Below, piece by piece: positions 1 through 64,000 of a stretch of DNA of 64,000 bases. The first letter of the stretch is position 1; every line of letters begins with the position of its first letter. Where the stretch lies: positions 162,047 through 226,046 of the forward strand of contig CACVBU010000700.1 in assembly GCA_902728285.1 (NCBI GenBank), written 5' to 3'. Source of the DNA: Clytia hemisphaerica. Taxonomy: Eukaryota; Cnidaria; Hydrozoa; Leptothecata; Clytiidae. Below the pieces are notes generated by a model, which was not told the origin of the DNA, did no database searches, and was given only the letters and a program-made list of their open reading frames with translations. A program made the translations under genes and the position numbers.

Positions 1-72
1 TTGAATTTATTTGTTCAAATAATAGATAAAAAGTGAAACTTGTGATAGTTGTACTTTTTCTTGTGCTTCTAG

Positions 73-134
73 ACACACAGAAGAAGACACAAGCCAAAGT
101 GTTCAAAAGTTGGCTCAATTACAATTTGAAACTT
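73..134 (+). CDS. Exon: start of CH1
   Basis: The acceptor follows a T/C-rich tract ending in CTAG; the donor is GTAAGT. Two leading bases complete a codon, then the reading gives QKKTQAKVFKSWLN, the usual opening helix of a type-1 CH domain. The initiator and any upstream exon lie outside the window; bases 1-72 are intron. A second in-frame acceptor at 79-80 is possible. Confidence 0.82.
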
Positions 135-3100
135 GTAAGTTATAATACTTTTTTACTCAATTGAGTTTTTGTCTTCTTATCTCATTACACTGCACTACAG
201 TGTTTGTTTTTTATAATTCATTTATTAACATAACTGTTTTGTTATGATTACTCTTTCATAGATACAGTCATCTGTGTTGGTGAAAGATTTATTCCATGAT
301 TTACGAAATGGTGTTATTTTGGTTAAAATTGTTGGATATTTTTCCAAAGAAAAACAGGTATTGTATAAAAGTTTACCAAATATATATAATTTGAAAATGA
401 TACTGGCATCTCGTATGATCAAGTTGTTACATGCTCTTGTTAATTGATAATGTTTTTTTTTTTCATATTATTTTTTGTCTATAGTTTATAGAGAAGGGGA
501 ACAACAGGATCCATCATGTCAATAATGTGAACACTGTTTTAAAGTATTTGAGACTGAAAAAGGTGAGACTTTCACATTACAATGTTAATGATTTCATTAT
601 CTCATTTTTAATAAAAAGGTAAAGTTTGAAACAAATTCTTGGTTTACTTTTCTAACTTACTTTTTGATATTTATTAGCAATTTTGAGTCCTATGAAGTTG
701 AAGCTAAAAGTATTCTGTGCAATGACACAATGATATAATAGCAAGTTAAAACGGTTTTCTTTATAATATAATCTATAAAATTTCAAATAAAAGTGATTCC
801 GCTTTCCATCTGTAAAACCTTCCAGGTTAAATTGGTCAATATTCATGCTGATGCAATTGTAGATGGAAATAAAACGATCACGTTAGCATTACTTTGGGCC
901 ATAATCAATGTTTTTCAGGTAAGAGTTTAGACATTTTATGATTACAAAACAAGTTGATACTGTGATAAAGGGGGTATTTAGTGTTATTATCTTTAGTATT
1001 GATTCTCACACTCCTGGGTCCTCTTTATATTGATGTGAACCTATAATAACTTTCAAAATTTATCGTATAACGTGGCTGATTTCCACTTCATGAATAGTTT
1101 CGAGTTCATAGGGTATGTTAATCACTATTTGAATCAGATCATCCAATTTTAAACCTTCGCTATGTATCTCCATATTGGCCTCAAAGTCTGCACACGTAAG
1201 GCTATGAAAAATTAAATACAAAGCTTTTAAAAGATATAAATGAATTAGGCTTTTTGAATTTATGATTTGGATCCAAACAAAGGCTATAATACAAAGACTT
1301 GTACTATACTCTTGGTTTATTCTATATTGCAACACCAAGAGCATCTGAATTTATTCTAGGCTGGAATATTTGCTGCAGTTGAAGGGGATAAAGGAGACAA
1401 GGCTATTGCAGACATGTCAAATAAGAAAAAAATAAGTTTAAAACAAAACCTTTTACAGCAATGCACATCTATTCTTAAATCCTATGGTTTGTAAGTGTTT
1501 TTTAGATATTCTTGTTATTGTTTTGCTACCCACTAAATATATGGAAACATATGACATTGCCAAATTAGTTTGAGTTTATATTAGAGTTTATAGTCAATTA
1601 TTAACTAAATGAAAGCAGCCAAAAGACTTTATAGTTTACTTGTTTTGTAAGGAAAAAGGTTTATTTATTGAAGTAATTTTATCAATGATATTTAAATTAA
1701 TATTTAGACAAGAAGAACTGAAAGATTTTGGTTCCAATTCAAGTTTTGGGGATATCTTTGGAAAGTTGATAGCTTTTTACAGGTATATAGTTGTTGTCTT
1801 TTGGGAATATCACTCTAACAATAAAATTTATTGAGATAGAAATAACTCTTCCCATTGTTTTTATAACTGTACATGTCTTTATATCAGACATTATAAATTT
1901 GACAAAAGTTTCCTAACTCAACTTTTTCTAGACCTGATTTAGTTTGTGTCGAAGAGCTTCAGAATATGTCACAAGAAGAAAAGATAAAAGATATTCTTCA
2001 AATCGCTGAAAATATTCTGGAAGTTCCTACCTCCTTGGTTATCAAAGGTACGTAAGATTTTTTTGCTTTGTAGAATCCCCTATTTACCTAGTCACCATAA
2101 ATTTCCAAAAATCCAGGGTAAGAAGGTCAAAATTTAAAAAGGAAACTTTTCTTCGAGCAACTTTAGTGCCATTTCCATCATGCTTTTTTGAATTCAATAG
2201 AGATGAATTTGCATTTTTCTCAATTGTATTATTTTTTCAATTTTGGTAAGAACAGGGTTGGTCAGGCCTGTAGAATAATAAATTAATTTGAATTCAATGC
2301 ATCTATTTTATTATAAAACTTAATATATTTTAATCCTTTTTTGTCTTTTTTCAGATTTTACTTCAGAAAAACCTGATGAACGTTCAGTTATGACATTTAC
2401 TTCTATGCTGCTACAAACTCTACAAAATTCTAAAAATTCTAGATCAAGGTACTATTGGATTTTAAAGCTTGAGTCCTTTTTATCCATTCCATAATTTTGG
2501 AAATCTTGATTTGTCTCAATTTCTTGAATTAAAATTTTGCTCTACCACATTCCATTATTAGTTTTAACCCTTTTTATATGTAACGAAGACCAACCACAGC
2601 AATATGCAACCAACTTTTGAACTTGGTCATAATTCATACTTTTTTGATTTTCAGTTTCTCTTCAGATGAAGAAAGCACTGACGAATCGATTGCAGATGAA
2701 ACTGAAATTAAAGCTAAGGAGACTCAAATCAACCTCTCAAATGATTTAATTGAAGAAAAATTGAATTTGACTAACAGCAAAATAGATGAAGTTTTAAATG
2801 AACTAAACACTTTGGACGAGAAAGGAAAAGTCTCTTTTTCTACAATACTTGTAAGCTATATTCTAGTGATTACTACTCATTATATTGAAATTTATCTGAT
2901 TGTCTGATTGGACAAGCACTAGATTTAATCCTTACTAAGTTGTTCTATTTCGTGCAGTTTTTTAAATGGTAGGGTTCAGTATGAAGGTAATAAAGATATA
3001 GATGGAGAGAAAACGTCTCGGTAATGATCTAAATGGTCGTTGAAATCTTTTATAAATTTATTCAAAGCAGCTTTTCTTTGATGTACCATCATTGGAGGCA

Positions 3101-6100
3101 AAAAACATCAATTTATAACTTTATAAGAACAGAAAGAGACTGTTTGGTTGATTTTGGAAAACTTAATTTTGCCGAAAATCCTTGTTAAAATGCGATTCGA
3201 AATAGTTTCAACTGATGTAAGACTAAAAGAGTATATTGATTTCATAAGGACACATTTTTGGGCTGGCATTTTGTTAACATTGAGAGTTGCATCACATTAT
3301 CATTGAAAGTTTATTATCTTAAAATCTTCACGTCTAAGTGGGCAGCGGTTTTGATACTCTGACAAAATGATCGATACAAGGTTCCTAACCGTAACACGTA
3401 ATTCTTTTTTAAATCTATCAATGGCTTTATGGGCAGTAGAAGTTTGGAGTATTGTGCTTATTATGTTAAGTTTCTTTCAATTTTTCTTGACAAGGCTATT
3501 ATATTTCAATATACTTGTTAAAAATGTAATGTCTTTTCATTCATCTTAAATATTCCCACGAGTATACCCAAAATTAATCATCTTATTCCCAAAGCAACCA
3601 AACAGCTGTTTGCTTCCGATGATAAATCAGAATAGAACAAAAGGCATTGACTCTCCATCTATCTTTATTACCTCCATGGGTTCAGTAAGAGGTTGTTCAT
3701 ATAGAGGCAGGCCGTGAGGTTGGATAGATTTTCGATATTTTTAGCAATTTGATTTGTCAAAAAGTGTGACGTAACCTTCGAAAATCCATCCCACTCCACC
3801 TAGCCGGGCTAGCCGGCCTCCATATAAACAGCTCCCAAGTTTAAGAAAATAAAAGAAGTAAAATTTAAGCATGGCTTAAATGGCTTTGAGACATGCACTT
3901 TTTTCTTGTGTTGGTGTTGCATATTGCACCAACGTGAAAAAAGCTTCCTGTGTCCCAAGCCTTTAGCATGTAACATTTATTTTGATTTTCTATCACACTT
4001 TTTCAGTTTTTATTCAAACTTTGTAACTACTTATTTTTTTTTAAAAACATAGTTCGGTCAATAGCTTGAAACCAAATTCCATTTTCTCTGGTATCTCTTA
4101 TGGGGCAAATCGTAGTTTGTCTATAATTGTTAACTTTTCCTTATATACTTGTTTTATAGAAACACTCACTTTGTTATCATATAACCTCAAGCACCACCAT
4201 CAAATGTCCAGTCTTGAGCTCAAAACTGAAGTATTTAAAAGAGAAAGTTGCCTATGGAACCCATTTACTGAACGATTCCCCGCTTCCTTCAACTTTTCAA
4301 AATTCTTTGAATCCGCTACTTGTTGAAGTTCACGAAAGACTTGATGACATAGGAATTATTTTGAAAACAACCGATCTGGAAAATAATCACATTGACCAGC
4401 TAAAAGATTTACAGGTATTATAATTCAACTCTATAATATATAGCTTAGTCTTGGTCTTTTTATTTGATGTAAGCTAAATCTATATTCTAACTACAAGGCT
4501 TACTCTTGGTCTTTTTATTTGATGGAAGGTAAATTTATCAATGAAAGCAGGTGCTTTTATTTCAAAGCGATGTCAGAGAAAATTTAAGAATTTAGAGTAT
4601 GGAATGTCATCTTTATGTACTGGCTACTTCCATGCAATAAAATTTAGCAGGGATTAATAAGATTTACTAACTTATCTTTTCCACAAAATACTGATTTCCA
4701 AAATGTATCCAAAAATCATTTAAAAATATTTCTTCATATTGTCACTGTGTTGACAAGCATAATTTAACAACCAACATGCTCAATTTGACAGTAGAAAGAC
4801 TCAAAATCAGAAAAGCATAATCTGCCAAATTGTAATCCACGAAATTTCGTCCCCCTCTAAAAGCCTTTTATTCACTTATGCCAGTGAGCTCACTCAAAAA
4901 GTTTAATTGTTGTGAAATATAAAAGCCTAACATGATAATGATTTTTAATGAAATAAGTTTTAATTTTAGGTTCAATCAGGCATCATTACGTCATTAAAGA
5001 ATTCTTTGAAGCAGTTGGATGAACAAGATGACATTGTAAAAGGCAAAATTAAAAGTTTGAGTACTACCTTGGATGATTTAGATCTTACTGTCACAAAGAC
5101 GTCTCACAAAATACTGTTTTCTCACTATGAGCACAGAATTGAACTTTTTTGTGAGAGATCAAGAAAAGTTTTGCAAAAACAGTCGCCACCTTTCAATTGT
5201 GGAAAGGATTTAAGAACAAAAATACAAAAATTGGAGGTATGTAGGTTCTAAAAATACGTGATAAACTTAAATATTGGCTAGCCTTTCATTTGTCTTTTAA
5301 GTATAATTTGACATATATTATTTGATTTTTTTCAGAATCTCCATTATTTGAGTATCAGGAAGGATACATTCTTTTTTGACTATTGAAGGGATGATGATTT
5401 TTTCTAAAAGATCAATCAAGTTTTTTATTTCCTTTTTCAGAAATGGTTTTTCAAGAGAAATTTTTCAGAGCGTTTCCAAAGACGATTAAAACGTGTTACC
5501 AAGACTGGAGAAAAGTTCATTCAAGAAAATAGTGGTGATGAATTCTGTCAAATCATTAGTGGATCAATTGAAAAATTCGAGTTGTTTTATGCTGACCATT
5601 TATCTAAAGCATCAGAATGCATGAAAGAGATGAAGAAAACTTTAGATGAATCGAATCGATGTAGTGGTACTTTTAGAGATTGGAAGTCAACCTTTGAAAA
5701 TCTAGATGATCTGATTGGTATTGATTTGATACCAGAGGTATGTATTTCTGGTATCTGCTCCCCCTCAGCTTTATATAAACCTTGGAAGTAGTTTCTCAAT
5801 CCCGGACAACCAAAATCTCTTATTGGATTTTCCAAAATCTCTTATTGGATTTTTATGACAGTGGTACGTTACTAGTAGTAGCACTACTCAATACGGTGTA
5901 AATACAGAGCGCCAGATCTACTTTTACTGAAATACTTGTGATGATGAAACGCAGTTTGAAGTTAATCACTGCAATGGTTTTTTGTCGGTACCACTTAAAA
6001 AAAACTGCGATCAAAGGTTACGGATAAATTTTAGTCCAGGGTTTCTAAAGGTCGGTGCTAGTATCAATCTTTTTAAATTATAAATTTCTGGAACTTTTGT

Positions 6101-9100
6101 TTTTTTAATATAAAAAATTCATGTATAACGTGGTAATTACACGCTGCTAGAACCTGAGCTTAATATTTTTGAATCTAAGAAAGCTATCTGCCAATGCACA
6201 ACCCCTTAGAATTTCCTTGTTATTGTTTTTTCAGAACATTGCGAATGATATTTCCTCATGCAAGATAGGAATTGACAATATGCAACAATTTCTAAAAGAA
6301 CATAGTAAAGAATTTATACCAGAGTTCTGTCACAAATTTCAAGTTGACATCACCCTGCTACAATCAAGACTTGATTTTGTTGAAAATTACCACAAAGAAG
6401 TTTCATCGTTGAGTGAAACAGTTATAACAACCGAGCTTGCAAATAACACTTTAAGTTCTTGTCATCAATGCTTACAAGAGGCAGACAAGATTTTGAGCAA
6501 ACCCATTGATACTTCTGCATTTTCATTGGCTGAAAGACATTTGCTCGATCTTCAGGTATAAAATGGTTTTATTTTTTATCTTTTAAGCCGAAATCCCTCT
6601 TGAAGTCCTGTCTCACTATCAAAATATGAACACATTTTTTAAGATTTTCTTAGCACCCATTTATATAAAAAAATTATACACCATTGGAAAGATATTTTTG
6701 AGGATAAAAATCTAAAAGATATATTTGGACAACATGAAAAAATCTTTCTACTTATCATTCAAAAATCATGAGGGATCAGAGCTGTTCTTCTTATAGAATA
6801 CGTGTATGTATGTTTTGCATTTGATATTATAGTAAAATGATCCAGATTTTGAAACCCGCCTACAGATTACTGTATTTTAAATTAGACGGCTTTTAAATCT
6901 CTTTCTTTCTTCATTCACCTTTTTTAGACATCATCTTTTCTATTTACAATAACAAATTCTACCACTTAGGAAACGAAACTATATCTTGGCAATACTGCAA
7001 GCTACACGAAAGTCCTTTTGGCTTTGTCCAGTAATAGCAATGAAGATCAGCAAGATTTTGTTGAAAGACTTGTTGAAATAAACAACCACGTTCATCAGAA
7101 ACTTGAGTCAATTAATGAAGAAATCGTACGACTGAAAAACATGTTACCTCGTTGGAAAGACTTGAACATGGGACTTACAAGGGCTCGTGATTGGCTAGAT
7201 AGTGTTTCGTCATTAACGCTAGAGTTTGATGAATTCGATGGCTCTTTATCAGAACTTGTACAAAAATATTCTGCTCTCATGGCGAAGGCAAAGGAGGTGT
7301 CAAAAAATGGTGAATTGATAAAAACGATAAATGAGAAAGTTAAGAAATTACAACAATCTCAAAATATGGAAATTATTGAGCTGGAAGAACTTGATGATAA
7401 ATGTCAGGAACAGAATTCTAAATTAAGGGAACGGCTTCTAAAGTTCACTGGTCACGATGAAGACTTATTGAAAGACTTGTGTACATCAATGCAAATATAT
7501 ACAGAGGTTATCGACTGTGCGTCAAATCTGGTAAGTGTTTTTAATTTCGCAGTGACTGCAGATTGTGAATATTTAACAATACATTGTCGGCACTCCCCAA
7601 TATATTGTCACTAAATTACTAGAATTACTAAGAATGTTTGGCTTTTGCATTTGAAATTCTCCTTTTAGCCGCAATACCTACTGTTGGTGGATATCTTATA
7701 ATCTTGGTTGATTAATTTTTGAAAATTTTCTACCCAGGACGTTTTTATTCCAACCCCCCCCCCACTTATTAATTTTTGCGAAAATAATTTTTGTAAGTTC
7801 CCTCTCTTATTAACCTCTTTTTCAAACAACTTCCAACCAGAACGTTCTTATTCCATTTTTATCCCCCCCCCCCCGCTTATTAAGTTTTGAGAATTTTTCC
7901 ACCCACCCCGCTTATTCCCCCCATTTATTTGGTACCCGAAAGTAATCTGTTATATTTTTCTTAGATAACGGATAGCCACTTAGAAGAGATACCCATGATG
8001 CACAAATCACTTAAAGACGAATTATCAAAACTCAAAGAAACTAATATTCCTATCAATTTGATCTCCGTCGAAATATCGAAAATTGACACCCTAGAGAAAG
8101 GTTTTTGCGATCGATTATGTAAACGTTTCGAAGGGGAATTGGGCGTGGTCAATAATGGTATTTCAAAAGCACAAGATGAGCTTGCTCTTGTCGGTGAAAC
8201 GTTCTATCAGAAATCAACAAGTCCGCATCAATCAATGGTTCAAATACATGTAAGGCAGTTTTTTTATTTTCAACCGTAATCACTCGAATTTAGATATCTA
8301 GGGTCGGATTTAGTGATATTGAGGTACTAATTTAGCGGGAGTGAAATCCCGAAAACATTCTAATTTGCGAGTGACGTTGTTTATTAATTTTGGTGAGAAA
8401 TTCTTTTGGAGTCTATTTTTATTACCATGTGCCATAATTCACTCACAAAGACCAGCTAGATAAAAATTTAAGGGGAGTGGTACAGGAATAGCCCCCCCCC
8501 CCCTAGCTCTTAAGCACTTATCAAAGCCTAGTATAAATAGGTTAAGGATAAAGTGGGTTTGGACCCTTAACTTTAAATTGTAAAATAAAAAGAATATTTT
8601 TTCTGTTCTAGAATCTTCAAGTTTCAACCCACTACAAGAGAGTTTCACGGATAATTGGTGAACTACAAAATGCGTTCGACCTATTAGAACACTTCGAATA
8701 TCCAAGTCACAATGAACTCAAGAAATCTGTTGAGAAATTTGAACGAGTTGAATGCGAAATTACGTTTTATCAAGATCAAATACGGCCGTCACTTGCAGTA
8801 GAGAATGAAACGTACGAGGGTCTAGAGGCGTTTGCTGAATGGCTAGAAACGATCGAGGATGTGGTCACGTCAGTTGAACGAGCTGAGAATAACGAACTGT
8901 TTGAAGAAGCTCTTACGTGCTTACAGGTTTGTTTGATACAGTTCACTCTCTCTAATTCGAACTCCAAAGGGTAATCTAATTTGCTCGAATTATAAAGATA
9001 TTAGAATTCTAGAAAGCATATTTTACGAGATTTTCCCTTTCAAGGGAAAAACAATTAATTCAAATTATAAAAAGATTTGGATAACAGAAGCTCGAATTAG

Positions 9101-12100
9101 CGAGAGTCGACTGCATTCATTAAATCAAAGTCCGTGTTTTTTTGTGTTCGATGAACGGGAAGCCTTCCATGGCTGCCTCCCTCTCACCGAGGGTGCTTTA
9201 CACACTTTAGTTTTGTCAATTGATGCAAAATCTTCAGAAAAATCTTCAGAAAAATCTAAACTAATGGCGAGGATTATCCAATGTTTTGGGATTTTCAAAA
9301 ATCTGTCGGAAAAATCAGTGAATTCGAATTGACTCGTTGTAAAAATGAAGTGCAGGGGAGGGACTACTCTGAATGTCCTTCTTCCAATTATATTTTTCGG
9401 ACTGTAATATATGTGATTTCATTTTTGTCTTCATAGGATTTGGAAACTGACATCCCCTTGCAAGACGAACTTTTGGAGCACCTCCAAAACTCATACACCA
9501 CCCTTTCTCAAAAGTGGAAGGTGGACGAGATCTGTCACGACATTCAAAATTCTCAACAACGTTTCACCACCCTAAAACAAGATATTCAACAACTAGCCAC
9601 ACATCTCCCTGAACTGAAACAATCTTTCCAGGACTTGCCGAAGTTATTAGAAGCGTTAGCATGGGTACAAGAAATGTTCGTTCTTGTCGAGCGCAATATT
9701 GAGATCGACATGCGTGAAGATGTGGAGAAGGAGATGGAAAGGTTACAGGTAATCTCGAGTTTTTGTCTCTAAACCTCTTATCTCTCGGGCTACCCCTATA
9801 ATGGAAGCGTGTCCAGGTTTAAAGCTGACTAGTCCGCCGTCTTGTTTTCAATTCTGGTCGTTAACAACGCGATTCGAATGTTTTGAAATTCGACTCGTTG
9901 ACTTCAAAATTGGAGACACTTCTACGAGAAATCTGTGAGCAGTTAGCCTATATCTAATGTGTAAAAGAATATGATATTTGGGCTCTAATTAATATGAATC
10001 GAGCGAGCAAGTATTTTGTTAAGATTAAACTCCTTAAAGTCACATATCTATTTCGACTTCATATTTTAGAAAATTATGCTATAATGGTTTTTACGTACAG
10101 GCGAATTTTTCAGATCATACATGAACTTTGTTTTTAGTTGTTATCCAATCAAGTGGAGAAACAAAAATCGAACATTGAAGATGTCCTGGCAGAAGCTGAA
10201 CTCAAAACACATGAGCAAATCGTTTCACATGTCTACAAAGAATCTTTCACCAAATTGAAAGAGTTATGGGCGAAATTACTTGCTTGCCTTGAAGAACGAC
10301 TGACTGAGATGGAAGGTCTGTATTCTTCTTTCACTACTAAAGCTTGACTGCTATTGGTTTAAGGTGCACTCAATAACCGAAGACTAAATGCGAATCTCCA
10401 TGCAGTATTTGAATCCACCTGTCTCTTTTTATAATTGCGCGGTCCTCGTGGTTTTCAAGAAAATGTTAGATTGAAAGTATTATTTACCGCCAGAATTCGA
10501 ACCGTGTGAAACACGAAATAAAGAAAGTGCTAGATTCAATCCGTAATGTGAAACGCGGCGCAGATCTTAAGGCATCATTTCTGTTTCCCTGGGAAAGTTG
10601 AAGTTTCCTCTCTAGCTTTCGGCTGTATGTATCACAACCAAGGGGGATCCCTAAAGAAGTATTTTCTAAGAACGAAAAAAACAATATCAAGAATAATTTA
10701 AGAGACTCGGACGTTTCTCTTCAACACTAACGCTAGCTTGTGTTTCTTTGCAAAGAAGCTAATTTTTAGTCACTGTTCCTTTCCGTCATGGAATACCAAA
10801 ATTTGATTTTAAAAAGTTTAATACGAATTAAGGATTTGAATCTTTGTGAGTGGAGACTCTAAATTTGATTGCATCTTCCATTTGTAGGTTGCAAAGAACA
10901 ATGGCTGTGTTTTTCATTCGAATTGGAACAGATCATGAACGATTTAGCTGACGGTGAAATGGAATTCTCAAAATCGAAAAATAAATTATATTTCAATGCT
11001 GATTCTATTGAAGAAGAAATCAAGAAAAATAAGGTGAAAATACCGATTTTTTACGTCTACGGTCAAACTCTTTCTTAAAACGCCCTCAAAACTGAGGCTC
11101 GGAAAACACGAGTTAAAAAACACGAGTTAGAAAAAACACGAGTTACAAAAAACACGAGTTACGTTAAATGTGACGTCATCAATGGGAAATTATGACGTCA
11201 CAAGTAGATAATTTAACTCGTCAATTTATGGTGCACCTTAAACTGACGAGTTAATTAACTCGTCAATTTATGGTGCACCTTAATCTTACGAGTTAATTAA
11301 CTCCTCAATTTATGGTGCACCTTAATCTTACGAGTTAATTAACTCGTCAATTTATGGTGCACCTTAAATTGACGAGTTAAATTTTCATGTAATTTTTTTT
11401 AATTTTTTGTAATTTTCTCTCATAAAATTCTATAGTCTTTAACTGAGACAGAAGTTGACAAAAAGTATTTAGGCTGGCTCAAATGCTAAGGGAAATGCAA
11501 AAAATAGAACTTTAACAAAGAGGTTACGATTCCTGAAAATAATTCTATTCATTGTCACTTTTAATAAATCTTTTAATTCATTTAATAGTAGCGATAAAGG
11601 TGGGTTTGTTTCACCAAAGACAGTGCTCTACGTAAAGGAGCAATCATTCATTTAATAATTCATTTAATAACCGTTTTCCTTTTTATGTCGTCATTTAAAA
11701 ATATTCTTTTTTAGCAAAACATTTAAAACTTTTTCGTACAATTATTTTTAAATTGTACTCGTAATGAACCTATTTTGCCTACTAATAATTTTCAATTCAA
11801 TAATATATTGAATGTATGCCTATTTTAATCTGAATTTTAGAATTTTTGACCAACTTGGTTTCATGAAAATTTAACTCGTCAATTTAAGGTGCACCATAAA
11901 TTGACGAGTTAATTAACTCGTAAGATTAAGGTGCACCATAAATTGACGAGTTAATTAACTCGTCAGTTTAAGGTGCACCATAAATTGACGAGTTAATTAA
12001 CTCGTCAGTTTATGGTGCACCATAAATTGACGAGTTAATTAACTCGTAAGATTAAGGTGCACCATAAATTGATGAGTTAAATTATCTACTTGTGACGTCA

Positions 12101-15100
12101 TAATTTCCCATTGATGACGTCACATTTAACGTAACTCGTGTTTTTTGTAACTCGTGTTTTTTAACTCGTGTTTTTTAACTCGTGTTTTCCGAGCCTCCTC
12201 AAAACTAAGTAATGCCAATATGGAAGAAAAATCTCCGATTTTCTTTAGTTTTGGTTGGGATGGAGAAACTGCCACTGAAAATATAGTTTCTTTATAATCT
12301 TCTACAGTCGCACTAGCCGATTCTTTAACGCCCTTAAAAATGAGTATCTTGGCTTTAGTTCACCATTTCGTTTCTACGCTATGGAATTTTGCTTCATTTT
12401 GCGATGTTTTTGCAAGCGCAGCATTTTCATGGCTTTTTATACTGTCAGCCTGGCTTTATCAATCTTTAGGCGAGCGTTTGAGGGACTGATTTAATGTTCG
12501 AATCGCTAAAATATTCGAATTATAAAAGATGCCTCGAATACGTGAGAGTATGTTATATCAAAATTTGTATATTTTCAGGATTTGATCAAGCATTTAGATG
12601 ACGAATCACACCGCATTGATGACATGACTCTCTTGGGAGAAGATCTTCAAGAAAAATTAAGCAAGTCTGGATCTTTGAACGTTTCTGTCAAACTAACCAA
12701 TATTGACAGTCTCAAGAAGTCTTTGAAAGATGATGTCAATCTTCAACTTGAAGAGTTAAACAATAGTTTAACCAAATGGAAACGATTTAGTGATTCTAGA
12801 GATGCTTTTACTGAATGGTTGGCTGGCTTTCAACGCAATTCTGAAAATTATTTTCAAAAGGATATAAAGCTTTCGACGCCTGATGATTTAAAGGTATTGA
12901 ATTGACATCAATCTACATTTTAAGGCAATTTTCAAACAAGCAAAGTAACATACTAAAACATGAAATTAATTGTCGGTATGGATAAAGCTGCGTCTAGGCC
13001 CAGACCCCATGATACTTGAATTATTGCATATAGTGAAGTCGATTGTACTTGATAGGTTGTCGTTATTAAGAAGCAATTGTTCACTCATCGAACTTTGGGT
13101 TTGCCATTATGCCGATTCCACCTTCTCACCATTCGTTTTGTTCGCTGTTGACCCCAGACCTCCATTCATTTTGTTCGCCCCAGACCTCCAACTCAGTGAT
13201 ACTCAATAAATCTCATTGTTATAGACATAGTTCGGAAGGAGGTTACTCTCCCTTTAAAGATGTACCCCTGACCTAAATTTATATCCTTTGTGTAAAAAAA
13301 GCACAACAAAGAGGGGGGGTTAAGAAACTCCTCCATTCTCCGGAAAAACTCTGTACTCCTTTTTTGTGATACTATGATAGATCAGGTCAATATTCATTCG
13401 AGACTTGCATGGCCGTAAGGTTCTCTTTTTTTCTTTCCTAGAAAATGACAAACGAGGTCGTAACAAAACACGGATTACTTGAAGATCTCAACAAATATTG
13501 TTCCGAGCTCTTAGAAAACAAGCAGGAGAAAGACGCAGTGGAAATCAAAAAACAAGTCTGCAAACTGAACGAACAGTGGGACCACATATATAACGAGTTA
13601 AAGTTAAGAGAAAAATCAGCTCAAAGTGTCCTAACGCTGTGGTATAGTTACGAAGAAAGAGTCAAAGGAATGAAGACTTACCTTGAAGAAATTGCGAAGA
13701 GGATGTCAGATATTGAGGTTGCTTCAAATGAGAAAGAATTGGATGACAAGATTCGTTTTATAAAGGTATGCTGTGCATTTGGTTTTCTTAAATGTATACT
13801 CTATTATCGTACTTTATCTTATCATGTATATCGCAAAGTAATTTTATTACTTTCTTTCAAGTTTAAGTTCGACGTACAGTATTAGATGGCGAATCTATTT
13901 GAAGGGTGCTGGCGCAACTTTTAAACGATTTTTCCAGTGACCATTATTTTACCGGACTTTTTCCCGCAAAAATTTTTTCGGATGGTTTTTACCCCGACTT
14001 TTTCCCGAATAAAGTACCTACTAGCGCAAGTATATCTCAAAAGAAAAACCGGAAATAAGAAGCCTTTAATGTGTTTTGGAACAAATTCAATTTTCTCGCA
14101 AGACTACTGCAAGATGTTGCTTCGAAAGTTTATAAAGTGGCGTAAAAAGATCTTTGGTTCTAAACTTAGAGTTTACTTATGGGGGAAAAAAATTCACGAA
14201 TGACCAAATACATGATTTTTTTTACATTTCACGAAAATTAAGTTCGACAAATAAAGCTTTTCAAAACATTTCGCGGGAAAAAACATATTTCACGAATTTG
14301 TGTAATGTTACGGAAAAATTTTGTTTTCACGATTTAGCGAAATGAGCTTTTGCGAATTAGACCAAAATTCACGAAAATCGCGAAAGTTATTTTCCGCAAA
14401 AGTTTCAGTCCCTAAAAAAGACTTTCCTTTGGAAAGAAAGCCGTGACAATGATGTCTAGTATAGGCTAAGTGGCTATCGTCTTTTTTTTAAGTTCATTGA
14501 GAATTAAATACAGTCTCTCCAATCTCTCTAATTCGAATCTCTATTATTCGAATCTTTCTGTAATTTGAGCTAAGACATTGGCTCAGCTGGGGAGTGGTAT
14601 AAAATTACTCTCTGTAATTCGAATCTTCTAATTCGAATAATATTTTTTGTCCCTTGAAGATCGAATTAGAGGGAGTCAACTGTAAGGATAATGGGATTAA
14701 AGGCTTATGAAGTGAAGCTTCTTGTTATCCACATTATTATTTTCTTGCATAAATATTTTTAGGACCTGAGCAAAGAAATGAAAGACAAACGTTCAACTTT
14801 AGAAGAATTGATATGGAAAGGCTCACAGATGCCTTTAAAATTCAATTTCGTTAATCGCCAAACCATCTGTAGGGAGATCAAAGATTTAGACCATTCGTGG
14901 AAAAGCAATGAATTGGAGTTGCATCATTTAGAAGACAAATATTCACGACTACTCAAAGATTTATTGGCAATTGAAGACTTAGTGAAAGATTTGGATGAAT
15001 GGACTTGTCATTGTGATGGTTTAAATGATGAATTCGAGAAATTCTATTTGGATAAAATGATGGATGGGCTATTGGACTACGAGACTAAATTACAGGTATA

Positions 15101-18100
15101 CGATTCTTAAAAAAATGAATCAAAATATCAACCAACATTGATAAGAATCAGTAAAAAATGAGATTTGTCCTTGAAAATCCTGGAAAGTCCTGCATATTCA
15201 CTGAAAATCTTAAAATATCCTAGGGAAAATCCTGAAAATTGAAAACTTTCAAATTAACTTGATTCTTAGATTAATACTTATTTTGGAAAATCTTCTCAGT
15301 TTTGTTATTTTAGGGTCTTCTGTTAATTTTGTTTACGGTGACATTCAATAAAGAAGGATTCAAAAGTGTGTCGGCTACTCTCTTAACTTTCATGCGTTCA
15401 ATCAAATACATGAATTTTTCCAAAATTTCTCAAATTATCCTGGAAAATCCTGGAAAAAGGACTTAAAAAGTCCTGAAAAAGTCCAGGAAAATCACAAAAA
15501 ATACCCTGGAAAATTAGGCAAAGTCCTGGAATTCCAGTTTCATTTAAGGCTGGTAACCCTCTTACTATACGGATTTTAAACGACTCCATTTTAATTTCTA
15601 TTTCCAGACTATCATGTCAGAACTACCCGAAAAGAAGGACATATTACAACAGTTGAGCATAACCGCATTGAAATTCGAAATCGAATCAAGAGGTGTCTAC
15701 AAGATGCAGCCAACATTCTCCAAAGAGTTGAAATCCATCAAAAACTCAATTAACTTCTTAGAGAAGCATGGGGCCGAAAGATTGGCCTCTCTACACGATG
15801 ATATTAGCAATTGGAAGATTTTCATACATAAAGTTGACGACATGTTGGAGTATCTGGAGAGTAAAGATAATGTGTTAGTGGAAACACAGCCTAAAGATGC
15901 GATAGAAATGGAGCGAAGGAGGCTTTTTTTGGAGGTATAACCACATATATCGAAATGGATTTTTTTATCGCTAAGGATAGACAGCCGAAATTTCACGAAA
16001 AGCATTTTGATTTTGTATGACATTTTGTACATTCAACAAATTAAAACTTAACATTTAACGCCAATTCTATTTAAAAGTCTGCAGTGATGTATTTCTAGTT
16101 TGTGGCGTTATTTACAACCCTTGTTGGCGTAAACTCAAAATTGGATACTTGCGGATTAAGGGTCGGAGTCGATAAGATAACCATGATTTTCAATGGAGGC
16201 TTAATTTCACAGATTTCTGTAAAGCCCGATGGACTAGAGTACTTTGGCTGAAAAGTGTGCCGTGCTTAGGTAGAAAATCCTTTAAAAAAAAGCTTTAGGG
16301 ACGCCAAACCCTTATGGCTTTACACAAATCTATGGCTGATTTACGTTTTTGATTTCTTAATTCTCACCAGGACCTTCAGCGTGATTTGGAGTGCCATCAA
16401 CAAGATTTTCAAGATATCATGACGTCTAGTTCAAAACGTAAAGGCTCTACACACACTGACGACGAATTAGCGATTAAGATCAATACTATTACCAAGAAAT
16501 GGCACCAATTAAGCACCTATATTTCTCAACAATACCAAGTATTGTCATTATCTCTTCACTTCACGGAGGCTTCGGAGAACATTATGAACTATTTGGTGAA
16601 CATTGAAGAGAAACTAAAATCAGACATCCCTGATGAATTGAAAGCGAAGATTCATGAAGAAAACCAGAAAGCTAAGGTATGGAATTTGTCTTATTGGTTT
16701 TCTGGCAAAACTACAGATCTCAGCCGGTTCTATTTCCTCTAAATCGCTTCAGCATCATGGAAATATGCTAATTAGAGCCTTTGGCGCAGTTGCTTACAAG
16801 AAATTTTTTCTAGTAAACCTAAGAAGCTGCAAGATTTATTATACGACTTAAAGAATTTATAAATAAGCTGGTCATCGAACCTTCAATCCCGTTTTACTAA
16901 GGAGTTGGTTAATTTGGAGCAAAGAATCAATAAATTATCGAAGGATCCAGGAAGGATCCGTGAGAAGAGTTTAGCTCTGACTTTCCATAATATGACGGGC
17001 TCAAAACCTCACACGTCACACAGCAAGTTTCGTCCGTATTATTTTATTTTTGAAGTCATTACAAACCAAATATTTCCATCTTTTTAGGCGGTGGTCAACG
17101 ATCTTCAATCTAGAATCGAGTCTTTACAATCTTACGAATTCGGCAACCCATTCGAAGTCCTCCCTGAAGACCAATCGAAAAATGAGGAAAGCGTCTTCTG
17201 TGAAAATACTGAGTGTCAAAACACCATCTCTGAATCAGAAAATCAATCAAAAAGCATTAAACTAGATAATGAAACTCCACAGTTAATGCCAGGGAAAGAG
17301 CCTTATATGTTACCAGATAGTGATTTCGAAGAATCTTCACTGACTCAGCAACCAACGTTCGAGGATAATCTGATGCGTTTGAACATGGAATGGAATGAAA
17401 CAGTTCAAGGTATCGAGAGAATGTGTTTAGAGAATCATCAGACCACCAACAAATGGTATGATTTCACACGCCTCAAAAAGAAGGTAAGGTTTTTTCAAAA
17501 ATCACATCTATAACTCATTCTGAATCCCCCGAAGATACAAAAATAAAAGTATTGTTTTTTTGTGAGGTGCACTCACTAGTTAAAGTCGATTCGTTTAAAG
17601 TGTACACTTATTCTTGTTTTGCTTGCCATTTTTCAACAAATGCTTCATGCTAGCAAATACGTACTGTTGAAAAGATGATTCAGGACACTATACCGTTTTT
17701 TCATATATGGTAGTTTCAAACTTCCCGATTTCAGCCATATACAATTATAGTGATTGCATTAAAAGTTACAGCCTCTAAAAGGTAGCTCATTGGAGTCGAA
17801 AACTGTCTTTTTGCTATTCTTTCACTTCATTGGGCCACTTTCTAGAAGCTGTAACTTGACTTTCTAGAAGCTGTAACTTTCGATAAAAGTACTGCTGTAT
17901 ATAGTTGAAATCAAAAATGCTTTAAAGTACATCTACACCAAAGATATGGTTCTGATTTACAGCGAAAGTACTGACGAAGTAAGTTTCATTCAAATTATAA
18001 TCATTCTTTCAGGTTGTGCGTTGGATTGAGAAGAAAGAAGGAGATGTGAAAGATGAAGAAGCTCTTGATGCTACCAACAAGAATTTTGATTCCATCGTCA

Positions 18101-21100
18101 AAAATCTTGACAAGTATAAGGTATAGGGGCTTTTATTGACGTCTTTTAGACGCGAATAGGAAATTATGCTTCAAAGCTATTATATTTCAATTTTGTCGGG
18201 TGTTTTTCATTTAATTCTCTAAGTGAATCTCAAATTGAATATATTCAATATAATGTTCTCCCTCTCCTGCGACGCGAGAATTAGACAGAGAATTATTTTG
18301 TTAATTCTGTCTTGTCAGCATAAGAGACGTGCCTTGACGTGACGTGCCGTGCCGAATTACCCTATGTCATCTCCGAACGCTGGCACGTATTCTTCATTTA
18401 TCAGAGGTTAAAATTCTCCTCCTTTTTTAGGCGTGAAGAATTTCAAGAAGCTTTTCACTTTTGAAACCCTCAATCATGCCTCAATTTTCAAAAAATGTTG
18501 ATCCGAAACAATTTATCCTTATAATGAAGACGTGACGTGCCGTGCCTTCTTGCCATATATCATGAAAATATATCTTTAAACCGTCACACTTCCTAGCTAT
18601 ATTTAACTAATCTCTCACATACAGATCATCCTTTCTCTCCGCACACCACACTCTGTTCTTAAAAGCGAATGTGACGATCTGACATAGTTGCTCAGCCAAA
18701 ACAATCAAGATCTTTGACGTTTGCTAAGTCAATCACCGCCCTCAAAAGCTCATTTAATACTCATCCCAAATTTGGATGAACACGCGTTTCATGCGCGGAG
18801 TATCATAATCTGCTCGGAGATTATATTTATCTGGGCGCATTTTTTATGAATAATTTTATATACTACCTTTAATTTTGTCGTTATAGGATTTGAAAGAACG
18901 AGTGTCGCTTCACAAGAGAGACATAGACATCCTTTTGAAGAAAGCATCTAGCTTATCTACCGATCTCTCTTTATCATCCATTCAAGAGAGATTCTCCAAC
19001 CTTGAAGATGAAGTGACCGAGCGTGACCATTATTATAGTGGTTAGTTTCCTTGCTAAGTATATCTTCACTGAAGCTCGGTCTTTCGTAAATTGCTCTTAA
19101 ATACGCACGCTCTATTCACTTATTGGCTAAAAGGAGCTTAGGATCAGAATTTTTCCTCTGAAATCAGGAATAGTTCTTATAATTTGCTTTCATATCTTGG
19201 TCAAAGTTGAGCCTCGTGTTATAAAATAGATAGAGTGTATTTTTCATAATTGATATTTTTTTGTATGCAGATGAAAATATTTTTTGCTTACCAGGCGTAG
19301 TTTATATGGCCGGTTTTTTGCCGTGTCTAAATCAAATAACTTCATGAGCGGCTGTATAAATCAAATTTTGATTTGAGGTCGACCTTAACAATTGAACACG
19401 GCAAATTTTGCTGAACTTATTAAAAAGAGCGGCAAAAGATCGGCACTGGTTTAAACGGCCTACTTTTTTGTCGATCTTAATTCAAACAATAATGTTTTCA
19501 TGTGAAAAGACACCAAACTTCTTTGTTTCTTTTGTTTAAAATAGGGGTTTCCTCGATTCATTTAAAGTCGAGTTCAAAATAAAAGCTTATTTAAAGTCGA
19601 CTTCAAATAAGTTTTCGGTTTATACTGTCGATCTCAATTAATATCAAACTTTTGCCTCGTTTTTGCCGATTTTATATATTTGAATTAGACACGGCAAAAA
19701 ACCGGCCATTTAAACTACGCCGAGATATTTAAGATTTTAAACTTGAATCATTGGTTGTTTTCAGGTTTACTTTCCTCATGGAAATCGTTCACGGAGCGAA
19801 AGAATCGATTTCAGAATGTTTTGAGAATGTCTTCTTTGGCGAACGCTTTGAAACAATGCAAGACAATTCAAGATGTCGCAGAGGACGTCTCTCAAATGAA
19901 TGTAGGTGTATTGAACATAAATCTTCGCCTAGTTTTAGAATTCTTGGACATAGAAAGTCATGTGATGCCTTTTCCAACCAATGAGATGAAAAAGGGGAAA
20001 TACAGACTGGTTTAACTCACAAAAAATTTCTTTACTGAATTTATGCAATTTATTATTTGTTGTACGTAAACCATAATGAAGCCTGACCTACCCCTACCAC
20101 GGGCGATTTTTTGTTTTGCCTTGTGCCGGTCTGTTACTACTCTGTATCAAAGTGTATCCCACGTTTATCGTTTCGTAGTATATTGGCAATGTAGCCGTAT
20201 ATATCGGGTCTGTGTAGAGTCTGTTACGGTTGGATGAATTGTCTCGCTAGTACCAACTTTCTGGTTCTAAATTTAATCAAAAACTGGCTCCGTAGGAGTG
20301 TTTTTTGACATCACTTAGTTTAACTTTGATTATTTTTTATTATTCAGGAGAAAAGATCAATTCTTGAAGACTTGCAATCTGAACTCTTAAACGAAAAGCC
20401 ATCTGACATGACCACACAACATTACCAAGATCTTTGCCAAGAAGTCGACCAAACCATTACAGAGTTGAATGAGGATTCGAAGAATTTGAAGGTCGTTCAT
20501 GAGAGATTGAGTGAGATTGAACAAGCCAAAGATGAGATTTCCACATGGTGCATTGATGTGATGAATGAAGAAGACCAATGTGGTGTTGATTTGAAGGTAA
20601 GTGACCCTAGCTTAAAGGAAAAACATTTGGCTACATAGAGCATAATTGTTAGTTAAACCTTAAGCCGGAACTCACCAAAGTTCCTTTTGCTTAATGTTTT
20701 CATAGTGTTGCAACTTTTCCATCTGTAGATGGAAATCGGCCTAGTTGAGATTCTTTACTAGGATTTTCGTCCTAGTTTATGAAGAATTTCTTCTTAAAAT
20801 CTATTAAAACCCAAACGTTTTAAGAGCATTCGAAGCCTCAATCACTTTCTGATGTTCTTATAACAAAACGTATTATATTTTGCTTCCAGAGTGAATTGGA
20901 AAAGAAACTTTCTCTTCTTTCCACGTGCAACGACTGTGCATCGGAACTCATGAAGTCGTACGGTCTTCTCAACCAATCACTGATCGTTAAACCGCTGACC
21001 GAAATCAAAGAAGACATTTGCCAAGTAATGGAGATTGTAGAAGATCCTATGTGTAGTTCTCAGGTTTTGGATGATACAGAAGAATTGTTGGATAGTTTTG

Positions 21101-24100
21101 CAGCTCAATATTCACAAACTGACTCTCAACAAGAATCACCAAGTATCGATTCCACTCTTGATAAAGAGGTAAAATCCAGTTAAATTCCTAAAAGTAGTGT
21201 ATCATCGGTGAATAAATTGATAATTCTCTACAAGCAAGGATTAGAACTTTTAATTGTCACTGGTTTAGAAATGAAGTCTAATATTAAAATCCATGCAGGG
21301 GGTGGACGAACTAAAATCAGTTTTTACTTTTTACTTTACCCCTCCCCCCCTGGAAAAATAATTCTTCTTCGAATCATCCTCTGGAAATGTTCGTTCACCC
21401 CTTGTATGGAGATAAAATGGAATAGCCCATTAGCTAGCGATGTTTTATTAAAAGTTTTTCTTTTGACTTGACTGGCTTCTCTTCACAGAGGATGATTGAT
21501 ACAGTAAACGAGTCTATCAGCTTTTATCTACCGTGAAGTACTAGCCCACTCAAACCTCATCTTCTTCTAGATTATTTTAACTTTATCTCCGGAGGGGAAA
21601 CTTAGGCAAAAATAGGCGATGGGTGTGTGCGGACAGTAAGGGTCGGTTTAATTAACCTTCCCAAGTCTCGTTAAGAAACTACGAAAACAACAAAAGGTCG
21701 GAATAATATCTTCAAGGCTAGGAAATTAAGAGTCACTTTTTCGCCAATTTTTTCATTCTAAAAAGGGTAACCTTTTGGCTAAAATTAAGTCTCTTTAAAG
21801 GTCGGCTTTAGGAGATCCGGTCCGAACAAGCCCGACATTCTCCAAGCTTAGGACTTTAGCTAAATAAATTTTCGATGCAAGGTTAAAGAGAAGCATTATC
21901 TCAATTTCTTTTTCTTCAGGTATCAGTGTCTGTTGCCAGTAGCCAAGTCACAGAAAATGTGACAGATCCAAGTTACGTGGTTTCCTTGGAGAATTCACCT
22001 TATTTGTTAGATGAAGAGACACTGACATCAATGACCAATCCAACACAATCTGGCGATCTCCTCCAAGACGAAGATCGTTTTTATGCTGTAGGATCAGCCG
22101 GTTCTTTAGAAGATGTTTGCAGTTTGGTCTCTGAGGACTTCGATGGAAGGAGTGAATCGATGGATATTAATTATGTGGACGATTTAGATTCGGTTGCTAC
22201 TGATGATAATACTAGCAAACTCCCCACTCACCACTCCATTACTACTGAAGACTTGGTGTCCTCGGCATCCAGTCTGCCGCCCTTAGAATCAACAGCAGAA
22301 AGTGGAGTATCTGCATCAGTGGAGCAAGGTGATGAAAACAGCTCTGGCAACACGTGTGATGAAGTTGACAATGCTTCGTTTATGGAGAGTACTTCAAGTC
22401 AGAACGTAGAAGATTCTTTTAGAGATGAGCTCTCATTTGATCAAGATACTGGTGCAACACATTCTGTTGTTGACAGCGATTCCTTTGTTGAAGAGACTTC
22501 TCAAAATACAAGTAGCATTGCAGAAGTATCAAACGATAATAATGATGTTTCTTATAAAAAAGAACATTCAGCTAATTCCCTCTCTGAGCCGCTCTCTGAA
22601 AAGGTGAGCAGTGATACATCTTGCTCAGATATTGAAAAGCAAAATTCCTCACAACCACCTTTTGGATTAGCAACCAACTGGAAGAATCCTGCTACACAGT
22701 CTTGTTCTGTGTCAGAGGAATACCTTTCAGGAGCCAATGAAAATGAAGAAGCGACTTCAAGGACCAATGACCATGAAGGATTAACACCACGTGACTTCAA
22801 TACACCAATCCCAACGATCCGTATCGAGAACACAGACGGGAACGATAATGAATCCACCATGTTGTCGATTGATGGTGAAAATGTCTTCGTGATTGGTTTA
22901 GAGCAAGAATTAGATTCCGTGATGAAAGAAGAAGACAATGGAATGGAGGGTTTGCAAACCAAACTGACCAAGATCCAGGTATTTTTATTTATTGGACCTT
23001 CTTAGACTTTCTGACGATTGCTGAGAGAGCTTGAAACTCTGGGTAATGTAAATTATTCTTGTCATAGAAATGATTTTAATGGAAGCTTTATCTTTGGTAT
23101 CGAGCAGTTTTTCTATTAAAATTTGTTCACCAAACAAATAATGATAGACTTTCCTAGATAAAGATTTACTCCTATGAAGAGGTCGTATTTCCCGGCCAGG
23201 GGAGGAAAGAAGCATTTTCATATGTTTCAAGGAGGTTACTTTTGGAAACTGGACAGCCCTGATAGAGAACGTTACATTTTCGACTTAGCTCTAGAATTTT
23301 TAGCCTCTGGATATTTTATGCCTTTAAAACCTTTTGACTACCATCATTTTCGTAAATATTCACGTCCCTAAATTTCATAATCCACAAAGAAAGATTATTT
23401 AGTCAATTTAGACAATTTAGTCAATTTAGTCAAATTTGAATTTCAGATTATGCAAGAGACTGTGGACGAGTTCATTCAAGAGGTTGACGTGATTCCAACA
23501 CGTCTCCATTCTCTCAAGAACACTCTTGTTGATTTGGAAAAATACTACAGTACGCTTACTGAAGATATGAAGATGTTTGGTGAATTTTCTAACGAATGGA
23601 CTGATTATTTCGTTCTCGCCAAGAAAGAGTTTGAGAATTGTCGCGTGTTCAAAGCGAACACGCTGCAGGAAATGAGTAACAACCTTGATCAAATTCAGGT
23701 AATTTTTGTTATTTACTATTGTTTTCTATTTGGTACATTGAGATCTTCAAATGCCGACATGCTTGGGTTCTTCTAATAGATGAATATATGAGGGCTCGAA
23801 GGGCATGACGATTCGTAAGTTTTAAACAATAACCTTTATGTACGTACCCTGGACCAAGTTTATCAATCTCGTCCTAGCAAAACCTTTAATCGGAGTTTTT
23901 ACCCTAATGGTAGCACTCCTCAATAGCGGTTGAGATGCGCGAGTGCGCTAGATCTACTTTATCTTGAATAATTTTGCTGATGTTAATTTTTAACACTACA
24001 ATGGCTTCTTTGCGGGTACCACTCTCAAAAAAAACTCAGATCAAAGTTGGCCGACATAGCTTGGTCCAGGGTATATAAAGGTCAGTGTTTGAAACTTAAC

Positions 24101-27100
24101 AAAAAAAAACAATTAAATTTGCCAATATTTCACGCCAGCATATAAACTACTGACAAATTATATGGTATGTCAAATTATTTCCCTGCAGCATTTAATGGAT
24201 GAAATGGACAATAGTGACACGATTATCCTTCAAGTCTACACTAAAGGAGAGGAAATCCTTCAAAAATATGACGATGCAAATGGCTTACAGGTAAACTGAA
24301 TGTCTTTAAGAATAATGCTTTGTTAGGCTCAATGTAATAACCGCTAGTTCTCATTACTGAAGTATTGTGAGATCGGTCAACAGATATCTTATTTAAAACA
24401 CTAGATAGAGCTACTCTGTAATTCCTAAGCAACGGTAGTTGAAGCAAAATAATCTGCCATCTTTGCTGAAAGTAGACCATAGTAGGTACCGGAAATTTGA
24501 TGAACCAACCAAAAAAAACTGAATGACGCGAAGAGACGAGGCAAGAAAATTGACTTTATCAATCAATTACCGGCACCGAACAACTATGGTCTACTATAGT
24601 CTAAGATGGTGGATTATTTAGCTTCAACTAGGGAGGGAGTAGATCTATTTAGTTTTTATATAAGATGGGTGTAACCCTTTATCACGATTAGCATATTTTA
24701 GAATTTGTGTCAGAGATGAATACAGTATTCTACATTTGAGAATGCCTATAATTTTTCCTTTCAAGCCAAATCCGGTGTAACTTTATAAGAATAATTATGA
24801 AAATATGAATACTATTCTCCTCGTTCCTCTTACAGAAATCCGTCTCACAGCAACTAGAAGTCATGGAAAAAGACTGGGCCTCGTTTTGTACCCAAACATC
24901 CGAGCATAGACAAGTCATAGACGATTGTGTATCTCAATGGGTAGATTTTGAAAACAGTTTCCAAAGTTTAAGCACGCTTCTCAAAGAATTCTCAACTATT
25001 CTGGATCAAGATGCTAATGACAAAATTGACCATGGAAGTGTAGAACATTCTATCAACCGATATGAGGTATACTGTCTTTCACTATTGGGCTTTTCTGGAA
25101 ATTTTCCGTATCCCCTGTTGAGGATATACATTTTTGAGGTCTGTGGAGCCTGGATATCCGACCTGAAAAAATCGACCCCTGAATGTCCAAGTGGATAGAG
25201 TGAATAGAAGGGTTGAGGATATCCATGCATTTTGTCTTGTACTCTCTGGATATCCATGCATTCTGTCTTGTACCCTCTGAATATCCATGCATTTTGTCTT
25301 GTACCCCCTGGATATCCATGCATTTTGTCTTGTACCCTCTGGATATCCATGCATTTTGTCTTGTACCCCCTGGATATCGATGCATTCTGTCTTGTACTCC
25401 CTCTGGATATCCATGCATTCTGTCTTGTACCCCCTGGATATCCAGACATTCTGTCTTGTACCCTCTGGATATCCATGCATTTTGTCCTGTACTCTCTGGA
25501 TATCCAGACATTTTGTCTTGTACCCCCTGGATATCCATGCATTTTGTCTTGTACCCCCTGGATATCCAGACATTCTGTCTTGTACTCCCTGGATATCCAG
25601 ACATTCTGTCCTGTACCCCCTGGATATCCAGACATTTTGTCTTGTACCCCCTGGATATCCATGCATTTTGTCTTGTACCCCCTGGATATCCAGACATTCT
25701 GTCTTGGATATCCAGACATTCCAGACATTCTGTCTTGTACCCCCTGGATATCCATGCATTTTGTCTTGTACCCTCTCGATGTCCAGACATTCTGTCTTGT
25801 ACCCCCTGGATATCCAGACATTCTGTCTTGTACTCCCTGGATATCCAGACATTCTGTCTTGTACCCCCTGGATATCCATGCATTTTGTCTTGTACCCTCT
25901 CGATGTCCAGACATTCTGTCTTGTACCCCCTGGATATCCATGCATTTTGTCCTGTACTCTCTGGATATCCAGACATTTTGTCTTGTACCCCCTGGATATC
26001 CATGCATTTTGTCTTGTACCCCCTGGATATCCAGACATTCTGTCTTGTACTCCCTGGATATCCAGACATTCTGTCCTGTACCCCCTGGATATCCAGACAT
26101 TTTGTCTTGTACCCCCTGGATATCCATGCATTTTGTCTTGTACCCCCTGGATATCCAGACATTCTGTCTTGTATTCCCTGGATATCCAGACATTCTGTCT
26201 TGTACCCCCTGGATATCCAGACATTCTGTCTTGTACCCCCTGGATATCCATGCATTTTGTCTTGTACCCTCTCGATGTCCAGACATTCTGTCTTGTACCC
26301 CCTGGATATCCATGCATTTTGTCTTGTACCCCCTGGATGTCCAGACATTCTGTCTTGTACCCCCTGGATATCCATGCATTTTGTCTTGTACCCCCTCGAT
26401 GTCCAGACATTCTGTCTTGTACCCCCTGGATATCCTCTCCCTCTTATAAGGACCTACCCCGTGGATATCCAAATATCATTAGACTCCCTAGATATCCGAT
26501 ATCCTCAACAGGGGGGCATGGACTAAATTCTGGAGAAGCCCATTTCATCTTATGTTATTCTTAGGCTTGTCTTCTTAATTAGTGGTCGACACCTTTCACG
26601 ACTTTAAAAACCAATGTTTCTTTGGCACAAGAGGTCATTTCTCCGTAGAACTTTCGATAGCGATTGTAACAAAGCTTTTACTTGGACTCAAAACAAAACT
26701 TTTTAACACCTTTTCAATTTACAATTGTTTCCCTTCATTAACTTCCCCCTTTTCCCTCATCTTTTCAAATCGCCTACATTTTCCTACGACGCACATGTCA
26801 TTCTTTGATACAGCTTCTTATCTTGATCAGTCTGAGATGTGCTTTATAAGAACAATCTTCATATTCTTTAAAACATCCATTTTTTTTCATGTTTTGTTTT
26901 CAGGGATTTTTCTTGATTTAGTCAGACTGGCCAAAGTTCGCGTCTGGAGAATTCTTGCAAAGCTATGTTCAGGCCTGCGTGCTCATTTAAGTGCACATTT
27001 TTATAAGAACAAACTATATAAACTCTGAGCTTGGAAGCCAAGAATATTAAGACTCTAAAGGACCCATTTCTATATTCCATGGGAAAAATCACCAAAAATG

Positions 27101-30100
27101 CTCACAAAATGGTGAAAATGTTTAAAACATTTTTAGGGATTAAAACTGAAAAAAATTAAGAACATCCGAAGTCTTCGAAAATTTTGGACGTTCTTGTAAA
27201 AGGAATGGTTAATTAAAATAAGTTAAACTATCTTCTCTTCTTGGACAAAAATTGAAGATTCTTGTATTACTGTCTTTCAGAACATCATCAAGAGTATTCA
27301 AAAGAAGAAGCCTCGTTTCCGACAATTACAACAAATGTATCAACGTATCAAACCACATATCGCTGACTCAGCAATTCTTCATACAAGTTGCACCTTGATT
27401 GAAGAAATGGAGAAAGGTGTACTCGAAAATTTTGAGTTAAAACTGGAAGAAATGAAGTTCGTTAAGCAACAAGTCGCATTGTTGAGTCACCTTCTCAATG
27501 AGGCAATAACGAATTTGGAACAAATCTTGCTTTTAGAAGAATCCAGGATCAGCGAAGATAATTTTTTAAACTTTTCTTCAAAAGCGGAAAGTTTGAAGGT
27601 CAGTTTTTTTTGTTTCGCCCTCTCATTTGTCTAATTAGTTTTACTCACGATTTTATAGTCTTACACCATCTAAGTTCTACGCTCTATTCTAAGCTCTTAT
27701 AAGAAGATCTTAAGAACAAAATGATACATATTCTTGGTGGAATTTTCATATAAATAACATTTTAAGATAAAATTTTGTAACTATTTTTTTAACTTGAATG
27801 TTTTCCCCGGGTTTTCAAAGCTTGTTTCCTTACATTGTTCAGAGATTTGAAATAATGTAATATTTATGTTACCCGTCTATCCTCCGACTAAAATATTCTA
27901 GAAAATTACTTTCTCTTTGTTGAAAAAAAGAGTTTTAAAACTTTCTTCATATTTTCTGATAGCTGAAAAATGGAATCTTTTAAGATCATGTATTCTAAAT
28001 AACTCAGGCGCTTATCCTATTTTTATTGCTCTTTGAATACTCCCCTTAAAAACCATAATACGATTTTAAAGCCGCAGTGTTGGACAGTTTTATTCTCAGA
28101 AATCTTCCTGGAGTCGACCCCTTAATACGAAGGGGTTAGGTTTTATAGGAGTGCCTAATGAATAAAATTTTGAAATCTTTCAAAACGAAAAATTTTCTTT
28201 TTTTGTTTCTTAATCATTTCACTTGTTTTTGAAGTTTTGTTCAATGAAAATGGAGAGAGAGAGAGCGGAAGAATAGAGCTAGACTGAATCAAGGAAAATT
28301 ATAATAATATATAACAGAGTATGAAAAAAGGAAAAAAGCTGTTAAAAACATAATTTTTAAGAGAGGAAGAACAGTGTAAAAAAAGCTGTAAAAATTGTTT
28401 TGGTTTTTCTAAATTTTTAATAATATTATATTTTATGCTGTGTTCATTTTATTTTTAGGAGGCTGTTGTAACACTTGAGTCCTTACACAAGCTTAAAGAG
28501 GCACACAACGTTCTTGAAAACATTTGGCAAAATCTAAGTGAAGCTTCGCAGAACCAACTGAACAATGAGATCCTTACAATACGTGATAAAATACAGAACG
28601 GACTCGAAGTGACGTCATTGAAATTACGTAATGAAGAATCAAGACGAAAAGTGTTTGATAAGTTTACGGAAGCCGAAGAACTTTGTAACAGCTTTGGTCA
28701 AGAGATTCAGGATATTATGGACGCTCAAAATTTAACGACTTCAGAAAAAATGCACAAACTCGAAGTAAGTAAAACCTTTGGTTAGTTTCCGGACACCCTC
28801 GGTCCCAAAATATTGTAAATTTCCCTGACGAACTCTGGTTTTCCCTGGCTGCTCTTAAAAAATATATCTTAATATGTTTTCAAACGGCAGGCAGTTTTTA
28901 TTAGCTGACGTTTTTCACATTCCCCGGATGCCTGTTAAGAGATGATTGTGTTATTATGTTGTATTTCTTCAAATTGCTAGACGGCTTATGGTAAGGAATA
29001 TGGAAAGTGATCAAAGTGAAGAATAGAACCTGAGTGCTACAATCAGGGACAAAATATTTGGCACAAAAGGGAAATTCACCGGGGTGTTTTGAAACCACAA
29101 TCGATTTGTAAGTGCTCTAAAGTAGGTTCGAAGGGTAGAGTTTTAACTCTGAGTTTTAACGCTAGACTTAACACTTAGGACCTTAGGATCTGAGGATCCA
29201 AAAGTTCAAAAATAGTCTAGTAGGGCTTGAAATATAGCCTAGAAACCCATAAATCCCTCCCAGATCAAAATACTTGATTAAATCAAGTTGAAGGCCTAAA
29301 AATTGACATTCTCGCTCGAACTTCAATTTTCGAAAAATTGTAAATTAGCCAAAAGTGCCAATATATTATGACCCTGATTGTAGACTGGCGTCGTTTATAT
29401 AAACCACTAGAACTAGAATCGTTTTATCATCCACAAAATACAGTAATTTCTGGTAATTTTGGTGTTATATGTGACAATACGATAACTGTTTATATACAGG
29501 ATAATATTAGTTTGTATATGTGTTTGTGTATACTATAATTAGTCTTGCTTAATTTCTTTTATGTCTAAATTAGTCGTCTAGCATGCTAGATTAACTGAGT
29601 GCTCGAAACTTCCTTCAGCCTTGGGAATGTTTCGCCTTCAGTGCAAAGTTCAAGCTCTTCACTAATGCTGGTATAACTGACATTGGCTGAAAAGTCTTTC
29701 CAAAATAAAGTTTATAAACCCTTTTTATTCTCTTCTGAAATTTCAGTCATCAAAGAGTGAGCTCTTATGTTTATGCGATGCTTTCAAGGAGAGAGTTCGG
29801 CTAACACAAGGTCTGGATAAAAATGAAAGCGAACTACTTCATCGAAAAATCAAATCACTTGCTTCGAACATTCACCATTTGTTCAACGAGAAGTCACGTG
29901 TTTTAAATGACTGGCAAATGAAAGAACAGAATTTGAAAGCCATTGGGAAATGGTTGCTACAATTTGTTGATGTTTTGAATGACGAGTCCTTGGTTGATCA
30001 ATGCAAAGATATTAAAGAATCTGAACTCTACATCAAGGTACAATTTTGCTTCAATACTTTTTATCCTTTATTCATGATATGCACCATTGCAATGTCTTCT

Positions 30101-33100
30101 GATATTACTTCACGGGCCCAATAGCTGATTGTTTGTAAGTGACGTAAAATCAGTCAATACGTCACTTTCAACCAATCAGCTTTTGGGTCCGTGGAAGACA
30201 TTGCAATGATGCAGATCATGAATTGCGTCTGCTTGGTACAGTTGACTTTCTAATTACAGCTTTAATTGAAGTCATAGAAAATTTTCTTCATATTAAAATG
30301 GTCCAAATACGGAGAGTTTTCTCCTGGTACTACAGTTTTCAAGTTGATGAAAACATTTTTTAACTTTTTGTTGTTGAAAACATCGTGCTATTCTGAACCA
30401 CAAAAAGTTCGAATAATAGAGGTTCCAATAATAGAGGTTCCAATATAAGAAAGACATGCTAGGTAAGATAAATTTGAGAATCAATATTTTTTCAAACTGA
30501 ATCAAAATTTCAGGTATTATTCAATAAAGCATATAAAATTCCGATGGCTTGTAGTAAACAAATGGGTTATGGGATTTTAAATAATGCTAATCTCTTTATT
30601 TCTTTTTCAAGAAATGGAAAAAGACTCTGGATGACAGGAGCCAAGAAATTGCTGATATCATCCACCATTTTGAACACAACGAGTTACAACAAAAGAATCG
30701 CGAAAATGTTTTAACCTCACATCAAACAGTCAAAGATTTGATAAAAGAACAACTCCATAAGCTAACATCCATGAAAGAAAAAACAAAAAATCTTGAAATA
30801 ATGTCTACCCAATTAACTGACTTGATATCAAACACTTTGGCCGAAGTTTCATCGCTTAACGATAAATCTCAATTGGAAAGATTGAAAAATGATATGGAGA
30901 ACAAAATTAACGAGTTACAAATTGAGAAAGATTCTTTTTCAGAAAAGTGCATCAAACTGAGAAATGTCGAGATCTTGTTGTCAAATTGTGAAAGGATTGT
31001 GTCTTCTGGTGATGATCTGGTGAAACGTATCGACCAACATATACTTACCCTAGAGGGGAATGATCTCGAGTCCCTTCACAAGCTTCACGACTGTTTGGCA
31101 AATGAGAGAAAATGGTTAACAGGTGCTCGAGCTATGTTTTCGTTGGATTTGATGGGAATTGAAGAGGAAACAGAAATGACCCTTCAAATGGAAAAGAAAC
31201 AAAAATATCAAAAAGATTTACCAAAACATGAAGCTAATTTGAAAGAGTTATGTAAACTTTGTGAGAGATTACAAACAAGCAATGTCACTGGTTTTGAAGA
31301 ACCGTTAAAAGTCTGCGAAGAATTGAATGTGGAATTTCAAGAGGTCAAACAGCTCTCGGTGGAACAGAATGAAGCCTTTGAAGATGCAATGGCTGAGGAA
31401 AATGAGTTTTATGCACAACTTGAAAACTTGTACTCTTGGATGGAAAAGGTTATAATATTTTTCAATCCTGTCTAAAGTTTCTTTTAATTATTATCATCTT
31501 TTTGCTACTCTTCTTACTGTGTTCTTACCCTTCCTCAACACATAATTTCTACGTCAACTTTCACTATGAACATTTCCATTTCATGTTGGTGTTTTTTAAC
31601 TATTTGGCTATGTTTGCGTTCCTTATAACAATTTTTCCAGGTGAAGGTATAAGCTATAAAATTGCCAGCTTACAACATTACTTCTCTTGATTTGACTAAA
31701 ATACAATATATTTTCCCTTATTTCAGGCTGGAGACATGCTACAAAAAGACAATTTCTCAGACTCAGATTTACAAACCATTGTGGAAGAACAAGAGCAACA
31801 TTACCATTCTTTCACCGAGATCTGTCAAAGTAGTATCTTACTATCAGACAAAATGGTATCGCAGACACGCCAAGAATCCTTCAATCAACAAATGGAACAA
31901 GTGAAGCTACAATGGAGCGATTTATGTTACCACATAACTCAACGCAGGCGAGCTAAAGAGTTACAGACACTGAAAAATGAAAAAAACGCAACCTTGTCAT
32001 CAACAGAACCTTTAGAAACACAGTTATTACATATCAATCAGCTGGTAGAGAAAATAGACTCGGTCGGTTTTGAAAGTAATGAAGCAGAACCTCTTAAAAA
32101 TGAGATTTTAGGCCATAAAAGGGACTTAGAGAAAGCTTCGATGCTGAGAGATAAGATGAAGAAACGCTATACCGAAGAAGTCAAGAATGTCATCATCAGT
32201 GTTGAAGAGTATGTTATTGATATTGATGATCCAGATTTTGAGCACGTGATCGAAGTGTTATATTCAAATCAAACCAAACTTGATTCAGCTCGATCAACGA
32301 TGGATGATCTTTCCAAGGAGGAAGAGAATCTGAAGGAATGGCTACCTATTGAAGATTACAGAGAGTACGTTGAATGTGTAACTGAAATACAAGAGATTTT
32401 CTATGAGAAAGAAACAAGACATACTAACATGGCTTTGATTGTTCAGGTAGGTTTTGAAATTTAATGGACAGTGTTGCAATTTTTCCGTCTGTAATCGGTC
32501 CGGTTGAATTTTCTAGCATGGATTTCCGCCGTCTAAATAACAGTCCGTTAAAGCAGAATTTTCGTGAACTTAGAGTCCGTTATCCAGTCTATCAAAAAGC
32601 CTTAAGTGAAGCCCAGGCTTGAGTCTGCCTTGAAATATCCCTAATTTTTTTCATAGTTCACCTTTATTTTTTAGGTGGATAAGCAACTACGTGGTGTCGA
32701 AATCATTTTACAAAGCATCCAAGAAATCGAAAACAACGAAACTGACGATTTACAAGAAAAGTTGAAAACCATCGATGAAAATATTCGTAGTTTGCAGCAA
32801 CTGAGAAAAGAGCTGACCGGTTCTAGAAAATTACTGGAGAAAATTGATGTTGATTTTTATCCGTTGATCGTTAGAACAATGCAGGAGAAAGTGAGATATA
32901 ACTTACCACTCATGGATCAATATTTGACGTCTTTAAAACGTCTTAGTGAGGATACGAATACGACGTTGATCAATTTTATGGACGGCCGTAAACAAGCAGA
33001 GGACTACCTGGAGAATCTAAATCAAACAGAATGCTTCTTCACTACAGAACTGGTAAAGGCTGATTGTCTTTATAACATGAAGATTGTTCTGTCTACCGTA

Positions 33101-36100
33101 TCCTCGGCAATTAAAGATCATCGTGAACAAATGAACAAGCTGTTGAACTATTGTGATTTTTTTATGGGGAGATTCCCTGATAAAAAGAAAAGGACGTTGC
33201 TTGGTTGTTTAGAGTCTTGTCGGAATCGAATGTACGATTTGGAAGACCACTTAACAAGAGAAGATGCAATTGTTATGAAGAAACTGTTAGTCTTGAATGG
33301 TATCGAAACACAGTTGGCTACTATAGAAAATTCACTTGAACAGTCTGAACTGTTGATTCAGTCTGACCAACCGTTTGATGCTTTAGCTATGACTCGAATG
33401 TTAACTGATTTCGAGGACACTATTGATACTCTGGAGACTGAGAACCAGGAATTCTTTAATGATCTTCCCGAAAAAGATTTATTAGAGATTTTGGAGTTTA
33501 TCAACCGAGTTCAAGGCGCGTTAGATCAACTTAAAACCGACCTTGATGTTTATTGCATTGCTAAAGCTGAACGCGGAGGGAAATCAAAAACTAATTTTGA
33601 CTACTTGGAGATCATTGAATTGCCATGTATTTCAATACAGCCATTGCTGGTTGAATATTTAGACGAATCTGATGATGAAATTGTGGTCAAGTCCCCATCA
33701 TCATTGAAACGAAATAGAGGACCATCTATAGACGAGTTTCTTTGTAGGGAGCTTGAAACTGCAAATCAAGAAAATGCTTTAGAGTTTCAATTTGATTCTA
33801 GTTTCAAAGAAGACGATTCTACGCTAGGTTCTCAAGACTCCGATACATTTGCAAGAACTCATGATACTTCAACTCTTGATTTCAAATCTCAAGAGCGAGA
33901 TACTATTAAACGCAAGTTATTTTCAAATCAATCTCCCGAATATAGCTCTGAAACTGTTGAAAGTTTCCAAGAATCGAGCACCTCAATACTATCTCCTGAA
34001 GGTAGTGCTGTGAGTTTTGAGGGAAGTCGTTTAGATTTGACACAGGACCTTAATGTATTTGACAGCTCTTCTTCAATGGACGAAACAACTATATCAAACT
34101 GTGAAGATGTATCCTCCGAGACCGCCGAAACCAATTCTTCGGATCAAGACTCTGCAGAACAAAGTATACAAGAAAATGCATCAGATTTGAATCAAAACGA
34201 GTTAATTTCTGTTAAATCCAAGAGGATCGTCATAGATGATTGCTCCATGGTGAAACTTGAATCTCCAGATCATTATGCATTGGAAAGGACTATGGAGCTA
34301 AGTGATTCTGAAGCAGGAAGCTCAAGTACTCCAGAAACATCCGAAGAAAATCTAGAGAGCTCTGCAGATTATCTTACGCCTTCATTATCAAGTTCAAGCG
34401 ACATGCAAAATGACTTTTCCTTTGTAACAAGTGAGAATACGGAGACCGTTGTAGAACCAATAATTGGTCAAGAACCTTTAACTTCGTCTCCCTGGATAGA
34501 GAAACAACCAACTGCAGATGCGCTAAAATCTTCAGAGTCTGACTCGTTCGATGATCCAGAAACTATCAACATGTTACAAGACAAGAAAGCAAAATCTCAA
34601 TCACCATCAAATCAACAAAAAGTACAAGCTCGGGATGAACTTCCAATCGATCAGAAAAACTCAGAGCCACCTTCGGGAGATGAAGAAACTATTATTAATT
34701 CTAGGATCGACCTTCAAGTATCTGGTACACTTCCAAGGGAAGTAGATGAAAAACAGAAACGAAATTTAAGGAATCTAGACTCTCCAGTAATCAAAGATGC
34801 TTCTGGTGAATCCGAAACTTCTGCTGAAGATCTTCCACCCTTGATATCAAGTTCGAGTGACTCTATGGACGATTTATCATTATCAACAAGTAAAAAGCTT
34901 GAAACGATCTCAAAACAATCCACGTTTGACGATTCAAGGAATGTAGATTCTCCGACCCTTCAGCAGCAGCAAAATATTTCCTTGGTATCAAGTGAGAACC
35001 TGCCTACAATTAACGATTCTACGGATGCAGAATCTATCCAGCAAATCATGTCCGAGTCATCTCCTGAAGGGCTAAAAATTGATTCAGGAATAGCAAATGC
35101 TCCGAATGTTAACCAAACATTGAGGTTATCGCCTGAAGAAGAGGCAAAAACAGTAGATGAAATCACCAATGAGATCTGCGAAGACCAAGAAGGAGCTAGT
35201 CAAATCAATGTCCAACTTAAAGTCAGATTGCTGGAGCTTGCCATTTATAAACATCAAAACGTTGTCAGTGAACTTCTGGATGATTTAAAACATCCTTTAG
35301 ATTCTATTGAAGAGATGTTTGAGCAGAACCAGAGAATATCCAAACTCTTCGATAAACATAAGACAATTTACCAACTGCTTTATCAACATTACACCAAAGA
35401 GATCATGGATTTACTAGACGGTAATGCAAAGGAGAATCTAGAACACTCTTTCCAGAAGCTTCGGTGTGATCATACCGAATTGGAACATTTACTTGATGAG
35501 AAAGCTCACTATCTGAATAAATGTCAGGACAATAAATTCGAAGCTGAAATGATTCTGGATGCTTCAGATGCTTTACTGAAACCATTAGAGGATGAAATTG
35601 ATGGTATCAATAAACTGGAGAATTTAGCGGAGATGAAAGCTTCTTATGCGATTTTTTCAGAACGTATAAGCTCTGCTCTCAAAGATATCAGTGAATTTGA
35701 GACTGTTGATGTCTCAGAATTACCAGTAGTTGATCATGATTTTATTGAATGTAAAATGAAGACTTCCGCAGATAGAATCACTAGTTTGTTGTCCAATTTT
35801 CAAGACTTGACTCATTCCTGCAATCAAAAGATTGAATTTAAACAAGACGTTACCAGCGAAGGGAGGGAGATTCTGGCTGATCTTACTAGTCTGGAGTCCT
35901 CTTTGGAAAGATGTAAAGCAGTTATGGAGATCGATAAAGTAGAAATGTCAAAAGATATCTTATTTCAGAGACAATCTCTTGGAGAAAAGATTGAACAATT
36001 TGTAGCTTTGGATATTTCTGGTGTGCCTTTGCAGGACCATGGAGAATTGGATATGCTGAAGGCTTCTGTTGTCATCAAATTACAAGAACTTGACAGACAT

Positions 36101-39100
36101 GCTCTCTCATCGAACGAGAACCTTCCAGAAGAATTGAGCTCTGTAATATCTTTGATGGAAGCACATGCATCAAAGGTCATGGAAATGGCACCAATTGAAA
36201 CTGGACAGTTAGTAAGGACTGAATTGACTCAAGAGAAGGCAAAACCATCAATAGAGATCGAAATATCTCCAGAGCAAGTCCAACTATCCGAAAAGACTGA
36301 AGTCGCTCAAGTTGAAAGTAAACCTTCTAAAAAGACAGAAGTCACTCCTGTGGAAGCTCAACCATCTGAAAAGACTGAGGTCGCTCCTGTGGAAACTCAA
36401 CCATCCGAAAAGACTGAAGTCGCTCCTGTGGAAACTCGACCATCCGAAAAGACTGAAGTCGCTCAAGAGGAAGTTCATCCATCTGAAAAGACTGAAGTCG
36501 CTCCTGTGAAAACTCAACCATCTGAAAAGACTGAAGTCGCTCCTGTGGAAAATCAACCATCCGAAAAGACTGAAGTCGCTCCTGTGGAAACTCAACCATC
36601 CGAAAAGACTGAAGTCGCTCCTGTGAAAACTCAACCATCTGAAAAGACTGAAGTCGCTCCTGTGGAAAATCAACCATCCGAAAAGACTGAAGTCGCTCCT
36701 GTGGAAACTCAACCATCCGAAAAGACTGAAGTCGCTCCTGTGAAAACTCAACCATCCGAAAAGACAAAAGTCGCTCCTGAGGAAAATCAACCATCCGAAA
36801 AGACTGAAGACGCTCAAGAGGAAGTCCAACTATCCGAAAAAACTAAAGTCGCTTCAGTTGAAAGTAAACCGTCTGAAAAGACTGAAATTGTTCCAGTGGA
36901 AGCTCAACCATCCGAAAAGACTGAAGTCGCTCAAGAGGAAGTTCATCCATCTGAAAAGACTGAAGTCGCTCCTGTGAAAACTCAACCATCTGAAAAGACT
37001 GAAGTCGCTCCTGTGGAAAATCAACCATCCGAAAAGACTGAAGTCGCTCCTGTGGAAACTCAACCATCCGAAAAGACTGAAGTCGCTCCTGTGGAAACTC
37101 AACCATCCGAAAAGACAGAAGTCGCTCCTGAGGAAAATCAACCATCCGAAAAGACTGAAGACGCTCAAGAGGAAGTCCAACTATCCGAAAAAACTAAAGT
37201 CGCTTCAGTTGAAAGTAAACCGTCTGAAAAGACTGAAATTGTTCCAGTGGAAGCTCAACCATCCGAAAAGACTGAAGTCGCTCAAGAGGAAGTTCATCCA
37301 TCTGAAAAGACTGAAGTCGCTCCTGTGAAAACTCAACCATCTGAAAAGACTGAAGTCGCTCCTGTGGAAACTCAACCATCCGAAAAGACTGAAGTCGCTC
37401 CTGTGGAAACTCAACCATCCGAAAAGACTGAAGTCGCTCCTGTGGAAACTCAACCATCCGAAAAGACTGAAGACGCTCAAGAGGAAGTCCAACTATCCGA
37501 AAAAACTAAAGTCGCTTCAGTTGAAAGTAAACCGTCTGAAAAGACTGAAATTGTTCCAGTGGAAGCTCAACCATCCGAAAAGACTGAAGTCGCTCCTGTG
37601 GAAGCTCACCCATTTGAAAAAACTGAGGTCACTCCTGTGGAAACTCAACTATCTGAAAAGACTGAAGTTGCTCCAGAAAAAACTCAACCATCTGAAAAGA
37701 CTGAATTCGCTCCTGTGGAAACTCAACCGTCCGAAAAGACTGAAATCGCTCCTGTGGAAGCTCAACCATCTGAAAAGACTGAAGTCGCTCCAGAAAAAAC
37801 TCAACCGTCCGAAAAGACTGAAGTTGCTCCTGTAGAAGCTCAACCATCTGAAAAGACTGAAATCGTCCCAGTGGAAACTCAACCATTCAAAAAGATTGAA
37901 ATCGCTCAAGAGCAAACTCAACCATCTGAAAAGACTGAAACAACACCGGAGGAAGTTAAGCCATCTGAAAAGACTGAAGTCGCTCCTGTGGAAACTCAAC
38001 CATCCGAAAAGACTGAAATCGCTCCTGTGGAAACTCAACAATCCGAAAAGACTGAAGTCGCTCAAGAGGAAGTCCAACTATCCGAAAAGACTGAAGTCGC
38101 TCCAGTTGAAAGTAAACCGTCTGAAAAGACTGAAATTGTCCCAGTGGAAGCTCAACCATTTGAAAGGACTGAGGTCGCTCCAGTGGAAACTCAACTATCT
38201 GAAAAGACTGAAGTCGCTCCTGTGGAAACTCAACCATCTGAAAAGACTGAAGTCGCTCCAGAGGAAGCTCAACTATCTGAAAAGACTGAAGTTGCTCCTG
38301 TGAAAACTCAACCATCTGAAAAGACTGAAGTCGCTCCTGAGGAAACTCAGCCATCCGAAAAGACTGAAGTCGCTCCTGTGGAAACTCAATCATCTGAAAA
38401 GACTGAAGTCGCTCCAGAGGAAACTCAACTATCTGAAAAGACTGAAGTCGCTCCTGTGAAAACTCAACTATCTGAAAAGACGGAAGTCGCTCCTGTAGAA
38501 GCTCAACCATCTGAAAAGACTGAAGTTGCTCCAGAGGAAGTTCAACCATCTGAAAAGAATGAAGTCGCTCCTGTGAAAACTCAACCATCTGAAAAGACTG
38601 AAGTCGCTCAAGAGGAAGATCAACCATCTGAAAAGACTGAAATCGTCCCAGTGGAAACTCAACCATTCAAAAAGATTGAAATCGCTCAAGAGCAAACTCA
38701 ACCATCTGAAAAGACTGAAACAACACCGGAGGAAGTTAAGCCATCTGAAAAGACTGAAGTCGCTCCTGTGGAAAATCAACCATCCGAAAAGACTGAAGTC
38801 GCTCAAGAGGAAAATCAACCATCCGAAAAGACTGAAATCGCCCCTGTGGAAACTCAACCATCTGAAAAGACTGAAACAACACCGGAGGAAGTTAAGCCAT
38901 CTGAAAAGACTGAAGTCGCTCCTGTGGAAAATCAACCATCCGAAAAGACTGAAATCGCTCCTGTGGAAACTCAACCATCCGAAAAGACTGAAGTCGCTCA
39001 AGAGGAAGTCCAACTATCCGAAAAGACTGAAGTCGCTCCAGTTGAAAGTAAACTGTCTGAAAAGACTGAAATTGTCCCAGTGGAAGCTCGACCATTTGAA

Positions 39101-42100
39101 AAGACTGAGGTCGCTCCAGTGGAAACTCAACTATCTGAAAAGACTGAAGTCGCCCCTGTGGAAACTCAACCATCTGAAAAGACTGAAACAACACCGGAGG
39201 AAGTTAAGCCATCTGAAAAGACTGAAGTCGCTCCTGTGGAAAATCAACCATCCGAAAAGACTGAAATCGCTCCTGTGGAAACTCAACCATCCGAAAAGAC
39301 TGAAGTCGCTCAAGAGGAAGTCCAACTATCCGAAAAACTGAAGTCGCTCCAGTTGAAAGTAAACTGTCTGAAAAGACTGAAGTCGCTCCTGTAGAAACTC
39401 AACCATCTGAAAAGACTGAAGTCGCTCCAGAGGAAGCTCAAATATCTGAAAAGACTGAGGTCACTTCTGTGAAAACTCAACCATCTGAAAAGACTGAAGT
39501 CGCTCCTGAGGAAACTCAGCCATCCGAAAAGACTGAAGTCGCTCCTGTGGAAACTCAATCATCTGAAAAGACTGAAGTCGCTCCAGAGGAATATCAACTA
39601 TCTAAAAAGACTGAAGTCGCTCCTGTGAAAACTCAACCATCTGAAAAGACTGAAGTCGCTCCAGAGGAAACTCAACCATCCGAAGGGAATGAAGTCGCTC
39701 CTGTGAAAACTCAACCATCTGAAAAGACTGAAGTCGCTCCTGAGGAAACTCAGCCATCCGAAAAGACTGAAGTCGCTCCTGTGGAAACTCAATCATCTGA
39801 AAAGACTGAAGTCGCTCCAGAGGAAGCTCAACCATCTGAAAAGACTGAAGTTGCTCCAGAGGAAGTTCAACCATCTGAAAAGAATGAAGTCGCTCCTGTG
39901 GAAACTCAACCATCTGAAAAGACTGAAGTCGCTCAAGAGGAAGCTCAACCATCTGAAAAGACTGAAATTGTCCCAGTGGAAACTCAACCATTCAAAAAGA
40001 TTGAAATCGCTCAAGAGCAAACTCAACCATCTGAAAAGACTGAAACAACACCGGAGGAAGTTAAGCCATCTGAAAAGACTGAAGTCGCTCCTGAGGAAGA
40101 TCAACCATCCGAAAAGTCTGAAGTTGCTCCAGAGGAAGCTCAACTATCTGAAAAGACTGAAGTCGCTCCTGTGGAAACTCAACCATCCGAAAAGACTAAA
40201 GTCGCTCCAGAGGAAACTCAACCATCTGAAAAGACAGAAATATCTCCTGTCGAAGTTCAATCATCTGACAAGACTGAAAAGGCTCCAGAGGAAACTCGAC
40301 TAACCGAAAAGACCGAAGTCGCTCCAGAGGAAACTCATCTACCTGAAAAGACCGGGTACTCTCCTGATAATGCTGAGGTGGCTCCAGAGGAGACTCGACT
40401 ACCTGAAAAGACTGAAGTTGCAGAGGAATTTCAACCAGAAATACCATACAATCCTTTTCTCTCATCTTATGAAACAGGATTCAAAACCAGCTCACCTAAA
40501 GTTCATACAGCTCTAACTGAAAATGAAGGTTCAAAGAAACAACAAAATTCAGATGATTTATCCATCAACGATCGTAGATCTATGCAAAACTTGGGAGCAA
40601 TCGACCAATGTGAAAATGATGAAAAAGTTAATAATGAAATTGAAGAAGATTATGACCCTTTCCTTTCTGCATACGAGACAGGTTTCACTACCAGATCCCC
40701 TGATGACATCTTAACAGATGGTGTACATAAATATGTAGATTATGGTGATGTTTCTTCATGGCTTCAAGATAATAGTATTCAAATGCTTAGCGAGATTGCC
40801 ACAGATGGGGAAGAATCATCCAGAGAAGACAGCATCACTGTATCAGAATGTGATTCAATCTCACTCCACGATTTAAACCATGAATTGAAAGGCATTGAAA
40901 TTGAGCTAGGTGATTCTGAGAATCTTACTTTAGATGAACGAAAGATGTTGGTAGATGTCCTGGATAAGGATTTGGCCAGGATTAACCAGCATCTTGGTAA
41001 ACACAAAGTAGATAGTGCTGAATTTGAGGAATTCGAAAAAGTATGTTGTCGTAAGAATCATTTGGGAGAGCTGATAAAATCCTTTGAATCAATCGTCGAT
41101 CAACAGCTTGAGAAGAAGGCATTGTACGAAGAAAAGATTGACGAAGCTTTGAGAATGTTATCTGTAGTTGAGGACGAGAGTTGTCAGAAAGTGGATGTTG
41201 ATCTCCAAGATCGAGTCAAGATGGTCGAAGAGTATTTGGTACATTTGCAATCTATTGACCAGTTAGTTGGTGGTTGTTTTGACGATAATGCCATGTCCCA
41301 TTTACTGCCATCTGTCGATCAAGATCATTTACAAAGACAATTCACCATGTTTTCTGAACGATTCAATGACGTGGAAGAAAGTTTGAACAATCAAAATCAT
41401 TTCTTGAAACAGAAACTTGCATTGAAAGTGACTTTCGATAAACAGTTAAATGAACATTTAGTTAAAAACACTGATGCGGAACCAGAGGAGACTTCTCGTG
41501 TTGAAGACATTGAACAAGAGTTGAAATCTCTCGAGTTGGACTTATCACTGTTTAAAAACGTTCTCTCCTCATCCGAGATCAAGGACATCGAAAACAAAAT
41601 CGATCAACTTCTATCACATGGAAAAACCAATGTTGAACATATGCAGGAATCATCAGAAGCAACCAAAAACTCGCCTCAAGAAAACAAAGTTTGTGACTTA
41701 AATTTATGTGAAAACCGAGAAGATAACCCAAGCCAGAGTTCACTTGGAGTTTCAGCCACCATTCCAGCAGTGGTTGAACCATTGGAAAATGTTGTAAACT
41801 CTTCGCAAGAAAAACAGGTACCAGAAAATACAGAAAGCCCAAAGGATGCCGAGCCTTCAGGAGATGTAGACAACTTATTGACTGAATTACAAGCTGGTCA
41901 CAAATCTGATGACTCTACGGAGAGATCACTCCAACCAACCACAGAAGAAAACTCAAAAGATGAAGCCTACATTCAAAACGATGGACCAGGAAATGACTCT
42001 TTGCAAAACAACGTGCCAAATGTATTGGCTGCTTCTGGAGGTTTAAAGGAATCCAACATCCAAGAAACCGAAAATTCCCCAGATTCTATAACCACAAGTC

Positions 42101-45100
42101 AAAATTTAAAACAAGAGCACCTTGCACCGTTTGCGAAAGATCTTCAACAAGTCATGGAATCTGAAATATACTTTTCAAGTGATTCTCTAGACTCTGGTGA
42201 CGGGAAAGAAGTTGGCAAGGATGAAGAAATGACCACTGATCAAGCCAAAGTATTGGTGCTGGAGATTTTGGAATCAGCTGTCAATAAATTGAATGAATAC
42301 GAGAAGATCGATTATGATGGATGTAAAGATATCGGAGATATGATTGTACAGTTGCAGAATCTGGATATGAAAGCAACCAGAGATAGGATTGCGGATTGCC
42401 AAGCATTACTGGTTTCTTTGAAAAGTTCGTTGCCTGAAAACGAGGTTCTGGATTTGGAAGAGGAGGTTCAGAATCTGTTGCAATGTTTTGATGAAACCAT
42501 TGAAGAAGTCAACAAGAAGAAGTTTGATTACCAGAAAGTTTTGATTCTACAGACTGATTATGAAGAAGAATTGACCAAGCTTTCTGATTCGTTGACTTGC
42601 TTTCGTGAAGAAAATAGTCAACAACAAACGCATTTATCTTTGAATGATATGCATAAACAACTGGTGAAAGATAAAACAGTACTCGGCGATATGCATCAGG
42701 AGTTGAATCGTGTCAAGGAACAGAGAATTGAGATTCAAGATTCATTGCCAGTGAAAGTTTTTGAGGAACTGGAGATGATGGAAAATGAACTTGCTGATGA
42801 ATTAAGTGCAGTTGCATCTTCAATTGTCAAGGAAGGATCTTTTCTGGAGAATCTGAAAGCCACAAAACGAACCCTATCGTTGACCATCTTGAAACAAATT
42901 GGATCTGTTGAGACATTAGCAGAGGAAATCAAGAAGCGAGATTCAAATGGTGCTGAGAATCTGCCGACTAAAGCTTTCGATTTGAAAGAAAGTTGGAATC
43001 TGACGAAGCCGGTCATCAAAGCATCTTTTAAGAATCTTCCTGCTGAGGATGTTAATGAACTGCAAGCTTACTCCGAGCATCTTGATGGACAATTTGTATT
43101 GATACAGAATCGATTTGATCAACCAGATTTCGTTTATAATAGTTTGGAACAGAAATTCAAGAGCTGGCAAAGATAAATTTGAAGAATTAAAATCATCTTG
43201 GAAGGATCGCAACGTAGGCACTTACGATGTCGAGATGAAGCGACAAGATCAAATTACGCGAGATGTGGAGAAGAGAGCTCTTGAGCTTGGAATATTGGAT
43301 CAGAATCTGACTGGAACAATATCTGGCGATGTCAAAGAATCCTTGATTCAGAAAGTTGAAGATTTGAAAATATTGGTTGAGAATTGTTCACATGAAGTCA
43401 AATCTTTGTGGATTGCTTCTAAAGAAAATCTGAAATCTTTAGAAGAAGGTCGAAACGCATTTGAAGAATGGATGAAGGCTGCAAAGGAAGTGAATGATAG
43501 TTTTGAAGAATCTGGTGATCTCCAACAGGAGAGATTTAATGTTGACAATCTAGAGGCATCTTACGAGGCGTTGGATTCAGTCATTTTACCAATTCATAAA
43601 GCAGAATGCCAGGAAATGTTGAACAGCTTGAAATCGAAGATTCGTGAATTTGATCATAAGAAAGATGAACAAACGCGAAATGAAAAGGATTCTCGACAAC
43701 TGGAGAAAATGTATAAAGCAACGCGTAATTGGTTGAAAACAATGCTTAAGAATGTGACCTCAGTCGATCAGGATGTAACCACACTCGATGAATGGTTAAA
43801 TGATCTGAATGCATCACATCAGGAGTACCAGGAAGAAAAGAGTGACCTTGTTGATCTTTTAACACAACTGAGAGAAACAGGTCATCACCAGATGGTTGAA
43901 AACCTTGAAAACATTATTGCCAAAGTTGGCAAAGCTTTCGATACCAGACGTGAACGATTGGTGCATGATCTGAAATACCGAGATGAATATTTGAATAGAG
44001 TTGATGTTTTGATTAAAAATATTGAAAAGCAGGAGAAGCCTGTTTCAAATGAAGACGTTTGGGATGATGAACAATATCTGAAGCTCCAGTATACAATTGA
44101 TTCTCAAATTACTGAACTGGATACTCAACTCCAAAGAATATCTATCCAAATCCCAACTACAGAATTCAACAAATTTCGCTTACAGCTTGATCAATTGAAA
44201 GGGCGTGTTGATCATTTAAAACAGAAGATTAGCGAGCATCTGACGCTCGTAAAGTCGCATGAAAAGTCCATGCTTGATATGAGTTCGACTATCGAAGCTG
44301 CTCAAAAAGATATCGAGGAGATAAACCGAGTTACGGATCGAGTTCTCGAAGGGGAAAAAGAGCTTAGTACGAGTTTGTTAACTCAGACAGAATGTCGACT
44401 CCTTGAAGTGTCTTTATGGGTGAATGGATGTTCTAAAGATGTCAGTACTAATGATGGTGAGGATATCGAGGTTCGGGAATTGTTAGCAAGTTTTGAATGT
44501 AATGTGGAAACTACTAAAATGACATTGACCGATTTACGCAAAAAGATGGAAAGATATGACGAGTTTGTGTCTAAAGTGAATACATTAGGTTCGCTGGTGA
44601 GTTTGTTGCAAGACCAAGAGGCTAAAGTGCATCAAGTTGCCAGCGTGGAGCATTTGATGAAGGAGTTGAACGAGGTTGGACAGGATGTTGAACGTTCGGA
44701 TTTAATACAAAAGCATCGTTTGTCAATATTGTTGGAAATTGAAGATATTGAAAGCCGATGTGAAAAGCTTTTGGCAAGATTTGAAGAATCGAAATTGGTT
44801 CAAGATGAAAGTTTGATGAATATACTTGAGGGGATAACTGTATTTGTGGAAAATGTCCAACAGTATTTGATTGAAGGAGACGATCTTTCTAACGAAACTG
44901 TGACATCTTTGAAAGACATCTTGAATAATCTCAGATTATACAAATCGAAAAGTGGAGAACTTTTACAAACCGTTTTCGAACATTCGACAACTGATAATGT
45001 AGAATTCATAGTACAAATCAATGAAATCAAAAACAATGTATCGAGTTTACAAGATTTACTGTCAGCTAAGGAAGTTTCCGTATTGGAACAAATCTCTGCT

Positions 45101-48100
45101 AAGAATTCGATTCATGGCAGGTGCGAAGATCTTGATTCAGCCGTCAATCTGCTTGGAGATGAGCAGCGAAAACTAGATAGAAGTTTTGAAGAATGGAGAC
45201 GCAAAAATACTCTGGGAGATATAATCCAACATTTAGAACCACTTCGTGACCAATCAGATTCTATTTCAAAAGAGTTGCCCATACTGAAAAAGGAGGCGGA
45301 ATCATTGAAACGCGACGATTCTTTTGACCACGAGATTCAAGGACGAATCGAGAAGCTAGAGTGTAAACAAGAAGTGTTGATTTCATCTTTACATCGTATT
45401 GGAGAAACCTCGAAGAAACTTTTAAAATACATCAACAAAATGGAGTGGCCTCTCTTCCAACAGCTCGTAGATGAGTCATCTGAGACTTCAGTCAACCACA
45501 ATTATTTGAAAGGACGTTTAGAAATTGTTTACATGAAGTTATTGAAAAGGAAAACCAAGCTTGATAATCTGATTAGTACCCAATCATCTTTGACGGATCT
45601 TGAAAAAGAAGTTTTTTCAAATCTCCCTCAAGTCATGGAAACAAAAGACAAACTAGATCGTTTTAAACAGGAATTTAGTTCACTGTTAGAACGTTTCGAA
45701 ATGAATCTGACAATGAATAAAGATTCGTCTTCCTTACTCTTCAACGATACAATTGAAGATTCTTCATTTTCTTTGGGAGACGTTCTCGAAGAAGAATCTC
45801 TTAACCAATCAGATGGGCCAGACAGTGTTTTCTCATCAGAGAATCTTAACAACAGCTTCGGTTTACGTTGGTTTAAACAACAACCTCCCACCAGTACACC
45901 TCTTGTACCAAATGACACTGAAATTGACGAGTGGTTGATCAAAGCGCACCAAGGACTTCACGATTGCCAGAACATCATGGAAGAAAATGATAGTGATTTA
46001 ACCAAACAGCTAAGACAGGTACTTTCACGATTTATATTTTCTATGCCTTTCTTCGTATACTCATTCCCATGTATTGTATTGAAATCTGTGTGCACCTTTT
46101 TTGCTACCGTGAGGAAACCACTCTCAAGGAAATGAGTATAAAACGCTGACCATAGATTTATAAAGCTTGAAGGGCTAGATGTCGTGCTTTAAGCCATCGC
46201 AGGCAAAAAAAAGTGAATATCGGAAAAAATATTGTTGCTATTGTTTTCAAAAACCCGCGAAGCTTCTGATTGGTCAAGTGCTGAAATTCTTTTATGTAAT
46301 GTTACGTGACCTAAGTAGGATTTCCTACCTAACCTCGGCACACTTTTCAGCAAAAGTACGCCATCCAGCTCTTCGGGCTTTATAAATGGTTTCCACATGG
46401 TAGCAAGAGAAGAGTGCACGTTTAAAGCGAATTGACTTGAATAAACTAAAGTAGAATCAAAGAATGAACTCTTCGTTGAGTATCTCTGTTTTTTTACAAG
46501 GCTGTCTTTATGTATCAGAAAATCTGACAATTTTTCTGACCTCTATTGGGCTTTTCCAGAAATTTTCCGTACCCATTCCGTATGTCTATCCTGTTGCAAG
46601 AATAAAGGGCACGTTTAAAGCGAACGGACTTGCATAAACTAGATGATTTCCATTTTTCGAGTTCCGCAGCTTCCTGGATATCTGACCTGAAAAGAATCGA
46701 CCCCTGAATGTCCAAGTGGATAGAATGGATAGAAGGGTTGAGAATATCCATGCATTTTGTACTGTACACCCTGAATATCCAATCATTCTGTCTTGTACCC
46801 CCTGGATATCCTCTCCCTCTTATAAGGTCCTACCCCATGGATATCCAAATAGCATGAACCCCCTTCCAGTGTCAATAAGTTGTATTTTGATGCAGTTGAA
46901 GATGAACATTTAGACTTGCTGACTTCTTGGTTTTGTGATGAATTCCTACAGTACTTAGATTATATCTTTTTTAACATTTTGAATATTTTCCTTCTTTAAA
47001 GAGACGTTTCCATACGTTAACCCTTCTAATTGAGGTTTTTCTCACCCTATAAATCTTATACGACCTCTTTTAAAAGCTAAAATAAACGATGAAAAATAGT
47101 TTTCATGTTTTTATCACAAATTGTTATTATAGGACTTGAGAGATGAACTACGAGCGCTCGTGGACACTGTCCCATATATCGAGTTTGAAAGATCTTCAAA
47201 TATTTTACAGGATTTAAAAACAAGCGTTCAAGTTCTAGACAACAGTATTCGAATCCAAAGACCTTTGACATCATCCGTAGCTGGTAGAACTGTACAGAAG
47301 AAAGAAGCTGGTCGCGAACGTGTTGAGAGCTTGGAAATTCTACTCGGCGATCTTTATGTGGAACCTTTACAAATATCTTTACCACAAGAAGGAGTTGGAC
47401 ATCTTTCAAACAGACAATCTCACCAAAACAATATTACTATGGAGAATAGCCAATCAACGCGGAATTTAGTTTTCCACGAGGACATTTGCAACGAATTTAC
47501 CATGAGTGATGTTGAAACATCTAGTGGATTTGTTTTTGAAAATTTGGATAATCCGAAAGAGTCGGAAAATGAACTAGAACATAATGAAGCAATAACAGAA
47601 AAAGTAGAGTCGATGCTGCTGGATAACTCGAAAAAACAACAGGATGAATCTGTCAAAGCCAAAGTAGAAATAACATCAAAATCGATCAAGAGTCCAGAAT
47701 CAAACGAAAGTGATATTGATTCGTATCAATTTGTCAATGAGGAAATCGATAGCGAACAAATTTCTGGACCATCAAGAGTGGAACTGGTTTCTGAGTCAAC
47801 GGAAGACGAAGCTGAAAAGGTTTCGGAACCAACAAAAGTTGACCAAATTTCCGAACCAACGGAAGTTGAACAAGTTTCTGAACCAACGGTAGTCGAACAC
47901 GTTTCTGAACCAACGGAAGTTGAACAAGTTTCTGAACCAACGATAAAGGAACAAGTTTCCGAACCCTCAGAAGTTGAACAAGTTTCTGAATCAACGAAAG
48001 TCGAACAAGCTTCTGAGCCAACGAAAGTTGAACAAGTTTCCGAACCAACCGAAGTCAAACAAGTTTCCGCACCAACAGAAGTTGAACATGTTTCCAAACC

Positions 48101-51100
48101 CTCAGAAGTTGAACAAATTTCCAAATCGACAGAAGTCGAAAAACTTTCTAAACCAACGGAAGTCGAAAAAGTTTCTGAACCAACGGTAGTCGAACACGTT
48201 TCTGAACCAACGGAAGTTGAACAAGTTTCTGAACCAACGATAAAGGAACAAGTTTCCGAACCCTCAGAAGTTGAACAAGTTTCTGAATCAACGAAAGTCG
48301 AACAAGCTTCTGAGCCAACGAAAGTTGAACAAGTTTCCGAACCCTCAGAAGTTGAACAAGTTTCCGAACCAACGGAAGTCGAACACGTTTCCGAACCAAC
48401 GGTAGTCGAACACGTTTCTGAACCAACGGAAGTTGAACAAGTTTCTGAACCAACGATAAAGGAACAAGTTTCCAAACCCTCAGAAGTTGAACAAATTTCC
48501 AAATCGACAGAAGTCGAAAAACTTTCTAAACCAACGGAAGTCGAAAAAGTTTCTGAACCAACGGAAGTCAAACACGTTTCTGAACCAACGGAAGTTGAAC
48601 ACGTGTCTGAACCAACGATAAAGGAACAAGTTTCCGAACCCTCAGAAGTTGAACAAGTTTCTGAACCAACGAAAGTCGAACAAGATTCTGAATCAACGAA
48701 AGTTGAACAAGTTTCCGAACCCTCAGAAGTTGAACAAGTTTCCGAACCAACGGAAGTCGAACACGTTTCCGAACCAACGAAAGTCGAACAAGTTTTTGAA
48801 CCAACGAAAGTCGAACAAGTTTTTGAACCAACGAAAGTTGAACAAGTTTGGAAACCAACGGAAGTCAAACAAGTTTCCGAACCAACAGAAGTTGAACATG
48901 TTTCCAAACCAACAGAAGTTGAACAAGTTTGTGAACCAACGATAAAGGAACAAGTTTCCGAACCCTCAGAAGTTGAACAAGTTTCTGAATCAACGAAAGT
49001 CGAACAAGCTTCTGAGCCAACGAAAGTTGAACAAGTTTCCGAACCAACGGAAGTCAAACAAGTTTCCGCACCAACAGAAGTCGAACATGTTTCTGAACCA
49101 ACGAAAATCAATCAAGTTTCCAAACCCTCAGAAGTTGAACAGGTTTCCAAACCAACAGAAGTTTCCAAATCGACAGAAGTCGGAAAACTTTCTAAACCAA
49201 CGGAAGTCGAAAAAGTTTCCGAACCAACAGAAGTTGAACACGTTTCCGAACCGTCAAAAGTCAAAGAAGTCTCTGAACCATCGAAAGTGAAAAAAGTTTC
49301 CGAACCAACGAAAGTCGAACAAGCTTCTGAATCGACGAAAGTCGAACAAGCTTCTGAACCAACGAAAGTTGAACAAGTTTCCGAACCCTCAGAAGTTGAA
49401 CAAGTTTCCGAACCAACGAAAGTCGAACAAGTTTCAGAACCAACGAAAGTGGATCAAGTTTCCGAACCAACGAAAGTCGAACAAGTTTCCGAACCAACAG
49501 AAGTCAAACAAGTTTCTAAACCAACGAAACTCGAACACGAACCAACAGAAGTCGAAGAATTTTTTGAACCAACGAAAGTCGATCAAGTTTCTGAACCAAC
49601 GAAAGTGGAACAAGTTACTGAACCAACGAAAGTGGAACAAGTTTCCGAACCAACGAAAGTGGAACAAGTTTCTGAACCAACAAAAGTCGAGCAGGTTTCC
49701 GAACCAACCAAAGTCGAGCAGGTTTCTGAACCAACAGAAGTTGAACAAGTTTTTGAACCAACGAAAGTGGAACAAGTTTCTGAACCAACGAAAGTTGAAC
49801 AAGCTTCTGAACCAACAAAAGTGGATCAAGCTTCCGAACCAACGAAAGTGGAACAAGTTTCTGAACCAACGAAAGTGGAACAAGTTTCTGAACCAACGAA
49901 AGTGGATCAAGCTTCCGAACCAACGAAAGTGGAACAAGTTTCTGAACCAACGAAAGTTGACCAAGTTTCCGAACCAACGAAAGTTGAACAAGTTTCTGAA
50001 CCAACGGAAGTTGAACAAGTTTCTGAACCAACGGAAGTTGAACAAGCTTCTGAACCAACAAAAGTGGATCAAGCTTCCGAACCAACGAAAGTGGAACAAG
50101 TTTCTGAACCAACGAAAGTGGAACAAGCTTCTGAACCAACAAAAGTGGATCAAGCTTCCGAACCAACGAAAGTGGAACAAGTTTCTGAACCAACGAAAGT
50201 GGAACAAGTTTCTGAACCAACGAAAGTGGAACAAGTTTTTGAACCAACAAAAGTGGAACAAGCTTCCGAACCAACGAAAGTGGAACAAGTTTCTGAACCA
50301 ACGAAAGTTGACCAAGTTTCCGAACCAACGAAAGTTGAACAAGTTTCTGAACCAACGAAAGTGGAACAAGTTTCTGAACCAACAAAAGTCGAGCAGGTTT
50401 CTGAACCAACAGAAGCTGAACAAGTTTTTGAACCAACGAAAGTCGAACAAGTTTCCGAACCGACGAAAGTGGAACAAGTTTCCGAACCCTCAGAAGTTGA
50501 ACAAGTTTCTGAACCAACGAAAGTGGAACATGCTTCCAAACCAACGGAAGTCGAAAAAGTTTCTGAACCATCGAAAGACGAAAAAGTTTTCAAACCATCG
50601 AAAGTCGAACAAGTTTCCGAACCAACGGAAGTCGAGCAGGTTTCTGAACCAACAGAAGTTGAACAAGTTTTTGAACCAACGAAAGTGAAACACGTTTCTG
50701 AACCTACGAAAGTGGAACAAGTTTCTGAACCAGCAAAAGTCGAACAAATTTCCGAACCAACAAAAGTCGAACAAGTTTCTGAACCAACAGAAGTTGAACA
50801 AGTTTCCGAACCAACGATAGAGGAACACGTTTCCGAACCGTCACAAGTTGAACAAGTTTCTAAACCATCGAAAGTCGAACAAGTTTCTGAACCAACGAAA
50901 GTTGAACACGTTTCTGTACCAACAAAAGTCGAACAAGTTTTCGAACCAACGGAAGTTGAACATGTTTCTGAACCAACGAAAGTTGAACAAGTTTCCGAAC
51001 CATTACAAGTCGAACAGGTTTCTGAACCAACGGAAGATGAACATGTTTCCAAACCAACGGAAGTCGAAAAAGTTTCTGAACCATCGAAAGACGAAAAAGT

Positions 51101-54100
51101 TTTCAAACCATCGAAAGTCGAACAAGTTTTCGAACAAACGGAAGTCGATCAAGTTTCTGAACCAACGGAGGTCGAACAAGTTTCTGAACCAACGAAAGTC
51201 GAACAAGTTTCTAAACCAACGAAAGTCGAACAAGTTTCTGCACGAACGGAGGTCGAACAAGTTTCTGAACCAGCAAAAGTCGAACAAGTTTCTGAACCAA
51301 CGAAAGTCGAACAAGTTTCCGAACTAACGGAAGTCAAACAAGTTTCCGAACCAACGAAAGTTGAAAATGTTTCCAAACCAACGGATATCAAACAAGTTTC
51401 TGAATCAACGGAAGTTGAACAAGTTTCTGAAGCAACGATAGAACAATTTTCCGAACCAACGGAAGAGGAACAAGTTTCCAAAACAACGGAAGTGGAACAA
51501 CTTTCTGACCCAACGAAAGTGGATCAAGTTTCCGAAAGAATGGAAGTTTCTTACTCAACGGAACCAACGACATCAGAGCAAGTTTTTGGACCAACGACAG
51601 CAATAATCGACACTGACAGCTTTTCGATAGAAGACATTCTTTCTTTGAAGGAATGCATCGTTACGATTGACGAAAATATTTCGAATTTACCAGAAGTGAA
51701 AGGGAAAATTATCCACCTTCAGGTATTATTCTCCTTTGATTCTTAATTAATAGAAATGATTATTGTAAGAGTTTTCGAAAATAGCCATACAGAATCTAGG
51801 CAAGTAAAGCAATTTCGACATCTACCATATAAATGAGTTTTCCGACCCTTGATATCTAGACCATAGTTTCAAGTGACTTAGATAAAAAACATCGGCTTTC
51901 AAATCACTAATAAATGACGATCAATTTCAACATAGCTTTCCTTTCTGTTTTTTTGTAGGATTTGAAGAACAAAGTTTCTGGTATGGTATCAAAAGAGGCT
52001 GACGATTTGCTTGAAGTTGTTGAAGAAAAGATTGAGATTATGAGGGAAATCGAATCTGATTTCATGGGACTCGAAGAATCTATCACATTGTTCGATCAGC
52101 AATCAAAGTCCTTCATGCGTGCTCAACAAAGTCTTGATAAACCATTCGTACAGCAAGCTAAGGTACTCCACCAGGTTCCCAATCAACGGCTCCCATCCCT
52201 CTGTTTGTTAATGTTCTATATTTTATACCCAATCCCTAACGAACGTAGTCCCTCACAAACACCTGCATTAATTTGATGTATTTTTAAGAATTTGGCTGTA
52301 TTCTGTGGTATCAGTAAATATAACGTTTTACTAATCGTTGACTTTCATGTACCGGGTATGATAAAAAAATGTCCCTAAATTTGAAAAAATGTCAAATATG
52401 CGTAAAAGATAACGCTTAGGTCTTAAGAATAAATGAATTGTTTTTAACGATTGTGAGTGACCTCTATAATGCGGATTCCTCTTTTTTAGATTCAGAAAGA
52501 TTTAGTATCCACATTAGAGCATATCGATTCTCAACAATCCATGTTAATGCAATACTTATCGGAAGAAGGGCAAGAGCAAGTCTACCAACGTTTAGACTCC
52601 GTGCAAGAAATTTATTTGAATATCACCGAAAAATTCACTGATTATGTAACAGAGATGGCTTCTAAATGTTTCTCTGAGATGGTGATTCACCATATTGTGT
52701 TGCAAGAACTGATCAAGCAATTGTTGGAGTATAAAGATGGAAATTTGGTCGATCTTAATATCCAGGTACGTTTGGTGGAACTTTAGAGAACATAATTTTA
52801 CTTTTTTGTTAAGTTTTAGAGTCTACGGTCACTCTGTGATCACATTAGTTAAGTAGAATGAGTATGCTCAACTTGTGGTTGTCTGTGGAGGTAGGAGTGA
52901 TTTGGTATACCCTTTTTACGCTAGATTTGAGAGATCCGAAAGTGAGGGGAACACTTCAGCTCCTACCTAAATCTCATTCTCGTGTTAGTGCTCGGGAACC
53001 AGACCGGACCCGACTTATATATTTTAAGACCAATGCTTTACCCACTGAGTTACACGTGATGTCGGAGGGCTGAGGTACTGCAACTCTCTCTAATTCGAAC
53101 CTCTATTATTCTAATCTCTCTGTAATTCGAACTAAAGCATTGATCTGATCAGCTGGAAAGTTGTATAATAAACACTCTCTGTAATTCGAATCTTTATCTT
53201 ATTCAAAGGAAATTTTAGGTCTCTTGAAGATCGAATTGGAGAGTTAAGTCGGCTGTACTTCGAACATCTTGAAAGTTTGTTAAGCGACAACTGGTGCAAT
53301 TGGAAGTTTGGGTTTTATCCCTTAGAAATTAAAACTCCGGTTTTTTATTCTCGTTTCATTTTCTCGTTTCATTTTCCTCACAGCTCTTACTCCAAGTTGC
53401 TCGTCAGTATTTGATTCGCTGTGAAGACGAAATTCTGCACCAAGCATTTTACATCCAACAAAATCATTTCTTCGAGTGTAATGTCTTCGATCAAAAAGTC
53501 GTTCATTTCCAACAGATTGTGGAGAAAGTGAAAAGAGAATTGATTGGCGTCATGAAAGTTCATTTGACGGGTGTTGAATTGTTGGTGGATTTTGTTGAAG
53601 CTTTTCATGATGAGTTGTTGAGTCTGGAAGATTCCTATTACGTAAGTGTTGTACAATCTAACTCTTCCATATTCGCTCAAGAGACAAAAATAAAAAAAAG
53701 AACTTTTAGCATATCAAATTTTGTCATTTCACCCCATCGTCTTTTCGAAATGCTAATTCTTTGCTACGCCTCTATTCTCTACATTCTCTCCTAATTTAAC
53801 ATCTTCCCATCACAAAGATTTTTCGTGAGCAAAAGGTTTATGTCTCTTGAAGTTTATAAATCGCTGTAATTTAATAAATGCGAGAACAATTTAATTTATT
53901 GTTTTACGGGCCAAGCTACCCAAAAAAGAAAACATAAAAATAAAAGTAGAATTTCTCCTTTAACATCTCCTAAAAAGGCAGCAAAAACTAATTCATCTTG
54001 ACAAAAATGCGAAATAGAAAATAAAAAGACACAAAGAGCTCGAATTCATGGATAAAATGAAAAATTGAACACGAATTTCTCAAAACCTTAGAAAAACTAC

Positions 54101-57100
54101 CAAAATTTTTAAAATTGGCAGTCTGTAAAGCAATGAAAATAATATGTACTATCAAAATCAATTTTATTTTTATTTCGATTTTTGGGATTTCAGGGTCGGA
54201 CGGGCCTGTAAAACAACTAATCAAATAGGTCTCGCCTGATCACATATTCGCTCCAAAATAAGATATATAATAAGATTCTTCTCTCAACAGATACCATTGG
54301 AGGAGGTCCAGGATCGTCAAGAAACTTTGGAGAATCTTCATGTCTGGTCGCTCATTCACAAATCATCAAAATCCATCGAAGATTCGACGCCATTACTCAA
54401 TGAATGTCAATCAATACTGGAGGAGTTGTTGGTTCGGTCTTTGGCTCAACAAGAAGATATTGATGGTGATCCAGAGGAATACATGCTGTTGAATTCCGTT
54501 AAAATGAACTCTAATCTATACGATAGATTGCGTATGGAATCACTGATGTTGAGTCCGATTAGTGAACGCTCGGAAACATTATCTAACGATGGTTTGATTT
54601 CACCTCCACCTTTGTCAATATCATCTGTTTATGATAGTGGACAGAAAAACACAAGGAGAAGATTGTTTGAAGCAGACGACCATGATAAGGAGAAGAAGGA
54701 ACCTCCCTCTTCTGAATCCATACCTTTGGAGTCTTGTACAGATGAGGAAAACGTGCGTTCCCTATCAGGTCAGTCGCCAACAGAGAAGGTTTCCTTTAAT
54801 GCTAACATTCAAAAAGAAGAACCACGCGAAAGCCTAGATCTTAATAAAGAATATGATGCTGGATCAATATCACCAACAGTGCACTCGGATGAAAAACATG
54901 ATTCTCTTGCAAAGGAAACGTGGCTCTCTTCTAAATTCGACAACGCAGTTGATGAACCAAAATTAGTCTCCCTCAATGATGAATTTGGTCATGACATGTT
55001 TGATGACTACATGATGTCCCCAGAAAATGTGTCATTTGAACAAATACCTAATATTGAAGAACTGTTATTGAAAGTAAAATCTAGTGATTCTAAGATGGAT
55101 GCTGTTTCAAACTTGAATAACCAATTTGATGCTTGTGCCAAAGAAACCTCTGGAAGTGACGATGAGCTATCAACTGGTAAAGACGGTGATCAAGATACAA
55201 GTGCAAGTTGGCTGTCAACTCAATTTGATAAAGATCAGTTACATACAGAATCACCAAGAGCTACCAATGACCACGGTCTTCTTGATGAAATGCTCTTGTC
55301 ACCAATAAACGTAGAATACGAACAGATACCCAATGTTGAAGAACTACTGTTGAAAGTGAAGCCAACAAAATCTTCAAAGAATGCTTCCAAGGAAATGATA
55401 TTGCCTTCGAAGTTGGAAAATGAATTTGATGCTTGTTTACCAGAGCCGTCGGTAACCGAGAAAAAAGAATTGAAACAAGAGCCAGGTATTGATATGGTAG
55501 GCAGTGACAATTCTGATAAATTTGACGTTTGTTTACAAGAAAAGTATGAAGTTTATCCTACGGATAACACGACCTCAAGTGAAGATACAGATGAACTCTG
55601 CCAGCCTAACGATACAGAGATCTCACAAGACACATCAGATCTGTTGTACGATAGTTTTCAACCAACTGAACCGAGAACGAACTTTTCAGAATTCCAGTCT
55701 GAGGTCAAAATTGATTCGGAAGACGTATGTGATGAGCGAGTGCTACCCAACGACAATGCAGATGTTATTCAAAGATCGGTCAATGTAGATTCTACAAAAT
55801 CAGTATCTGAGCCATTGAAAAGTGACCACGGGCGGGTAATGAAGTTTGAAATCAACGAACCAAGCACAACTTCCGAAGATGTACCAGCAATACAAGATCA
55901 GGTCAAAGAAACTAATTTTCAAGAAAAGGAAGATGAACACGAACTAAAAATTGGTGCTCAAGACCTCTTTAATGTAGTTCCTCAGCCTGTTGAGAACTTG
56001 CTTACGAAAAATGATCCAAAGCTGAAAGTGGTGAAGCCAGAAGAGCAAGGAGAACCTACTACTGATGAGACGGCTCTCCATTCAGCAGTTGAAACCATTT
56101 TCATAGAACTCGCACCGTTGAATACAGATACGGTTATAGCTAGCAATCTAAATGACGAGTCCTACGTATCAAACGATGTTCTGATTTCTCCTGTTGATTT
56201 AGTTGCACCAAGTCTTATCGTTCCTGTCAAAGAGACTTTAGTTGAGTTATTACCGACCTTGACAGATCCTACTTTTGAAGTTCGACAACCAAAAGAACCC
56301 TTGTTAGACATGGATATTGGTGTAATGACAGCTGCAACAAAACAATCCAATTCTTTGGTCAATTCAAAAACTGACGTTGTTGTTAAACATACTGCTGAAG
56401 CATTGTCTCTGGCCCGTCTTCCAAAAGAACTCAAGCCTAGTACCCAGACCTCTGATGATTTACTTTTTGCTACAAATGACAAAGATTCTGATGTTGCAAT
56501 TAGGGATACTGTAAAAAATCCGTCCCTCATTGACTCATGCAGCAAAGAGAATACAGAAGGTCAAAATGTTTTGGTTGGCGCAGACAGATCTGAAATAGAT
56601 CAAAATACGCTTAAAATTGAATCTATCCCACAATCAGGACAGTCGACCGACGTACGCACCTTGGAACTATCTTTACCATTTGACCAAGATTGTAATGTCC
56701 CACAAAATATTGACAAGTCATCATCCGAAGCTGAAGTTAAAGACGAGGAAGAAATGTTACAAAGTCGTGAACATTTACCACCAGTTTTCAATCAAGGTGT
56801 AGCTGATCAAATTGACCCACATTCGTCCTCAGTTAACTCACTGGTGTCAGAATCAAGTGGTGTCTATTCTGCAGATACTGATGGGCTCCGGCTACCGTTA
56901 ACATACAAAATGATCCCTCATCATCAACAACACCAACAGCAGCCTTTGGAAGAAACAGATGACGTCACTCTGGTCAATATGGAAAATGAACCAAATCATT
57001 CGCCGAATGTTGACCGTAGACAATTTGTCGAAGACTGGGCTGCCTTTCATACAGTCATTTCAACAGAAGATATCAAGGATCCTGAAAAAACCAACCAACA

Positions 57101-60100
57101 GGGTGACCAAATATCTCAATATTCGATCATTCATCTTCCAATGTTTACTCTCTCCACTACTACAGCTCTGGCAACTCCTCACTTGATTACCACAAACTCT
57201 GCTTCACCAACACACCATACAACTGACAATCTTCGAACTCCATTACCAACCCCTGTTCAAAATCTCAATAATTTCTCGTACTCATACGACGACTCTCTTG
57301 ACCAAATATCGCCATCAAAAGCCACCTTATTAAATGATCAACCAAGTCTGTTGTCGGAGTTGATGGCAGCTGATGATGAAATTGCCAAAGATTCACATAC
57401 GACAGATCACAATCTCGAAGACAGTGGTCAACATCCAAAAACAACTTTGCCACGCTCTTCAACGCCATTGTTCCCACAAAAAGGAGACAGTAAATTACCA
57501 AAGATCTACAACAATAAAGTTAACCCAACAGCGCAAGCTTCCACCGAAGGATCCAGCTCCGTTCACTCCGATATCGAAACTTGTTTGGTCAAACCTCCAG
57601 ATAGCTCTACTTCATACAGCGACTACGTCTGCGTAAAACCCTCACTACCGTCACTAACTATCAATATAACTCCTGACTTAGGGAGTCCACTAGTCGGTAA
57701 AAATGATTCGGTTTTTGACTCACTTAGTCAGAAATCTTCACCGACTGATAGTCATTTGAACGACGAAGATATGGGGTTAACCGAATTCAACAACCAGATT
57801 CGAGAATGTTTGAATAGATTGTTGGAGATCACAGAACTATCGAAAAAAACGAATGAGCCAAAAAACAGCAATGAAATCAAGGAGAAAATGGTATGTGTTT
57901 TTGTTTTTGTTGAAGTTAAAAAATAGGCTCAACTCTCGATGAAAACTTTCCAAATAAAGTCTCATTGTAAAAGGTCATAAAGTCACATCATGAAATCGTC
58001 AATTTAGAAAACTCTCTGGCGATTTTCAGCTATTCCGAAATTTAATTTAAGTTAATTATGAAATAATAATTTTTACAAGGTGAATCTTTCTTGGGTTATA
58101 AAGTTATCAAAACTTTATCTAAAACATTAAGATAAGATTAATTGTAACTAATTCAAAGAATTCTAAATCAAATTTTCAGGAACTGCTATCACATCTTGGC
58201 TCGCAACAAACACAAATCGATTCTTTAAACCGATTAGGTAAACAAATGCAAGAATCGGGAAATAGGGAAACAGCCCAGCGTGTTCAAAACCGTTTAGACG
58301 TCATGAATGAAAATTGGAAATTGTTGCAACAGCGTGCTCTCAGTGAAGCCCAAAATTTGAAATTCCAAGAAAATATTTTTGTCCAAGAGTCTGAAACCCA
58401 ACAACTAAAAGACATCGAGAATCAGATTCGTTATCCATTCCCACATGTTGAACAACATCGTCAAGATTCTCCAGAACTGTCAGATGATCACTACAGATAT
58501 CAAATGATTTATTCCGAGCTTTTTGATTGGTTGCTATCTTGCGAAGAAAGCTTGATCCGCCAATCACCGGCCTTCATTAATGCTGACATCATCAAATGTC
58601 GTTTGTTTGGCTTACAGGTTTGTATTATTAAGTACATTTGTATGAAGTTGTTTTTCTTAAATGGAAATTCTAAAAGAGTTTTGTGCTTACACATCTTTTG
58701 GAAAACGAAAGAAAGTGCAACTTCCTCCTTTTCCACTTTTGAGAATTTCTTTTGTTCATTCTGCTATGTCACAGGCCCGGCGGAAGCGGGGACCTCCCTA
58801 AGTTTGAGAAAATGAGATTTTTTTTTCTCAAATTCCTAGCGAATTTTATCTTTTGAGCCTTCAGCCTCCCAACTTTTACGGTTGTTCCGCTGGACCTGTA
58901 TCATTAAAAGAATATTTCAAATTGGCCCTTTGTTATACCAAGGTAATTGCTGTTTCATTCTGAACTTTAATTTTGATTAATTTAAGATTGTTGTTTTTAG
59001 CTGTTCTTTTATAAGAATTCACAGTAAGTGCATAGAAGAATCATCACAAAATCTCACTCAACCTTTTTCTAATGTAACGTTTTCAGAGTTGTTTTAAACA
59101 AGGATCAAAGAATATCAACATACTTTTGATATTAAAAGTTATATATTTAACGATATATTAATGCGTGCTGTGCCGCGCGGGATTGGGAAAAAATAAATTG
59201 TTCTCTTTAAATGATTTTGGTTTAAAACCATGTCTAAAGCAAATGGTATGAGACATGTGTACTGATGTCCTTTAATTATCACGATAAGGCTTTCAAAATT
59301 CTGTTTTTCAGGATTTGGCGACCGAAGTTTGTTTACACGAATCACAACTCAAACGATTAGAAGATTCATGGCTCGAATTAACTGAAGTGAACGAGTCCTT
59401 AACAAATCAACATCAAGCTATACTTTCACTATGGAGATACGTCACTGAAAAACTGGTACATCGAGGTAAAGAATGGTATTTGATCAGTAAAAAGAAAATC
59501 CATCAAAATACAGTCAAAGACTTGAACCTCACCGATGATTTGGTTTACATGTGGACCCACGAAGTCTCAGGCACCATCCAAAAAGCCAAAGACCTTTTAA
59601 AGTTTGTTGACCCAGATTGTGAATGCAGTCGTGCGGCAGTTTCTGCATATTCGATCTTATTGACATACAATTTCAAAGTGCTCAATCTGCTATACAGCTT
59701 GACAGAGCATATCCCACAACGGCATATTAATGACTTGACAAACAAAATGACTGACCTTCAAGAAATGTTGAAATCGAAACTGGACGACTATAAATCACCA
59801 GAGACTTCAGATTCTGAAAGTATGGACAATGACATTGCTGGGGATTCGCCACAACGTCCTCAAAATCTTACCACGAGTCGCCGAAAACGATTACCATTAG
59901 ATTTTGAAGGGCCTAAATTCTTTGAGAAGGAGTTGAATAAATTTCAGAAATTTCTTTCGAACATCAAATTAGAAATCAAAGATACCGTGTCGTGTTCTGA
60001 GATAGGAGCTCAAGAAGAAATGCACCTTTATCAGGTAAGATACCGAAAATTATCGATTTTTACTTAAGCTTAATCTCCATAGCTGGGCGCAAGCGATTGC

Positions 60101-63100
60101 AGTTTTCAATCAGGGCTTCTTCCCTATTGGTTGAAAGTATTTCTATTGGTCGAATCACGTGTAACCTAATATTTCCTCCAAGCAATTTATACGCATTTCT
60201 GCAAATCTTTTCCGACTTAAAATCTAAATTCTGCAGGGCTGAGGATTGAAACCAACAAGGGTGATCGTAGCATGTGCTTTTTTGGTACCGCCCTTTTGTA
60301 ATTCTTGCGAACGACTTTCCAAACTATCCCTATCCGTATTCTTAAACGTACTCTGGTTCAATAATCGATTCAGGTTTTATTTTAAGAGGCCATCCCTTTT
60401 TTTCAGAGGAAAGTCTGAAACCTTAGATCAAAGGAAACATTTTATCTCAAACTGTTAATGATTTAAAAGGATATCCTATTTTAAGAATCGATATTGTTTT
60501 GAAATGTCGAATGGTCTAGTTGAGGCTTTCCGATGAAGAAGGTACTCGTCTATATTAAATTTCGGTTTCATGTTCTAGAATGTAAGCCAAGAGCTGAAGA
60601 GCCGCGAACTGCCTCTGAGCTATTTCTTCATAAGTCTACACATTGCAAATAAAGACTCGCATCTCTCCAAGATTTACCACGACACTCTACGCGAAAGCCG
60701 AACACTCTATGAACGCATGTCTGACCAACTGGAGCAATTGACGGAAATTCGATTCTTATACTCGTTACTTCACAGTCGTAACATGCATTTGACGGGTTGG
60801 ATAAAGAAGACCATGAAAAATTATATCCAACCTGCGATGACAGATCCTAATGAAAGCTTGAACAAAATCATGCTGAAATTAATGCGTTTGAAAGATTTAG
60901 AAAAGAAAATGGCGGATAAATCGAAATATAAAGACCAATTTATTGCGGATGCTAAAAAGCTGATAAGCATCACTCACAATAAGGGTGTTAATGAACTAAT
61001 GAAGATTATGGAATCTCTGTGGAAGGAACTCGAAGAACAACTAAAAGATATACGAACGCTGTTAGAAGAGAATGTCTGTATATGGAAAGATGTTGTTTCG
61101 AAAAGTGAGCATCTGGAAAATTGGTTACGCTCGGTCAAAAATACATTAGATTGTGCGGAGGAGGAGATTTTTGACGTATCTTTATTGGTAGACCACGTCG
61201 AATCACTGGTCAAACTCAATTCTGAACTAAATTCGAAAGAAGAAGATGTGTCAAGGATTATGGAACTTAAGGATCGAATCTCCAGTAGTCATAAATCTCC
61301 ACAGCCATCTACTGGTGGTGAATTGGAATCAACGGTGCTAAATCTTCCACATCTTTTGGAAGACGTTCGCCTACAGATCGTCTCTCGTATCGATCATCTG
61401 ACTCTTGTTAAAGAACAAATGGAAAACGGACATTTAACTGATATGTTGACGTCAATAAATGACATGGTCTCTGAAGCCTTTGCAATGTTGGATAATCACA
61501 GTGTAGAAGTGTTTGCAACTAGCTTGGACGTACAAAGAGAACTGGCTGAATTACAGGTACAGCATTTTATTGCAAGTACACCTGACCTTCTCTTATTCGA
61601 TCCTCAAGGGGCTAATAATTTTAAACTACTCGACTAGTGGAGATTCGAATTATAGAAAGTTGACTGAACTTTAGTCAGACCTTTACAAGCCGACCTTAAC
61701 TCTGACATAGTCCAAAACAAACTGGTGCACATAGTTCGTATTCTTAAGGGGGGGTGACACCTTCCGAAAAAATGAAGAAGGGGGGTCAGAAATTTTCATG
61801 AAAAAGGGGAAATAGCAACATATATATTTTGTAGATTATTTTTAAGCACTGATAAAATATTTTCTCTCTTTAGCACATGCGCAGTAGGTTGAACGCTGCA
61901 GAACCTGCACTGGCGAAACTACAACAAGCAGGTCTCCATAACCCAGAACTAAACCTTGAAATTTCACAAATCGCCAAATCTCGCCATAAAGCTACAAAAC
62001 AATTACATGAGAGCGTTAACAACCTCCAGAGATTACATCTTGATTTGGAAGAGATCGAGGTTGCCATGGAAACCTGTCAACATGGAATCGAGGCTGTCAT
62101 TCAGAAGCTGAATGTTACCAAAGCCTCTGACATTAAAGACATCGATCGAACGCTGAAAGTAAGAGCGATAAATATCTGTTTTTATCTATATGCAGTTGTT
62201 TCACAATCTTTGCCGTTATGGAAGAAAATATTCGACCATGTTCAGACGTTACTCCGGTATGATTTTCGTTACGGATGGAAATTGTTCATATTGGTTTCGG
62301 AACGTTTCGGAACGTTTCGGAGTAAGATAAGGGATGAGCGGTTCCGTTCCGATGAAAAAGATGGAGTGAAACCGTTTCGATCCGTTTTGCTTTGTAACGT
62401 CTTCTTTTTTGACGTTTCGGATTTTGACGTTCACACCTATTTCGGGACCGTTTCGGAACGGAACCGTAACGTCTGAACATGGTCTTCATCTCTTCAAGTT
62501 CTAACGATGTCTTATGATGGCGAGTTTCCCTCTTAGTTATATATAACCTTGCTAAACTTGAAAGACCTCTTTATCTTATTTCTTCAGGACTCATACCAAA
62601 TGTTACCGAATCTCGATCACTCCTTATGTGAAGTTTCCACAAAGCTTAGTCAGTTGAAAAGTGCTGATATCAGCAAATCGTCAAGTCTCGAAGTGTACGC
62701 CAAACATAATTCCATGAAAAAGAATTTCGAAGAGACCAAAGAGAAGTTGGATAAAGTTTCTGAGCAAACGAGACAATTTGACATCGTTGATGAAATCAAT
62801 GTCGAGCTTGAGACCTTGGATCAATTTGTTATGTCATCAAAACAATCAATGACGTCATCACATCCTATCAGCGATTTGGAGGATGTGAAAAATGTAGAAC
62901 AGAAATATGCTGTAAGCCCGTAATTTCTCTTGTGTCAGGCATTTCTCATGTGATTTTCCTATTTTTTTCAGTTTAAAGTTTCAGAGTTTTAAAGAATATT
63001 TAAACACATTTCACACGTTTTTTTTCTAAAATCGCCTTTTGATATTTTACAGAATATTCTGAACGAAATCGAATCATACTTCGCCAAACTTGTTTCGACA

Positions 63101-64000
63101 AAGCAGAAAGTCGAACGATGCTCTGATAATGACTTGCTACAACCATTACACACGCAATGGCTGGAGCAAATCTTTGAACTGGACAAGAATTTGAACAAGT
63201 GCCAGAAGACTGCTATTAAAAAGATAAACCAGTTGAAGGAGCTTTCCATCGCGTTGGAAAGGTATCAACAAGATTCAGTGGAATTGGGTAATTGGCTTCA
63301 AAAGAAAGAGGAAGAGTTGACGTTCATTAAAGAGCAATATAATCAGAATGCTCAATTAGAATCTATGCATTTCGTTGACAAGTGCCAGGTACGAATTACT
63401 TTTTTATAAGAAAATTTTTATGAAAACAATAAGGCTCAAAAATGCTAAATATAAGAGGGTCATATCAAGAGTCGAAGTAGTTAAAGTTGAGTATAAAAGT
63501 CTACATTTCTGTATCCTCTATGTACTGTGGAGTCTCTTTAATTCGAACCTCTATAACACGAATGCTTCCTTAACTTGAACAAGTTTCCTAGATTCTCCAG
63601 TTAACAAAGCCTTACTCCCCAACTCGAAATTTCCTCAACTCAAACAAATTTGTGTTTCACATACGTTTTTGAGTTATGGAGACACCACTATATTAATTTC
63701 TATACATCTTCTCAGTGCCAGGTATGAATTACTTTTTTATAAGAGCATTTTTTTAAAAGAACGAGGCTCTAAAACGCAAAAACATAGTAGTTGTCAAAGT
63801 AGAGTGTAGAGCCAAAATTATTTTTATGCGATTTCCTAAGAAATTGGCTATTTAGAGTCCATAAAGCATTAAAATGTTCTTAACTTGTTCTTGATATTTT
63901 GGCTATTAGAGTCTTATGTAATTTGTTCTTATACAAATCGTGTATTAATTTCTACGCATCTTCTCATTTCAGAAATTGAAACAAGATTTAGTCGTGTTCG
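73..64000 (+). CDS. Giant nesprin-like (SYNE1/MSP-300-like) CH + spectrin-repeat protein, partial at both ends
   Basis: One multi-exon gene spans the whole window: 52 supported coding exons with GT-AG borders and compatible phases, about 36.3 kb coding (about 12,100 residues). Order: CH1 (73-918), linker and CH2 (1360-2448), acidic linker, spectrin-like rod, Ser-rich acidic insert, rod, 39-bp repeat array, rod, 27-bp repeat array, short rod, large disordered exon, rod. Family knowledge: tandem CH domains bind F-actin, and nesprins link actin to the nuclear envelope through a C-terminal KASH domain. Neither the start codon nor a KASH segment is in the window. The nesprin call rests on CH1 (DLFHDLRNG, VKLVNIHADAIVDG), the K-D-F-G run in CH2 (spectrins and plakins usually have N-F-x-x-S-W there), size, and the repetitive inserts also known from MSP-300 and ANC-1. 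Alternatives: plakin-like or lineage-specific CH/spectrin giant. Single-base breaks occur at about 39337 and 43170. Confidence 0.72.
262..357 (+). CDS. Exon: CH1 core
   Basis: Phase-0 exon of 32 codons. It encodes VKDLFHDLRNGVILVKIVG, matching the CH1 D-L-F-x-D-L-R-D-G-x-x-L-L motif. Donor CAG|GTATTG. Confidence 0.88.
485..562 (+). CDS. Exon: CH1, actin-binding region
   Basis: Phase-0 exon of 26 codons encoding RIHHVNNVNTVLKYLRLKK. This is the conserved CH1 segment R-x-H-x-x-N-x-x-x-A-L-x-F-L. Donor GTGAGA. Confidence 0.88.
826..918 (+). CDS. Exon: end of CH1
   Basis: Phase-0 exon of 31 codons reading VKLVNIHADAIVDGN and ending LLWAIINVFQ. It corresponds to the K-L-V-N-I...I-V-D-G...L-I-W-x-I-I-x-x-F-Q signature that closes actin-binding CH1 domains. 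The 441-bp intron after it shows nothing recognisable. Confidence 0.9.
1360..1490 (+). CDS. Exon: CH1-CH2 linker and first helix of CH2
   Basis: 131 bp, ending in phase 2. It encodes a polar, Lys-rich linker and then a helix (LLQQCTSILKSYG) where CH2 would begin. The Trp usual in this CH2 helix is absent. Donor GTAAGT. Confidence 0.75.
1708..1782 (+). CDS. Exon: CH2, K-D-F-G segment
   Basis: 75 bp, entering in phase 2 and leaving in phase 2. It encodes QEELKDFGSNSSFGDIFGKL. K-D-F-G at this point resembles nesprin CH2 better than spectrin or plakin CH2. The normal S-W-x-x-G is degenerate. Confidence 0.78.
1932..2047 (+). CDS. Exon: CH2 core
   Basis: 116 bp with phases that fit both neighbours. 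It encodes RPDLVCVEELQNM and KDILQIAENILEVP, corresponding to the CH2 R-P-D-L-I-D...A-F-x-I-A-E-x-x-L-x-I-P pattern. Confidence 0.88.
2355..2448 (+). CDS. Exon: end of CH2
   Basis: 94 bp encoding DFTSEKPDERSVMTFTSMLL, the classical closing motif of CH2 (D-V-x-x-P-D-E-K-S-x-M-T-Y). Leaves in phase 2. Confidence 0.9.
2655..2850 (+). CDS. Exon: acidic linker after CH2
   Basis: 196 bp. Opens with an acidic Ser/Glu run (SDEESTDESIADETE), then amphipathic helix, ending in phase 0. The intron that follows (2851-4159) is 1.3 kb and holds the inverted repeat listed at 2987-3672. Confidence 0.78.
2987..3672. mobile_element. Imperfect foldback (inverted-repeat) element in intron
   Basis: The sequence at 2987-3010 (ggtaataaag...gatggagag) is repeated in reverse complement at 3651-3672. 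Further inward, a gtttggttg-containing stretch near 3140 pairs with one near 3595. The structure suits a decayed hairpin transposon of about 690 bp. No coding capacity or target duplication is evident. Confidence 0.5.
4160..4414 (+). CDS. Exon: rod start
   Basis: 85 codons in phase 0 after a TTTTATAG acceptor. The first third is polar; the rest is helical and ends in KDLQ, the exon-end motif that recurs in this gene. The 555-bp intron after it has only a two-copy 55-bp duplication. Confidence 0.75.
4443..4550. repeat. Two-copy 55-bp tandem duplication in intron
   Basis: A segment starting gctta(g/c)tcttggtct is repeated at 4443 and 4498 with the shared core cttggtctttttatttgatg. Small local duplication with no sign of function. 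Confidence 0.6.
4970..5236 (+). CDS. Exon: spectrin-like rod
   Basis: 89 codons, phase 0 on both sides. Helical and charge-rich (SLKQLDEQDDIVKGKIKS), with hydrophobic heptad spacing. Consistent with part of a spectrin repeat; not assigned to a particular repeat. Confidence 0.8.
5441..5737 (+). CDS. Exon: spectrin-like rod
   Basis: 99 codons, phase 0, opening KWFFKRNFSERF. An alternative acceptor at 5334-5335 runs into an early stop in this phase, so 5441 was chosen. The following intron carries a decayed copy (about 5855-6041) of the mariner-like repeat listed at 23847. Confidence 0.8.
5855..6041. mobile_element. Decayed copy of mariner-like MITE
   Basis: Shares with 23847-24071, in the same order, the stretches tagcactactcaata, agatctacttt, caatggttttttg, ggtaccact, and the right end tagtccaggg. 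The left terminus is eroded. Confidence 0.5.
6235..6555 (+). CDS. Exon: one spectrin-repeat length
   Basis: 107 codons, phase 0, clean TTTTTTCAG acceptor, ends LDLQ|GTATAA. Helical with helix-C-like leucine spacing. The 414-bp intron after it shows nothing recognisable. Confidence 0.85.
6970..7530 (+). CDS. Exon: nearly two spectrin-repeat lengths
   Basis: 187 codons, phase 0. Contains LPRWKDLNMGLTRARDWLDS, a helix-A-like tryptophan pattern of a spectrin repeat. The next intron (7531-7964) has long C homopolymers (near 7757 and 7866) in degenerate copies of one short segment. Confidence 0.85.
7965..8249 (+). CDS. Exon: spectrin-like rod
   Basis: 95 codons, phase 0 on both sides (CTTAG acceptor, GTAAGG donor). 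Charged helical sequence. The 362-bp intron that follows has a poly-C run near 8500 and nothing else clear. Confidence 0.83.
8612..8926 (+). CDS. Exon: one spectrin-repeat length
   Basis: 105 codons in phase 0, with no in-frame Met early on, so simple ORF scans miss it. Contains AFAEWLETIEDVVTSVE, a typical spectrin helix-A core (W with flanking acidic residues), and ends LQ|GTTTGT. Confidence 0.87.
8939..9113. mobile_element. pogo/Tigger-like MITE
   Basis: Begins cagttcactctctctaattc after TA and ends ctcgaattagcgagagtcga-ctg, an approximate terminal inverted repeat of the CAGT...TCTAATTCGAA type. About 175 bp with no coding capacity. The right TA target is degenerate (CA). Confidence 0.7.
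9437..9748 (+). CDS. Exon: one spectrin-repeat length
   Basis: 104 codons, phase 0, opening DLETDIP and closing RLQ. Contains ALAWVQEMFVLVERNIE, again a helix-A-like tryptophan. The following intron (9749-10137) shows nothing recognisable. Confidence 0.87.
10138..10315 (+). CDS. Exon: rod, phase-1 end
   Basis: 59 codons plus one base. Donor GAAG|GTCTGT is weak but required, since the next exon supplies the two bases that make Gly. With the next exon it forms one 108-residue unit, i.e. one repeat split by an extra intron (572 bp). Confidence 0.75.
10888..11033 (+). CDS. Exon: rod, phase-1 start
   Basis: 146 bp; reads G-CKEQWLCFSFELEQIMNDL after joining, ending phase 0 at AAG|GTGAAA. The 1.5-kb intron that follows is dominated by the foldback element at 11094-12197. 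Confidence 0.78.
11094..12197. mobile_element. Foldback (Mutator-like) non-autonomous element with 9-bp TSD
   Basis: Left end gaggctcggaaaacacgag is matched exactly in reverse complement at the right end; the inverted arms run about 300 bp each. Outside both ends lies the same 9-mer ctcaaaact (11085-11093 and 12198-12206), a target-site duplication of the length typical of Mutator-like transposons. The arms contain four or more 42-bp, themselves near-palindromic subunits around ggtgcacc. The roughly 470-bp centre has no ORF of note. Confidence 0.88.
12579..12893 (+). CDS. Exon: one spectrin-repeat length
   Basis: 105 codons, phase 0, opening DLIKHLD. Contains LTKWKRFSDSRDAFTEWL, the conserved W pair of helices C and A. 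The next intron (548 bp) has a short two-copy repeat near 13128-13195 (cattc(g/a)ttttgttcgc ... cagacctcca). Confidence 0.88.
13442..13765 (+). CDS. Exon: one spectrin-repeat length
   Basis: 108 codons, phase 0. Contains NEQWDHIYNELKLREK, the helix-C W/L pattern of spectrin repeats, and VLTLWYSYEERVKGM. The following 1-kb intron holds AT-rich sequence with many ttcgcg/cacgaa motifs and the MITE at 14511-14682. Confidence 0.88.
14511..14682. mobile_element. pogo/Tigger-like MITE with TA target duplication
   Basis: Starts cagtctctccaatctctcta and ends agggagtcaactg, flanked on both sides by TA (14509-14510 and 14683-14684). The ctctctaattcgaa motif appears near the left end and its complement near the right end. 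172 bp, no ORF; sibling copies at 8939, 53078 and 63525. Confidence 0.8.
14763..15095 (+). CDS. Exon: one spectrin-repeat length
   Basis: 111 codons, phase 0, from DLSKEMKDK to KLQ. Contains DLVKDLDEWTCHCDGLNDEF. The 512-bp intron after it is a cluster of short degenerate tcctggaaa motifs (15165-15540), probably remnants of one repeat. Confidence 0.88.
15608..15934 (+). CDS. Exon: one spectrin-repeat length
   Basis: 109 codons, phase 0. Contains HDDISNWKIFIHKVDDMLEY, a helix-C/A pattern. The 436-bp intron after it shows nothing recognisable. Confidence 0.88.
16371..16676 (+). CDS. Exon: one spectrin-repeat length
   Basis: 102 codons, phase 0, opening DLQRDLECHQQDFQDIM. Contains ITKKWHQLSTYISQQYQVL. 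Ends AAG|GTATGG; the next sound exon begins at 17088, also in phase 0, so splicing directly to it keeps the frame. Confidence 0.88.
16776..16959 (+). pseudogene. Broken rod exon (in-frame stop, incompatible donor)
   Basis: The frame gives SKPKKLQDLLYDLKNL, then TAA at 16860-16862, then SNLQSRFTKELVNLEQRINK, all spectrin-like and in one frame. A strong donor (GTGAGA at 16960) leaves phase 1, while the next exon needs phase 0. The acceptor (TTAG before 16776) is weak. Flanking exons are phase 0, so skipping it costs nothing. The end (VNLEQRINKLS) resembles the start of the next exon (VNDLQSRIESLQ), hinting at an old exon duplication. A recent allele defect or assembly error is the alternative. 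Confidence 0.55.
17088..17483 (+). CDS. Exon: rod with disordered insert
   Basis: 132 codons, phase 0. Helical start (AVVNDLQSRIESL), then about 70 acidic Ser/Gln-rich residues likely to be disordered, then helix with LNMEWNETVQGIERM. Donor GTAAGG. Confidence 0.83.
17727..17912. mobile_element. Hairpin MITE-like inverted repeat
   Basis: Arm 17727-17779 (gatttcagccatatacaatt...) pairs imperfectly with 17861-17912 (...atatagttgaaatc). Both arms contain the gttacag / ctgtaac core, and the loop has a short duplication of ttctagaagctgtaac. Confidence 0.5.
18013..18120 (+). CDS. Exon: short rod exon
   Basis: 36 codons, phase 0: VVRWIEKKEGDVKDEEALD then helix. Continues the helix of the previous exon. 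The 766-bp intron that follows contains an exact 18-bp direct repeat, gacgtgacgtgccgtgcc, at 18336 and 18529. Confidence 0.82.
18887..19040 (+). CDS. Exon: rod, phase-1 end
   Basis: 51 codons plus one base, opening DLKERVSLHKRDIDILLKK. Donor GTTAGT. Joins the next exon to make Gly-Leu-Leu. Confidence 0.82.
19294..19721. mobile_element. TIR element, about 430 bp
   Basis: Left ggcgtagtttatatggccgg...ttttttgccgtgtcta and right tagacacggcaaaaaaccgg...ctacgcc are near-perfect inverted repeats of about 45 bp. The interior has repeated gtcga motifs and no long ORF. No target duplication could be assigned, so the superfamily is open. Confidence 0.78.
19765..19901 (+). CDS. Exon: rod, phase-1 start
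   Basis: 137 bp; after joining reads GLLSSWKSFTERKNRFQNVL, with a helix-A-like W, ending phase 0 at AAT|GTAGGT. With the two previous exons it makes up roughly one repeat. The 446-bp intron after it shows nothing recognisable. Confidence 0.82.
20348..20596 (+). CDS. Exon: spectrin-like rod
   Basis: 83 codons, phase 0: EKRSILEDLQSELL to GVDLK. Contains EQAKDEISTWCIDVMNEEDQ. Donor GTAAGT. The 293-bp intron after it shows nothing recognisable. Confidence 0.84.
20890..21168 (+). CDS. Exon: rod end before disordered insert
   Basis: 93 codons, phase 0. Helical, then turning acidic and Ser/Gln-rich toward DSQQESPSIDSTLDKE. The 751-bp intron after it shows nothing recognisable. Confidence 0.84.
21920..22978 (+). 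CDS. Exon: 353-codon acidic Ser-rich disordered insert
   Basis: Phase-0 exon of 1,059 bp. Dominated by Ser, Asp, Glu, Asn and Thr with few hydrophobics, no coiled-coil pattern and no known domain. Probably a long flexible and phosphorylatable insert between rod segments. Only the last 20 or so codons (MEGLQTKLTKIQ) return to helix. Confidence 0.87.
23447..23698 (+). CDS. Exon: spectrin-like rod
   Basis: 84 codons, phase 0: IMQETVDEFIQEVDVIPTRL, with EFSNEWTDYFVLAKKEFENC. Acceptor AATTTCAG; ends QIQ|GTAATT. Confidence 0.85.
23847..24071. mobile_element. Mariner-like MITE with TA target
   Basis: Ends ccctggaccaag and cttggtccaggg are a perfect 12-bp inverted repeat flanked by TA (23845-23846 and 24072-24073). 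225 bp, non-coding. A related decayed copy lies at 5855-6041. Confidence 0.75.
24189..24290 (+). CDS. Exon: short rod exon
   Basis: 34 codons, phase 0, from HLMDEMDNSDTIILQVYTKG to GLQ|GTAAAC. Completes the repeat begun in the previous exon. Confidence 0.82.
24436..24630. mobile_element. Hairpin MITE
   Basis: tagttgaagcaaaataatct at the left pairs with agattatttagcttcaacta-like sequence at the right; arms are about 60 bp and both carry tggtctact / agtagacca. The loop is about 75 bp. No coding content. Confidence 0.68.
24836..25066 (+). CDS. Exon: spectrin-like rod
   Basis: 77 codons, phase 0: KSVSQQLEVMEKDWASFCTQ and VSQWVDFENSFQSL, two helix cores with W. Donor GTATAC. The next intron (2.2 kb) contains the minisatellite. 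Confidence 0.85.
25083..26514. mobile_element. Dispersed element carrying the 31-bp minisatellite (copy 1)
   Basis: The 16-mer cccctgttgaggatat at 25112-25127 is repeated exactly in reverse complement at 26499-26514. Segments on both sides of the array (ttttctggaaattttccgta, cgacccctgaatgtccaagt, ggatatcctctccctcttat) recur in the same order at 46543-46856. The minisatellite therefore sits inside a mobile or duplicated unit. No transposase-like ORF. Confidence 0.68.
25217..26437. repeat. 31-bp minisatellite, about 40 units
   Basis: The unit begins ggatatcc and continues atgcattttgtcttgtaccc or agacattctgtcttgtaccc, then cct. Two main variants (atgcatttt and agacattct) and a minor tcgatgtcc form are interspersed, and a block of about 215 bp around 25490 is repeated around 25945. 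Because 31 is not a multiple of three and the unit lacks stops, all six frames stay open for over 400 codons. These are not genes. Confidence 0.93.
27281..27598 (+). CDS. Exon: one spectrin-repeat length
   Basis: 106 codons, phase 0: NIIKSIQKKKPRFRQLQQMY, helical throughout. Donor GTCAGT. The 860-bp intron after it is AT-rich with only a short (GA)n run at 28254. Confidence 0.86.
28459..28764 (+). CDS. Exon: one spectrin-repeat length
   Basis: 102 codons in phase 0, with no early Met. Reads EAVVTLESLHKLKEAHNVLE to KLE|GTAAGT, with NIWQNLSEASQNQL. The 982-bp intron after it shows nothing recognisable. Confidence 0.86.
29747..30037 (+). CDS. Exon: spectrin-like rod
   Basis: 97 codons, phase 0: SSKSELLCLCDAFKERVRL, with RVLNDWQMKEQNLKAIGKWL, a tryptophan pair. 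Donor GTACAA. Confidence 0.86.
30070..30223. mobile_element. Near-perfect palindromic MITE
   Basis: attcatgatatgcaccattg at the left mirrors the right end (caatgatgcagatcatgaat). The arms extend almost to the centre (gtgacgta / tacgtcac), so the whole 154 bp can fold into one hairpin. Non-coding. Confidence 0.75.
30612..31448 (+). CDS. Exon: about 2.6 spectrin-repeat lengths
   Basis: 279 codons, phase 0, strongly helical from KWKKTLDDRSQEIADIIHHF to LENLYSWMEK. The donor GTTATA is weak but is supported by in-frame stops downstream and by the next phase-0 exon. Confidence 0.85.
31727..32446 (+). CDS. Exon: about two spectrin-repeat lengths
   Basis: 240 codons, phase 0: AGDMLQKDNFSDSDLQTIVE, with MEQVKLQWSDLCYHITQRR (helix-C W) and ENLKEWLPIEDYREYVE. 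Donor GTAGGT. Confidence 0.87.
32675..46018 (+). CDS. 13.3-kb exon: rod, Ser-rich stretch, 39-bp PEVK-like array, rod
   Basis: Runs from TTAG|GTGGAT to CAG|GTACTT, 13,344 bp, phase 0 on both sides (4,448 codons once two single-base indels are allowed for). Order: helical rod (32675-33570); acidic Ser-rich region (33650-35180); rod (35200-36180); array of about 107 13-residue units (36240-40440); a tail with two NPF/DPF-type motifs (40447-40701); long rod (40860-45720) with a second Ser/Pro-rich spacer near 41640-42230; a closing stretch with DEWLIKAHQGLHDCQNIMEE. A base is missing at 39336/39337 and one A is extra at 43169-43171. Each causes a frameshift, and the two together restore the original frame. 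The outer frames agree with both flanking exons. Confidence 0.85.
36240..40440 (+). repeat. 39-bp coding tandem array, 13-residue PEVK-like unit
   Basis: About 107 copies of TEVAPVETQPSEK with variants (PVKTQ, PVENQ, QEEVQ, PEEAQ, TTPEEVK, IVPVEAQ). Composition is dominated by P, E, V, K, T and S with no heptad pattern, so it is unlikely to be helical. Larger blocks are duplicated: aactaaagtcgcttcagttg recurs at 36841, 37192 and 37504 (9 and 8 units apart), and ttcaaaaagattgaaatcgc at 37886, 38666 and 39991 (20 units, then 34 units minus one base). By analogy with the titin PEVK region it may be an elastic spacer (inferred). Confidence 0.95.
39331..39345 (+). other. Single-base deletion breaking the frame inside the 39-bp array
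   Basis: The site reads cgaaaaactgaa where every neighbouring unit reads cgaaaagactgaa, so one g is missing between 39336 and 39337. Read literally, the frame leaves the repeat and stops at 39392-39394. Downstream units are intact in the frame shifted by one. Confidence 0.9.
40447..40701 (+). other. Duplicated NPF/DPF motif pair at the end of the 39-bp array
   Basis: YNPFLSSYETGFKTSSP (40447-40497) and YDPFLSAYETGFTTRSP (40651-40701) are near-identical 17-residue motifs 204 bp apart in otherwise low-complexity sequence. NPF binds EH domains and DPF binds adaptor appendages in other proteins; any such role here is speculative. Confidence 0.75.
43165..43175 (+). other. Single-base insertion restoring the original frame
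   Basis: The reading ...EQKFKSW ends at CAA AGA TAA. Removing one A from the run at 43169-43171 gives ...KSWQDKFEELKSSW, a continuous spectrin helix. The indel lies in a homopolymer-like context, typical of sequencing or assembly error. Confidence 0.85.
46419..46645. repeat. Direct repeat pair in intron
   Basis: gcacgtttaaagcgaa followed by (t/c)(t/g)gacttg(a/c)ataaacta occurs at 46419 and again at 46609. One copy lies inside the dispersed element copy 2, so this may be a partial second insertion. Confidence 0.55.
46543..46856. mobile_element. Dispersed element, copy 2, without the expanded minisatellite
   Basis: Matches the flanks of the 25083-26514 element in order: ctattgggcttttcc..., cgacccctgaatgtccaagt, agaagggttgag, only about two 31-bp-like units (ccatgcattttgtactgtac...), then tggatatcctctccctctta and ccatggatatccaaata. 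This shows the array of about 40 units in copy 1 is a copy-specific expansion, or was lost here. Confidence 0.75.
47133..51722 (+). CDS. 4.6-kb exon: second PEVK-like array (27-bp unit)
   Basis: 1,530 codons, phase 0 on both sides (AG|GACTTG to CAG|GTATTA), uninterrupted. It opens with helix (DLRDELRALVDTVPYIEFE), passes through a polar acidic stretch to about 47750, then carries about 140 copies of a 9-residue unit VSEPTKVEQ, and closes with a short helix (IEDILSLKECIVTIDENI). Many T/K/E/Q substitutions but no indels that break the frame. Sequence and unit length differ from the 39-bp array, so the two arose separately. Predicted to be disordered and extensible; function inferred only. Confidence 0.9.
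47760..51600 (+). repeat. 27-bp coding tandem array, 9-residue PEVK-like unit
   Basis: About 140 units of V-S-E-P-T-K/E-V-E-Q. The sub-block starting gaaccaacggtagtcgaaca occurs at 47880, 48177 and 48393, exactly 11 and 8 units apart, showing block duplication by unequal exchange. The frame is preserved throughout, which suggests selection on the protein. Confidence 0.95.
51959..52162 (+). CDS. Exon: rod after second array
   Basis: 68 codons, phase 0: DLKNKVSGMVSKEADDLLEV to QQAK|GTACTC. Regular helix. The 327-bp intron after it shows nothing recognisable. Confidence 0.85.
52490..52765 (+). CDS. Exon: spectrin-like rod
   Basis: 92 codons, phase 0: IQKDLVSTLEHIDSQQSMLM to NIQ|GTACGT. Helical. 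The next intron has a tRNA-like fragment and a pogo-like MITE. Confidence 0.85.
52988..53069 (-). repeat. tRNA-derived (SINE-like) fragment
   Basis: On the minus strand the sequence reads taactcagtgggtaaagca followed by ttggtctt and, about 20 bases on, ggttcccgagca, in the order and spacing of a tRNA D-arm, anticodon arm and T-arm. Box A and box B are both degenerate, so it is not called a functional tRNA. Confidence 0.4.
53078..53255. mobile_element. pogo/Tigger-like MITE with TA target
   Basis: Left ctgcaactctctctaattcg, right ttaagtcggctg, flanked by TA at 53076-53077 and 53256-53257. Internal order matches the copy at 14511 (tctattatt, ctctctgtaattcgaa, gaagatcgaatt). 178 bp, non-coding. 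Confidence 0.78.
53384..53641 (+). CDS. Exon: spectrin-like rod
   Basis: 86 codons, phase 0: LLLQVARQYLIRCEDEILHQ to DSYY|GTAAGT. Helical. Confidence 0.85.
53901..54214. mobile_element. Inverted-repeat element in intron
   Basis: gttttacgggcc at 53901 pairs with gggcctgtaaaac ending 54214. Inside, cataaaaataaaag pairs with ttttatttttatttcg. About 310 bp, AT-rich, non-coding. The gggcc(t)gta terminus resembles that of the element at 58771. Confidence 0.55.
54291..57890 (+). CDS. 3.6-kb exon: long acidic disordered region
   Basis: 1,200 codons, phase 0 on both sides. The first 60 or so codons are helical (LEEVQDRQETLENLHVWSL); the rest is Ser/Asp/Glu/Pro/Thr-rich, with a His/Gln run (PHHQQHQQQP) near 56915, and a helix at the end (NNQIRECLNRLLEITELSK). 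Contains a duplicated segment (54921-55079 and 55209-55361) and three F-D-x-C motifs. No known domain. The single large ORF with no frame lesion argues it is translated. Confidence 0.87.
54921..55361 (+). repeat. Duplicated motif block in disordered exon
   Basis: Two copies of W-L-S-(S/T)-(K/Q)-F-D ... (M/L)(M/L)SP-x-N-V-x-(F/Y)-EQIPN(I/V)EELLLKVK, 288 bp apart start to start, each followed by (N/E)-N-x-F-D-A-C. A third F-D-V-C follows near 55525. Conserved islands in low-complexity sequence usually mark binding motifs. Confidence 0.7.
58180..58617 (+). CDS. Exon: spectrin-like rod
   Basis: 146 codons, phase 0: ELLSHLGSQQTQIDSLNRLG, with VMNENWKLLQQRALSEAQNL (helix-C W) and SELFDWLLSCEESLIRQ (helix-A W). 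The W spacing of two adjacent repeats is clear here. Confidence 0.88.
58771..58899. mobile_element. Short hairpin MITE
   Basis: acaggcccggcggaagcgg at the left pairs with ccgctggacctgt at the right. Inside, tttgagaaaatgaga and tctcaaattc also pair. About 129 bp, non-coding. Confidence 0.6.
59312..60034 (+). CDS. Exon: about two spectrin-repeat lengths
   Basis: 241 codons, phase 0: DLATEVCLHESQLKRLEDSW. Contains VTEKLVHRGKEWYLISKKKI and a polar spacer (SPETSDSESMDNDIAGDSPQ) followed by helix. The following 544-bp intron shows nothing recognisable. Confidence 0.87.
60579..61556 (+). CDS. Exon: about three spectrin-repeat lengths
   Basis: 326 codons, phase 0: NVSQELKSRELPLSYFFISL, with LHSRNMHLTGWIKKTMKNYI, MKIMESLWKELEEQLKDIRT and SKSEHLENWLRSVKNTLDCA, three W-bearing cores about one repeat apart. 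Ends ELQ|GTACAG. Confidence 0.88.
61874..62158 (+). CDS. Exon: spectrin-like rod
   Basis: 95 codons, phase 0: HMRSRLNAAEPALAKLQQAG to RTLK|GTAAGA. Helical. The next intron contains the element at 62234. Confidence 0.86.
62234..62484. mobile_element. TIR MITE, 251 bp
   Basis: gaccatgttcagacgttac and its exact reverse complement gtaacgtctgaacatggtc form 19-bp termini; ttc occurs immediately outside both ends, a possible 3-bp target duplication. The interior is rich in cgtttcgg / ccgttccg motifs. Non-coding. Confidence 0.8.
62588..62911 (+). CDS. Exon: one spectrin-repeat length
   Basis: 108 codons, phase 0: DSYQMLPNLDHSLCEVSTKL to QKYA|GTAAGC. Helical. Confidence 0.86.
63053..63388 (+). CDS. 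Exon: one spectrin-repeat length
   Basis: 112 codons, phase 0: NILNEIESYFAKLVSTKQKV, with LQPLHTQWLEQIFELDKNLN (helix-C W) and SVELGNWLQKKEEELTF (helix-A W). Ends DKCQ|GTACGA. Confidence 0.88.
63380..63790. repeat. Direct duplication of an exon end and intron start
   Basis: agtgccaggta(c/t)gaattacttttttataag occurs at the exon-52 donor (about 63381) and again at 63715. The second copy is preceded by a splice-acceptor-like attaatttctatacatcttc-tcag that is itself similar to the true acceptor before 63973. The duplication leaves a 6-nt tgccag (63716-63721) between AG and GT. Confidence 0.65.
63525..63688. mobile_element. pogo/Tigger-like MITE, divergent copy
   Basis: Left ctgtggagtctctttaattc preceded by TA; right end ggagacaccac followed by TA. 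Shares the taattcgaacctctat motif with the other copies in this gene. About 164 bp. Confidence 0.55.
63973..64000 (+). CDS. Exon (cut by window edge): rod continues
   Basis: After the CATTTCAG acceptor the phase-0 reading KLKQDLVVF runs off the window. This shows the gene continues. Confidence 0.75.

Follow-up and report, generated by a model that had tools for sequence, protein, structure and literature searches.

One + strand gene of Clytia hemisphaerica, followed here over a window of 64,000 nucleotides and combining a CH domain with a spectrin-repeat rod, contains two tandem arrays of short units, both of which are real and look protein-coding. The mitochondrial contig of the assembly points to a medusozoan, probably a hydrozoan. 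Judged on the sequence, the chances appear to us evenly balanced that these arrays are translated and belong to an actin-binding giant of the nesprin type, in which they would work, like the PEVK region of titin, as an entropic spring or slack tether. Each array would then be a long, acidic, proline-spaced stretch, unfolded for the most part, that lies between spectrin-repeat rod sections and would let the molecule extend under load. The features concerned are as follows.

81..930, + strand: CH1 domain, assembled by eye from four pieces (Pfam CH, E 5.3e-15)
1360..2047, + strand: probable CH2 domain, in pieces (Pfam CH 0.0028, below cut-off; two junction residues guessed)
5000..32446, + strand: first rod section, many exons of ~285-345 nt, including a disordered-looking exon at 21920-22978
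32675..46018, + strand: array-1 coding stretch, from ORFs and the exon script; net length 13,344 nt, a multiple of 3
36281..40352, + strand: array 1, 39-bp (13-residue) unit, consensus SEKTEVAPVETQP, ~105 copies
39329..39366, + strand: 38-base unit, site of the array-1 frame change, from ORFs and the unit count
43103..43176, + strand: overlap of two open frames, where the frame returns, from ORFs
47133..51722, + strand: modelled array-2 exon, 4,590 nt, divisible by 3
47787..51581, + strand: array 2, 27-bp (9-residue) unit, consensus VSEPTKVEQ, 140 units
54291..57890, + strand: large exon, disordered-looking, with no PEVK bias (P+E+V+K 29%)
58180..63388, + strand: second rod section, spectrin repeats, running past the window to ~70,822

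Results

The preliminary description had put the arrays at about 107 copies of a 13-residue unit and about 140 of a 9-residue unit, and our counts bear this out, with TRF giving 104.4 copies of the 39-bp unit (36281-40352) and 138.3 of the 27-bp unit (47820-51536). Array 1 has 78 (36287-39328) and 23 (39367-40263) clean units in frame, one 38-base unit between these two blocks and a few degenerate units at its edges. In array 2, 136 of the 140 units are exactly nine residues long, and the remaining four (7, 8, 11 and 15 residues) differ by whole codons. At most unit positions the charged or polar class is conserved and the residue itself is variable.

P, E, V and K together account for 58-59% of the residues in array 1 and 61% in array 2, whereas two rod samples have 27-28%; large hydrophobic or aromatic residues amount to 3%, against 26-30% in these samples. 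FoldIndex is negative for the arrays and their net charge is acidic (-0.13 to -0.16). Composition and FoldIndex, a check proposed at the outset, fit an unfolded chain; the AlphaFold2 prediction discussed below does not, and is taken as an artefact. The PEVK rule, as worded in the available part of its source, is P+E+V+K >40% within 250 residues (PMC12063666). Applied to a 12,774-residue model of the predicted protein, it was passed by 2,716 of 12,525 windows, and these form exactly two stretches (35789-40798 and 47277-52523), which are the two arrays, in agreement with the PEVK-like composition first described. Hydrophobic residues recur at lags of 3/10/13 and 3/6/9 in the arrays, unlike the 3-4 and 7 of a rod sample; the arrays are therefore without heptads, as had been noted.

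No in-frame stop occurs in 77 array-1 and 68 array-2 units; the two remaining + frames have 10/133 and 3/59. Over all unit pairs, pN/pS was 0.52, 0.64 and 0.47, compared with 0.85-1.20 in shifted + frames; low values (0.38-0.60) were also seen in two minus-strand frames of each array, though these contain stops. Synonymous changes between units are favoured clearly in array 2 and marginally in array 1, where a nearest-neighbour test over the whole array found 24 of 68 changes synonymous (p 0.14, not significant).

Contrary to the earlier assumption, array 1 does not keep to one frame. The frame of 36287 continues as far as the 38-base unit (39329-39366), beyond which the array is shifted by one base; the original frame is regained at 43103-43176, with ORF 32675-39394 followed by ORF 39304-43176 and then by ORF 43103-46135. 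Both changes are probably assembly errors and, if so, 32675..46018 would be a single exon, which passes in order through a rod-like, a Ser/Asp/Glu-rich and a second rod-like part, array 1, an NPF/DPF segment and a last rod-like part. Random stops or frameshifts had been named beforehand as signs of neutral evolution; a frameshift there is, yet the 23 clean units beyond it share a common frame.

A hexamer-based exon model was dropped for its small implausible exons and replaced by a codon-based one, which missed the CH1 exons and had a weak last exon; its last good exon terminates in a splice donor, short of the end of the gene. Among its 55 exons, 22 are of 285-345 nt. Rod sections flank the arrays on both sides, in line with the earlier picture of two springs between rods, which is nevertheless too simple, as there are three further large disordered-looking inserts (21920-22978, ~33600-35200 and 54291-57890). 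Likewise, the proposed spacing of about 2,000 residues between the arrays holds (~2,070 modelled residues); since proline-rich or hydrophobic-poor 100-residue blocks directly follow array 1, directly precede array 2 and also occur at ~41.6-42.1 kb, this stretch is not helical rod throughout but partly disordered-looking.

The two units had been called unrelated, and no kinship between their sequences is detectable. A common origin through an S-E-x-T-x-V alignment was rejected, as codon shuffling did as well as its 17 of 27 identical bases in 1,494 of 5,000 trials. All nine matches of an array-1 slice to the assembly fell inside the array-bearing gene (131 of 251 candidates scored). The array-2 slice gave 39 matches from 132 scored of 586 candidates: nine in this gene, with 62-100% identity, and 30 at other places, with 12-41%. 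Three of the latter sites were inspected, one being an 18/27-bp array with both strands open and two lying in retroelement-like frames. Within the candidates scored, the assembly thus has no close copies elsewhere, and a genome-wide repeat family was set aside.

High-molecular-weight (HMW) glutenin is a plant storage protein with short repeats, some of nine residues. The Pfam Glutenin_hmw match of the array-2 exon (1.5e-32) was put down to low complexity and period rather than to kinship. In a homologue search with the array-2 region, one of 7,984 candidates matched, a mucin-binding protein of Lactobacillus gasseri (44% identity over 12%), and this we attribute to composition. Residues 1-1200 of P0001 had no homologue among 7,979 scored candidates, nor had the 60579 exon among 395 giant-length proteins.

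Discussion

That the gene encodes a CH/spectrin-repeat giant, as first proposed, agrees with the joined CH1 domain and with matches to Spectrin and Spectrin_SYNE1. Spectrin exceeds its curated cut-off in one exon of the second rod, 60579-61637 (31.9 bits, cut-off 29.9), where Spectrin_SYNE1 reaches 28.9 bits (cut-off 35); matches in other exons are weaker. Seven scanned pieces match Spectrin_SYNE1 (E 8.6e-7 to 0.08; best 29.2 bits, cut-off 35), and it is the top family in three of them. These weak matches hint that the gene may be nesprin-like. Against the PDB, CH1 matched 49 sequences, of which the first was plectin and not a nesprin. Plakin, GAS2, WW, ZZ and EF-hand domains, as in spectraplakins or dystrophin, were absent from the matches in the scanned pieces, which stop before the end of the gene. 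The KASH profile PF10541 had no match in the genome, its controls being equally silent; a search with a KASH sequence as query, run without a control, gave nothing, and motif and membrane-helix scans of the flank, with the last good exon preceding the gene's end, yielded no convincing candidate. As KASH was not found, nuclear tethering is unproven.

The available part of one source terms the PEVK regions of titin and Drosophila Sls molecular springs, and describes long coding stretches with P+E+V+K >40% in 250-residue windows, as here, and an Sls exon of ~1,700 residues, similar in length to our arrays (PMC12063666). Unlike these, the Clytia arrays are net acidic and lie in a CH/spectrin-repeat gene, and the Pfam matches of the array exons and other scanned pieces include no Ig, Fn3 or kinase domain and no titin PPAK. 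Vertebrate nesprin-1/2 and Drosophila MSP-300 likewise combine a CH domain at the N terminus with a long rod of spectrin repeats; the portions of the accounts available to us report an unstructured region inside the rod of vertebrate nesprins but, in contrast to the present gene, mention no PEVK-type arrays. According to the accessible part of another report, C. elegans ANC-1, the nesprin-1/2 ortholog, resembles our case in carrying tandem repeats nearly identical to one another, which are however six of 903 residues, predicted helical and spectrin-like (PMC8139857), as opposed to ~105 x 13 and 140 x 9 residues. By title, no PEVK arrays in a nesprin were found in the openly licensed literature searched, and they may have been published elsewhere.

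Elasticity would be compatible with the composition of the arrays, and spring action is our guess from it. At 0.35 nm per residue, the value in the available text (PMC12063666), the computed contour lengths are ~480 nm for array 1 and ~440 nm for array 2. It is a doubtful further step that, in a cnidarian tether of the nesprin type, unrelated repeats gave rise to two separate PEVK springs, which together would add ~0.9 um when stretched and could exceed the length of the helical rod, making the tether, besides titin, a main molecular spring of the cell.

A serious though not favoured alternative is that unequal crossing-over enlarged short repeats in already disordered linkers, the products being translated in frame with neither length nor elasticity under selection. 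Identical twins exist for 56 of 101 clean units in array 1 and 72 of 136 in array 2, as expected from recent duplication, unit blocks recur along array 1, the nearest-neighbour omega of 0.55-0.79 implies weak constraint, and the gene has the further disordered-looking inserts. Drift alone, however, does not predict that unrelated units converge on nearly equal composition and charge. It seems improbable that the arrays are instead multivalent binding or phosphorylation platforms. Array 2 has 124 [ST]xx[DE] sites, which we take to be a CK2-like motif, and in the array-1 unit variation is lowest at the first five positions (SEKTE), but array 1 has only 13 such sites, so that their density is not common to both arrays, and a partner is not known.

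We give very little credit to the arrays being absent from the mature protein through exon skipping or a broken gene. The two frame changes would speak for it, as would the lengths divisible by 3, which make skipping frame-neutral, and the exon script bridged the changes by pseudo-introns of 56 and 109 nt; yet these score poorly (donors -0.9 and -5.2, acceptors -1.7), the pieces that the changes delimit are all long open frames of like character, and array 2 shows codon-level constraint. Scarcely credible, finally, is a stiff array-1 rod folded as a beta-solenoid, which AlphaFold2 without an alignment predicts for a 195-residue slice with strands in step with the unit (pLDDT 76.8, pTM 0.71) and which we take as an artefact on a judgement made without a shuffled-unit control, as the five models range from pLDDT 76.8 down to 40.0, none of 29 PDB matches has E <=0.001, unit position 9 holds V in 63 of the 101 clean units and E in the other 38, four positions are charged in 97-100% of them, and AlphaFold2 is described, in the available part of the source, as giving confident yet unrealistic beta-solenoids on repeats (PMC11795689).

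To return to the spring or slack tether, elastic arrays would mean that titin-like springs had arisen convergently in a cytoskeletal tether, two times within a single gene and outside bilaterians. It could then be asked directly how far a nuclear or organelle tether gives during muscle contraction, and whether selection for mechanics acts on PEVK composition. As tolerated expansions, the arrays would still offer a clean natural case in which two unrelated repeats have arrived at the same composition in one protein.

Gene model and identity

The window (bases 162047-226046 of contig C486, in an assembly of 417 Mb and 951 contigs) holds most of one large gene on the + strand. The exon model from a codon-usage script extends, in window coordinates, from -2782 to about 70,822, followed by a weak last exon, and comprises 55 segments and 12,774 residues. 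Of these segments, 22 measure 285-345 nt, close to the length of one spectrin repeat, and 48 have lengths divisible by three. The model is rough (the CH1 exons were missed, the last exon is weak and two junctions are frame changes). The gene looks single-copy in the assembly, where a search with parts of two exons gave a single match for each.

CH1, joined by eye from four pieces, matched the Pfam CH model (5.3e-15) and also actin-binding domains of the PDB, plectin being the top match; the CH match of CH2 was weak. The generic Spectrin model scored above its cut-off in one exon and more weakly in others, and a spectrin match was absent from many rod exons in the Pfam scan. In three of the scanned pieces Spectrin_SYNE1 ranked first among families, with all its scores below the 35-bit cut-off. 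Titin, plakin, GAS2, WW and ZZ gave zero matches among the scanned pieces, a subset of exons, and protein searches found no relative for comparison. KASH was sought and not found, the controls being silent too; the last good exon stops at a splice donor, and the gene end therefore lies beyond the model. Judged from these sequence matches, nesprin-like is the best label for the gene, though short of proof. Downstream, on the same strand, lies a lipocalin-like gene named by eye (L005, 396-2820).

The gene amounts to a rod with no fewer than five soft interruptions, of which two are PEVK-like arrays.

Soft segments
36281-40352, + strand: array 1, SEKTEVAPVETQP encoded by a 39-bp unit; 101 clean units in 50 distinct versions
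47787-51581, + strand: array 2, VSEPTKVEQ encoded by a 27-bp unit; 140 units, of which 136 have exactly nine residues and occur in 58 distinct versions
21920-22978, + strand: disordered-looking segment without PEVK bias
about 33600-35200, + strand: disordered-looking segment without PEVK bias
54291-57890, + strand: disordered-looking segment without PEVK bias

The large exon 54291-57890 carries the motif EQIPNxEELLLKV twice (55038 and 55320).

Composition, origin and frame of the arrays

The preliminary description had counted about 107 and 140 copies, which is correct, and its view that both arrays are rich in P, E, V and K is borne out: these residues make up 58-61% of the arrays versus 27-28% of two rod samples. 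Proline reaches 10-12% versus 1-2%, L, I, M and aromatics together 3% versus 26-30%, and the net charge per residue of the arrays is -0.13 to -0.16. Under the published PEVK domain rule (PMC12063666; >40% P+E+V+K in 250 residues), two stretches of the model qualify and no others: 35789-40798 and 47277-52523. Unit comparison detected no kinship between the two units, and close copies of the arrays were not found elsewhere in the assembly among the part of the candidates scored; on the simplest reading, the sequences would represent two separate expansions. In array 2, whole codons account for the length differences of the four odd-sized units. The array-2 exon (47133-51746) matches the Pfam wheat glutenin model far over cut-off (1.5e-32), evidently because of the 9-residue period, a trap for automatic annotation.

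The observation of the two arrays was sound, with one correction, as array 1 changes frame. It keeps the frame of 36287 as far as unit 39329-39366, which has 38 bases versus 39; past it, 23 clean units run one base out inside a 1,290-residue open frame, and the original frame resumes between 43103 and 43176. The net length from 32675 to 46018 is 13,344 nt, a multiple of three. Because the pieces are all long open frames and alike in character, we infer that both frame changes are assembly errors, recent mutations being less likely; the analysis used the sequence as assembled, with zero bases restored. Directly 3' of array 1, within 40450-40690, lie paired NPF and DPF motifs (40450, 40654), YNPFLSSYETGF and YDPFLSAYETGF, which we take to be perhaps sites of the endocytic-adaptor type.

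Coding constraint

A 31-bp tandem repeat in a modelled intron (39.3 copies, 25217-26435) is open over more than 400 residues in all six frames, and therefore an open frame by itself proves nothing in such repeats; a similar 31-bp unit (2.3 copies, 46742-46811) occurs in the intron preceding the array-2 exon. In-frame stops numbered 0 in 77 array-1 units, versus 10 and 133 in the other + frames, and 0 in 68 array-2 units, versus 3 and 59. Over all unit pairs, pN/pS was 0.52 in the first and 0.64 in the second part of array 1 and 0.47 in array 2, versus 0.85-1.20 in shifted + frames; on the minus strand, two of three frames per array were likewise low (0.38-0.60), yet with 4 to 73 stops. Nearest-neighbour comparison is weaker than all-pairs pN/pS, and its p values are a rough guide because units are non-independent: synonymous changes were 42/103 in array 2 versus 28% expected (p 0.004), 24/68 in array 1 as a whole (p 0.14), 22/52 in its first part (p 0.024) and 12/36 in its second (p 0.31).

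Structure prediction

For a 326-residue rod piece, AlphaFold2 without alignment predicted helix almost throughout, with a low pLDDT of 47.7; for 195 residues of array 1 it predicted a beta-solenoid (pLDDT 76.8, pTM 0.71), a model that, taken literally, would speak against disorder. Artefactual AlphaFold2 beta-solenoids are described for repeats in PMC11795689, and the array-1 solenoid is of the type described there. We read it as an artefact because the five models of the slice spread from pLDDT 76.8 down to 40.0, 0 of 29 PDB matches was significant, four unit positions are almost always charged and one alternates between V and E.

Other repeats and the mitochondrial contig

One modelled intron contains a mirrored element about 1.1 kb long (11094-12197), in which a palindromic 42-bp unit forms two arrays inverted to each other; the outer ends are inverted as well, and the arms reach 250 nt at 95%. 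Outside the window, two retroelement-like open frames recognised by eye (L022 and L023, contigs C59 and C355) start with a tandem SSADQLTSR-type peptide repeat, a further in-frame short-repeat expansion of this genome.

The mitochondrial contig (C900, loci L033 and L034; 14,551 bases) reads, on one strand, cox2-atp6-cox3-nad2-nad5-SSU rRNA-nad6-nad3-nad4L-nad1-nad4-cob-cox1, the LSU rRNA being encoded by the opposite strand; genes other than cox1 and the rRNAs were named by eye. Rfam gave two tRNA matches, and AGA as Arg agrees with conserved cox1 places. This order is medusozoan-like and suggests that the organism is a medusozoan, probably a hydrozoan.

Possible mechanical role

The main rival to a spring is that the arrays are a tolerated expansion within linkers that were disordered beforehand; the weak constraint on the units is in keeping with this, whereas the convergence of two unrelated arrays in composition favours selection. 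The spring reading is a reasonable hypothesis. At 0.35 nm of contour per residue (PMC12063666), the arrays would add about 480 nm (array 1) and 440 nm (array 2). Were they unfolded, the arrays would give the molecule its softest portion and might absorb extension ahead of the helical rod.
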